NCBI GenBank assembly: GCA_014859105.1
Contig: JACUUX010000020.1
Location: 1-42,904, forward strand
Direction of reading: 5' to 3'
Length of the DNA: 42,904 nucleotides
From: Nitrospirota bacterium
GTDB taxonomy: Bacteria; Nitrospirota; Thermodesulfovibrionia; Thermodesulfovibrionales; SM23-35
Below the pieces are notes generated by a model. The model searched no databases, was not told the DNA's origin, and saw nothing but the letters and a program-made list of their open reading frames with translations. The translations under genes and the position numbers were made by a program. Each line of letters starts with the position of its first letter. The first letter of the stretch is position 1. Shown in pieces: positions 1 through 42,904 of this stretch.

Positions 1-37
1 GTTTCAATCCTTGTTTTAATGGAACTTTCTCTGAGAC
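1..37 (-). CRISPR. Leader-proximal CRISPR repeat; array continues outside the window
   Basis: On the minus strand these 37 bases end in GGATTGAAAC, which contains the ATTGAAAC 5' handle typical of type I-A/I-B/III crRNAs, and begin GTCTCAGAGA. Only one copy is visible, because the array would extend leftward beyond base 1. The orientation is decided by the handle and by the leader-like, gene-free stretch to the right, followed by cas4-cas2-cas1. Seen directly: sequence, length and position next to cas genes. Inferred: that it is the first, leader-adjacent repeat. Confidence 0.82.
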
Positions 38-244
38 AGTATTTTGCCGTGAAAACCCTGAAAATAGCCATTCTAATATAATTTTAGAAATGCCTATTTT
101 ATACAAAAAGCATATCATTTTTGAGCATAAGATGTCGATTTTCACTGCCTTTTACATGAAACCCTGCGGTGAAAACCATTGACAGGCAATGATTTTCACC
201 GCGATGTCTAAATTCTTTCAATAAATTTCCACCATGCAAAAAAA
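38..244 (-). promoter_or_regulatory. CRISPR leader with four copies of a GTGAAAAYC motif
   Basis: This gene-free stretch lies between the first repeat and cas4. It is AT-rich and contains the motif GC(C/A/G)GTGAAAA(C/T)C four times: 46-60 (+), 137-149 (-), 166-181 (+) and 187-202 (-). The last two form a hairpin. Its position and base composition are those of a leader that would promote leftward array transcription and mark the integration site for Cas1-Cas2. No promoter box was assigned with confidence. Confidence 0.6.
166..202. repeat. Inverted repeat in the CRISPR leader
   Basis: A 16-base arm starting GCGGTGAAAA (166-181) pairs with 187-202 ending TTTTCACCGC, with one mismatch and a 5-base loop (182-186). 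It is too far from any gene end and lacks a T-run, so it is unlikely to be a terminator. It is more likely a protein-binding dyad in the leader. Confidence 0.6.
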
Positions 245-268
245 AGTGTAAGTGTATGTGCAAGTGTT
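245..268. repeat. TG-rich hexamer tract downstream of cas4
   Basis: Four units in strict 6-base register (AGTGTA, AGTGTA, TGTGCA, AGTGTT). This is the leftmost member of a degenerate hexamer family that recurs at gene junctions across the first 11.3 kb. Confidence 0.7.
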
Positions 269-305
269 TGAAAATGGTGCACTATCTTAATCAGTTGTCA
301 AAGAG

Positions 306-1378
<1,073 letters not shown>

Positions 1379-1753
1379 TTATTTAGCACTCTTCTTCTCC
1401 AAGGATTTTGCAAGGCCATAAAGCATTCTGCTTATATCCTTTATTTCTTCATTTATACTATTAAAAATGTCTTCCGACAAATATCCAAGATCCTTTGACA
1501 ACAATAACTGATATTTCAATTCCGCTGCAGAACCTCTTGATATGCCAACAAACTGACGATATTCTTTACTGTTTAGACGGTTGGCGCCTTCCAGAAGATT
1601 TGACGGAATAGAAACAGCAGCTCGTCTTATCTGGGAAATGAGTCCAAATCTTTCTTCAGAAGGTATTTGTTTTGTTATTTTATAAACTTTTAAAACCATG
1701 GCATGTATTTTTGTAAAAACATTGAGTTCTTCTGGACTATTAATTTTATCCAT
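1379..1753 (-). CDS. Four-helix-bundle protein of the S23/intervening-sequence family, inserted between cas1 and cas2
   Basis: 124 residues, almost all helical, with the family hallmarks IRRAAVSIPSNLLEGA and EYRQFVGISRGSAAELKYQL. This family (ribosomal S23 / 23S rRNA intervening-sequence protein, distantly related to Avd of diversity-generating retroelements) is often found in mobile or hitchhiking positions, and its biochemical role is unknown. The start is supported by AAAGGAG 9 bases upstream of the ATG. It lies in the same direction as the cas genes but is foreign to a cas operon, and it is flanked by hexamer tracts in opposite orientation. Family assignment is by motif recognition. A role in CRISPR adaptation would be pure speculation. 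Confidence 0.85.
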   Translation of the reverse strand: MDKINSPEELNVFTKIHAMVLKVYKITKQIPSEERFGLISQIRRAAVSIPSNLLEGANRLNSKEYRQFVGISRGSAAELKYQLLLSKDLGYLSEDIFNSINEEIKDISRMLYGLAKSLEKKSAK

Positions 1754-1785
1754 AAATACATTCTCCTTTGCCGTTTAAGATTTTT

Positions 1786-1856
1786 ACTCACACATACACA
1801 TTCACTTACACTTTGTTTTAACAATCTCATACACTTGCACTTACACTTTCACTTTA
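1786..1856. repeat. Hexamer tract between the four-helix gene and cas1; contains the cas1 stop
   Basis: Two blocks in 6-base register on the plus strand: ACTCAC/ACATAC/ACATTC/ACTTAC/ACTTTG (1786-1815) and TCATAC/ACTTGC/ACTTAC/ACTTTC/ACTTTA (1827-1856), separated by a short non-repeat gap. The cas1 TGA stop (1849-1851) falls inside the second block. Confidence 0.8.
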
Positions 1857-2817
1857 TTAGTTTATTAGCTATCGAATGACACTCGAACTGGATGATATTC
1901 CTTTTCTGAATGTTCCTGCCTTTGTATCTCACAGTATCATCAAGGGTCTTATTGAGTGCCTCAATTAAGACTGCCTTACCGTCTTTATTTAATGTAAATC
2001 CACCTTTGAATTCATCGAAATATTCAACCTTTACTTTCCTTCCGCTGAAAAGATAAACAACGGTCTCTTCTGCAAAGATTCTGAACATTTCTATAAGGTC
2101 AAAAACAAGGGATTTTTTATTGTAATTGTCTGTATGAAGGAAACCGATATACGGATCAAGTCCCGCTATAATGCATGCCTTTTCAACGAGGGAATAAAGC
2201 ACGCCGTATCCATAGTTCAATAATGCATTGAATTCATCTTTAGCAGGGTTTCTGCTCCTGCCATCAAATTTAAACCTCTCAGGCATGATGTAACTTAAGG
2301 TGTCGAAATAAATCTTTCCTGCTGCCCCTTCCAAAGCCATGATGGTGCCACGTCTTTCGTCAATGGTTCCTGTCAGGGTAGAAATCCGCCGGGTTATATC
2401 TTCAAGCCTCTTTAAAGTTTCTTCAAGCCTCTCGGCCTTATCCTCCCTTGGCCTTTTAAGCCTTTCTATAAAATCCATTTGATTCTCTATCTTCTTTACA
2501 ACCCATTCTTTTGAAAGCTCCAGCCCTTCAACAATGGCACTGACCTCAAGCTGTTTTCTCCTTATCAAAACAGTACTGCCAAGTTTTGAATGCCATACCC
2601 TTCCATAAGGGTCGCCGAATTCATCGAGGAAAATCACATCTATGTTATTTTCAATTGCGAATTTCAGAGCATCGGTTGAAAGGTAGGCGCTGGTAGTGAT
2701 CATAATGCTATCAACCTTTCTGACAGAAATCTCGAAGACCTTATCCTCGTTCTTTACAAGGAAACAGTCCCCGCTTTTCCTCAGATATGACCCATATGTA
2801 TTTATTACAAGCTGCAT
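1849..2817 (-). CDS. cas1: CRISPR-associated endonuclease/integrase Cas1
   Basis: Cas1 is the metal-dependent integrase that inserts spacers at the leader end of the array. At 322 residues it is full length, with an N-terminal beta domain (MQLVINTYGSYL...) and a C-terminal helical catalytic domain. Visible catalytic motifs are the glutamate in ALEGAAGKIYF, the histidine in GFLHTDN and the acidic residue in SLVFDLIEMFR. The C-terminus is intact (IANKLIK), and its stop codon lies in a hexamer tract. Upstream, towards the broken nucleotidyltransferase, is a 7-base-period tract. The interruptions on both sides separate cas1 from cas6 and cas2, so transcription through foreign genes would be needed for one operon. 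Confidence 0.96.
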   Translation of the reverse strand: MQLVINTYGSYLRKSGDCFLVKNEDKVFEISVRKVDSIMITTSAYLSTDALKFAIENNIDVIFLDEFGDPYGRVWHSKLGSTVLIRRKQLEVSAIVEGLELSKEWVVKKIENQMDFIERLKRPREDKAERLEETLKRLEDITRRISTLTGTIDERRGTIMALEGAAGKIYFDTLSYIMPERFKFDGRSRNPAKDEFNALLNYGYGVLYSLVEKACIIAGLDPYIGFLHTDNYNKKSLVFDLIEMFRIFAEETVVYLFSGRKVKVEYFDEFKGGFTLNKDGKAVLIEALNKTLDDTVRYKGRNIQKRNIIQFECHSIANKLIK

Positions 2818-2823
2818 ACTTCC

Positions 2824-2858
2824 TCAGAAATCAGAACACAGAGCACAGAAAGCAGACA
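2824..2858. repeat. 7-bp-period tract (NCAGANN) upstream of cas1
   Basis: Five units in exact 7-base register: TCAGAAA, TCAGAAC, ACAGAGC, ACAGAAA, GCAGACA. A second tract of the same type (four units) is at 11229-11256. This is a different family from the TG-rich hexamers. Confidence 0.7.
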
Positions 2859-2899
2859 AAATTCTTTTTCTTCCTTTAGCATGAAGAATTTTCAATCTT

Positions 2900-3437
2900 T
2901 TACTCATTATCTTTAACCCGTTTTTTAACGGATTCCCATATTTCTACAAGGCTGAGACGCTGAGACCAATCAGAAATATAGTTCAAATCTATCGAATCCC
3001 CGCTGATTTTCAGAATACCGGTGATATCACGAAGATGTTTTTCAGAACCACCTTCTTTATAATATGCCATCTTTTTGATGATCACATCTTCAGGCGCTGC
3101 AAAATTCGCCTGGTAGGATTCAGCCGGATGTATGCGGCGTATCCTGCTTTATGATTACATCTACTTTTAAACCTGAAGCAGGATGAACAATATTGAATTG
3201 CCCGGGACCGTGTATGGCATCTTTTATCATTTCTACATCAATAAAGTACTCATTTGTTGGAAATGAATTGACCAAACCCCCGATATGCTGTTCCTTGATT
3301 GCTGCTACGATATCTATATCATTCGTAAACCGGGGTTCCCCGTAAGCCATAGACGCAACAGACCCTGTTACGAGGTATGGTATTTCAAGACGCTCAAAGA
3401 TCTCTACAATTTTCTGTAGCAGTTCAAACGGCCCCAT
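2900..3437 (-). pseudogene. Frameshifted nucleotidyltransferase (MNT-like) of a two-gene unit
   Basis: The N-terminal part (3437 to about 3120) has the polymerase-beta/MNT signature: YLVTGSVASMAYGEPRF followed by TNDIDIV, with two metal-binding aspartates, and later VDVIIKQDTP. It then hits a stop. The C-terminal part continues in another frame, and the codons before 3085 read ANFAAPEDVIIKKMAYYKEGG, which matches the region that follows VDVIIKQDT in this family. The break lies near 3110-3130, where family members carry a few extra residues, so a small frame-shifting deletion is likely. Together the parts give about 175 residues. The gene sits between cas6 and cas1 and is probably inactive, unless the frameshift is a sequencing error. 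Confidence 0.75.
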
Positions 3438-3651
3438 GAGAAAGTCTCCTCGCTACTTCTTGACTTATTCTTTCCGAATCCCATTCAGGATGAGATTTGC
3501 CAAGATGTGATATAAGCATATTACGCGCAGATATCCACAAATTAAACCCTATGCTGATTCTCTCAGCAGGAGATTTTTCTTTCAACACATCTGCCATTAC
3601 ATCATCCATAACCTCAATCTGCCCGTTATCCAATCTTAATGTCTTTTCCAT
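3424..3651 (-). CDS. Small companion protein of the nucleotidyltransferase
   Basis: 75 residues. The start is the ATG at 3651, since GGAAG lies about 10 bases upstream; an in-frame TTG at 3660 has no useful spacing. Segments such as RLDNGQIEVMDDVMADVL and EVARRLSHGAV are typical of a small uncharacterised protein encoded directly before this type of nucleotidyltransferase. It overlaps that gene by 14 bases. By position it could be the antitoxin-like partner of an MNT-type pair, but no such function is shown here. The partner gene is broken while this ORF is intact. Confidence 0.65.
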   Translation of the reverse strand: MEKTLRLDNGQIEVMDDVMADVLKEKSPAERISIGFNLWISARNMLISHLGKSHPEWDSERISQEVARRLSHGAV

Positions 3652-3716
3652 TCTATTCAAGCTTCCTTTGTCTAAATTATATCCTTCCCACTTTCATAAA
3701 GCAGTTTATTTATTTT

Positions 3717-3782
3717 ACTGACACCGACACAGTTTCATCGTTCGTTACTGACACATGCACATTCACTGGCATCGTTTCACTG
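3717..3782. repeat. Hexamer tract between the companion gene and cas6; contains the cas6 stop
   Basis: Eleven 6-base units in register, including ACTGAC, ACCGAC, ACTGAC, ACATGC, ACATTC, ACTGGC and TCACTG, with degenerate units in between. The cas6 TGA (3763-3765) spans the ACATTC/ACTGGC boundary, the same hexamer phase as the cas1 stop in its own tract. Confidence 0.75.
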
Positions 3783-4425
3783 TGCCAAACCCCCTCGACA
3801 CCGACTTCCCGATTCCCCAGTAATCCGGGATTTCAAAGTTGACAGAGAAGTTTCCAAGAAACCCGAGCATGGGTGTACCTTTAAGCTTAGTCGGGACTTC
3901 ATGAACATTCAATGTCACAGTGATTTTGTCAGTTATCACATATTCAAGACCCTTGGACATTGAGATAATATTGCCAATAAGGATACTTTCTAACTGCTTT
4001 TTCTGTTCATCTTTATTTCTTTTTTTATAACGATTAAAGCTTTCTTCATCAAGAGCAAGCCAGGGGGTGAGGAATTTATACGGGAACATGTTTTCTGTGA
4101 CTCCGAAGGTTATATCCTGCTCAATCAATTTTCTATCAGTTACCACATATCTTTTTCCTTTTAAATCAAGATAGTCAATGTTAGAGACTATCTTCACTAT
4201 TTCTGAAGCCTCTTCAATTCCCAAAATCATTGGAATCCCATCTATTATCTTGTATTGAACTTTAGGGTACACATAAACAAAACCTTTCTTATCAGGATTA
4301 TTTAAATGATGATGTAATAAAGGATTATCAGGAAACAGATTTGCAATAAATCCTCGAAGTGTTGAAGGAGAATCTGTAACTTTTATATCTGTCTGCAAGA
4401 TTAATATATTATTTGTTATAAACAT
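3763..4425 (-). CDS. cas6: CRISPR pre-crRNA endoribonuclease Cas6
   Basis: Cas6 cuts pre-crRNA within the repeat, leaving the 8-nt ATTGAAAC handle seen in the repeat at base 1. The protein has 220 residues and two ferredoxin-like halves. It shows the early LRGFIANLF segment, a histidine cluster (LLHHHLNN, a candidate source of the catalytic His) and the C-terminal glycine-rich RNA-binding loop GIGKSVSRGFGTVK. It begins 6 bases after cas3 ends. The last residues (KRCQ) and stop are encoded at the edge of a hexamer tract, so the extreme C-terminus may have been altered by the repeat. Confidence 0.9.
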   Translation of the reverse strand: MFITNNILILQTDIKVTDSPSTLRGFIANLFPDNPLLHHHLNNPDKKGFVYVYPKVQYKIIDGIPMILGIEEASEIVKIVSNIDYLDLKGKRYVVTDRKLIEQDITFGVTENMFPYKFLTPWLALDEESFNRYKKRNKDEQKKQLESILIGNIISMSKGLEYVITDKITVTLNVHEVPTKLKGTPMLGFLGNFSVNFEIPDYWGIGKSVSRGFGTVKRCQ

Positions 4426-4431
4426 TACCCC

Positions 4432-6819
4432 TCAGATAATTAGACAACCTTTATCTTCGCTTGATATGTTTTCCAGAGAAAAGCCAGTATCTAAGTTGTA
4501 AGGTAAAGTGCAAATAGTATATTTTTCATCAACAACATAAAAATAATCGGGATATTTTCTGAGCCACCAATAAGGCACTTTCACCATAATTAGCACTGGG
4601 TCTTTCTTAAGTTCGGAAAGCCAGTAAAGTTCTGGAATAACATCCTGTTTTATAAAATGAGTTTCTCTAAACTTGACAAAATTACCGTCTTCTTCAGAGT
4701 AGCGTACTTCTTTGGGTGAAAAACCAAAAAGTGTACATTCATTGAATACCCTTGCGAGATTTTGTGGAGGAAATGTTATGTCATGATAAACTTGTGAACA
4801 CCAATCTTTTATAATCTGATAGGTAGTTTCTCCTGCCTTGATCATATCCTCGGTTCTCTTAACAAAATTGACTTCACCGTCTTTCCCAAAATAATATGGA
4901 ATATATTTTTCAGTCCTATAAATAAGCATTTTTGCACTGTTGTTGTGATGTTTGGCGCCTCTATTTAATCTGCCACCTCTTTGTCCAAGCGCATCAATAG
5001 GGGCAATCTCTGTATGCATTACTGTACAGGAAATATCTACTGATATCTCGATTGCTTGAGTAGAAACAATTATCCATTTATCTCTTCCGTTTTTCCATGA
5101 GAAAATTGCAGATTCCTTGCTGTTTTCGGAATAGGCTCTATCATAATGCGTAAACACAGAATGATATAATATGACATCACTTTTCCCTCCAATTTTTTCT
5201 ATCAACCGATCATACATATCCTGAGCCTTTGCAACCGTATTTACAATAATGATCTGCTTTTCCCCTTTTTTATAAAATTCAACAATTTCATCTATCGCAT
5301 CCTGTATAAAACACTCCTTAATGTCGACTAAAAAAGGTTTAAAGCTAAATCCTTCTTTGTCTTCTATCAAGAGGTACTCTTTCCCCATGTTATTAACGAT
5401 ACAATCTGGAAGTGTTCCGCTCATTGCTATGTGAGGGACTTTAAGTCTTTTTAATATTTCCATTGCATCAATGATATATCTTAAGGTGTGATGCTCATAA
5501 TAATGAATTTCATCAAATATGACTACTGATGTCAAAATATTCCCAAGTGCATAATCAGCCTGTTTGTAACCATGAACCAGCGAATAGACAAGATGGTCAA
5601 TAGTTGTTACCGTAACAGGCTTAAGAAAAACCTTTTCCGCTCTTACAATTGTTGATATATCATCATCTTGAATGACATTTTCATCATCTTCAGTTATAGC
5701 CTTTCCTTCAAGATAATGAACAAATCTGCTCAGGCTATGATAAATTCCGACATTTTCATCTCCGAATATTTCTTTAAGCCGTGAATACATTGCATTTGAT
5801 GTGATCTGCGTCGGTAAGGCAAAGATAATTTTATTTCTGCCTTCCTTTTCAATTATATCTATTGCCTTTGTTAATGCAGCCTCGGTCTTTCCCCTCCCAC
5901 AGGGAGCAGATATTAAAAGATATAAGTCATTTTCATTATTTTGAATCTCATTTTGATATTCATATAGAGTATTTTTAAAAACTCCGTGCTTTGCAACTTT
6001 AAAGATGTCAGTCGAAGGCACAACATTCAACTCACAATCTTTTAAAAGGGACTGATAGACTACGCCTTCTTTTAAATCCGACTTCCCAAAGTATTCACTT
6101 GCTTTTGCATCGCAAAATTTGAGGATTGATAAGACAAGGCTATATATCGCTTTTATTTGTGATTCTTTATTTTTAGCTATCTTTTCATTATGATGCTTAA
6201 GTATACCAAGTTCATCCTTTATATCAGCGTTCAACTGAAAAGAATCAATCTTGTAGTCGTCGGGCAACTTAAAGATCGGCAAAACTTTGAGATTGAATAT
6301 TTTATTCAGTCCTACTCTTTTAAATATATTTTCTGCCTTATCTATAAAAGCCTTCATAGGTTCTAAAAGATATGTGACTTTATTATTTAGTCTTGCATCT
6401 TCATATATCCGATTGTACAGTTGACTATGATGCGATAGAACGCAAAGCTGGAGAATCAATTCTAATTCTTTGTTGTTACCATGTAATGATGTATGAATGA
6501 AAGGGAGGCTAAAAAATGGATGGGAAATAGAGCCACAGGGTTTGCCTTGTCTGATATTATTTTGAAACTCTTGAGTAAGTTTGCCGATATCATGCAAAAA
6601 TACAGACAAATAAATGATACTTAAAAAGAAGTCGTCATTCAAGGTAAAGTCTTTTGAAAAGCGCTTCAAAACCGGAATGTTTTTTGAAAGATAATCTTTA
6701 AATACCAGCAGGCTATCCTCTGTATGTCCTTCTAATGATTGAAATACATCTTTATTTTCTTGCTTTTTGGCTATTGCTTCAGAAAGCGATATATTCATTG
6801 CCTGATCTATAGCAGTCAA
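4432..6819 (-). CDS. cas3: CRISPR-associated nuclease-helicase Cas3
   Basis: Cas3 is recruited by Cascade to unwind and degrade target DNA. Domains: an N-terminal HD nuclease (GHTEDSL at 31-37, LHDIGK with HD at 76-77, HH at 130-131), then an SF2 helicase with Walker A GRGKT (308-312), a DEIH box (VVIFDEIHYY), SGTLP, and motif VI (QRGGRLNRG). At 795 residues it is full length with HD and helicase fused. The start is uncertain: a TTG at 6819 has AAGGAAA immediately upstream, and an ATG lies at 6798. Both overlap the end of cas5 by 20-41 bases, which implies coupling. Confidence 0.96.
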   Translation of the reverse strand: MTAIDQAMNISLSEAIAKKQENKDVFQSLEGHTEDSLLVFKDYLSKNIPVLKRFSKDFTLNDDFFLSIIYLSVFLHDIGKLTQEFQNNIRQGKPCGSISHPFFSLPFIHTSLHGNNKELELILQLCVLSHHSQLYNRIYEDARLNNKVTYLLEPMKAFIDKAENIFKRVGLNKIFNLKVLPIFKLPDDYKIDSFQLNADIKDELGILKHHNEKIAKNKESQIKAIYSLVLSILKFCDAKASEYFGKSDLKEGVVYQSLLKDCELNVVPSTDIFKVAKHGVFKNTLYEYQNEIQNNENDLYLLISAPCGRGKTEAALTKAIDIIEKEGRNKIIFALPTQITSNAMYSRLKEIFGDENVGIYHSLSRFVHYLEGKAITEDDENVIQDDDISTIVRAEKVFLKPVTVTTIDHLVYSLVHGYKQADYALGNILTSVVIFDEIHYYEHHTLRYIIDAMEILKRLKVPHIAMSGTLPDCIVNNMGKEYLLIEDKEGFSFKPFLVDIKECFIQDAIDEIVEFYKKGEKQIIIVNTVAKAQDMYDRLIEKIGGKSDVILYHSVFTHYDRAYSENSKESAIFSWKNGRDKWIIVSTQAIEISVDISCTVMHTEIAPIDALGQRGGRLNRGAKHHNNSAKMLIYRTEKYIPYYFGKDGEVNFVKRTEDMIKAGETTYQIIKDWCSQVYHDITFPPQNLARVFNECTLFGFSPKEVRYSEEDGNFVKFRETHFIKQDVIPELYWLSELKKDPVLIMVKVPYWWLRKYPDYFYVVDEKYTICTLPYNLDTGFSLENISSEDKGCLII

Positions 6820-7576
6820 TTTCCTTGTTTAGCTCTACTCTTTCTCCTACCTTAGGAGCAGCAATTATCCAATCCTCTCGAAAATAATCTCTCTTCTTTT
6901 TAGTGCTGTACTCGACAAATCTGTAGGGAACTCTTCCCATGATTAGTTTTTTATCCAATGGATATGTTTCATTGTCAACTCTGACTACTGAATCAATCAA
7001 TTTGCTTCTATCAGGTTTAAAATCTTCAGGAGTACTCTCAGATATTATTACAAAGTCATCTGAAGCACCGATATACAAAGGCCGAGGAGGATTCGTCAAG
7101 GCCGAAGAAATGTCATTAAGCAAGGTCTGCTCGCCTTTAAGATATATTTTGCATGTTATTGGACTCACATATTCTTTTACAAACGGACCGCTTGTATTTT
7201 GAGGCAAGCAAAGCTTTTGATAAAGCGATTTCTCCTGCTTAGTAAGTGCTGACAAGTCATAATTGTTTTTCTCTACTTTCTCTAAAACCTCCCTTCTCTT
7301 TTTGGCATCTGCCGGTGGCTTTAGCTTCTTCATCAAAGCCATGTCAAAAAACCTATCAGGTAAATTCAAGGGTTTTAATGAAATTTGCAGGTCGTTCAAT
7401 TCCTTATTATATGCGTCCCTATTGATTGACAAGTCTCCCATGCCCATCGTACTGGCAATTAATCCTCTAATTGTAGTGAATGGGGGAAAAGGAAAAGAAA
7501 GCAAGGTAATAGTAGAATAGGGTTTTCTAAAATTGATAATATACGGCGTCTCAAGCACAAAACTTAAGCCATTCAT
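6779..7576 (-). CDS. cas5: CRISPR-associated protein Cas5 (type I-B, Cst-type)
   Basis: Cas5 caps the 5' handle of crRNA in Cascade. The N-terminal beta-strand and glycine-rich segment are typical: SFVLETPYIINFRKPYST, then FPFPPFTTIRGLIASTMG. The start chosen is the ATG at 7576, preceded by AAGGAAG with 5-base spacing. A longer reading starting at 7609 would overlap cas7 and adds only a lysine-rich tail. About 265 residues. It lies 10 bases after cas7 and overlaps cas3. Confidence 0.88.
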   Translation of the reverse strand: MNGLSFVLETPYIINFRKPYSTITLLSFPFPPFTTIRGLIASTMGMGDLSINRDAYNKELNDLQISLKPLNLPDRFFDMALMKKLKPPADAKKRREVLEKVEKNNYDLSALTKQEKSLYQKLCLPQNTSGPFVKEYVSPITCKIYLKGEQTLLNDISSALTNPPRPLYIGASDDFVIISESTPEDFKPDRSKLIDSVVRVDNETYPLDKKLIMGRVPYRFVEYSTKKKRDYFREDWIIAAPKVGERVELNKEIDCYRSGNEYIAF

Positions 7577-7586
7577 AACATCTTCC

Positions 7587-8546
7587 TTATTTTTCTTTCT
7601 TTCCTTCAAAAGTCAACTTATTGATCTCATCATAGACCTTGTCAATAGCCTGCTGCGGAGTAGTATTTGTCAGCTTATGCTTCGTAAAAATCTCTCTAAT
7701 TTTTTCTTCATTTTTAAATGCTCCTGACAACAGACCGGTAAAAATATTGTTCCCCGATTTATTCAAATCACTAAGAATATCAGCAAGCCTTTCGGTATGC
7801 AGTTCAATTGCTGAATTAGGTCGTATTTCAAGAGCCTTTTGTATTAGATGGTTGTAGTTATCTTGTGTTGATAAAAGAATAATATCAGGAGAAAAATCCG
7901 TCAGCACTCTTGCCTGCTTTGAAAAGTCTGAGATGTTTTTAAACGCCTTTAATGCTAACAAAATTCTCTCTTTTCTTTTATCTCCTGTTAGCTCATAATT
8001 TATACCTGTGCTTTTCCTTTTTGCAGGGTCTATTTTTTCTTCACCCCCGACTTTTGCAACATCAATAGAAAATCCGGCCTTATACAGATTAACAGCAAGT
8101 TCAACATTTACGATGTCTCCTTTTAGTTCACCCGCTGTTTCCTGCGGCTTCCTTCTGGTCAAGAAATCAATGGTCAGATTATCCTGTAAAGATAGCAAAC
8201 CCATTGCAGGAGACATTTTTATTGGCGATACACGGGTTCTCGCTCCACCTGCTGTCTCTCCACCTTTCTTGATAGTTGTCATAAATCCAAACAAGTCATC
8301 CAAAATGCACCCTTCAATATCTCCGCATGTCTCGCCTTTGTCATTTGCAATACAGTAATCATTAGATGTAATCAATCTCCTAATTGCCTCTTTCCAGTAG
8401 TACCTCATTGCCTGACCGCTTACATAGGGATAATCAACACCGTGGAGTTTGTATTTTTTTACATCTACAAGGTTACTTCCGCCAATGCCCGAATTAAGGT
8501 TTGTTAAATCCGTTCTCGCCATCCAAACAGCATTAATTGCCTTCAT
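7587..8546 (-). CDS. cas7: CRISPR-associated protein Cas7 (Cst2/DevR family)
   Basis: Cas7 forms the helical backbone of Cascade along the crRNA. The N-terminus MKAINAVWMARTDLTNLNSG is followed by HGVDYPYVSGQAMRYYW, a recognisable Cst2/DevR signature. 319 residues is a normal length. The ATG has a GGAGGGATAGG-type ribosome binding site just upstream. It follows the small 107-residue gene by 14 bases. This family, together with the CXXC-CXXC Cas8, is what places the system in the Tneap branch of type I-B. Confidence 0.92.
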   Translation of the reverse strand: MKAINAVWMARTDLTNLNSGIGGSNLVDVKKYKLHGVDYPYVSGQAMRYYWKEAIRRLITSNDYCIANDKGETCGDIEGCILDDLFGFMTTIKKGGETAGGARTRVSPIKMSPAMGLLSLQDNLTIDFLTRRKPQETAGELKGDIVNVELAVNLYKAGFSIDVAKVGGEEKIDPAKRKSTGINYELTGDKRKERILLALKAFKNISDFSKQARVLTDFSPDIILLSTQDNYNHLIQKALEIRPNSAIELHTERLADILSDLNKSGNNIFTGLLSGAFKNEEKIREIFTKHKLTNTTPQQAIDKVYDEINKLTFEGKKEK

Positions 8547-8560
8547 TTCCTATCCCTCCT

Positions 8561-8884
8561 TTATTGACTCTTTGAATATTTAATGGCTCCTAAATAATAT
8601 GTTGCATAAACCAAGACGACATCTTTTATCTCATCATGATTATCTTTATATTTGTTGATTACCTCCATTAAATCGGCAAGGGGCTTCGTGTATACTGATT
8701 CTTCTTCTTTTTTCCCAATACTTATTGCCCGTAACGCTATATTCTTTATCTGCTTTTCAAAATCTTCTACAGTCCTTGTTCTATCCAGTTGATAAATCTC
8801 TGAGATATAGTTATTCCCAACGTGCCCGATAACCTGCCCACTCTTTTTCATCACTTCTAATTCATCTGGTTCAAACTTTATCAT
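8561..8884 (-). CDS. Small helical protein between cas8 and cas7; candidate Cas11 small subunit
   Basis: 107 residues, charged and predicted mainly helical, starting MIKFEPDELEVMKK and ending IKYSKSQ. I do not recognise a named family. Its start overlaps cas8 by 4 bases (ATGA) and cas7 follows 14 bases later, so it is an integral operon member rather than an insertion. In type I-B systems the small subunit is usually made from an internal start inside cas8. Here Cas8 is only 380 residues and this separate gene sits where a small subunit would be encoded, so a Cas11 role is the leading inference. No direct motif proves it. Confidence 0.6.
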   Translation of the reverse strand: MIKFEPDELEVMKKSGQVIGHVGNNYISEIYQLDRTRTVEDFEKQIKNIALRAISIGKKEEESVYTKPLADLMEVINKYKDNHDEIKDVVLVYATYYLGAIKYSKSQ

Positions 8885-10023
8885 TGCTCACACCTCCATA
8901 AATCTATTAACCTGTCAAAAATCTCTTTTGAATCCTTTGGAATAGCAATCCCACAATTTTGCCTTATTTGAAAAGCCTTTGAAAATGTATGAAAATCATC
9001 TAAAAGAAGACCCTGCGACATGAAATATTTATTTTCTTCTGTTAATGCCTTTTTAATTTCCTTTGATACGCCGTCTTTGATCTCAGCAGAAAAAGTCTTA
9101 TCAACAAATCCTGAATAAGGTTCTTTTATTTTGCTAAAAATATGCTCAAGGGACTCAATGTTAGGAATTGTTATCTCATTTAGGTATGTGTAACTTGTCT
9201 GATATGTTGCTTCAGTGCCTTTTATTTTTAAAACAATCCAATCCTTACTTAAAATATCTTCAAGTCTTCTGACCTGTCTGATATTTCTAATCATATTCTC
9301 AAATAGAAGCAGAAGCAATGAATATTCATCAAGAGGATACTCATCTGTTAAGGAAAAAACATTAGAGTACGATTTGAGATTCAAGTTGCTTCTGATAAGA
9401 TGTTTAACTCTATGAAGCTGTTCCAACTGCTCGATTCTTGGAAACAGATAATAATGTGTTAAATTTCTGTGGTTGGACAGAAAGGGAATATCATCAAGCC
9501 ATTCAAGGCAGCCGAGAACAGCACATTGAGGACAGCAATTATAGTTTGCCTGTATCTTTCTTATGCCACACTGTGAAGACAAACTTCCTGGAGAAATAGG
9601 ATAGATAATCTGTGAAACCTGCGAAATACCAGAGTCATCCTCATAATTTCTGGAACAAATATCGCATACATCCGTTCCTGTTTTCTTAGAAAATGTTAGC
9701 AGAAATTTTAAAATGTCATATTTTTCTTTATTAGATTTTCCTAAAAAATTTACATACTTCCCTTTATGCATTGTTGGCAGATATGCCCTATTTTTAATTT
9801 CTCTCTGCCCATCATTATTGGTTTTCTGATATTTAAGTTTATATGGAATTAACCGCTCTATTTCTTCTACCAAGGCTTTTATTTTCTTGTCATTCAACTC
9901 TTCAAATCTTATCCCATCATCCCATTCAACCCTCACGTCGGCAACAGTTTCCAAAAGATGCCCTAAAAACTCAATGGCACTATCAAACCACCAGTCGTAA
10001 TATTGCGGAATATAAATAGTCAT
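8881..10023 (-). CDS. cas8b1: Cascade large subunit Cas8b1 (Cst1, CXXC-CXXC family)
   Basis: The large subunit recognises PAM and recruits Cas3. The zinc-ribbon-like pair CDIC (120-123) and CPQC (164-167) defines the CXXC-CXXC Cst1 family. At 380 residues it is at the short end for Cas8b. First gene of the cas operon, with start ATG at 10023. The upstream 140 bases contain a palindrome and a decayed coding fragment. The adjacent small gene may supply the C-terminal small-subunit function missing from a short Cas8. Confidence 0.88.
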   Translation of the reverse strand: MTIYIPQYYDWWFDSAIEFLGHLLETVADVRVEWDDGIRFEELNDKKIKALVEEIERLIPYKLKYQKTNNDGQREIKNRAYLPTMHKGKYVNFLGKSNKEKYDILKFLLTFSKKTGTDVCDICSRNYEDDSGISQVSQIIYPISPGSLSSQCGIRKIQANYNCCPQCAVLGCLEWLDDIPFLSNHRNLTHYYLFPRIEQLEQLHRVKHLIRSNLNLKSYSNVFSLTDEYPLDEYSLLLLLFENMIRNIRQVRRLEDILSKDWIVLKIKGTEATYQTSYTYLNEITIPNIESLEHIFSKIKEPYSGFVDKTFSAEIKDGVSKEIKKALTEENKYFMSQGLLLDDFHTFSKAFQIRQNCGIAIPKDSKEIFDRLIDLWRCEQ

Positions 10024-10078
10024 GAATTACACCTCAAGTGTTGTCTATTTTATCAGCGATTATATACATTTTTATATA

Positions 10079-10094
10079 TATACAATTCTGTATA
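10079..10094. promoter_or_regulatory. Palindrome upstream of the cas operon
   Basis: TATACA-ATTC-TGTATA is a perfect 6-base dyad 56 bases before the cas8 start, in a very AT-rich stretch (about 10060-10100). It could be an operator overlapping the operon promoter. The other copy of the adjacent coding remnant is also followed by an AT-rich palindrome (11027-11058). Confidence 0.4.
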
Positions 10095-10103
10095 GTTTCT
10101 GAT

Positions 10104-10154
10104 CTGAAATGGTCTTAATCCATCCTCCTCCTGCCCAACAAACCGAGGGCTGAT
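10104..10154 (-). pseudogene. Remnant A: decayed N-terminus of a helicase-like protein
   Basis: The minus strand reads SPRFVGQEEDGLRPFQ in one open frame, without a start codon, and then runs into AT-rich sequence. The same protein signature occurs at 11057-11167. At DNA level 10102-10148 and the matching part of 11115-11161 share about 37 of 47 bases. RPFQ followed by an ATP-binding loop is typical of the start of SF2-type helicases. The assignment is inference from a short stretch. Confidence 0.5.
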
Positions 10155-10163
10155 CCATAACTC

Positions 10164-10724
10164 TTAACTTTTTAACTCTATCAATATCTCTTCGAAGGTT
10201 TTTAAAAAATCATTTTTATTAAATGATGCGTCAAATTCCTTGAGCCAGTTTCGTATATACTGGCTATCAATGCCGGGGTTTTTCAGGATAACAGTCTTCA
10301 CATCCTCTATATCCCTTGGTCTTCCTGCAAAGATTTTGTGGATTATAACGTCTTCTGGAGAGGCAAAATTGACCTCTTGCTCCATAATTTTTATCTTTTT
10401 TGCCCTCTTTATAGCCCCTGTTTCATAAGGCGTAAATGAGAATATGAAATCCACCCTTAGACCCGTAGTTTCATCAAGGGCAGGCAGAACCATAGTTTGT
10501 CTTATAAATGATTCAATGTCTTCAGGGATGGGTTTTAGGGAAAGCTCTTGAACAACATCAAGAAGTTCATTCATACGATCGACATTCACTCCGAGGGTAA
10601 TATCTATATCTCTGGTAAGACGGGGTTCTCCGTAAAGCAATACAGCCTGTCCCCCGATAATCATATAAGGAAGGCTGTGTTTGTTAAGGCTTGTACCTAT
10701 CCTGGAGAGGATTTCTTCAAACAT
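10164..10724 (-). CDS. Nucleotidyltransferase-fold protein (MNT/AbiEii-like)
   Basis: 186 residues with the Pol-beta superfamily signature SLPYMIIGGQAVLLYGEPRL followed by TRDIDITLG (metal-binding DID) and a later strand LRVDFIFSF (third acidic residue). The conserved tail VNFASPEDVIIHKIFAGRPRDIEDV matches the C-terminus of the broken copy at 2900-3437. Members of this fold serve as toxins or neutralisers that nucleotidylate partners. It overlaps its small upstream companion by 28 bases. This copy looks intact, whereas the copy between cas6 and cas1 is frameshifted. It is flanked by the two helicase-like remnants. Confidence 0.8.
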   Translation of the reverse strand: MFEEILSRIGTSLNKHSLPYMIIGGQAVLLYGEPRLTRDIDITLGVNVDRMNELLDVVQELSLKPIPEDIESFIRQTMVLPALDETTGLRVDFIFSFTPYETGAIKRAKKIKIMEQEVNFASPEDVIIHKIFAGRPRDIEDVKTVILKNPGIDSQYIRNWLKEFDASFNKNDFLKTFEEILIELKS

Positions 10725-10915
10725 GAATTCAGCACTTTTGCAATCTTTATATCAACTTCTATACCTTCTGACGGTTCTCCGGGAGGCAGTACGCCAAGTT
10801 TTACTCCTTCATTCCACATAGACTCAAATATTTGCAGAGATTGTTTGTAGGATAGCCTTTGTTCCGAGATAAACTTCTTTTCCATATTTTCAATCAGATG
10901 GACATTTTTAATCAC
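10697..10915 (-). CDS. Small companion protein of the second nucleotidyltransferase
   Basis: 72 residues, starting at a GTG at 10915 with GAGGT upstream. No recognised domain. It is mostly helical, with the segment SLQIFESMWNEGVKLGVLPP, and it overlaps the nucleotidyltransferase start by 28 bases, so the two are probably made together. By analogy with the 3424-3651 gene it is the partner in a two-gene unit, although the two companions are not obviously similar to each other in sequence. Confidence 0.6.
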   Translation of the reverse strand: MIKNVHLIENMEKKFISEQRLSYKQSLQIFESMWNEGVKLGVLPPGEPSEGIEVDIKIAKVLNSCLKKSSPG

Positions 10916-11056
10916 GTTACTACCTCATCATGTTTGGACACGATGTATTTCTTTTTATGAATAGTAAAGCCGGACATATTTATTTTTATTGTATTATATC
11001 ATGAAAACAAAGGTTTTCTTATTACTCTATATACAATATTACGAAATATTGCATAT
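10916..11056. other. AT-rich intergenic part with a long inverted repeat
   Basis: No gene is seen between 10916 and 11330. At 11027-11058 a 14-base arm starting CTATATACAA pairs with one ending TGCATATAG, with one mismatch and a 4-base loop. It lies just where the helicase-like remnant B loses its reading frame and about 110 bases upstream of the companion gene, so it could be a promoter-operator for that pair. Confidence 0.5.
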
Positions 11057-11167
11057 AGAAGCTTCAATAAATATTAACCTTATTTGCGAATTTTTAATTG
11101 CCTCTAACGTCTGCCTTTGAAACGGTCTGAACCCATCTTTATCCTGCTTTACAAACCGAGGGTCTAT
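11057..11167 (-). pseudogene. Remnant B: decayed N-terminus of a helicase-like protein
   Basis: One minus-strand frame reads DPRFVKQDKDGFRPFQ, then RQTLEAIKNSQIRLIFIEAS, and ends in a stop soon after. The order RPFQ - TLEAI - IEA resembles the start of SF2 helicases up to the residues just before the Walker A loop. Sequence beyond that is replaced by the AT-rich inverted repeat. There is no start codon in frame (TAA precedes). It is longer and better preserved than remnant A. Confidence 0.5.
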
Positions 11168-11185
11168 TTAAAGGTTAATGTTCAT

Positions 11186-11319
11186 AGTGAACGTGTAGGT
11201 GTAAGTGTCGATAACAAAAATCTGACATCCAGACCCCAGAATACAGAAAACAGATTCTTCATTTCAACCTGTATCAGTGTCGGTGAACAACGTCAGTCAC
11301 TAAACTCAGTGACAGTGCA
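11186..11319. repeat. Hexamer and heptamer tracts at the right edge of the accessory island
   Basis: Hexamer block AGTGAA/CGTGTA/GGTGTA/AGTGTC at 11186-11209, 7-base-period block CCAGACC/CCAGAAT/ACAGAAA/ACAGATT at 11229-11256, then degenerate hexamers at 11276-11319 (AGTGTC, GGTGAA ... AGTGAC, AGTGCA). Both repeat families meet here, just before ordinary chromosomal genes begin. Confidence 0.65.
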
Positions 11320-11330
11320 AGTTTTTAGTC

Positions 11331-11510
11331 TCACATATCGACTAAATAATCCTTTAATTTTTCCTGAAGGGAATCCGGCCAGACGTCTTCGAACAGAATC
11401 GCATTTACTTCCTCCATTGTCAGCGACTCTTTTAATTCACGGGGTAACATTTTCATTATCTGGACCCTTGAGGGGTCAGGCTGTTTTTTTGGACTGTTTT
11501 CCTTTTCCAC
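11331..11510 (-). CDS. Small conserved-looking hypothetical protein
   Basis: 59 residues from a GTG at 11510 with AGGAGG four bases upstream; the longer reading upstream has no such site and a hydrophobic, unlikely N-terminus. It is charged and ends KLKDYLVDM. No recognised domain. The segment PRELKESLTMEEVNAILFED looks like a structured helical motif. It sits between the repeat block and the divergent DUF362 gene. Function unknown. Confidence 0.5.
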   Translation of the reverse strand: MEKENSPKKQPDPSRVQIMKMLPRELKESLTMEEVNAILFEDVWPDSLQEKLKDYLVDM

Positions 11511-11660
11511 AATGCCTCCTCGAATAAAGCGATAATAAAGTGTAACATAAAATATATATAAAAATATCTCAGTTGAATAAGAAACCCATGATCTTATCAA
11601 ACGGAAATTAAGGCAGTTAAATGGTAAAATAAACAGAAAATCAAATGGAGAATTATTATC

Positions 11661-12572
11661 GTGACAGATCGCAGGGATTTTCTCAAAATGGCTGCAATTA
11701 CAGGATGCGGGATTGCTTTTGGTGAAAAGATTAATATTCTTACACCCCGTGTCAATGCGGCTGAAAAATACGACCTTGTTGTTGCTCGGGGAACAGGGAA
11801 ATCTCCTGAAGATATAACAAAGGCAGCTATTGACGCAATGGGTGGGATCAGGCGATTCATATCAAGAGGGGATACTGTCGTTGTCAAGCCGAATATCGCA
11901 TGGGATAGGCTCCCTGAACATGCCGCAAATACAAATCCTGAAGTAGTTGCAACCATAGTCAAGCTCTGTTTTGAGGCAGGTGCGAAGAAAGTCAAAGTCT
12001 TTGACAGAAGCGTTAACGATCCGAGAAGATGTTACAAACAGAGCGGCATTGCTGATGCTGCAAGTGCACAAGGGGCTGAGGTAAGTTTTGTTGACGAAAG
12101 AAGATTCAAAGATGTTTCTATCAAGGGACAGGTTCTCACATCATGGCCTCTCTACAGGGATATGCTTGAAGCAGATAAACTGATAAACATCCCCATAGCA
12201 AAGCATCACGGCCTCGCAAAACTTACCATGGCCATGAAGAACTGGATGGGTGTTATGGGCGGTCAGCGTGGAAGGATACACCAGAGGATAGGAGAATCTC
12301 TCGCAGATGTAAATACAGTTATTAAGCCGGCTCTGACTGTGCTGGATGCAATACGCATTCTTACAGCCAATGGTCCCCAGGGAGGGAATCTCAATGACGT
12401 GAAGAGAATCGACACGGTTATTGCGGGCATTGATCAGGTTGCAATAGATTCCTATGGCGCAACCCTTTTTGGGATGGAAGGCGTTGACCTGTCTTATGTG
12501 CGGGCAGGGGCTTCAGCAGGTTTAGGCATAAAAGATCTCACAAAGCTGAGAATGAAAAAGCTTAATGTCTAA
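11661..12572 (+). CDS. DUF362 domain protein with Tat signal
   Basis: The start is a GTG with GGAG about ten bases upstream. The N-terminus TDRRDFLKMAAITGCGIAFG is a twin-arginine signal followed by a hydrophobic stretch, so export across the inner membrane is expected. The DUF362 core follows (GDTVVVKPNIAW, and LINIPIAKHHGLAKLTMAMKNWMG). The molecular function of DUF362 is unknown, though many members are linked to iron-sulfur proteins. It overlaps the next gene, a membrane polyferredoxin, by 8 bases, so the two probably form one redox unit with the DUF362 part outside and the ferredoxin protein at the membrane. Confidence 0.85.
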   Translation: MTDRRDFLKMAAITGCGIAFGEKINILTPRVNAAEKYDLVVARGTGKSPEDITKAAIDAMGGIRRFISRGDTVVVKPNIAWDRLPEHAANTNPEVVATIVKLCFEAGAKKVKVFDRSVNDPRRCYKQSGIADAASAQGAEVSFVDERRFKDVSIKGQVLTSWPLYRDMLEADKLINIPIAKHHGLAKLTMAMKNWMGVMGGQRGRIHQRIGESLADVNTVIKPALTVLDAIRILTANGPQGGNLNDVKRIDTVIAGIDQVAIDSYGATLFGMEGVDLSYVRAGASAGLGIKDLTKLRMKKLNV

Positions 12573-14115
12573 GAAGAATCTCCGGAGGATTTCACAGGGC
12601 ATCTTCCTGCTTCTTTTCCTTTTTTTATTTATACAGACCGAGTCAAAAGGAGATGATACCCTCGGGTATCCTGTCAAGCTCTTTCTCGACTTTGATCCCT
12701 TTATATTTATCACTACTGTTTTAGCTACTCATACTGCAAAAATCCCGGCTGCTTTTTTTCTGTCCATTACAGTAATTCTTGTCACTGCAGTGCTCGGAAG
12801 GGTTTTCTGCGGGTGGGTATGTCCACTCGGGACTCTTAACAACCTCGTAAGTTCTTTGAAAAAAAGACACCAGAGGACGTTAGGTTTGAACTGGCACAAG
12901 CTGAAATATTACATATTGATATTTATCATTGCTTCTTCCCTTTTTACATTACAGATAGCAGGAATAATGGATCCGTTATCTCTACTCATTAGATCCTTTT
13001 CCCTGAGCATCTATCCTCTTTTTAATTACGGAACCCGGGCCTTATTTGATGCAATTTATAATACAAATATACCGGGGATTGTTGATATATCAGAATCTAT
13101 TTACGGTATTCTGAAAAAGAGCATCCTTTCCTTTCAGCAGCCCTATTTTTTACAGTCTGTCTTTATAGGCCTGTTATTTTTTACAGTACTCGGTCTTAAC
13201 CTTGTTGAAAAGAGGTTCTGGTGCAGATATCTCTGTCCTCTCGGCGCATTTCTTGGACTCTTTTCCCGTTATTCTCTTCTCAGACGTGAAGTGAGCGAGG
13301 GTTGCACTTCCTGTGGTGCATGTGATGCTGTCTGTCAGGGAGGTGCATTTATTGAAGATAGGGAGGCCTGGAAGAAAACCGAATGTCTTGCCTGTTTCAA
13401 CTGTGACGATATATGCCCTGCAAATGCCGTAAGCTTTGGCTTCGGTATAAAAAAAGCGACTTCGATGGATCTCGGCAGAAGACAGGTCTTGTTTTCTGTG
13501 TTTTCAGGTGCCGTAGCGGTTCCTTTGATAAGGTCAACACCTTTTCTTAAACAGGACTATTCAGAACCACGGCTTTTAAGACCTCCAGGTGCACTCGAAG
13601 AAAAGGAATTCCTGAAAAGGTGTGTAAAATGCGGTGAGTGCATGAAAGTCTGCATTACAAACGGACTTCAGCCGACACTCCTCGAGGCAGGAATTGAGGG
13701 AATATGGTCTCCGATACTTATACCGGTAATAGGGTATTGTGAATACAGATGTACACTTTGCGGACAGGTGTGTCCGTCAGGTGCAATACAGAACCTTTCA
13801 CTTGAAGAAAAAATGAAAGTCAAAATCGGCCTCGCCATGATTGACAAAGGCAGATGTTTACCTTACTCTCATAATACTCCGTGTATTGTCTGTGAAGAAG
13901 TCTGCCCTACCCCGGAAAAAGCGATATGGTTCGAGGAAACACTGGTAAAAGACAGAGCGGGTAAAGAAATTTTATTGAAGCAGCCTCATGTTGACCTCAA
14001 CCTGTGCATAGGGTGTGGAATTTGCGAGGCCAAATGTCCTGTAGGCAGTCATCCTGCAATTTATGTAACGAACATTGGTGAATCGAGAAACAGCACAAAT
14101 CAGTTATTGTTGTAA
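12565..14115 (+). CDS. Membrane-bound polyferredoxin (NapH-like) with extra ferredoxin domains
   Basis: 516 residues. The N-terminal half has several membrane segments with the NapH/YccM-type CGWVCPLGTL and CRYLCPLGAF loops. Two classical 4Fe-4S motifs follow (CTSCGACDAVC and CLACFNCDDICP), then a further hydrophobic stretch after LGRRQVLFSVFSGA. The C-terminal half is NapG-like, with CVKCGECMKVC, CTLCGQVCPSG, CIVCEEVCP and CIGCGICEAKCP. It looks like a fusion of a membrane ferredoxin and a peripheral ferredoxin, suited to moving electrons across or along the membrane to an exported acceptor. The donor and acceptor are not shown in the window. Confidence 0.85.
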   Translation: MSKKNLRRISQGIFLLLFLFLFIQTESKGDDTLGYPVKLFLDFDPFIFITTVLATHTAKIPAAFFLSITVILVTAVLGRVFCGWVCPLGTLNNLVSSLKKRHQRTLGLNWHKLKYYILIFIIASSLFTLQIAGIMDPLSLLIRSFSLSIYPLFNYGTRALFDAIYNTNIPGIVDISESIYGILKKSILSFQQPYFLQSVFIGLLFFTVLGLNLVEKRFWCRYLCPLGAFLGLFSRYSLLRREVSEGCTSCGACDAVCQGGAFIEDREAWKKTECLACFNCDDICPANAVSFGFGIKKATSMDLGRRQVLFSVFSGAVAVPLIRSTPFLKQDYSEPRLLRPPGALEEKEFLKRCVKCGECMKVCITNGLQPTLLEAGIEGIWSPILIPVIGYCEYRCTLCGQVCPSGAIQNLSLEEKMKVKIGLAMIDKGRCLPYSHNTPCIVCEEVCPTPEKAIWFEETLVKDRAGKEILLKQPHVDLNLCIGCGICEAKCPVGSHPAIYVTNIGESRNSTNQLLL

Positions 14116-14122
14116 AATATCT

Positions 14123-14254
14123 ATGAATGGTAAATTCTTTCGTAAGGATTTTTTCCAGATGGAGGAGAAGAATAAGAAGTTAATGGTTGATTCTTTAAGA
14201 GCCATTGCGTATGATGAATTAAAATTGCATAAATTAAATGGGAGCATTTTTTAG
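14123..14254 (+). CDS. Possible 43-residue small protein
   Basis: An open frame from ATG to TAG, beginning MNGKFFRKDF and ending KLNGSIF, rich in Lys/Glu. There is no clear ribosome binding site and no known family. It lies in the 197-base gap before rpe. It may be chance. Confidence 0.2.
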   Translation: MNGKFFRKDFFQMEEKNKKLMVDSLRAIAYDELKLHKLNGSIF

Positions 14255-14312
14255 GATACGAATAAAATATAATGAGCGGTAATACGGGAAATTCCAGCGA
14301 TGGGATAATTAA

Positions 14313-14960
14313 ATGAAAATAGTCCCCGCAATACTCGCAGAAGGATTCGACGAATTTCTTCACAGGCTGAAGCAGGCTGAGTCTTTTACCGATTACTTTC
14401 AGATAGATATAATGGACGGGGTCTTCGTTCCAACGCAAAGTTTTCCTCCCGAAAAGATAAATAGCACTGCGACATCATTGTCCTTTGAAGTCCACTTGAT
14501 GGTCAAACACCCCGCGGCATTTATGAGCAGGATTAATAACCCCGGTCTCAAGAAGGTCATATTCCATTTTGAATCTGATGTGAAACATCTTGACTTCATT
14601 GAACAAATGAAACAAAGAAGGTTTAACGTCGGCCTGGCCATCAAACCAGAAACCGAAATAAAGCGTTTCAAAGAACTCGCAGAATATGTGGATACATTGA
14701 TGTTTCTAACAGTAGATCCATGTTGCTACGGGAATCCTTTCAGGCCCGAGGTAATGGAAAAGATCAAAGAGGCACGGTTCATGTTCAGGAATAAGACTAT
14801 ATCGGCAGATGGCGGTGTTTCGGTCGAAAATCTCGGATACTTTTATGATTTGGGTATCGATTATGTCTGTGTGGGAAGCAGAATTTTCCTTAATGGTAAC
14901 CCCGAAGAAAATTACAGGAAATTCATAGTTAAATTAGCAGAACTTGGTTATAGAAAATGA
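14313..14960 (+). CDS. rpe: Ribulose-phosphate 3-epimerase, divergent
   Basis: Interconverts ribulose-5-P and xylulose-5-P in the non-oxidative pentose phosphate branch. At 215 residues it is a normal TIM-barrel length. Conserved parts are QIDIMDGVFVP, FEVHLM and ISADGGV, which supply metal ligands. Two family positions differ: the first metal-ligand histidine (usually H-V-D-x-M-D-G) is Gln here, and the usual NPGFGGQ loop is DPCCYGN. It starts the pentose phosphate operon and overlaps rpiB by 4 bases. A related sugar-phosphate epimerase is an alternative. Confidence 0.8.
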   Translation: MKIVPAILAEGFDEFLHRLKQAESFTDYFQIDIMDGVFVPTQSFPPEKINSTATSLSFEVHLMVKHPAAFMSRINNPGLKKVIFHFESDVKHLDFIEQMKQRRFNVGLAIKPETEIKRFKELAEYVDTLMFLTVDPCCYGNPFRPEVMEKIKEARFMFRNKTISADGGVSVENLGYFYDLGIDYVCVGSRIFLNGNPEENYRKFIVKLAELGYRK

Positions 14961-15412
14961 TAATAGCTATAGGTGCAGACCACGGAGGATTCTATTTAAA
15001 ATCACAGATTATGGAGTTTTTAAAAGAATTCGGATACAAAGTGAATGACCTTGGTACTTATAAAGATGAGCCTGTAGATTATCCTGATTATGCAAGGGCA
15101 GTTTCTCAGGAGATATTGCAAAATAAGGCAGACAGGGGCATATTGATCTGTGGAAGCGGTGTCGGGGCATGTGTTGCAGCAAATAAATTTCCGGGCATAC
15201 GGTCTGCTATCTGCCATGATACTTTCTCTGCACATCAGGGCGTGGAGGATGATAATATAAATGTCCTCTGTCTCGGTGCAAGGGTTATAGGTACCGAACT
15301 CGCAAAGGAGATAGTTAAAGTATGGCTTGCTGCTGAGTTTTCAGGGGCTGAAAGACATAAAAGAAGGCTGGATAAAGTAAACGAAATCGAGCGGGAATTT
15401 CTAAAAAGATAA
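14957..15412 (+). CDS. rpiB: Ribose-5-phosphate isomerase B
   Basis: Converts ribulose-5-P to ribose-5-P. The N-terminus MIIAIGADHGGFYLK, the catalytic cysteine loop GILICGSGVGACVAANK and SAHQGVEDDNINVLCLG are diagnostic of RpiB. 151 residues, full length. It overlaps rpe by ATGA, and gnd starts 5 bases after its stop. Confidence 0.95.
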   Translation: MIIAIGADHGGFYLKSQIMEFLKEFGYKVNDLGTYKDEPVDYPDYARAVSQEILQNKADRGILICGSGVGACVAANKFPGIRSAICHDTFSAHQGVEDDNINVLCLGARVIGTELAKEIVKVWLAAEFSGAERHKRRLDKVNEIEREFLKR

Positions 15413-15417
15413 AGATT

Positions 15418-16317
15418 ATGAAACTTGGTTATATTGGTTTGGGCAAAATGGGTTCAAATATGGTGGAGAGACTCCTTGAAAAAGGGCATGAAGTTGTCGT
15501 TTTCGATAATAATGAAGATGCAGTAAAAAATATCTCAAGACATGGTGCAGAACCTGCATATTCATTACAAACTCTTGCTTCCGCCTTAATCACACCGCGA
15601 CTTATATGGATTATGGTTCCGCATCATGCTGTTGATTCAGTTATAAAAGGACTTTCACCTTTTATTCAGCCGGCTGATACATTAATCGATGGCGGGAATT
15701 CTCCTTATAAAGAAACAATAAAACGAAGCAGGGAATTGCAAGAGAAGGGAATAAACTTTTTAGATGCCGGAGTGAGTGGCGGACCATCTGGTGCGAGAAC
15801 AGGTGCATGCATAATGGTTGGCGGGAGAAAAGATATCTTCGAGAGATATGAAAAATTATTCAGCGCCCTTTCAGCCGGAGGCAGCTATGGATATATGGGC
15901 AAATCCGGAGCAGGCCATTTTGTTAAAATGGTCCATAATGGAATAGAATACGGGATGATGCAGGCAATTGCAGAGGGGTTCGCTTTGCTAAAAGCTTCTC
16001 CTTTTCAGCTAAATTTGACAGAAGTCGCTGAGATATACAATCACAGCAGCGTTATTGAATCGAGGCTGGTAGAATGGCTCCGGAAGGCATTCGAAGAGCA
16101 TGGTGAAGACCTTGATAATATCTCGGGCTCAGTCTCTCATACCGGCGAGGGATCATGGACAGTTGAGGCTGCAAAGGAATCGGGGATCCCGATGCCTGTC
16201 ATCGAAGGAGCCCTTCAGTTCAGGATTGATTCTCAAAAAAATCCGAGTTATACTGGTAGAATTCTTTCTGCACTGAGGAATCAGTTTGGAGGGCATGATG
16301 TTTTTAAGAGAGACTGA
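15418..16317 (+). CDS. gnd: 6-phosphogluconate dehydrogenase, decarboxylating (short YqeC-type)
   Basis: Oxidatively decarboxylates 6-phosphogluconate to ribulose-5-P. Rossmann motif GLGKMGSNM (8-16), substrate loop DAGVSGGPSGARTG, and catalytic Lys region GKSGAGHFVKMVHNGIEYGMM. About 299 residues, the short class found in many anaerobes and Gram-positives, often NAD-linked. Third gene of the operon. Together with zwf it forms the oxidative branch. Confidence 0.94.
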   Translation: MKLGYIGLGKMGSNMVERLLEKGHEVVVFDNNEDAVKNISRHGAEPAYSLQTLASALITPRLIWIMVPHHAVDSVIKGLSPFIQPADTLIDGGNSPYKETIKRSRELQEKGINFLDAGVSGGPSGARTGACIMVGGRKDIFERYEKLFSALSAGGSYGYMGKSGAGHFVKMVHNGIEYGMMQAIAEGFALLKASPFQLNLTEVAEIYNHSSVIESRLVEWLRKAFEEHGEDLDNISGSVSHTGEGSWTVEAAKESGIPMPVIEGALQFRIDSQKNPSYTGRILSALRNQFGGHDVFKRD

Positions 16318-16367
16318 CGTATGTTAATAAACAAATTCTTGAGTAACATCTGCCTCTTTCTGGTACA

Positions 16368-18197
16368 ATGGCAGACATAGAGAAATTAAAAAAACTTGCT
16401 AAACTGATCAGATACTACATCCTCTCTTCCACCACAGAGGCCAGTTCAGGTCATCCCACATCTTCTCTCTCGGCTACTGATTTAATGACAGTCCTGTTAT
16501 TTGACGGTATCTTCAGATTTGATGCTGACAACCCGGCTCATCCCAACAATGACCGGTTGATATTTTCAAAAGGTCATGCTTCACCACTTCTCTATGCACT
16601 CTGGGCTGCTGCTGGAAAAATTACCGAACGGGAACTCATGACCCTGAGAAAATTTGGCAGTCCGCTTGAAGGCCATCCTACGGTTGCCTTTCCGTATGTT
16701 GAAGCATCTACAGGTTCCCTCGGTCAAGGATTATCTATCGGCCTTGGAATGGCCCTGAATGCTAAATATATTGATAAGCTTCCTTACAGGACCTACGTAC
16801 TCCTCGGAGACAGTGAAATGTCAGAAGGTTCACAGTGGGAAGCTATACAGATAGCCGCATATTACAAGCTGGATAATCTTGTCGGGATCATTGATGTAAA
16901 CCGTCTCGGGCAACGTGGAGAGACGATGTACGGACATAACCTTAATGAGTACGAAAGGAGGATTTCTGCTTTTGGATGGGAGCCGATATTAATTGACGGC
17001 CATTCCTTCCCTGAACTACTTACTTCTTATGAAAAAGCTCTAAGTGTTAAGAAACCGGTTATGATAATCGCAAAAACAATTAAGGGAAAAGGGGTTTCAT
17101 TTCTTGAAGACAAAGATGGGTGGCACGGAAAGGCTCCGAAAAAAGAAGAATTAGAAAGGGCTTTGCAGGAATTGGGAGTTGTTGATAAGACAATTACAGG
17201 AGAAATAACCAGACCGGACGATACAAAACCAGTAAGAATTAATCCCGTAGCAGCGGGTGAAATACATTATCTTCCGGATAAGCCTGTCGCTACACGCAAG
17301 GCATATGGCAAGGCACTTGTCAGGATTTTTCCGTCTTTTCCGGATATGGTTGTTTTGGATGCCGAGGTATGCAATTCGACTTTTTCCGAGATATTCAAGG
17401 AAGCGCATCCAGAAAGATTTTTTGAGATGTACATTGCAGAACAGAATATGGTCGGCATGGCATTAGGTCTGTCACGCCGCGAAAAGATCCCCTTTATTTC
17501 CACTTTTGGCGCTTTCTTTACACGTGCTTTTGACCAGATCAGAATGAGCCGGTATTCTGATGCAAATATTAAATTTTGCGGCTCTCATGCAGGGGTATCA
17601 ATCGGGGAAGACGGCCCGTCCCAGATGGGGCTTGAGGATATAGCAATGTTCAGGGCTGTTATGAACAGCGTCGTTCTGTATCCAGGTGATGCAGTATCTA
17701 CTGAAAAATTAGTTGAAGAAGCTGCAAAGCATCACGGAATGGTTTATATACGCACGACCCGGATGGACACACCCATCATTTATGATGCACAAGAAAAATT
17801 TCATATCGGAGGCTGCAAGGTTTTGAGAAAAAATGACAAAGACCTTGTAGCTATTGTCTGTGCAGGAATAACTCTCTTTGAGGCTCTCAAGGCTTATGAG
17901 GAGCTTAAAAGAGATGGAATTTATGCCCGCATTATTGACCTTTACAGCATAAAGCCTCTTGATTCAAAAACACTTCAAGAGGCAGCGTATTCAACAAATG
18001 CGATCATAACTGTAGAAGACCATTTTGCTGAAGGTGGCATAGGAGAAGCTGTTATGAGTTGTCTCCACACTGTTGCTACACCTGTCTATTCGCTTGCAGT
18101 CAGAAAAATGCCCAAGAGCGGAAAACCGGAGGAGCTACTCGATTACGAAGGAATTTCCAAAGATGCAATTATCCAGAAGATAAAGGAGTTGATATGA
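16368..18197 (+). CDS. tkt: Transketolase
   Basis: Thiamine-diphosphate enzyme that moves two-carbon units between sugar phosphates. The N-terminal ThDP-binding region shows EASSGHPTSSLSATD, GHPT and the metal motif GDSEMSEGSQWEA with VDVNRLGQ. The central pyrimidine domain shows FFEMYIAEQNMVGMALGL (catalytic Glu) and a C-terminal domain follows. At 609 residues it is a single full-length polypeptide, in contrast to the split form of many anaerobes. There is no strong ribosome binding site before the ATG. Its stop overlaps the start of the transaldolase gene. Confidence 0.95.
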   Translation: MADIEKLKKLAKLIRYYILSSTTEASSGHPTSSLSATDLMTVLLFDGIFRFDADNPAHPNNDRLIFSKGHASPLLYALWAAAGKITERELMTLRKFGSPLEGHPTVAFPYVEASTGSLGQGLSIGLGMALNAKYIDKLPYRTYVLLGDSEMSEGSQWEAIQIAAYYKLDNLVGIIDVNRLGQRGETMYGHNLNEYERRISAFGWEPILIDGHSFPELLTSYEKALSVKKPVMIIAKTIKGKGVSFLEDKDGWHGKAPKKEELERALQELGVVDKTITGEITRPDDTKPVRINPVAAGEIHYLPDKPVATRKAYGKALVRIFPSFPDMVVLDAEVCNSTFSEIFKEAHPERFFEMYIAEQNMVGMALGLSRREKIPFISTFGAFFTRAFDQIRMSRYSDANIKFCGSHAGVSIGEDGPSQMGLEDIAMFRAVMNSVVLYPGDAVSTEKLVEEAAKHHGMVYIRTTRMDTPIIYDAQEKFHIGGCKVLRKNDKDLVAIVCAGITLFEALKAYEELKRDGIYARIIDLYSIKPLDSKTLQEAAYSTNAIITVEDHFAEGGIGEAVMSCLHTVATPVYSLAVRKMPKSGKPEELLDYEGISKDAIIQKIKELI

Positions 18198-19057
18198 GGC
18201 CAGAAAATCTCAAGACAAGAATTTTTTTAGACGGCGGTGATCCTGATGAAACGAAGAAGATTATCGGTTTGCTGGGATTTCTTGACGGACAGACAACAAA
18301 CCCAACACTTATATCGAAAAACCCCGCAGCCCGACAGCGCATTGAAGGAGGTGAAAAGTTCAGCAGGGAAGAAATCCTCGAATTTTATGGTCAGGTAGTA
18401 AAAGAAATCTCGGCTCTTATTCCTCAAGGTTCAATCTCGGTTGAGGTATACGCTGATACTTCTACAACATCTGAAGAGATGATAAAGCAGAGCAGGGAAA
18501 TGTTTTCATGGATACCTAATGCACATATTAAGTTTCCTATAACACATGAAGGACTGAAGGCAGCGGGAAAGTCAATAAAAGAGGGGTTACGTGTAAATAT
18601 GACGCTCTGTTTTACTCAGGAACAGGCTTCCGCTGTTTACGCTGCGACAGAAGGAGCGAAAAGGGGTGATGTCTTTGTTTCGCCTTTTGTAGGCCGGCTT
18701 GATGACAGAGGAGAAAACGGGATGGTTTTAATATCGAACATTATCAAAATGTATCAGAAAGGGGATGGCCATGTCGAGGTATTGACAGCCAGTGTGAGAA
18801 ACATTGACCATCTCCTGTATGCCCTGAAACTTGAATCAGACATTGTTACAGCACCTTTCAAGATATTAAAGGAGTGGGGTGAAAAGGGTCTTCTTATCCC
18901 TGGAAATGAGTATACTTATAACACTAAAGGCCTTAAGGTGATTCCTTTCAAAGACTTTGATCTTACTAAAAAGTGGCAGGATTATAATATTTATCATGAA
19001 CTGACTGACAGGGGAATAGAGAGTTTTTCATCAGACTGGAACGCTCTGATTCAATAA
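18194..19057 (+). CDS. tal: Transaldolase family protein
   Basis: Transfers dihydroxyacetone units between sugar phosphates. Start at the ATG at 18194, which overlaps the tkt stop (ATGA). A longer upstream frame would run far into tkt. The family motif FLDGQTTNPTLISKNP is present, and the Schiff-base lysine is expected in NAHIKFPITHEG, followed by VNMTLCFTQEQA and VSPFVGRLDD. 287 residues, between the small and classical transaldolase sizes. The zwf ATG overlaps its TAA. Confidence 0.88.
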   Translation: MRPENLKTRIFLDGGDPDETKKIIGLLGFLDGQTTNPTLISKNPAARQRIEGGEKFSREEILEFYGQVVKEISALIPQGSISVEVYADTSTTSEEMIKQSREMFSWIPNAHIKFPITHEGLKAAGKSIKEGLRVNMTLCFTQEQASAVYAATEGAKRGDVFVSPFVGRLDDRGENGMVLISNIIKMYQKGDGHVEVLTASVRNIDHLLYALKLESDIVTAPFKILKEWGEKGLLIPGNEYTYNTKGLKVIPFKDFDLTKKWQDYNIYHELTDRGIESFSSDWNALIQ

Positions 19058-20661
19058 TGGAAAATCTTAAAAATCTAAGTGAAGAAGAGCCACGTTATCA
19101 GATAATAGGCTCCTGCGAAATAGAGATTTCGAGACCCTTCTGTCTCGTCATCTTCGGTGCAGCAGGGGACCTTGCGAAAAGAAAACTTATCCCCGCGGTC
19201 TATCACCTTTATAAAGACGGTCTCCTGACTCAAAACTTTTTTATCTTCTGTACAGACATAATCGAAATGGATAGCAATCGATACCGGGAAATAATAAAAA
19301 AGTCTTTAAAGAATACCCTTACAAAATATTTCAATATCACCTCATGGGAGGGGTTTGCGACTAAACTCTATTATTCTTCTTTCGATTTTACCGTCCCTGA
19401 ACCGTACCTTAAATCTGTTAAAGAGCAACTGCCTGAATTGGAAAGGAAATATAAGACAGGTGGGAACCGTATCTTCTACCTGGCTGTACCTCCATCTGTT
19501 TTTGAGAGTGTAATTTATAATCTGGGTATTTCCGGACTTTCACGTGAAGATAAAGGCTATGCACATATTGTCATTGAAAAACCTTTCGGGCGGGACTATT
19601 CATCAGCAAAAAAATTAAATACTGTCCTGAGAGAATATTTCGAGGAAAAACAGATCTTTCGTATAGACCATTATGTTGCAAAGGAAACGGTACAGAACAT
19701 GCTCATGTTCCGCTTTGCAAACTCAATATTTGAGCCTTTATGGAACAGGAGATATATAGATCATATCCAGATAACTGTTGCAGAAACCCTGGGTATTGAA
19801 CACAGGGCAGGTTATTATGAAGAAGCAGGTGTTATCAGGGATATGTTTCAAAGTCATATGTTTCAACTCCTTTCTGTAACAGCCATGGAACCACCCGTGG
19901 CATTTAAAGCCGACAGGGTGCGGGATGAAAAGATCAAGGTGTTACATTCTATAAGGCCGTTCCCTTTGGATTCAATAAATGAATATGTGGTAATCGGACA
20001 ATATGGAAGAGGAACAATTCAGGGTAACCCTGTTGTCTCATACCGGGAAGAGCCAGGCGTTTCGCCTGAATCCACTACACCGACCTTTGCCGCAATGAAG
20101 GTTTATATAGACAACTGGAGATGGAACGGTGTGCCATTTTATCTCCGTTCAGGGAAGAGACTGCCTGTAAGAAAGACTGAAATTTCAATTCACTTCAAAC
20201 AGGTGCCTCACATGATGTTCTCGAAAGTCATGGATGAGAACATAGAGCCAAATATACTGGTTTTCAGATTACAACCTGATGAAGGAGTCAGTCTTACTTT
20301 CCAGACAAAAAAACCCGGAACCCGAGTCTGCCTCAATCCGGTACTCATGGATTTTTCCTATCAGAAAGACGTCTCACTCGATGCATATGAATGGGTTCTT
20401 CTTGACTGTATGCTCGGGGACCAGATGTTATTCTTGAGACAGGAGGGTGTGGAAGAAACATGGACGATACTCACTCCTGTGATAGAGAAGCTGGATGCGA
20501 CCACCGAACCTGGAATATTTCCGAATTACGCTGCAGGCTCATCAGGCCCTGACGAGGCAAATTTATTGATAGAGAGAGAAGGACGATTATGGAAATCTTT
20601 AATTACTGTCAAAGAACATGAACGAACACGTATTTCCAGACTTAGAGGCTATAAGAAATAA
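19057..20661 (+). CDS. zwf: Glucose-6-phosphate 1-dehydrogenase
   Basis: Oxidises glucose-6-P to 6-phosphogluconolactone with NAD(P)+. Dinucleotide motif FGAAGDLAKRKLIPA near residue 33, the substrate/active-site motif RIDHYVAKETVQN and the EKPFGRD loop. 534 residues, slightly longer than usual because of an extra N-terminal segment of about 25 residues. It starts in a TAATG overlap with tal. No gene for 6-phosphogluconolactonase is found in the operon, so that step is done elsewhere or spontaneously. Confidence 0.95.
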   Translation: MENLKNLSEEEPRYQIIGSCEIEISRPFCLVIFGAAGDLAKRKLIPAVYHLYKDGLLTQNFFIFCTDIIEMDSNRYREIIKKSLKNTLTKYFNITSWEGFATKLYYSSFDFTVPEPYLKSVKEQLPELERKYKTGGNRIFYLAVPPSVFESVIYNLGISGLSREDKGYAHIVIEKPFGRDYSSAKKLNTVLREYFEEKQIFRIDHYVAKETVQNMLMFRFANSIFEPLWNRRYIDHIQITVAETLGIEHRAGYYEEAGVIRDMFQSHMFQLLSVTAMEPPVAFKADRVRDEKIKVLHSIRPFPLDSINEYVVIGQYGRGTIQGNPVVSYREEPGVSPESTTPTFAAMKVYIDNWRWNGVPFYLRSGKRLPVRKTEISIHFKQVPHMMFSKVMDENIEPNILVFRLQPDEGVSLTFQTKKPGTRVCLNPVLMDFSYQKDVSLDAYEWVLLDCMLGDQMLFLRQEGVEETWTILTPVIEKLDATTEPGIFPNYAAGSSGPDEANLLIEREGRLWKSLITVKEHERTRISRLRGYKK

Positions 20662-20714
20662 GGCCGCTGAAATGTTATAATTTGACAAAAATAAACAAAT
20701 AAAGGAGGCTTAAA

Positions 20715-21023
20715 ATGTGGTTTATTTCTATCTTTGATGCTAAAGAAGATACACCCAGAACGGCTATTATAAATGAAAGAGCAGAATGGTTTAAAAAAGG
20801 CCTGGATAAGATTTTTCAAACAAGATGCAAATCAATTAAACGATTTGAAGTCTTAGGAATCTCTCCCAGAAAAATTTTTTTTGTTATCGAAACAGATGAC
20901 CCGACATCCCTCAACCTACTTCCAAATCATTTTGGGGATGCCTGGAATTCGGTAACTTATCCTATAATTCAGCGTGAGATGGTTGAAGCTTTGGAGGAGG
21001 ACCATGCAGTTATCGGCGGCTGA
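20715..21023 (+). CDS. Uncharacterised 102-residue protein
   Basis: Preceded by a strong AAAGGAGG site, so clearly translated. It begins MWFISIFDAKED and has an alternating strand-helix pattern (KIFFVIETDDPTSLNLLPNHFG), as in small dimeric alpha/beta ferredoxin-like proteins such as DUF3303. I do not recognise it with confidence. It is separated from zwf by 53 bases that may hold a promoter. It could be read with the pentose phosphate operon. Confidence 0.6.
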   Translation: MWFISIFDAKEDTPRTAIINERAEWFKKGLDKIFQTRCKSIKRFEVLGISPRKIFFVIETDDPTSLNLLPNHFGDAWNSVTYPIIQREMVEALEEDHAVIGG

Positions 21024-21093
21024 TAAAAAACATTTTATTTTAAGAATACCTTGAATGGCAGCTAACAATATCCCGGGCCCGATGATCTCCTTT

Positions 21094-21501
21094 TTATAAC
21101 ATAGATATTCTTTTATCCTTGTAAGGCTGAGGCCAGTTAAATGTATCAATAAGCCACGTTAAATGCTCTAAAAGCTTTGGTTGATTAACTGTATTCAGTT
21201 CTTCATCAAAAATAACTCCAACAAGATATATATTTTTAAACTTCTTTTGCCAGTCAACTTTACCTTCAGTAAAGTCCTCGCAAATCTTTCCCTTCCTATC
21301 AACAAATGAAATTTTTATTTTAACCTTCTTGCCTTTCCCTACAGGGGTTGATGAATATAAACCTATACCGGAAAAAGATATATTTGCTATAGTTGTGTCC
21401 ACAACAGTATTTTCTTTAGGAAAGATAACAGCTCCGCTACCAAAAAATTGGTATCTGAACCATTTACGCGTGTCAACCGGGGGTTTTTTCTTTTTTCTCA
21501 T
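21094..21501 (-). CDS. PilZ domain protein
   Basis: 135 residues. PilZ domains bind cyclic di-GMP through an N-terminal arginine motif and a D/NxSxxG motif. Here TRKWFRYQF supplies arginines and ANISFSGIGLYS supplies the second motif. Basic N-terminus, no membrane segment. It lies downstream of purD with 28 bases between. It is probably an effector of c-di-GMP signalling with an unknown output. Confidence 0.8.
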   Translation of the reverse strand: MRKKKKPPVDTRKWFRYQFFGSGAVIFPKENTVVDTTIANISFSGIGLYSSTPVGKGKKVKIKISFVDRKGKICEDFTEGKVDWQKKFKNIYLVGVIFDEELNTVNQPKLLEHLTWLIDTFNWPQPYKDKRISML

Positions 21502-21529
21502 AGAAACCTTTTCTCCCTATTTATGCTTA

Positions 21530-22828
21530 TTATTTTCCTATATCCGTTCTATACCTGATACCTTCAAAATGTATCTTTGCTATATTTCTATAAGCAACAG
21601 CCCTGGCTTCCTGCAATGTCCTCCCTCTTCCAACCACGTGGAGAACCCTGCCACCATCGGTTACTAAACCCTTCTTCTCTGAAATACTCACACCTGCAAA
21701 AAATATTTTACAATCAGGATCATTAATATCCTCTATCCCTGAGATGGGATAACCTTTTCCATAGCGGGCAGGATAGCCGGAATACCAACCTTTGCTTTTT
21801 CCGTTCCTGAATTGTTTTGTCCTGCCGGCTGCAGCCACTACATCACAGTAATAATCCTGATTCCATTCAACTTCTCTTTCACTTAGAACTCCGTTTATTA
21901 TCTGAAAACTGATATCACTCATCGGTGTCTTCAATCGGGGAAGTATTACCTCTGCTTCAGGATCACCCAGACGTACATTTGCCTCTAAAAGATAAGGTGT
22001 TTCTTCAACAAGCATCAGCCCTAAATAAAGGACCCCCTTATAAGGTATTCCTTCTTTTTCACTGAATCCCTGGATTAATGGTCTGGCAACTTTTTCGCTC
22101 ACCAGTTTGTTGAGTTCCCCGCCTTCGAGACTGTGTGGAGAATACGCACCCATTCCACCCGTATTCAGACCTTCATCGTTATCATATGCCCTTTTATAAT
22201 CCTGTGCAACCGGCATTGGTACAATTGTTTCTCCGTCAGTAAAAACAAAAAATGAAATCTCTTTGCCGTACAGTCTTTTCTCAATTACAACTTTATTGCC
22301 GGCATCACCAAAGATCTTTTCGATCATTAACTGGGTTACAGCTTGATGCGCTTCCTGTTTATCAGTGCAAACTATTGATCCTTTACCCTGCGCAAGGCCA
22401 TCTGCTTTTACAACTACAGGATACTTCACATATTCAATATAATCTTTCGCGGCTTCGGGACCGTCAAAGACTTCAAACTCCGCAACAGGTACCCCTATCT
22501 CTCTACACAATAACTTTGTGTAGGCCTTGCTACCTTCGAGAATACTGGCTTTTTTTACTGGTCCGACAACAGGCATATCCTCACTGTTGAGCAGGTCTAC
22601 AATCCCGTTTGTTAAAGGGCTTTCCGGACCTATAAAAACAAGGTCAACTTTTTCGCTCTTTGCAAGATCAATAATTTCTTCACTTTTTTTTGCATTTCTG
22701 CATCTTATTTCCAGAGCAATACCTGCGTTTCCAGGCGCGCAAATGACTTCCTTAACATTGGGGTCGTTTTTAAACTGCCATGCTATAGCATGACCACGAC
22801 CTCCGCTGTCAACAACAAGAACCTTCAC
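21530..22828 (-). CDS. purD: Phosphoribosylamine-glycine ligase
   Basis: ATP-grasp enzyme for the second step of purine synthesis (PRA + glycine + ATP to GAR). The N-terminal domain has VLVVDSGGRGHAIAW and GPESPLTNGIVD, the ATP-grasp core VKADGLAQGKGSIVC, and the metal site EANVRLGDPEAEVILPRL. 432 residues, normal. The start is a GTG at 22828 directly after the stop of the DUF2520 gene, so the two are coupled. Confidence 0.95.
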   Translation of the reverse strand: MKVLVVDSGGRGHAIAWQFKNDPNVKEVICAPGNAGIALEIRCRNAKKSEEIIDLAKSEKVDLVFIGPESPLTNGIVDLLNSEDMPVVGPVKKASILEGSKAYTKLLCREIGVPVAEFEVFDGPEAAKDYIEYVKYPVVVKADGLAQGKGSIVCTDKQEAHQAVTQLMIEKIFGDAGNKVVIEKRLYGKEISFFVFTDGETIVPMPVAQDYKRAYDNDEGLNTGGMGAYSPHSLEGGELNKLVSEKVARPLIQGFSEKEGIPYKGVLYLGLMLVEETPYLLEANVRLGDPEAEVILPRLKTPMSDISFQIINGVLSEREVEWNQDYYCDVVAAAGRTKQFRNGKSKGWYSGYPARYGKGYPISGIEDINDPDCKIFFAGVSISEKKGLVTDGGRVLHVVGRGRTLQEARAVAYRNIAKIHFEGIRYRTDIGK

Positions 22829-23719
22829 CTATATTCTTAACCCTTCCTGATATTTATCGAATAAGGAAATGATCTTTTCGGCGGAATCTTTCTTTAGTGT
22901 CCCTTTCTCAAGTGCTACTTTAACTGTGTACCTTCCAAGTTCGGAATAAAGTATTATTAAATCCTGCCTATCCTTTGGTATTGCCTTCAGGTGATCTTCG
23001 ATAATATTTGAATCTCCTCTTGCAATGGGTCCTGTAAGAGCTGATGGTATTCCAAGAGTTTCTATATTCTTTACTGTCCCCTTTATCAAAGGCATAAGAG
23101 CATTAAGAGATTCTTTTCTGTTAATCCCTGCTGCTTCATGGAAATCCAGGCCTAATCCAACAGTCGCCACAAGAAAATTTGAAACCACAGCGGCTCCCGC
23201 ATGATACAGCGGTTTTTTATCTACTTTTAAAGTTATTTCCCTCCCGTCAAAGGCCTTAACTATCTCTCTTGCTACTGACAGTGCAGCTTCATCTCCCTCT
23301 ATACAGAAGTAAGAACCCGGAAGGTTTTTCACAGCTTCTCTGACATCAGGAAGGCTCTGAAGCGGATGTAAAGAGGCAACATTTGCACCAGCTCTTTTTG
23401 CAGAAACTAAAATCTCAGAGGATAATGCACCGCTTGTATGAAATACAATCGCTCCTGTATTGAACCCTCCGCCAGAAGCAATACTGTTGCATACTTCCTC
23501 AATTGCGTTATCAGAAGTTGTTAAAAATACTATATCTGCTTTTCTGGCAGTCGTTATTAAATCTATTGAGGCATCCCCGTCTCCAATGAAATCCCTTGCC
23601 TTATTAGCTGATTCAGCTGTCCTGCTCCCTATTCCAGCAATTAAATAGCCACTTTTTTTTAGAAGATACCCAATTGCGGTTCCAACAGCTCCAGCACCAA
23701 TAATAGAAACCCTGTGCAT
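22829..23719 (-). CDS. Rossmann-fold DUF2520 protein
   Basis: 296 residues. N-terminal NAD(P)-binding fold (VSIIGAGAVGTAIGYLLKKSGY) and a C-terminal helical DUF2520 domain resembling 6-phosphogluconate/ketopantoate-type dehydrogenases. Motifs such as LHPLQSLPDV and AGAAVVSNFLV are typical of the family. The substrate is unknown. It lies directly upstream of purD with no gap and 51 bases after the first metF gene. Confidence 0.82.
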   Translation of the reverse strand: MHRVSIIGAGAVGTAIGYLLKKSGYLIAGIGSRTAESANKARDFIGDGDASIDLITTARKADIVFLTTSDNAIEEVCNSIASGGGFNTGAIVFHTSGALSSEILVSAKRAGANVASLHPLQSLPDVREAVKNLPGSYFCIEGDEAALSVAREIVKAFDGREITLKVDKKPLYHAGAAVVSNFLVATVGLGLDFHEAAGINRKESLNALMPLIKGTVKNIETLGIPSALTGPIARGDSNIIEDHLKAIPKDRQDLIILYSELGRYTVKVALEKGTLKKDSAEKIISLFDKYQEGLRI

Positions 23720-23770
23720 AATCTGCCTGAAATCCTGCCTTTACCCCGTAGTAATGAATTCCAACGGGAT

Positions 23771-24649
23771 CTATAATTCAGCGTCTTCCAGGACCAAGGG
23801 AATCCTTTTCTCCCATCCAATAGCCATTATATGAACTCCCTGACACATATCTTTCATTCCCTTGATTAATCTGGCAGCTATCTCAACGCTGGTTTTTACC
23901 TTATCCTTTGTCACTTCCATTTCTTTAATTAGAGGCTCAGGAACAAATACGCCGGCAACATTTTTATTCATAAACCTTGCCATACCGGCTGATTTTAATA
24001 AGATTATTCCTCCCAGGATCTCAGTCTTAAACCCCTCTACCCGCTTCATAAATCTTTCGAAGAGATCCAGGTCAAAAATTCCCTGAGTTTGAAAGAATTC
24101 CGCACCTGCCTCTATTTTTTTTTCCATTTTTATAATCTGCATTTCTAAAGCTGCCTCGGTATCTGCTCCCGGATTTACCACTGCACCTGGAAGGAAATCT
24201 GGAGCACCTTTGAGCTGATTCCCTGCCATGTCAACCCCTTCATTCAGCCTCTTGATTACCTTTAAAAGGCTTACAGAATCTAAATCAAATACAGGCATTG
24301 ACTGAGGATGATCTCCCAATGTTGGATGGTCTCCTGTCAAGGACAGCACATTCCTGATACCCAAAACCCATGCACTTAACAGGTCTGATTGTAGCGCCAG
24401 CCTGTTTCTATCTCGACAGGTCATCTGTAAGATAGGATCAATTCCATGATCTTTCAGGAGGTGACAAACTGCCATGGAACCCAAACGCATAACAGAACTC
24501 TGAAGATCGGTAACATTAATAGCATCTACCTTTCCTTTGATAAGCTCTGCATCTTCTAACAATTCATCTGTCTCGGTTCCCTTACCCGGCCCTATCTCTG
24601 CCGTGATAAGGAACTTACCAGAATGTAAAGCCTCCCTGAATCCCATCAC
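23771..24649 (-). CDS. metF: Methylene-tetrahydrofolate reductase catalytic subunit, copy 1
   Basis: Flavoprotein that reduces 5,10-methylene-THF to 5-methyl-THF. TIM-barrel motifs: LITAEIGPGKG, NVTDLQSS, QMTCRDRNRLALQSDLL, NVLSLTGDHP, AEFFQTQGIFD and ILGGIILLKSAGMARFMN. GTG at 24649 (6 bases after GGAG) or ATG at 24646 are both plausible starts. It immediately follows metV, and the MetF-MetV pair is the form used in many Wood-Ljungdahl anaerobes. A second pair at 29730-31301 is clearly paralogous. The upstream flavin/iron-sulfur oxidoreductase is the likely electron input. Confidence 0.92.
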   Translation of the reverse strand: MMGFREALHSGKFLITAEIGPGKGTETDELLEDAELIKGKVDAINVTDLQSSVMRLGSMAVCHLLKDHGIDPILQMTCRDRNRLALQSDLLSAWVLGIRNVLSLTGDHPTLGDHPQSMPVFDLDSVSLLKVIKRLNEGVDMAGNQLKGAPDFLPGAVVNPGADTEAALEMQIIKMEKKIEAGAEFFQTQGIFDLDLFERFMKRVEGFKTEILGGIILLKSAGMARFMNKNVAGVFVPEPLIKEMEVTKDKVKTSVEIAARLIKGMKDMCQGVHIMAIGWEKRIPLVLEDAEL

Positions 24650-24650
24650 A

Positions 24651-25328
24651 TCAAACTCCTGTTGGCTCCTTCTTTAGTTTTAAATCTTCTCTCACCAGCT
24701 TTCTGGGATGAACAGGCCATGCCTTTGGCTGGGACGATCCCATTAAAAGATGTAGTTGATTTAGTTTCATTAAGCGGGTGTAAATTTGTTGCCATACGCA
24801 GGGGTTATCCTTTGAGACCTCACATCTTCCGCCCTGTGATCCACCACAGGGCCCATAAATGAGCCTCTTTGCACACCTTGCTACCGGACATATCCCGCCT
24901 GTCCTCCAGAGGATGCAGTCGCCGCAGGCTGCACAAAGCTCAATCCATGTACCACGTCCATCTGAAGCTCCGATAAAAAGGGTATTCATTGCAGGCAAAA
25001 CAGGGATATTTTCAAGGTCCTCGGCAATGCTCTGTACACCAGCACCACAACCCATTGAAAGAATTGCCTCATATTGAGATGCCTCATCCTTCATCTGTTC
25101 AATAAATTTTAGCTCGCATTGCCTGGGTATTGTTCGTTCTCCTATAACAGCGTCTTCTCCTTCCATCTTCTTTACTGTTCGAAGGGCGGATGCGAGTAAT
25201 TCAACCTGTTTTTTCCCGCCACTGAGACAGACGGTAACACAAGCACCACATCCAACAATCAGTACTTTTCTGTATTTTTTTACCATCTCTTTGATTTCTG
25301 CCAAAGGCTTAATTTCGGCAACAATCAT
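24651..25328 (-). CDS. metV: MetV, zinc/iron-sulfur partner of MetF, copy 1
   Basis: 225 residues with an N-terminal cysteine set (C27, C30, C34 in VGCGACVTVC) and a C-terminal block LCAACGDCILWRTGG, then GPCGGSQGGRCEVSKDNPC. This matches the MTHFR-C/MetV family, which binds an iron-sulfur cluster and links MetF to electron donors. Ribosome binding site GAAGGTG before the ATG. It lies 53 bases after the flavin oxidoreductase gene and directly before metF. The cysteine positions are identical to those of MetV copy 2. Confidence 0.9.
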   Translation of the reverse strand: MIVAEIKPLAEIKEMVKKYRKVLIVGCGACVTVCLSGGKKQVELLASALRTVKKMEGEDAVIGERTIPRQCELKFIEQMKDEASQYEAILSMGCGAGVQSIAEDLENIPVLPAMNTLFIGASDGRGTWIELCAACGDCILWRTGGICPVARCAKRLIYGPCGGSQGGRCEVSKDNPCVWQQIYTRLMKLNQLHLLMGSSQPKAWPVHPRKLVREDLKLKKEPTGV

Positions 25329-25381
25329 ACAATCACCTTCTTTTATTTATACTTTAATAGTTATTCTTTTAACCGAAATCA

Positions 25382-27334
25382 CTATTTTTCTTTATCCTCA
25401 TATACAATCTTCAGCCGTTCAGCATCTATACCGATGTCTTTTAACATCTTTTTTGCTCTTTCGACATGTCTAAGTATCCATTCATCACAGCCTTTGAACC
25501 GACATTCATCCTTATTCTCACATGTATATAATTCAACACCCTTGGATCCCTCTTCGAAAGGATGGATAAGCTGGTAAACGTCAATACGTGCCATGCACGG
25601 CTTCCCGACTCCATATTTACTGCTTTCTTTTGCTTCAACTGATTTCCCTGCGGCTTCATATTGACAATAGAATTTTATGGTAAAATCCCCGGGTTTCTCC
25701 TTTTTCGCATTCTCAACAGCGCCTTTAAGTTTTTTACGGCTTGTCTCTTTTGTCTCAAGACTAACCTCGATTGCCGAAGCCGGACATTCTGCTGCACAGA
25801 TTCCACAAACCTGACACTGACTTATATCAATTTTAGCCTTTTCTTCGCCTGCCACAGGCACTCCATAAGGACATACAAGAACACAGTTAAAACATGCCAC
25901 GCAGTCATCCGATATAACTGCCCCTGCACCGCAGTTCAGACAGCGCTGAGCTTCCATCGTAGCCTGCTCCCTGTTATACCCAAGATTTACTTCTTCAAAA
26001 CTCTTAATTCGCTCCTTGACGGGAAGTGTTGGCATCTTAGGTCTCATAGCCTTTACAATGAGGTTAACTATTTTCTCGTCAAGAGGTCTCAAAACCGCAG
26101 GTTCCTCGATCTCTTTAGGTGGTAGATTACGCAGATAGCGGTGTATTGCATCAGCCGCTCTTTTCCCGGACGCAATTGCGTGAATCACGCTCAGAGGACC
26201 ACTGACAACGTCCCCGCCTGCAAAAACACCTCTCAGGTTCGTAGTGCCTGTATCATCTTTCACAACAATTGTACCGCTCTTTCCAGATATCAATTCGACT
26301 TCTTTAATCGTGTCGGCTTTAGGGTTATACCCAATCGCCAGAATTGCCGCCTCAGCTTCTATCTCAAACTCAGACCCTTCAAGTGGTACTGGCTTACTGC
26401 GTCTTCCCTCACCGCTTAGCCGCATCTTAATACATTTCACCTTCTTAACACTTCCCCTGCCGCTAAATTCTACAGGGGCGGTCAGATACATAAACTTTAC
26501 CCCTTCATGTTCTGCCTCCTTCACCTCTGCTTTACCGGCTGGCATCTCACCTGCTGTCCTGCGATACATAATTGTCACATCCTCGGAACCCAGTCTGATA
26601 CATGTTCTGGCCGCATCCACTGCCGTATGTCCGCCGCCGATTACTACAACCTTATTGCCGAGGTAGGGCCTTTGCCCTTGGCTTACCTGCTTGAGAAATT
26701 CAACTGCCGTGATGATGCCTGGTAGTTCTACTCCCTTGCATTTAGGGAAAAGGCTCCTTTCGCTCCCCAGAGCTAAGAAGACTGCCTGATATTCCTTCAT
26801 CAGGTCTTCAATCGTAAAGTCTCTACCAAGTGCCATTCCTGTTCTTGCTTCAACACCTAACGATAGGATACAATTGATATCTTCCCTTACAATGTGTCTT
26901 GGAAGCCTGTATTCAGGCACACCTCTACTCAGCATCCCGCCAAGCTCGTTCTCTGCGTCGAAGACAACAACTTTGTACCCGAGCAATGCTAAGTCATGGG
27001 CAGCTGTAAGACCGGACGGCCCACCACCTACTACTGCAATTTTTTCAGTATAATACAGACCAGGTCTTCTGAGTTGCGGCAAAGCTCTTGTCTCATCTGC
27101 CGCAAATCGCTTTAGAGACGCAATGGCAATAGGTTCATCAATCTGTCCACGTCTACATGCAGACTCGCACGCCCGCGTACATATCCTCCCGCAGATTGAA
27201 GGGAATGGGTTTACCTGCCGGATAATTTTTATGGCAGTCTCTATATCGCCCCTGGCGATAGCGGATACATAACCTCGAACATCTGTATGTATAGGGCATG
27301 CTGCCTGACAAGGGGGCATTGCGCTGATACTCAT
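25382..27334 (-). CDS. FAD/NAD(P) oxidoreductase (GltD-like) with ferredoxin and MvhD-like domains
   Basis: About 650 residues, from the ATG at 27334 (AAGGAG ten bases upstream; a GTG at 27343 is too close to that site). N-terminal Cys-rich 4Fe-4S domain (C9, C13, C48, C52, C56, C60), FAD site GGGPSG near 103, NAD(P) site VVIGGGHTAVDAAR and FAD-closing motif VFAGGDVVSGP. A ferredoxin domain follows (CVACFNCVLVCP, CQVCGICAAECP), then a C-terminal MvhD-like tail (YTCENKDECRFKGCDEW). The first part resembles the glutamate synthase small subunit / NfnB, but no glutamate synthase is present. It leads the metV-metF operon, so electron delivery to MetF from NAD(P)H is inferred. Confidence 0.88.
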   Translation of the reverse strand: MSISAMPPCQAACPIHTDVRGYVSAIARGDIETAIKIIRQVNPFPSICGRICTRACESACRRGQIDEPIAIASLKRFAADETRALPQLRRPGLYYTEKIAVVGGGPSGLTAAHDLALLGYKVVVFDAENELGGMLSRGVPEYRLPRHIVREDINCILSLGVEARTGMALGRDFTIEDLMKEYQAVFLALGSERSLFPKCKGVELPGIITAVEFLKQVSQGQRPYLGNKVVVIGGGHTAVDAARTCIRLGSEDVTIMYRRTAGEMPAGKAEVKEAEHEGVKFMYLTAPVEFSGRGSVKKVKCIKMRLSGEGRRSKPVPLEGSEFEIEAEAAILAIGYNPKADTIKEVELISGKSGTIVVKDDTGTTNLRGVFAGGDVVSGPLSVIHAIASGKRAADAIHRYLRNLPPKEIEEPAVLRPLDEKIVNLIVKAMRPKMPTLPVKERIKSFEEVNLGYNREQATMEAQRCLNCGAGAVISDDCVACFNCVLVCPYGVPVAGEEKAKIDISQCQVCGICAAECPASAIEVSLETKETSRKKLKGAVENAKKEKPGDFTIKFYCQYEAAGKSVEAKESSKYGVGKPCMARIDVYQLIHPFEEGSKGVELYTCENKDECRFKGCDEWILRHVERAKKMLKDIGIDAERLKIVYEDKEK

Positions 27335-27423
27335 TAAAATCACACTCCTTTTTAGAAAAATTATTTAAATTCCTGCCTTTATTTCTGTGGCATGGACTGT
27401 ATTATATATGAGCATCGTTACAG

Positions 27424-27535
27424 ATAATTCTCGTTACCATTTTAAAGTCACTTCTGGCAATCGCTGCAACATAACTGCGTACATCAGTATATACAGGGCA
27501 TGCTGCCTGACAAGGGGTGCGGTTTTATCGGTCAT
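27424..27535 (-). pseudogene. Decayed duplicate of the oxidoreductase N-terminus
   Basis: On the minus strand one frame reads PCQAACPVYTDVRSYVAAIARSD, nearly identical to the start of the neighbouring oxidoreductase (PCQAACPIHTDVRGYVSAIARGD). The ATG is out of frame by a one-base loss, and homology ends after about 35 codons. It lies about 90 bases upstream of the intact gene. A short duplicate left by recombination, or the stump of a second copy, are both possible. Confidence 0.75.
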
Positions 27536-27553
27536 TTGTTCACCTTAGAGCAC

Positions 27554-28603
27554 TTATTTTACACGTAGTAGAATAGTAAATGTAGTGCCCTCCCCTACCT
27601 TACTTTCTACATTGATAGCGCCACTGTGGGCATCTACAACGCTTTTAACAATAGAAAGGCCCAGGCCTGTACCATTAATATTTTTTGTTATCTCTGATCT
27701 TACCCTGTAGAATTTTTCAAAAATTCGTGGAATATCCTTGTCTTCAACACCTAATCCTGTATCGGAAACTTCTATCTGAACGTTCTGTGCATTCTGGGTC
27801 ATCTCTACACTTACCTGCCCTTCTGAGGGAGTGTACTTAATAGCATTACTGATCAGGTTAATAAACATGGCTTCCACACTGCTTTTGTTCCCAATAATCA
27901 AAGGAATGTGATCTTCTATTTTTACATGAATGGCGATATCCTTGTCTTGAGCCTGGGGTTGCATTAACTCGACTGTTCTCTGTAAAATCTCAGCGAGATT
28001 CAGGCTTTCTATCTGTGTAAGATATCCTCCCTCTTCGATATAGCAGACATCAAGGATATCATGTATCAGATCAACCATGCCCTTGATCTTGGTTCTGACC
28101 TTTTGAAGCAAATCCCTTTGTTTCTCATTGAACTCTCCCACCATCCCATCCAGAAGAATAGATGTCTGAAGTAAAGTGGAGCTCAATGGGGATTTTAATT
28201 GATGAGAAACCATGGATAAGAAATTAGCCTTGATCTTATCTATAGCACTTAACTGTGCGACATCATGGAGCACGGTTACGGATCCAATAAGTAATCCATT
28301 TGTATCTCTGACAGGGTTTACATGTACCCTGAGCATTGTATTACCTGAATTCATGAGGCATACCTCTTCCGTGCGATAGGGCACATCAAGCCTCAATATC
28401 TTGGTTATAAGTTTAACCAGCAATTCATTCCTAATGTGATCTTGAACTGGCTGATTCAAGGCATAACTTCCCTTTATTCCAAGCATTGCTTCAGCCTGTT
28501 GGTTATAAAGGACTATCTTACCCTGTTTATCTGTAACCAATATCCCATCTGACAGACTATCAATTACGGCATTTAATGATTCCTTCATTGCTCTATAAGG
28601 CAT
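27554..28603 (-). CDS. Cytoplasmic PAS-domain sensor histidine kinase
   Basis: 349 residues without membrane segments. An N-terminal PAS domain (residues about 10-115, DGILVTDKQGKIVLYNQQAE), the HisKA phospho-acceptor histidine H134 in MVSHQLKSPL, then HATPase with NLISNAIKYTPSEG, DTGLGVEDKD and GTGLGLSIVKS. Start ATG at 28603 with GGGAG nearby. It follows two single-domain receivers in the same direction and would phosphorylate one or both. The signal sensed is unknown; a cofactor-bound PAS domain responding to redox state would fit the neighbours. Confidence 0.92.
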   Translation of the reverse strand: MPYRAMKESLNAVIDSLSDGILVTDKQGKIVLYNQQAEAMLGIKGSYALNQPVQDHIRNELLVKLITKILRLDVPYRTEEVCLMNSGNTMLRVHVNPVRDTNGLLIGSVTVLHDVAQLSAIDKIKANFLSMVSHQLKSPLSSTLLQTSILLDGMVGEFNEKQRDLLQKVRTKIKGMVDLIHDILDVCYIEEGGYLTQIESLNLAEILQRTVELMQPQAQDKDIAIHVKIEDHIPLIIGNKSSVEAMFINLISNAIKYTPSEGQVSVEMTQNAQNVQIEVSDTGLGVEDKDIPRIFEKFYRVRSEITKNINGTGLGLSIVKSVVDAHSGAINVESKVGEGTTFTILLRVK

Positions 28604-28828
28604 ATATCTCCCGTATTAAAGCAGGTTAAGCTTTAACTTGATAATTCCCCGTACCTTGCAACAGGTCTTCGGAAATCATTCCGGCTATTTTCTGCGACCT
28701 TACCGTATTTTATTAATTTTTTCGTAGCAGTAAGAATTTTTATAGATAACCACACCCTTACAGGGAGTTGTTCTATCTGAATTTAAAAAACCCGATGCTT
28801 TTCTATGGGACATTATGGTAAATTAATT

Positions 28829-29227
28829 TTAATTCCCCGTAGAAATTCTCAACAGATTTTCTACTCTTTCTACCAGCTCTTTAGGTTCTACAGGTTTGGG
28901 AATATAATCGTCAGCCTCGATCCTCATGCCCATTTCCTTGGTATATTCTGTTGTAGGTATGGCCTCTCCAACTGCTGTCAATAGCAGAATGGGGATGTGA
29001 CCGTATTCAGGGTCAGCTTTAAGCTTAGCACCAACTTGATAGCCATCCATTCCAGGCATCATGACATCTAAAATAATTAAATTCGGCTTTTCTGCCTGGA
29101 CTTTTCTCAACCCTTCTTGCCCGTCATACGCAACAGTCACTTCATAAGATTTGTTCTCTAAAATAAGCTTGGTTGCTTCGGCAAAATCTACATCATCTTC
29201 TATAAGTAAAATCCTTTTTTTCTCCAT
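28829..29227 (-). CDS. Single-domain response regulator 1
   Basis: CheY-like receiver of about 133 residues. Acidic pair EDD at 10-12, phospho-acceptor D54 in LIILDVMMPGMDG, and conserved Thr and Lys further on (LLTAVGE and PKPVEP). The start is the ATG at 29227 preceded by GGGGTGG. An upstream reading would overlap the next receiver gene. No DNA-binding domain, so the output is by protein contact or phosphorelay. Confidence 0.9.
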   Translation of the reverse strand: MEKKRILLIEDDVDFAEATKLILENKSYEVTVAYDGQEGLRKVQAEKPNLIILDVMMPGMDGYQVGAKLKADPEYGHIPILLLTAVGEAIPTTEYTKEMGMRIEADDYIPKPVEPKELVERVENLLRISTGN

Positions 29228-29246
29228 TTCCACCCCACTTAAGTTA

Positions 29247-29648
29247 TCAAGCCTCACCTGCTTTCTGGAGAATCTTCTTCACACGTTCCAATAAGATATT
29301 ATGTTCGATGGGTTTTTCTATATAATCATCAACGTCAAGTTGTAGTCCTGTTTCTAATTCATATCGCCGCTGACTGGCCTTTTCCCTCACACTGCTAAGT
29401 ATGATGATAGGTATATGTGCATACTTAGCACGTCGAGGATCTTTCAACTCCTTGCATACCTCGAATCCATCCATCCTGGGCATAAGAAGATCCAGAATCA
29501 TTAAATCTGGTTTTTCCTCTTTAAGCTTTGCCAATCCATCCAGACCATCTCGAGCAGTGACTACCTCATAGCCATTGGCCTCAAGGATAATGCTGATAGC
29601 CTCAAGGATATCGGGATCATCATCAACAACTAATATTTTAGCACTCAT
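29247..29648 (-). CDS. Single-domain response regulator 2
   Basis: CheY-like receiver of about 133 residues. DDD at 9-11, phospho-acceptor D53 in LMILDLLMPRMDG, ILSSVRE, and the lysine in IEKPIEH. The start is the ATG at 29648 with GGGGGA upstream; a TTG at 29660 is less likely. It is clearly paralogous to the receiver 19 bases downstream. Both have an extended C-terminal loop (the ELETGLQLDVDDYIEKP type) typical of receivers paired with soluble kinases. Confidence 0.9.
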   Translation of the reverse strand: MSAKILVVDDDPDILEAISIILEANGYEVVTARDGLDGLAKLKEEKPDLMILDLLMPRMDGFEVCKELKDPRRAKYAHIPIIILSSVREKASQRRYELETGLQLDVDDYIEKPIEHNILLERVKKILQKAGEA

Positions 29649-29729
29649 CGTATCCCCCAAAAAGATCTAAATTTCCCTTTCAAGCCTGATCCTTAATTTC
29701 GTATGTATTATAATCATTCTTCAATATTA

Positions 29730-30647
29730 CTACATTATCGGCCTTGGTAGTAAGCCGGCCCTCTCAACGATGACAGGCACTATATCTTCCCAGGCCACAG
29801 CCATAATATGTATGCCATGGATACCTTCTACCTCTTTGAGTTGATCGATAATTTCCAGAGATATCTTCACACCTTCTTCCTTGACATTCTTTGCCCCCTC
29901 CATACGGGTTACTATCTCATCCGGCACGCTGATTCCTGAGACATTATCCCTCATGTAGCGAGCCATCCCTACAGATTTTATCGGTATTATACCTGCAAGA
30001 ATGTGAACCTTTTTATCCAGCCCCTGATCTCTAACCATCTCCATCCATCTCTTAAACTTGTTAGTATCAAATACAGCCTGTGTTTGAATAAAATCTACTC
30101 CGGCCATTACCTTCTTAGCCAGCCTTATTACCCTATATTCAAATGGGTCAGCAAATGGATTTTTAGCTGCACCAATAAAAAGAGGCATTTCTCCGGAAAT
30201 CTCTTCACCGCATATAAATTTTTTTTCATCCCTCATATTCTTGAGGGTCTGAACGAGCTGAATCGAATCGATATCATATACACCTTTTGCATCAGGATGG
30301 TTTCCAAATCTTTGATGGTCACCCGAAAGACAAAGTACGTTTCTAATTCCAAGGGCAACTGCCCCCAGGATATCACTCTGAATTGCGATCCGATTTCGGT
30401 CCCTGACTACCATCTGCATTACAGGATCAATACCCATCTCCTTCAGGATGACACAGCCACTCAAACTTGACATACGTACGATGGCCGTCTGATTATCCGT
30501 TACGTTCATTGCGTCACAATATAATTTAAGAAGTTCGCCTTTTCTACGTATAACTGTTGCAGAGGTACCTTTTGGGGGACCCACTTCAGCAGTTACAGCG
30601 AAATAGCCCCCTTCAAGAACCTTCTCCAGATTGCTTCCTGTTTTCAT
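29730..30647 (-). CDS. metF: Methylene-tetrahydrofolate reductase catalytic subunit, copy 2
   Basis: 305 residues with the same barrel motifs as copy 1: FAVTAEVGPPKG, NVTDNQTA, QMVVRDRNRIAIQSDIL, NVLCLSGDHQ, VDFIQTQAVFD and ILAGIIPIKSVGMARYM. The two copies are diverged, so this is an old duplication or independent acquisition. It lies 6 bases after metV copy 2 and is downstream of the hydrogenase subunit genes in one leftward run. Electron supply from the hydrogenase is therefore a reasonable inference. Confidence 0.92.
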   Translation of the reverse strand: MKTGSNLEKVLEGGYFAVTAEVGPPKGTSATVIRRKGELLKLYCDAMNVTDNQTAIVRMSSLSGCVILKEMGIDPVMQMVVRDRNRIAIQSDILGAVALGIRNVLCLSGDHQRFGNHPDAKGVYDIDSIQLVQTLKNMRDEKKFICGEEISGEMPLFIGAAKNPFADPFEYRVIRLAKKVMAGVDFIQTQAVFDTNKFKRWMEMVRDQGLDKKVHILAGIIPIKSVGMARYMRDNVSGISVPDEIVTRMEGAKNVKEEGVKISLEIIDQLKEVEGIHGIHIMAVAWEDIVPVIVERAGLLPRPIM

Positions 30648-30653
30648 AATACA

Positions 30654-31301
30654 TCAGCTCCTTATAGTTGGCGGCCCACCTGTCAAGCTTTTGTCCCAGT
30701 TTTTAGTAGGCATGACCTCTTGTAGTTTATAGAGACATCCAATTTTGGAAAGACGCTCGATAATGAGCTGCCATGCACAGGGCATGTCGGTTGAAATTTC
30801 ACACTTTCCACCCTGGGATCCGCCACAAGGACCATTTAGCAATTGTTTGGCACATCTGGCTATTGGGCAGATACCACCAGTAAATTCCAGAACGCAATCG
30901 CCGCACTCAAGGCACCTTTCTGCCTGCTTCCACTCGGCATGACCGCCCCCAGAAGAAATGGTATTGCAGCCTGGATGAACAACCTTGTATACGGAAGAGG
31001 CTACTGTCTGAACCCCCGCTCCGCAGCACATCACCAATACAGATTCTGCAGATTCAATAGCATCTGCTTGGGCTGATAACTTCATCCTCGTTAAAGCCTC
31101 ATTACATACCATATCAATAAGGCATATGCCACTTACAGTCTTTCCCCCGGTTTCCAGCCTTTTTTTAATATCCAAAACCTGCCGCTCACCCCCGCTTTCA
31201 CACCCATCAGCACAACCCTTGCAACCAACTAAAAAAATAACCTTGTCTTTGTTTACATATCTCCATATCTCTTCAAAAGGTTTCTGTTCAGAAATAAGCA
31301 T
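30654..31301 (-). CDS. metV: MetV, zinc/iron-sulfur partner of MetF, copy 2
   Basis: 215 residues with cysteines C27, C30 and C34 (VGCKGCADGC), a VMCCGAGVQT segment, CLECGDCVLEFTGGICP and GPCGGSQGGKCEISTDMPC. Same family and layout as copy 1. It begins 30 bases after the hydrogenase large subunit stop, so co-transcription with the hydrogenase is likely. Confidence 0.9.
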   Translation of the reverse strand: MLISEQKPFEEIWRYVNKDKVIFLVGCKGCADGCESGGERQVLDIKKRLETGGKTVSGICLIDMVCNEALTRMKLSAQADAIESAESVLVMCCGAGVQTVASSVYKVVHPGCNTISSGGGHAEWKQAERCLECGDCVLEFTGGICPIARCAKQLLNGPCGGSQGGKCEISTDMPCAWQLIIERLSKIGCLYKLQEVMPTKNWDKSLTGGPPTIRS

Positions 31302-31331
31302 AATCTAAATTACCACCTTCCTTTGTGTCCT

Positions 31332-32825
31332 TTAATGTACAGCACAGGCCAGACAAGGGTCAAACGACCGCACTATTCGCACTATCTCAAAGGGATTAGA
31401 TTCATCTTTTATCTTTGTATTCATAAGCGCTTGTTCCGCCGGTCCAGGCTGCCCTTTATCATCCCGGGGTGAAAAATTCCAGGTACTCGGTACCACACAC
31501 TGATAATTAGCAATCTTCTTATTCTTTATCTCTATCCAATGTCCCAGGGCTCCTCTCGCTGCTTCAACAAGCCCCATACCCGTAGACTCATCGGGAATAA
31601 TATAATTAACGTACGATGACTCTCCTGGTTTTAGCTGAAGTAGCCACTCAGGCATGGAATCAGCAATGAATTTAGTTTCCAAAGCCCGGGCAATGTGGCG
31701 GCCAAGAACAGAAAAGAATATATCGGGTTCGGCCTTAAACTTAGAAAGAACAGAATCAACCAGCTCCTTGATCCTTAGATCACCAACAGCGTAAGTTGTC
31801 ATCACTCGGGCAAGAGGACCTACCTCATAAACCCTGCCTCCGTAACGTGGTGCTTTTATCCAGGAATAAGCACCTTCTTTCCCGAATTCTGGACTTATTT
31901 TGCCTGAATCTGATACATACCACGAATATCTGATTTCCTCTGAGATTTGGGCTACATCAAGTTCTTTGAATTTAAGGTCTGCAGAAACAGTCCCCTGTCT
32001 GAATAATCTCTTCCGCTTAGCAAGATCGGGTTCATTACCATCCAGGTCATAGCTTCCATAAGAAAGCAGATTTCTGCAACCAATTCCAATCTCAAAATAG
32101 TCCCTGTAGACCTCGGCGATAGCCAAAACATCAGGTATGTATACTCTGTCTATAAAGTCTCTGAGTTCGTTCAGTCTCCAGAGGAAAGAAATTATTTTGT
32201 CCGTGGTGGGTACCATAGTTAACCCTCCAGGCACGACGCTCATATTATGGGGCATCTTACCGCCGAAGATTGAAAGCATCGCCTGGGCCTTGCGCCGCAT
32301 AGCCAAAGCTTCTATGTAATGGGCTACTACAATCTGGGTTATCTCATCCGGAAGGCGATAATCACCCTCATACCTGGGGAAAAATGGCCCCAGTTCTCCC
32401 CTCTCCGCAAACTTTTTTATAGAAGACAATACGACATCTGAACCATCGTATCTTGCCACTTTGGTTATATCTAAATAGTCCAGGGCAGACAGATGATAAA
32501 AATGCAGGATATGATCAGCAATGTGAGCAGAACCCAAGATCAAATTACGCATAATCCTTCCGTTGTCCGGTATCTTGTCTGATATGCCAAAGGCGTCATC
32601 GAGGGTCAAGGTAGATGCTACAGAATGGCTTGTGGGGCATACCCCACAGATGCGCTGGGTTATCCTCTGAGCATCACGTGGATCCCTGCCCTGAAGAATA
32701 TACTCTATACCCCGAAAAAGCGTACCCGCACTTCTGGCCTCTTTTATATTCCCATTTTCAACTGTTGTCTCGATCTTTAAATGCCCTTCAATACGCGTCA
32801 CTGGATCGATAATGATCTTATTCAA
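31332..32825 (-). CDS. NiFe hydrogenase large subunit without C-terminal extension
   Basis: Binds the NiFe(CN)2CO centre. L1 motif DPVTRIEGHL (7-16) and RICGVCPTSH (58-67) supply the first cysteine pair; the final residues DPCLACAVH (489-497) supply the second pair (C491, C494). The ORF stops right after that histidine, so there is no peptide for a maturation protease to remove. Start taken as TTG at 32825, because a full AAGGAGGT lies 6 bases upstream; the reading from 32846 would place that site inside the gene. It overlaps the small subunit stop. By motif it resembles group 1, but it pairs with a cytoplasmic small subunit. Confidence 0.9.
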   Translation of the reverse strand: MNKIIIDPVTRIEGHLKIETTVENGNIKEARSAGTLFRGIEYILQGRDPRDAQRITQRICGVCPTSHSVASTLTLDDAFGISDKIPDNGRIMRNLILGSAHIADHILHFYHLSALDYLDITKVARYDGSDVVLSSIKKFAERGELGPFFPRYEGDYRLPDEITQIVVAHYIEALAMRRKAQAMLSIFGGKMPHNMSVVPGGLTMVPTTDKIISFLWRLNELRDFIDRVYIPDVLAIAEVYRDYFEIGIGCRNLLSYGSYDLDGNEPDLAKRKRLFRQGTVSADLKFKELDVAQISEEIRYSWYVSDSGKISPEFGKEGAYSWIKAPRYGGRVYEVGPLARVMTTYAVGDLRIKELVDSVLSKFKAEPDIFFSVLGRHIARALETKFIADSMPEWLLQLKPGESSYVNYIIPDESTGMGLVEAARGALGHWIEIKNKKIANYQCVVPSTWNFSPRDDKGQPGPAEQALMNTKIKDESNPFEIVRIVRSFDPCLACAVH

Positions 32826-33711
32826 TTTCGGACCTCCTTCCAACAACCGGCAAGACTTCCAGGATCATCTTTTCATAGAGTGGAGATACTAAATCAGGGA
32901 AACCGGGCTCACAACAGCCTATGCATGGAGAGCCAGCGTTAACACACCAATTTACTCCACCATTCCAGAGCCTTATCGGGCAATCTGCATATGTTACCGG
33001 CCCTTTACATCCCAGTTCATATAAGCAGCCAGGCTCATTGAAATTTTTGGCAAATTTGCCCTCTTCAAAATCGGCTCGACGGGGGCAAATCTCATGGATC
33101 AATTTCCCATAGAAGGCCTTTGGCCGTTTATATTCATCCAAATCCTCTGCTCTTGGCAGGCCATTATAAAGGACGCTGGCTATAGTGCCAACAAACCAGT
33201 CAGGATGGGGAGGACATCCGGGTATATTTATTAAAGGAGTAGTGATGGAGCGAGATTTGAAAAATTCAGCTACTCCCGTACAATGACCGGGATTGCCATA
33301 AGCTGCGGCTATTCCGCCGAAGGCGGCACAGGTACCTAAAGCGATTACTGCCATAGCTTCCTTCCCTAAAAAATCCACCGATGAAAGCATGGATATAGGC
33401 TCTCCATCTTTTTCTCCAATGTATCCATAAGCTCCGCCCTCAGCCATAGGTATAGCTCCCTCAACCACTAAGATGTAACTTCCATTTCTGTTTTGCCGCG
33501 TTTTTTCCATTTCCTCGATTACTGCCTCCCCTGCTCCTGCCATTATAGTAGGATGAAATCTAAGATTAAGGTGCTTTCCAGGAAGTACTTCATCAATAAG
33601 CATGTTTTTAATGGTTGGACTTTCAGAATTCAGAATAGAAACAGAACATCCAGTACAAGCAGCACATTGTAGCCAAATTATTGGATATTCCTCAACTTTT
33701 TTATGTTCCAC
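32818..33711 (-). CDS. NiFe hydrogenase small subunit, cytoplasmic type
   Basis: 297 residues carrying iron-sulfur clusters that pass electrons from the NiFe centre. Proximal-cluster cysteines are visible in LQCAACTGCSVS (C16, C19, C22), GTCAAFGG and IPGCPPHPDW. Distal and medial cluster cysteines are in CLYELGCKGP, DCPIRLWNGG and NAGSPCIGCCEPGFPD. There is no Tat signal and no C-terminal membrane anchor, so the enzyme should stay in the cytoplasm. GTG start at 33711 with GGAGG upstream. Followed by the large subunit and metV-metF. The physiological partner is not shown directly. Confidence 0.92.
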   Translation of the reverse strand: MEHKKVEEYPIIWLQCAACTGCSVSILNSESPTIKNMLIDEVLPGKHLNLRFHPTIMAGAGEAVIEEMEKTRQNRNGSYILVVEGAIPMAEGGAYGYIGEKDGEPISMLSSVDFLGKEAMAVIALGTCAAFGGIAAAYGNPGHCTGVAEFFKSRSITTPLINIPGCPPHPDWFVGTIASVLYNGLPRAEDLDEYKRPKAFYGKLIHEICPRRADFEEGKFAKNFNEPGCLYELGCKGPVTYADCPIRLWNGGVNWCVNAGSPCIGCCEPGFPDLVSPLYEKMILEVLPVVGRRSEIE

Positions 33712-33730
33712 CAGGACCTCCGATTCGTGA

Positions 33731-33770
33731 TTTTATATAATAAACCTATTTTTTATATAATAAAGCTATC
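33731..33770. promoter_or_regulatory. Two 20-bp direct repeats upstream of the hydrogenase operon
   Basis: TTTTATATAATAAAC/GCTAT-type units at 33731-33750 and 33751-33770 match at 17 of 20 positions. A 20-base spacing puts them on nearly the same DNA face, about 20-60 bases before the GTG start of the small subunit. They may be a regulator site overlapping an AT-rich promoter. Confidence 0.4.
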
Positions 33771-33871
33771 TTTCTTCGTCTGTCAATGTTTTGCATCATA
33801 AACCGGTCATATTTTGTCGATATCCTTAAAGACCCGGAAGGTTTGTTTTACACATTATGGCTTATTATCAG

Positions 33872-34750
33872 TCAACCTCCAATGTTATGGATACCGCTTT
33901 GCTCTTTAGCCGCTTCAACAGTATTCTTCATCAACATAGTAATAGTCATGGGGCCAACCCCGCCGGGTACGGGTGTTATCGCCTTTGCCTTCTCTTTAAC
34001 CATTTCAAAATCCACATCACCTACAAGGCCCGTTTCTAAACGGTTAACTCCTACATCTATCACTACAGCGCCCTCCTTTACCATATCTGCAGTAATCGCT
34101 TTAGGTTTCCCTACAGCCACAATTAATATATCTGCCCTTCTGGTATGAGAGGCTATGTCTATTGTTCCGGTATGGCATACAGTAACTGTTGCATTTCCAC
34201 CTCTTTTCTGAAGGAGCATATTTGCAATGGGTTTGCCTACTATATTGCTCCTTCCAACGACTACTACTTCCGCTCCATCGGTTTTGATACCGCTCCTTAT
34301 TAAAAGTTCCTGGATACCATGAGGGGTGCAGGGAAGGGGACAGGGCTGGCCGAGCATCATTTTCCCGACGTTTACCGGATGAAACCCGTCTACATCCTTT
34401 TCCGGAAGAATATCGTAAATGACATTCGTTTCATTAATATGCTTTGGTAAAGGAAGTTGAACAAGTATTCCGTGAATTTTGCCGTCGTTATTGAGTTTTC
34501 CAATTAACGATAAGATGTCTTCCTCCTTTGTATCAGCCGGCAGGTCAATCCTTTCAGAGTAAATGCCTAATTCCTTACAAGCCTTTTCCTTGGCACCAAC
34601 GTATACTTTAGACGCTTCATCTTCTCCGACAAGAACAGTAGCCAATCCCGGGATCAGGTTATGTTTTTCTTTCAATAAAGATATTTCTTTTTTCATTTCT
34701 TCTTTAATCTGTTTGGAGATTTCAGACCCTTTTATTAAAGTTGCTGCCAT
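33872..34750 (-). CDS. folD: Bifunctional methylene-THF dehydrogenase / methenyl-THF cyclohydrolase
   Basis: Interconverts 5,10-methylene-THF and 10-formyl-THF. Signature YVGAKEKACKELGI (catalytic Lys), HGILVQLPLPKHI, the NADP-binding VVVVGRSNIVGKP and the C-terminal TPVPGGVGPMTI. 292 residues. It supplies methylene-THF to the two MetF enzymes encoded downstream. It lies upstream of the hydrogenase genes in the same direction with a 160-base gap, so it may have its own transcription unit. Confidence 0.96.
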   Translation of the reverse strand: MAATLIKGSEISKQIKEEMKKEISLLKEKHNLIPGLATVLVGEDEASKVYVGAKEKACKELGIYSERIDLPADTKEEDILSLIGKLNNDGKIHGILVQLPLPKHINETNVIYDILPEKDVDGFHPVNVGKMMLGQPCPLPCTPHGIQELLIRSGIKTDGAEVVVVGRSNIVGKPIANMLLQKRGGNATVTVCHTGTIDIASHTRRADILIVAVGKPKAITADMVKEGAVVIDVGVNRLETGLVGDVDFEMVKEKAKAITPVPGGVGPMTITMLMKNTVEAAKEQSGIHNIGG

Positions 34751-34797
34751 AGCACCCTCCCTTCTTTAAGAGTATATTAATTATGCTATTAATCCTC

Positions 34798-34829
34798 AAA
34801 GATCTTAAAAGTTATTTAAGATCTTTTTT
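34798..34829. terminator. AT-rich hairpin with a T-run, between folE and folD
   Basis: AAAGATCTTAAA (34798-34809) pairs perfectly with 34815-34826, 5-base loop, followed by TTT on the plus strand. The T-run favours plus-strand termination, although the flanking genes run leftward. On the minus strand the stem is followed by only three Ts, so termination after folE is uncertain. Confidence 0.35.
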
Positions 34830-34830
34830 G

Positions 34831-34938
34831 GTCATGCCGGCTTGTCCGGCATCCTTCTTTACGATTCCAAACAAGTCAGAAGGATTCCCGACAAGCCCTG
34901 TTAGAAATGAACTTTCTAACAGGGCAAGCGGGAATGAC
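34831..34938. repeat. MITE-like palindromic element
   Basis: A 108-base gene-free element whose ends are inverted: GTCATGCCGGCTTGTC against GTCATTCCCGCTTGCC read from the other side (13 of 16). Inside is a perfect 13-base stem (GCCCTGTTAGAAA) with a 5-base loop at 34895-34925, extended by ATTCCCG/CGGGAAT. Such GTCATTCCCG-ended palindromes are common dispersed elements in many genomes. Only one copy is in the window. Confidence 0.6.
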
Positions 34939-35016
34939 AATCATTGGAACAGAGTTCGCTATGAATAATCCCCGGTAAATTAACCAACTTTGGAGTCAAT
35001 TTCTGTCCTTTTATTT

Positions 35017-35580
35017 TTATTCTCTTCTCTTGATCAGCTCTAATAATTCTTCTCTCGTGGACTGCTTTGTTCTGAAGATACCTCTTACTGCTGATGTAAC
35101 TGTCCGGGTACCAGGCTTTTTTATGCCTCTCATACTGATACAGAGGTGTTCTGCATCAATAATCACCATTGCTCCTTTAGGTTTTAGCCTGTCCATTATT
35201 AAATCTGCAAGCTGTGTCGTGAGGCGCTCCTGCACCTGCGGCTTTTTAGCGAGTACTTCCACAGCTTTTGCAAGTTCACTTAAACCGGCAATTTTGCCGC
35301 CTGACGGAATATAAGCAACATGAGCCTTTCCAATAAACGGAATCAGGTGATGTTCACACATTGAATAAAAAGGGATATCTTTTAACATTACCATTTCATC
35401 GTGACTCTCACCCTCGATTGCCTTAAGGAGTTCTTCGGTAGGAGTTTCCAGGCCACTGAAGATTTCTTCATACATCCTTGCAACACGTTCTGGTGTCTCT
35501 TTAATACCAGGTCGTTCGGGGTCTTCGCCGATACCCTCGAGAATAAGTCTGACACCCTTCTCAATCTTTTTAAAGTCCAT
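35017..35580 (-). CDS. folE: GTP cyclohydrolase I
   Basis: First step of tetrahydrofolate (pterin) synthesis from GTP. Zinc ligands in [11 protein letters not shown] and [10 protein letters not shown], and the [10 protein letters not shown] tail. 187 residues, typical of the type IA enzyme. Last gene of this leftward group before folD; its location next to folD, 5-FCL and metF fits folate supply for C1 metabolism. Confidence 0.95.
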
Positions 35581-35674
35581 ATCTTTATTTTGTAGGGCTT
35601 ATTGTAGCACTGTCATGTTTTTTCTGTCAAAATAAGATTTTAAAGAGATTATCTTGTCATTATACCCGAAGGAA

Positions 35675-36478
35675 TTATTTGTCAGTAATCCCCGAAAACA
35701 CACCCTTTACTTCTTCCAGTAATTCTTTATGTATAGAAGGTGTTCCTGCAACAATATTGCCAGTTAGCAGGAATCTATCACCTCCACCAAAGTCTGTAAT
35801 AACCCCGCCCGCTTCTCTTATCAGAATTTCGCCGGCTGCGATATCCCATGGACTGAGACCTATCTCAAAAAAAGCTTCACATCGCCCGCAAGCAACATAG
35901 GCAAGGTCAAGGGCTGCTGAACCCGCCCTCCTCAGATCACTTGCCTTAAAGAAAATATTTTTAAAAAGTCTGAGATAAGTATCTAAAAATTCCTTGCTAC
36001 GGAAAGGAAACCCGGTCGTGATAAGACTGTCCTTGAATAATTTTACTGATGATACCTGTATTGGACATTTATTTAAGAATGCCCCCTTACCCTTTTCTGC
36101 AATGAAAATTTCTTTTTTCAGGGGATCGTTAACAACACCTAATATTATCTCTTTTTTATATTCGAGCGCTATCGAGATGGAAAAGACAGGAAACCGATGG
36201 ATATAATTTGTGGTCCCGTCAAGCGGGTCTATAATCCAGCGGTATCCCTCGGTTTCGATTTCCTTGATTGATTCTTCGGCAAGAAAAGAATGATCTGGAA
36301 ATTCTTCTCTGATTTTATTGATTATAAGCTTCTCAGATTCTTTATCAACAAAAGTAACAAAATCTGATGTTTTCTTAAGGCCAACATCCTCTTTTGATAT
36401 TTTACCGAGATTATCCAGTACGAATTTACCTGCGAGTTTAGCTGCCCTGATAGCAACCTTAAGATATTTACTGCTCAT
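35675..36478 (-). CDS. suhB: Inositol monophosphatase family protein
   Basis: Mg-dependent phosphatase of the SuhB/IMPase family. Motif A as FLAEESIKE then WIIDPLDGTTNY, motif B as SPWDIAAGEILIREAGG. 267 residues, full length. It overlaps the 5-FCL gene by ATGA. It could also act on other sugar phosphates such as fructose-1,6-bisphosphate; the sequence does not decide. Confidence 0.9.
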   Translation of the reverse strand: MSSKYLKVAIRAAKLAGKFVLDNLGKISKEDVGLKKTSDFVTFVDKESEKLIINKIREEFPDHSFLAEESIKEIETEGYRWIIDPLDGTTNYIHRFPVFSISIALEYKKEIILGVVNDPLKKEIFIAEKGKGAFLNKCPIQVSSVKLFKDSLITTGFPFRSKEFLDTYLRLFKNIFFKASDLRRAGSAALDLAYVACGRCEAFFEIGLSPWDIAAGEILIREAGGVITDFGGGDRFLLTGNIVAGTPSIHKELLEEVKGVFSGITDK

Positions 36479-37038
36479 GTTCTTATCACACTTTTATCTG
36501 TAACAATCATATTCACCTTTATATCATGCATCTCTGATGGAATAGAATCTACAAGCTGCTCTTCATATGCGAGTGCAGCAACAGGGATTTTCTTATGCAT
36601 CTCTGACAGCAAAATATCGTAGTATCCTCCACCGTATCCAAGCCTGTTGCCTGAATAATCAAAGGCTGACCCCGGTAATACAATAAGGTCAATTTTATCA
36701 ATATTAATGAGTCTTTCTTCTGAAAGGGAAGGTTCGGGTATACCCATAAAACCAGCGGTTAATTCACTCGCATCCTTGATTTCATATAACCGGAGTCTGT
36801 GTCTTTCTTTGTCCACTTTAGGAACCACCACCCGTTTATTCATGTTAAGTGATTCTCTTATTATGCTTAATGTCTCTACCTCGGATCTGAATGAGGCATA
36901 GAAAAGCACTGTTTTCGCTTCAATAAATTCAGGCAGCGAGAAAAACCTTTGTTTGATGAGGGCATTCTTTACAGACCTCGCCTCAGGAGGTATTTCGTCA
37001 CGCTTTCTCAGGACTTCTCTTCTGATAACTTTTTTCAT
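36475..37038 (-). CDS. 5-formyltetrahydrofolate cyclo-ligase
   Basis: Returns 5-formyl-THF to the active folate pool as methenyl-THF, using ATP. N-terminal basic segment MKKVIRREVLRKRDEI and the family signature NRLGYGGGYYD near residue 130. 187 residues, typical. Starts in a TGATG overlap with the exchanger gene. It supports the folate focus of this region. Confidence 0.92.
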   Translation of the reverse strand: MKKVIRREVLRKRDEIPPEARSVKNALIKQRFFSLPEFIEAKTVLFYASFRSEVETLSIIRESLNMNKRVVVPKVDKERHRLRLYEIKDASELTAGFMGIPEPSLSEERLINIDKIDLIVLPGSAFDYSGNRLGYGGGYYDILLSEMHKKIPVAALAYEEQLVDSIPSEMHDIKVNMIVTDKSVIRT

Positions 37039-38060
37039 CAGATTTTACCTGTAACCAGTATAACTGCATATATTAAATAAAGACCTCCTCCGAAAAGCAT
37101 AGTAAATGGCGAAAGTCTTTTTCTGAGAGTCAATTCCGTAAGGACAATCAATGCTGATAAAAGGGCAATTAAAGCAGAAAAAAGAGCCATACCGGTAATC
37201 TTCCATTCCGTGAACAACAACCCTACAGAGACGGGAAAGGTGGACTGGAAGACCATAGCACCTGTGATGTTTCCTATAGCCAGTGTATCCCTTCCCTTCC
37301 ATGTCCATGTTAAGCTGTTGAATTTTTCAGGAAGCTCTGTTGCAATAGGTGCGAGGATAAGTGCAAAGAGAAGTGGGTTCATCCCGAATCTTATTGAAAC
37401 GTGTTCAAGATGCTCAACAAATGTGTGAGCTCCTGTTATCATAACCCCCAGAGCGCCTAAAACCTGTATCAATATCAATACAACATTAGGTTTATCTGAA
37501 TTCGTTAATCGTATCTTCTTCAAAAACCGCCAGAGATGCATTCCTTCGGAATGCTCTATATATGCACTCTCGCCCCTGAATGTCCGATATGCATAAAAAA
37601 TATAGCCACATATTAAAAGGATAGCTATTGGCACAGTAAATGATCTTCCGGCCAAAAGCGGAAGCAAAACTGCCATTGAATACATTGGCAAAAAAAAGAT
37701 GATGTCTCTTCTGGTAGAATGGGCCTCGATATTAATCTCAAATCTCCGCCTCTTTTTTAGATATGATACAAATACAGTTATGCCGACAATAAAAAATGCA
37801 AGGGTGGAGAGCATGAAAGGTGCGCCGAGTATGGCTCCAATACCGATATCTTCTGCTGATTCTCCTCCATAAAAAAATATTGCGACTACAGGAAGGATTG
37901 TTTCCGGTAAGGCAGTGCCTACAGCAGCAAGCAAACTGCCGACAACTGCCTGGGAAAGGCTGAATCTGCGGCCGAATGTCTCTATTCCGTTTGTGAAAAC
38001 TTCTGCTGAGATAAGAATTAATACAAGTCCGAATAGAAGAAAGAGTATCTCGCCAAACAT
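37038..38060 (-). CDS. Calcium/sodium exchanger-family membrane protein
   Basis: About 340 residues with roughly ten hydrophobic segments in two inverted repeats. The two alpha-repeat motifs are visible: GSLLAAVGTALPETILP in the first half and LILAPIATELPEKFNSL in the second. These acidic residues bind the exchanged cation. Start taken as ATG at 38060, sharing one base with the stop of the stress-protein gene; the longer reading from 38084 lies inside that gene. Ion specificity cannot be read from sequence. Confidence 0.88.
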   Translation of the reverse strand: MFGEILFLLFGLVLILISAEVFTNGIETFGRRFSLSQAVVGSLLAAVGTALPETILPVVAIFFYGGESAEDIGIGAILGAPFMLSTLAFFIVGITVFVSYLKKRRRFEINIEAHSTRRDIIFFLPMYSMAVLLPLLAGRSFTVPIAILLICGYIFYAYRTFRGESAYIEHSEGMHLWRFLKKIRLTNSDKPNVVLILIQVLGALGVMITGAHTFVEHLEHVSIRFGMNPLLFALILAPIATELPEKFNSLTWTWKGRDTLAIGNITGAMVFQSTFPVSVGLLFTEWKITGMALFSALIALLSALIVLTELTLRKRLSPFTMLFGGGLYLIYAVILVTGKI

Positions 38061-38914
38061 CAGTGTATAACAAATACCGGGCAAGGGGATGATTTCAAAA
38101 CAGCATCGGTAATGCTTCCAATGAGCATTCCCTTTATTAATCCAAGACCTCGGGCTCCCATAACTATAAGATCTATATCATATTCTTTTGCAAATGAGAC
38201 AATGACCTTACCGGGTTCGCCCTCTTTTATATCTGCTTCATTTTTAATATTATATTTATCTAAATATTTTAATAATTTAGTTTTTGTATCTTCAAGTAAA
38301 TCTTTTAATTCTATGTCCTCTTTTTTAAATTCTTCCATCTTCTTTCTAATTAGATGGTCCGGCAGGACATATAAAATATGCACTTTTGCAGAGAAGATAT
38401 CCCCTACTTCTTTTGCTAAATTGAGGGCTTTGCTTGACATTTCAGAAAAATCGACAGGGCATAGAATATTTCTTATTTTTACAGAATTAATGTTCGCTTT
38501 TTCAGACTTTTCTCCTCTAACAACAAGCATGGGCATTGCCAATCCTTTAATCAATTTCTCCGAACTGCTCCTTCTTAAAGTATGTGTGGCAAAACCGAGG
38601 GCAATCATATCAGGATATAATTTTTTTATTGCAGCATCGAAAGATTCATGTAATCTTCCTACAATCACCTCTGCCCTTGTTTTGATACCAGAATCTTTTA
38701 ATTTTCCCTGCAAATTCTCTAATTTTTCTTCAGCACTCTTCTTTTCTTCTTCTATATAAGGCGAAAGGTATGCAGGAGGTGTTATGAGATAATCTATTAC
38801 ATATAACAGGGTCAAAGAAGCTTCCATTTTTTTAGCGAAGTATGATGAGTAAGCGATGACAGCCTCTGAAGAATGACCAAAGTCTATGCCCGTAAGTATT
38901 CTCTTAATTTTCAT
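38060..38914 (-). CDS. Tandem universal stress protein
   Basis: 284 residues made of two Usp domains. The first begins MKIKRILTGIDFGHSSEAVIAYSS, the second RNILCPVDFSEMSSKALNLAKEV. The second domain keeps the ATP-binding signature GARGLGLIKGMLIGSITDAVL; the first domain has the weaker GFATHTLRRSSSEKLIKG. Cytoplasmic. One base separates it from cooC and it overlaps the exchanger gene, so it is translated with them. Confidence 0.9.
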   Translation of the reverse strand: MKIKRILTGIDFGHSSEAVIAYSSYFAKKMEASLTLLYVIDYLITPPAYLSPYIEEEKKSAEEKLENLQGKLKDSGIKTRAEVIVGRLHESFDAAIKKLYPDMIALGFATHTLRRSSSEKLIKGLAMPMLVVRGEKSEKANINSVKIRNILCPVDFSEMSSKALNLAKEVGDIFSAKVHILYVLPDHLIRKKMEEFKKEDIELKDLLEDTKTKLLKYLDKYNIKNEADIKEGEPGKVIVSFAKEYDIDLIVMGARGLGLIKGMLIGSITDAVLKSSPCPVFVIH

Positions 38915-38915
38915 T

Positions 38916-39695
38916 CTAATAATTTAAAATCTCCTCTATTTTGCTTTTTATGTTCTTAACTTCGTCAACAGTTTCAGGTGAATACGCGTATGCAGCAATT
39001 CCTTTAATATCAGCCTCCATCATAAGATCGTTGAATTTTATTGATCCGGCCAGCTCCATATTCTCAAGGTTATTCCTTATAAAATTAAGGTCATCATTCC
39101 CTCTTATCTTATTTGCAACTACAAAAACTTTTTTAACTCCAAGCCCTTCCGCCATGTCATAGACTGTCCGGGCTGTCTGTATGCTCCTCTGCCCGGGTTC
39201 AACTACAACTATAAATGCATCTACGGACCCGGCAGTTCCCCTCGTCAAATGCTCTATGCCTGCCTCCATATCGACAATAATAACTTCATTTCGTTCAATC
39301 ATAAGGTGCTTAAGGAGTCTTCTCAGAAGCACGTTTTCTGGACAGTAACAGCCAGAGGCTGCAGCCTTTGATTTACCCATTATGAGAACAGTAATTCCAT
39401 TCAGGCGATATCCGATACCTTCCGGCAGGTCATCAACTCTGGGGTTAAGCTTAAATATACCGCCCATGCTCCCTGGCTTTGCCCCTGTCCTTTCCTCAAT
39501 AAGCTCTGGCATGTCAGCGATAGGCCTTATCTTTTCTGCCTCTTCTTTTGAAATACCAAGGGCTGATGCAAGATTTGCGTCAGGGTCGGCATCAACTGCT
39601 ATGACCCTCTTCCCTTCTTGTGCAAATAGATAACTCAATATTGAGGCAATTGTAGTTTTGCCAACTCCGCCCTTCCCTGTTATCGCTATCTTCAT
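38916..39695 (-). CDS. cooC: CooC-type nickel-insertion ATPase
   Basis: P-loop ATPase of the MinD/CooC group that helps load nickel into carbon monoxide dehydrogenase. Deviant Walker A GKGGVGKTT (7-15), DADPDANLASALG, the metal-binding CYCPENVLL and Walker B VIIVDMEAGIEHLTRGT. Start at the ATG at 39695 with GAGGGG upstream. No CODH gene is in the window, so the target enzyme is inferred. The ribosome binding site lies in a small hairpin (39701-39716). Confidence 0.9.
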   Translation of the reverse strand: MKIAITGKGGVGKTTIASILSYLFAQEGKRVIAVDADPDANLASALGISKEEAEKIRPIADMPELIEERTGAKPGSMGGIFKLNPRVDDLPEGIGYRLNGITVLIMGKSKAAASGCYCPENVLLRRLLKHLMIERNEVIIVDMEAGIEHLTRGTAGSVDAFIVVVEPGQRSIQTARTVYDMAEGLGVKKVFVVANKIRGNDDLNFIRNNLENMELAGSIKFNDLMMEADIKGIAAYAYSPETVDEVKNIKSKIEEILNY

Positions 39696-39700
39696 ACTTT

Positions 39701-39716
39701 CCCCTCTTGAGAGGGG
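39701..39716. promoter_or_regulatory. Hairpin overlapping the cooC ribosome binding site
   Basis: CCCCTC-TTGA-GAGGGG on the plus strand. In the cooC mRNA the 3' arm GAGGGG is the ribosome binding site, 5 bases before the ATG. A partial second copy (CTCTTGAGAGGGG) lies at 39732-39744. It could mask initiation, or be part of a dispersed G-rich repeat. Confidence 0.4.
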
Positions 39717-39758
39717 CAAAGGGGTGGGTCACTCTTGAGAGGGGTGTAGAGAGTCAAC

Positions 39759-40343
39759 CTAAACACTCTTGGTAGACGGCACCCCTTTAACCCTCGGGTC
39801 AATTGCCACAGCCTGCCTTAAAGCCCTTCCCAATGCCTTAAATATTGCCTCAATTATATGATGCGTATTTCTTCCATAAGGTGATGCCACATGAAGGGTT
39901 ATGCTGCTGTTACTCGCAAAAGCCTGCAGAAAGTCTTCTACGAGGTCTGGATCAAAATTCTTAATTTTGCTCCTTTTAGGAAATTCAACCTTATACACAA
40001 GATACGGCCTCCCACTGATATCAAGACTTACTGAGGCAAGTGCTTCATCCATTGGCACAGATGCCTGCCCGTATCTCGATATTCCTTTCATATTCCCGAG
40101 TGCCTGTTTGAAAGCCTTACCAAGTACTATTCCTGTATCTTCTACTGTATGATGATAGTCAACCTCGAGATCACCTTTTGCCTTTATTTTCATATCAAAA
40201 AGGCCATGTTTACACATAAGAGAAAGCATATGGTCAAGAAATGGTATGGATGTATCTATGGTGTATTTTCCTTCACCATCAAGATTAAGCGTAACCTTTA
40301 TATCAGTCTCGTTGGTTTTTCTGTCTACCTTGGCAGATCTCAT
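39759..40343 (-). CDS. hisB: Imidazoleglycerol-phosphate dehydratase
   Basis: Sixth step of histidine synthesis, a manganese enzyme. The two His-rich metal motifs are [17 protein letters not shown] and [19 protein letters not shown]. About 194 residues, from the ATG at 40343 (GGGAG six bases upstream); the longer reading from 40397 adds a segment not found in the family. Downstream of hisC in the same direction. Confidence 0.95.
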
Positions 40344-40431
40344 TTTTAGCTCCCTATTTATTTTTGAAAAACTAATATCTCTCCGCAATATTTGCAACGC
40401 TTTCTTCGGGTAATCTTTTTTACATTCATAG

Positions 40432-41499
40432 CTACATCTTATTGATAATTCCCTTCAGGGCATCAATGAAAATCCTGTTCTCTTCAGGCGTTCCTACTGT
40501 AACTCTGAGACAGCCATTCACTACTCCTTTCATATTCCTCACAAGTATGCCCCTTTTCAGAAGTTCATTATATGCTTTGTCGGAATCTTTAACCCTGAAC
40601 AGTATGAAATTAGCCTCTGACGGGTATGGCATTATACCTCTGATTTTTGACATATCTTCATAAAGTCTTTCTCTTTCTGAAACAATATATTTTATCCGCG
40701 CCTTCAAAGCCCTTTTGTCATTTAAAGCAATGGCTGCTATTGCCTGCGAGAGGGAATTGATATTAAACGGCAGCCTTACCTTATTAACTTGATTGATTAT
40801 ATTCTCATCTGCTATCAGGAATCCAACCCTCAAGCCTGCAAGTCCTACCTTGCTCAGGGTCCTCAAGATTACAAGGTTTTTATAATCATCGAGCATCGGG
40901 AGGAATCCCTTTTCACTCGCAAACGGCTGGTACGCTTCATCAACCAAAACGATTGACTTTTCTGAAGTTATTTCGATTATTCTTAAAATCTTATCTGTAG
41001 AAAAACAGTTTCCTGTGGGGTTATTAGGCGAACTGAGGAATATTAATTTTGGTTTTTCTTTTTTTATTGCTTCCAGAATTTTCTCAAGATTAAGGTCAAA
41101 TCTTTCATCCAGCTTTATTTCAATTTTTTCCTCACCTAAAGCCTGTGTGATAATCACATACATCGAAAAGGTAGGCACAGGATAAAGTACAGGACCCCCG
41201 AATGTAGTAATTAAATAATAAATCAACTCATCTGAGCCATTGCCATGAAGTATTTTCTCCAACCTTACACCAAAGTATTTGGAAGCTTTTTTTTTCAAAT
41301 TGTTTGCCTGAGGGTCGGGATATTTGTTCAATGTAGTGAAAAGCCTTTGACTCTTGAGTGATCTTAGATCGGACAACGCTTTATCAGATAATCCATAAGG
41401 GCTTTCGTTGGCATCCAGTTTTATCTTGCATGGAATTTCCTTCGCTTCATATGCCGAAAGTGAGTAAACGTTTGGTTTTATTAATTTATTAATATACAT
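40432..41499 (-). CDS. hisC: Histidinol-phosphate aminotransferase
   Basis: PLP enzyme converting imidazole acetol phosphate to histidinol phosphate. [13 protein letters not shown] at the start, [34 protein letters not shown] and the PLP lysine in [15 protein letters not shown]. 355 residues. First gene of the leftward operon, promoted from the region shared with the divergent toxin-antitoxin pair. 88 bases separate it from hisB. Confidence 0.95.
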
Positions 41500-41555
41500 T
41501 GAAAGAAATTATAACACACTTAGTGCATTTCTACTTGATTCCCTTTAATTATTTT

Positions 41556-41609
41556 GTTAACTTAGTATAGATTAGTTAACAATTGTTAACAACTATATAT
41601 TTAGTTAAC
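41556..41609. promoter_or_regulatory. Symmetric array of four GTTAAC sites
   Basis: GTTAAC occurs at 41556, 41575, 41585 and 41604. The spacings 19-10-19 are symmetric about one point (41582/41583), and the middle pair forms a perfect 16-base palindrome, GTTAACAATTGTTAAC. It lies between hisC and the HTH gene, 53 bases before the HTH start, as expected for an autoregulated antitoxin operator. Confidence 0.6.
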
Positions 41610-41661
41610 AAGACTAAGTATTTGAAAGTATTAATAATAAATCAATTTTGAGGTAGTTCTT

Positions 41662-41919
41662 ATGTCTAAAAGTGAATATATTTCTCTTTCTGAATTCGCC
41701 AAAATCCTGGGAATCAGTCGAATTGCTGTCTATAAAAAAATCAAAAAAGGTCAAATAAAATCTGTAAGAATTGGAAGAAGCTTTGCAATACCCAGGAAAT
41801 ATTTGAACGATATTATGGGTAGAACTTTGAGTGAAAAAGATAAAAAGATAATAGACGAAGCTGTTAAAAAAACATTTAAAGAATACGGGGAATTACTGAA
41901 ACTTCTAGGTAGAGAATAA
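41662..41919 (+). CDS. Excisionase-family HTH protein, probable antitoxin
   Basis: 85 residues. The N-terminal half is a MerR/excisionase-type helix-turn-helix (YISLSEFAKILGISRIAVYKKIKKGQIKSVRIG), and the C-terminal half is helical and charged. Start ATG with GAGGTAG upstream. Three bases separate it from the Fic/Doc toxin gene. DNA-binding antitoxins of this type bind their own promoter; the GTTAAC array is the likely target. Confidence 0.85.
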   Translation: MSKSEYISLSEFAKILGISRIAVYKKIKKGQIKSVRIGRSFAIPRKYLNDIMGRTLSEKDKKIIDEAVKKTFKEYGELLKLLGRE

Positions 41920-41922
41920 TAA

Positions 41923-42345
41923 ATGATTAAAAAAGTTACTGTTAAAGAAGTGGAACACATAACTTTTAAGATGGCTCAAGAATTATTGTCATTTAATGAA
42001 CCTATTCCAAACTTCTCAACACGACCACCAAACATCCTGGAGAGTTGTTTGGCTGCACCCTTTCAAACTTTTGGAGGGAAATTTCTATATCCGGGGTTTT
42101 TGACGAGAGCAAGTATGCTTTTTTATCTTATGATTAAAAACCATCCATTCGAAAATGGTAACAAAAGAATTGCTATGACAACATTACTTACTTTTCTTTT
42201 TGCAAATAAAAAATGGTTAATAGCTGATACCCAGGAACTTTACAACCTCACAGTATGGATAGCTCAAAGCCCTTCTCAATTTAAAGATGAAGTTGTGAAA
42301 GCATTAGAGAAATTTTTGAAAACACATATTAAAGAGATATATTAA
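41923..42345 (+). CDS. Death-on-curing / Fic family toxin
   Basis: 140 residues. Fic/Doc proteins transfer nucleotides or phosphate to targets such as EF-Tu. The Doc-type motif is HPFENGNKR at 74-82, with the asparagine and lysine of Doc rather than the GNGR of classic Fic. PPNILESCLAAP is also typical. The last residues and stop are embedded in a 13-base tandem repeat (42328-42373), so the C-terminal end may vary. Confidence 0.9.
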   Translation: MIKKVTVKEVEHITFKMAQELLSFNEPIPNFSTRPPNILESCLAAPFQTFGGKFLYPGFLTRASMLFYLMIKNHPFENGNKRIAMTTLLTFLFANKKWLIADTQELYNLTVWIAQSPSQFKDEVVKALEKFLKTHIKEIY

Positions 42346-42373
42346 AGATTAAAGAGATATATTAAAGAGATAT
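42328..42373. repeat. 13-bp tandem repeat over the toxin stop codon
   Basis: ATTAAAGAGATAT at 42328-42340, 42348-42360 and 42361-42373, with a partial copy (ATTAAAG) at 42341-42347. The TAA of the toxin gene lies at 42343-42345, inside the partial copy. Confidence 0.75.
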
Positions 42374-42426
42374 AAAATTGACACTGCAAAATTCTTCTGT
42401 TGCTTTACACTACGGAAAATGAACAA

Positions 42427-42780
42427 TTATACTCTGACTATATCCCCATCCTTTAAAATTTTTATGTTTTTTATCTTAAGTCTATTGAGTTCATTATTAA
42501 TGGTTTTTGAAAATTGAGGCTTTTCATGAGTAATGCATATCTGTTCGGGCATTTGTTGTATTTTAAAAAGCTCCTCTTTTAACAGGCGGGGGGTGAGATG
42601 TCCTGATTTTATTGCCATATCTTCCATGTTATCTGGAAAAGAAACATCGGTAATGAGACAATGTATCTGTTTATTTCCAATCCTTTCCCATGTTTTATTC
42701 GTTGGTCCTGTATCGCCGGTATAAAAAAGCCTCCTCGCCTTTTTGTCTTCAACCAGATATCCTACCGCCGGCACTGTGGG
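42427..42780 (-). pseudogene. Metallo-beta-lactamase-fold hydrolase, 5'-truncated
   Basis: The C-terminal half of an MBL-fold phosphodiesterase-like protein: TVPAVGYLVED, FYTGDTGPTNKTW (metal Asp), ITDVSFPDN, SGHLTPRLL and ICITHEKP. The N-terminal part with the HxHxDH motif is absent. Homology stops abruptly just before TVPAVGY, where 29-base direct repeats begin. 115 residues remain from a GTG at 42774. It reads as an insertion- or deletion-truncated gene. Confidence 0.75.
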
Positions 42781-42792
42781 TGAGACTGGAGA

Positions 42793-42871
42793 CTAGTAGT
42801 AGTGTCAGGTCTTGAAATGTGTGGACTAGTAGCTAGTAGTAGCTAGTAGTAGTGTCAGGTCTTGAAATGTG
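42793..42871. repeat. 29-bp direct repeats and CTAGTAG motifs at the window end
   Basis: An exact 29-base sequence starting CTAGTAGTAGTGTCAGGTC and ending TTGAAATGTG occurs at 42793-42821 and again at 42843-42871, 50 bases apart, with further CTAGTAG units between. It abuts the truncated MBL gene. It may be the end of a mobile element whose body lies outside the window. Confidence 0.7.
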
Positions 42872-42904
42872 AATCAATTCTCTGAATAATCTTAGATAAT
42901 TTTT

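Follow-up and report, generated by a model that had tools for sequence, protein, structure and literature searches.

A GltD-ferredoxin-MvhD fusion beside metV and metF as a candidate NADPH-dependent methylene-THF reductase in a Nitrospirota bacterium

The window analysed here is a stretch of 42,904 nucleotides from a Nitrospirota bacterium, in which three genes follow one another on the minus strand: a gene for a GltD-ferredoxin-MvhD fusion protein, metV and metF (Table 1). A gap of 53 bp separates the fusion gene from metV, the end of which is overlapped by metF. Open reading frames and Pfam matches bear out the anatomy proposed in an earlier note made from the sequence alone, which described one polypeptide with a GltD module, two 4Fe-4S motifs and an MvhD tail, followed by metV and metF. 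Since AAGGAG lies just upstream of the ATG at 27334 and the orthologue L006 starts at the same ATG, this codon is the likelier start than the GTG. MetV matches DUF5981 and MetF matches MTHFR (1.6e-40) in Pfam, the adjoining pair that characterizes MetVF-type enzymes. At E<=0.001 the genome yields two metF genes and no more, each of them within the window, and it also carries an acetyl-CoA synthase gene.

Table 1 Features of the fusion operon (residues in the numbering of the 653-residue form).
Feature	Position	Strand	Details
GltD-ferredoxin-MvhD fusion gene	25382..27343	(-)	653 aa if started at GTG; 650 aa from the likelier ATG at 27334
Fer4_20 N-terminal module	27086..27316	(-)	Pfam, residues 10-86, 6.3e-25; C12, C16, C51, C55, C59, C63, K78
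GltD-type FAD/NAD(P)H domain	26165..27043	(-)	Pfam Pyr_redox_2, residues 101-393, 1.4e-34; second Rossmann GGGHTA, then YRR (NADPH-type)
Invariant C468/C471 segment	25919..26038	(-)	Resembles NfnL N-terminal segment, here after the FAD domain (permuted); cysteines in 58/58 rows
Two 4Fe-4S motifs	25784..25903	(-)	Pfam; C481, C484, C487, C491 and C510, C513, C516, C520; each in 58/58 rows
MvhD domain	25400..25681	(-)	Pfam, profile and fold searches; C560, C583, C608, C614 likely 2Fe-2S ligands
metV (Zn/4Fe-4S subunit, DUF5981)	24651..25328	(-)	Pfam
metF (methylene-THF reductase, MTHFR family)	23771..24649	(-)	Pfam and NCBIfam
Frameshifted remnant of the start of another fusion (histidine-kinase-linked type)	27420..27518	(-)	Just upstream of the fusion

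The predicted single-chain model of the whole fusion (pLDDT 88.5, pTM 0.88) finds its best folds in NfnABC (9bov_A, Z 42.1) and StnC (8oh5_C, Z 40.8), over 512-514 residues; DPD fold rows spanning residues 8-653 with an rmsd of about 9 were left out of the fold evidence. HdrA was considered as the source of the flavin domain and rejected, as NCBIfam and the fold match both identify the FAD domain as GltD, and the NCBIfam HdrA2 match is confined to residues 474-648, that is, to the ferredoxin and MvhD part. The two marks of an NADPH-type GltD protein, GxGxxA and a YRR that follows the second Rossmann strand, are present in the window fusion and its clade, and the YRR is the same as in the aligned NADPH enzymes. 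By these residues the window fusion looks NADPH-type, which supports NAD(P)H, the electron source named in the earlier note, as a likely one. A sister clade of fusions has CLE at the YRR position and keeps GxGxxA; its members may use NADH, so the cofactor would not be fixed across the family.

The C-terminal tail was recognized as MvhD by profile and by fold, as had been claimed, so that the mismatch to MvhD named in the earlier note as a refuting outcome did not occur. Pfam FlpD/MvhD matches residues 578-647 (3.6e-11) over profile positions 30-98 of 123, the N-terminal part of FlpD being missing, and a profile search of the tail retrieves the MvhD chains 5odc_D and 7bkb_F (3.6e-13 each). When the tail is folded alone, only four PDB chains are found at E<=1e-3, and all of them are MvhD (Z 10.7-11.1 over 95-101 residues). 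In Sporomusa ovata, MvhD pulled down MetF (PMC9430772).

Upstream of the fusion, at a distance of 4.0-6.4 kb and in the same gene direction, there is a NiFe hydrogenase together with its own metV2-metF2. The suggestion that the fusion operon is paralogous to this hydrogenase-linked unit holds for MetV and MetF, the two MetF proteins being 44% identical, and fails for the fusion, which has no counterpart there. MvhD is the contact subunit for MvhAG or formate dehydrogenase in Hdr complexes (PMC6085437), and the tail could accordingly dock a hydrogenase, either an MvhAG-like pair encoded at another place in the genome or the next-door enzyme, making the fusion a link between H2, NADP(H) and MetVF. 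We consider this quite improbable: the neighbouring hydrogenase is NiFeSe-like rather than MvhA-like and is paired with its own metV2-metF2, and the hydrogenase query matched beside a fusion only in the window and in L040.

The Hdr subunits of comparable complexes were also sought. The operon has the MvhD domain as a fused tail and contains neither an HdrA TrxR-like core nor HdrB or HdrC. A whole-genome search for HdrB (CCG family) gave no match on the contig of the window (C79); a match is located on C107, and the genome may thus encode an HdrB elsewhere. Inspection of the window ORFs by eye showed no HdrC. Genome-wide, FlpD has three matches and CCG five, in neighbourhoods that were labelled by eye as Qmo, Mvh, Tmc/Hme and GlcF-like. 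An HdrA-free MetVF arrangement, as read earlier, is supported.

We then turn to bifurcation, which the earlier note had regarded as possible. In NfnB a Glu ligates the FAD-proximal 4Fe-4S cluster, while StnC has a Lys at the same position and its FAD was concluded to be non-bifurcating (PMC10482914). The fusion resembles StnC and not NfnB at this site: K78 is present in 56 of 58 aligned rows, with a Glu in one (L062) and a gap in another, which argues against bifurcation there. By analogy with StnC, K78 may itself be a cluster ligand. Cys114 of StnC, an alternating ligand, aligns with a Val in the window fusion but C51 is conserved (54/58 rows), suggesting that the coordination may differ from that of StnC. 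The segment containing C468 and C471 aligns in hmmsearch (profile positions 31-77) to residues 2-48 of 4ylf_B and probably completes a second 4Fe-4S cluster.

Given the Lys at K78, and with neither a second flavin domain nor an HdrA core detected by Pfam and NCBIfam in the three genes, bifurcation at the GltD flavin is not supported. We nevertheless retain as a rival, which we judge unlikely, a bifurcating or confurcating enzyme in which the oxidation of NADPH (or NADH) would be split to serve both methylene-THF and ferredoxin. The path would branch at the FAD of GltD or at the flavin of MetF, and the two ferredoxin-type clusters would be the exit to free ferredoxin. The Moorella complex has been proposed to bifurcate (PMC9430772, PMC8760232), NfnB is a bifurcating relative of GltD, the ferredoxin-type cysteines are fully conserved, and the step down from NADPH to methylene-THF would presumably pay for the reaction. 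These points are set against the Lys in place of Glu, the lack of an NfnA-like partner in the three genes, and the position of the cluster motifs, which lie between FAD and MvhD within one chain.

The fusion was found in at least nine phyla, according to record labels. In the window's family, 13 of the 20 genomes have a full-length form (one split over two contigs) and two more have a partial one; elsewhere in the same order, 7 of 81 genomes have a full-length form. Partial matches in the relatives G066 and G073 reach the fusion tail. Among the 56 non-redundant fusions for which 700 bp or more of downstream sequence is available, 53 have metV no more than 1.5 kb away, and the other three (L071, L082, L084) have no metV in about 5.9 kb downstream. 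These three, together with a best NCBIfam match that is the generic PRK12771 subfamily and does not reach the cut-off of that subfamily (497.8 against 516 bits), would fit an ordinary GltD-like oxidoreductase that serves another acceptor and came to lie beside metVF by operon drift. Such an explanation appears very improbable to us, as the neighbourhood is kept across the phyla, the tail is an electron-transfer subunit already known from MetVF complexes, and the split forms (L063, L089) keep genes for GltD-Fd, MvhD, metV and metF together.

In a GltD tree of 94 of 96 rows (L025 and L027 were dropped), the fusions require 9 changes, and the CLE clade also takes in the giant HdrA-like proteins L116 and L120. 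Joining both fusion clades has weak support (83), and the fusion may have arisen once or more than once; the groups for the AU tests were named only after the trees had been viewed. The window fusion and the window metVF belong to different lineages, and the remnant of another fusion start just upstream is an apparent scar of gene replacement. The input module therefore appears to be exchangeable.

Taken as a whole, we consider it probable that the fusion, MetV and MetF form a compact, non-bifurcating and HdrABC-free methylene-THF reductase, (GltD-Fd-MvhD):MetV:MetF, wired linearly from NADPH. NADPH would reduce the FAD of the GltD module, and this FAD would hand on single electrons to the neighbouring 4Fe-4S cluster (C16, C55 and C59 with K78), from where they would reach a second cluster held by C12 and C63 together with the displaced C468/C471 pair. 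Two ferredoxin-type clusters would follow, making about four 4Fe-4S clusters before the 2Fe-2S cluster of MvhD, and the MetV clusters would finally deliver the electrons to the MetF flavin, where methylene-THF would be converted to methyl-THF. We infer a mainly reductive direction along this straight wire, with neither HdrABC nor bifurcation; free ferredoxin could also give electrons to, or take them from, the two ferredoxin-type clusters.

The carrier that feeds MetVF decides whether acetogens gain energy at this step, which is an open question (PMC8760232), and we extend it to CO2-fixing sulfate reducers. Here the answer seems to be written into a single chain, an NADPH-type flavoprotein joined to the MetF-contacting subunit, which probably does what other anaerobes assign to a larger multi-subunit complex. 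The prediction is a simple, non-bifurcating NADPH enzyme, small enough for expression and present in many uncultured lineages. A broader proposal, which in our view could equally hold or fall, would add a fifth class to the methylene-THF reductases, one that is widespread and in which an exchangeable chain for NAD(P)H input drives MetVF without HdrABC; the class would comprise NADPH-type and probable NADH-type lineages. Within this Nitrospirota group, MetVF would act as a socket for the fusion, for HdrCBA (L042) or for a NiFe hydrogenase (window, L040). A full-text literature search, with most subscription papers outside its scope and the original Moorella work represented through the text of others, returned no published GltD-Fd-MvhD protein with MetVF.

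The composition (GltD-Fd-MvhD):MetV:MetF departs from all four published types of methylene-THF reductase. Closest in fold and sequence are StnC and NfnA of StnABC and NfnABC (8OH5, 9BOV, 9N5U), which share the GltD module, the FAD-proximal Lys, the YRR and the CxxC segment after the FAD domain; there, however, the module feeds a HydBC-like bifurcating unit via a NuoG-like part, whereas the fusion leads to MvhD and MetVF, and StnC Cys114 is replaced. NfnL/NfnB (4YLF, 5JCA) has the same GltD fold, N-terminal 4Fe-4S module and NADPH site, but differs in its bifurcating FAD with the Glu ligand and in having the CxxC segment at the N-terminus. In the Type III HdrA with inserted GltD (PMC12054007), GltD is likewise the NAD(P)H input to an Hdr-type chain, although the HdrA core is retained; the main text of that paper does not mention MetF. 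The type III methylene-THF reductase of Acetobacterium woodii, MetVF-RnfC2, also combines MetVF with one pyridine-nucleotide-oxidizing subunit in a soluble, non-bifurcating enzyme (PMC8760232), but RnfC2 belongs to another protein family, and Pfam finds no RnfC-like subunit in the three genes.

The type IV (Hdr-type) HdrCBA-MvhD-MetVF of Moorella thermoacetica and Sporomusa ovata likewise has an MvhD domain encoded in the same operon as MetV and MetF, and has a pyridine nucleotide input in common with the fusion. The window operon differs in lacking the HdrA flavin core, HdrB and HdrC, and in carrying GltD, ferredoxin and MvhD on one chain of about 650 residues. The idea that GltD replaces HdrA needs amending, since the HdrA of the Moorella complex already holds a GltD domain (PMC9430772), so that the fusion can be seen as that same input arm without the HdrA core.

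The fusion, metV and metF described in the earlier note are borne out by the open reading frames, the Pfam domains and the neighbourhood (table). As that note had it, the fusion likely starts at the ATG at 27334, because AAGGAG immediately precedes it and L006, an orthologue, opens with the same residues; our residue numbers count along the 653-aa ORF. The top NCBIfam match is PRK12771, slightly under its cut-off, and the HdrA2 match is confined to residues 474-648, the ferredoxin and MvhD part. Each of the eight ferredoxin-type cysteines is present in 58 of 58 rows of an alignment of fusions.

Features of the window and of the fusion protein
Feature	Position	Strand	Remark
Fusion ORF, 653 aa	25382-27343	minus	
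metV	24651-25328	minus	next after fusion ORF
metF	23771-24649	minus	next after metV
Fer4_20	fusion residues 10-86		Pfam
Pyr_redox_2	fusion residues 101-393		Pfam
Two 4Fe-4S motifs	fusion residues 480-525		Pfam
FlpD (MvhD)	fusion residues 578-647		Pfam
Frameshifted remnant of fusion start	27420-27518		between histidine kinase gene and fusion
Histidine kinase, two receivers	27554-29660		between metF2 and fusion
Two receivers, metF2, metV2, NiFeSe-like hydrogenase	28829-33711		upstream of fusion
NiFeSe-like hydrogenase subunits	29730-33711		immediately before metV2 and metF2
DUF2520-like Rossmann protein, purD	22829-23719		downstream of metF; DUF2520-like named by eye
rpe, rpiB, gnd, tkt, tal, zwf	14313-20661		consecutive pentose phosphate genes, named by eye
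cas1, cas3, cas4, effector genes	306-10023		putative CRISPR-Cas, by eye

The C-terminal part is an MvhD domain, as had been claimed. A C-terminal profile of 12 fusions matches MvhD chains of solved complexes (9sfi_K at 2.9e-14, 7bkb_F and 5odc_D at 3.6e-13), and at E<=1e-3 the separately folded tail (pLDDT 85) matches four PDB chains, every one an MvhD, with Z of 10.7 to 11.1 across 95-101 residues against 7.6 for the next fold. The tail cysteines are conserved among 58 aligned fusions (C560 57/58, C583 54/58, C608 57/58, C614 58/58). S. ovata MvhD pulled down MetF, HdrA and HdrB (PMC9430772), so the tail would be a sound contact to MetVF.

The full fusion model is confident (pLDDT 88.5, pTM 0.88) and its top fold match is NfnA of NfnABC (9bov_A; Z 42.1, rmsd 4.3 over 512), followed by StnC (8oh5_C; Z 40.8, rmsd 4.0 over 514) and then NfnL. 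A segment with the invariant C468 and C471 matches NfnL 4ylf_B residues 2-48; it precedes the FAD domain in NfnL but follows it in the fusion, and the element is therefore permuted, as in the Nfn/Stn large subunits (second match of 9n5u_A). The window fusion and its clade carry YRR behind the second Rossmann strand, as in aligned NADPH enzymes, and their GGGHTA agrees with the GxGxxA rule that PMC12054007 quotes for NADP. Both the composition and the NAD(P)H input claimed earlier are supported. In a second clade CLE replaces YRR, which we infer to be an NADH type; since GxGxxA is also present there, we regard NADH use by that clade as no more than probable.

From the observed anatomy, ligands, folds and neighbourhood we infer an electron path in which NADPH would reduce the FAD of the GltD module, and electrons would pass through about four 4Fe-4S clusters to a 2Fe-2S cluster and on through MetV to MetF. 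The cysteines would presumably pair into clusters according to the DPD/NfnL scheme. NADPH lies near -320 mV. With methylene-THF at -200 mV (PMC9430772), a linear wire from NADPH would thus run downhill to methyl-THF.

The suggestion of bifurcation was not supported. In StnC, which its authors conclude has lost bifurcation, the FAD-adjacent cluster is held by three Cys and Lys170 or Cys114, and NfnB has Glu at the Lys place (PMC10482914). In the fusion the aligned Lys170 place is taken by K78 in 56/58 rows (Glu in one, L062; a gap in one), although the likeness to StnC is incomplete, the partner of Cys114 being Val in the window fusion. Pfam and NCBIfam found no second flavin domain, NfnA-like or HdrA-like, in the three genes. 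Because of K78 and this missing domain, the fusion is probably non-bifurcating.

The upstream metV2-metF2 unit, beside the hydrogenase, recurs in identical gene order at L040, and at L042 HdrC, HdrB and HdrA genes occupy the hydrogenase's place. No signal peptide was evident on the hydrogenase subunits, the small subunit matching its model from position 35. The arrangement suggests an H2-driven MetVF. At E<=0.001 the genome yielded no metF beyond the two in the window; it also holds an acetyl-CoA synthase gene. Since the fusion lies beside one MetVF and the hydrogenase beside the other, the first would have an NADPH-type input and the second probably H2. The intervening histidine kinase and receivers are a possible regulator dedicated to methyl-THF formation. 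They are kept in L040, L042 and L058, and in L046 they come after metF2. L075, L076, L086, L105, L126 and L130 likewise have receivers or kinases 3' of metF. In L034, L036, L037 and L038 the DUF2520-like gene and purD sit between metV and metF. The pentose phosphate genes, assigned by eye, would give the window an NADPH-forming pathway alongside its NADPH-type fusion.

Among 101 related genomes, full-length fusions occur in 13/20 of the window's own family (one of the 13, G010, has it split across two contigs; in G003 and G017 it is partial, and five genomes have none) and in 7/81 others of the order. A scan of named genomes gave at least 80 loci and at least 62 non-redundant fusions, adding, among the matches listed, Nitrospirota, a Nitrospinota MAG, Thermodesulfobacteriota, Actinomycetota, Chloroflexota, Armatimonadota, Bacillota, Planctomycetota and Spirochaetota, labels that come mostly from metagenome bins and may err. 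Among the matches listed with at least 700 bp downstream, which leaves out six, metV lies within 1.5 kb of the fusion in 53/56 and metF within 5 kb in 52/56. L071, L082 and L084 have neither in about 5.9 kb downstream, and the fourth exception for metF is L062, whose contig stops after metV. L082 is also without C608; these three fusions may serve another partner. Of the matches listed, 21/55 have FolD upstream at a distance of no more than 0.9 kb. At L046:3576-5024 a fusion cut off after its GltD part (483 aa, without ferredoxin or MvhD) nonetheless remains part of the metV2-metF2 cluster.

In trees of 14 loci the window fusion clusters with folD-linked fusions, whereas its MetF and MetV cluster with the histidine-kinase-linked set. 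Forcing the fusion into the latter was rejected (p-AU 2.9e-94), as was forcing MetF and MetV into the folD-linked set (p-AU 6.5e-30 and 0.005), the groups having been defined only once earlier trees were known. The DNA of the remnant is nearest to kinase-linked starts (scores of 133 for L058, 126 for L039 and 109 for L040); the window's own fusion reaches 87 and L035 92, and the top shuffled score is 38. The simplest account would be that a relative took the place of the resident fusion and metVF was retained. The MetF tree puts four actinobacterial CLE-type fusions with the other clade's MetF type. Together, the conflict, the remnant and this pairing suggest that the input module can function with different MetVF pairs.

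Six loci (L105, L110, L114, L120, L126, L130) encode giant GltD-holding proteins of 1417-1507 aa, then a separate MvhD, metV and metF, and L123 has such a protein with metV and metF. These loci resemble the arrangement in Moorella, where HdrA includes a GltD domain (PMC9430772). In L063 and L089 the parts of the fusion are two genes, GltD-Fd and MvhD (FlpD 3.8e-30 and 3.9e-25), still ahead of metV and metF. Given these giant and split forms, the fusion appears to be the Hdr-type enzyme's input arm joined to MvhD, minus the HdrA core. Published methylene-THF reductase types I-IV comprise MetF alone, MetVF, MetVF-RnfC2 and MetVF-HdrCBA-MvhD (PMC8760232); the composition in the window is none of these.
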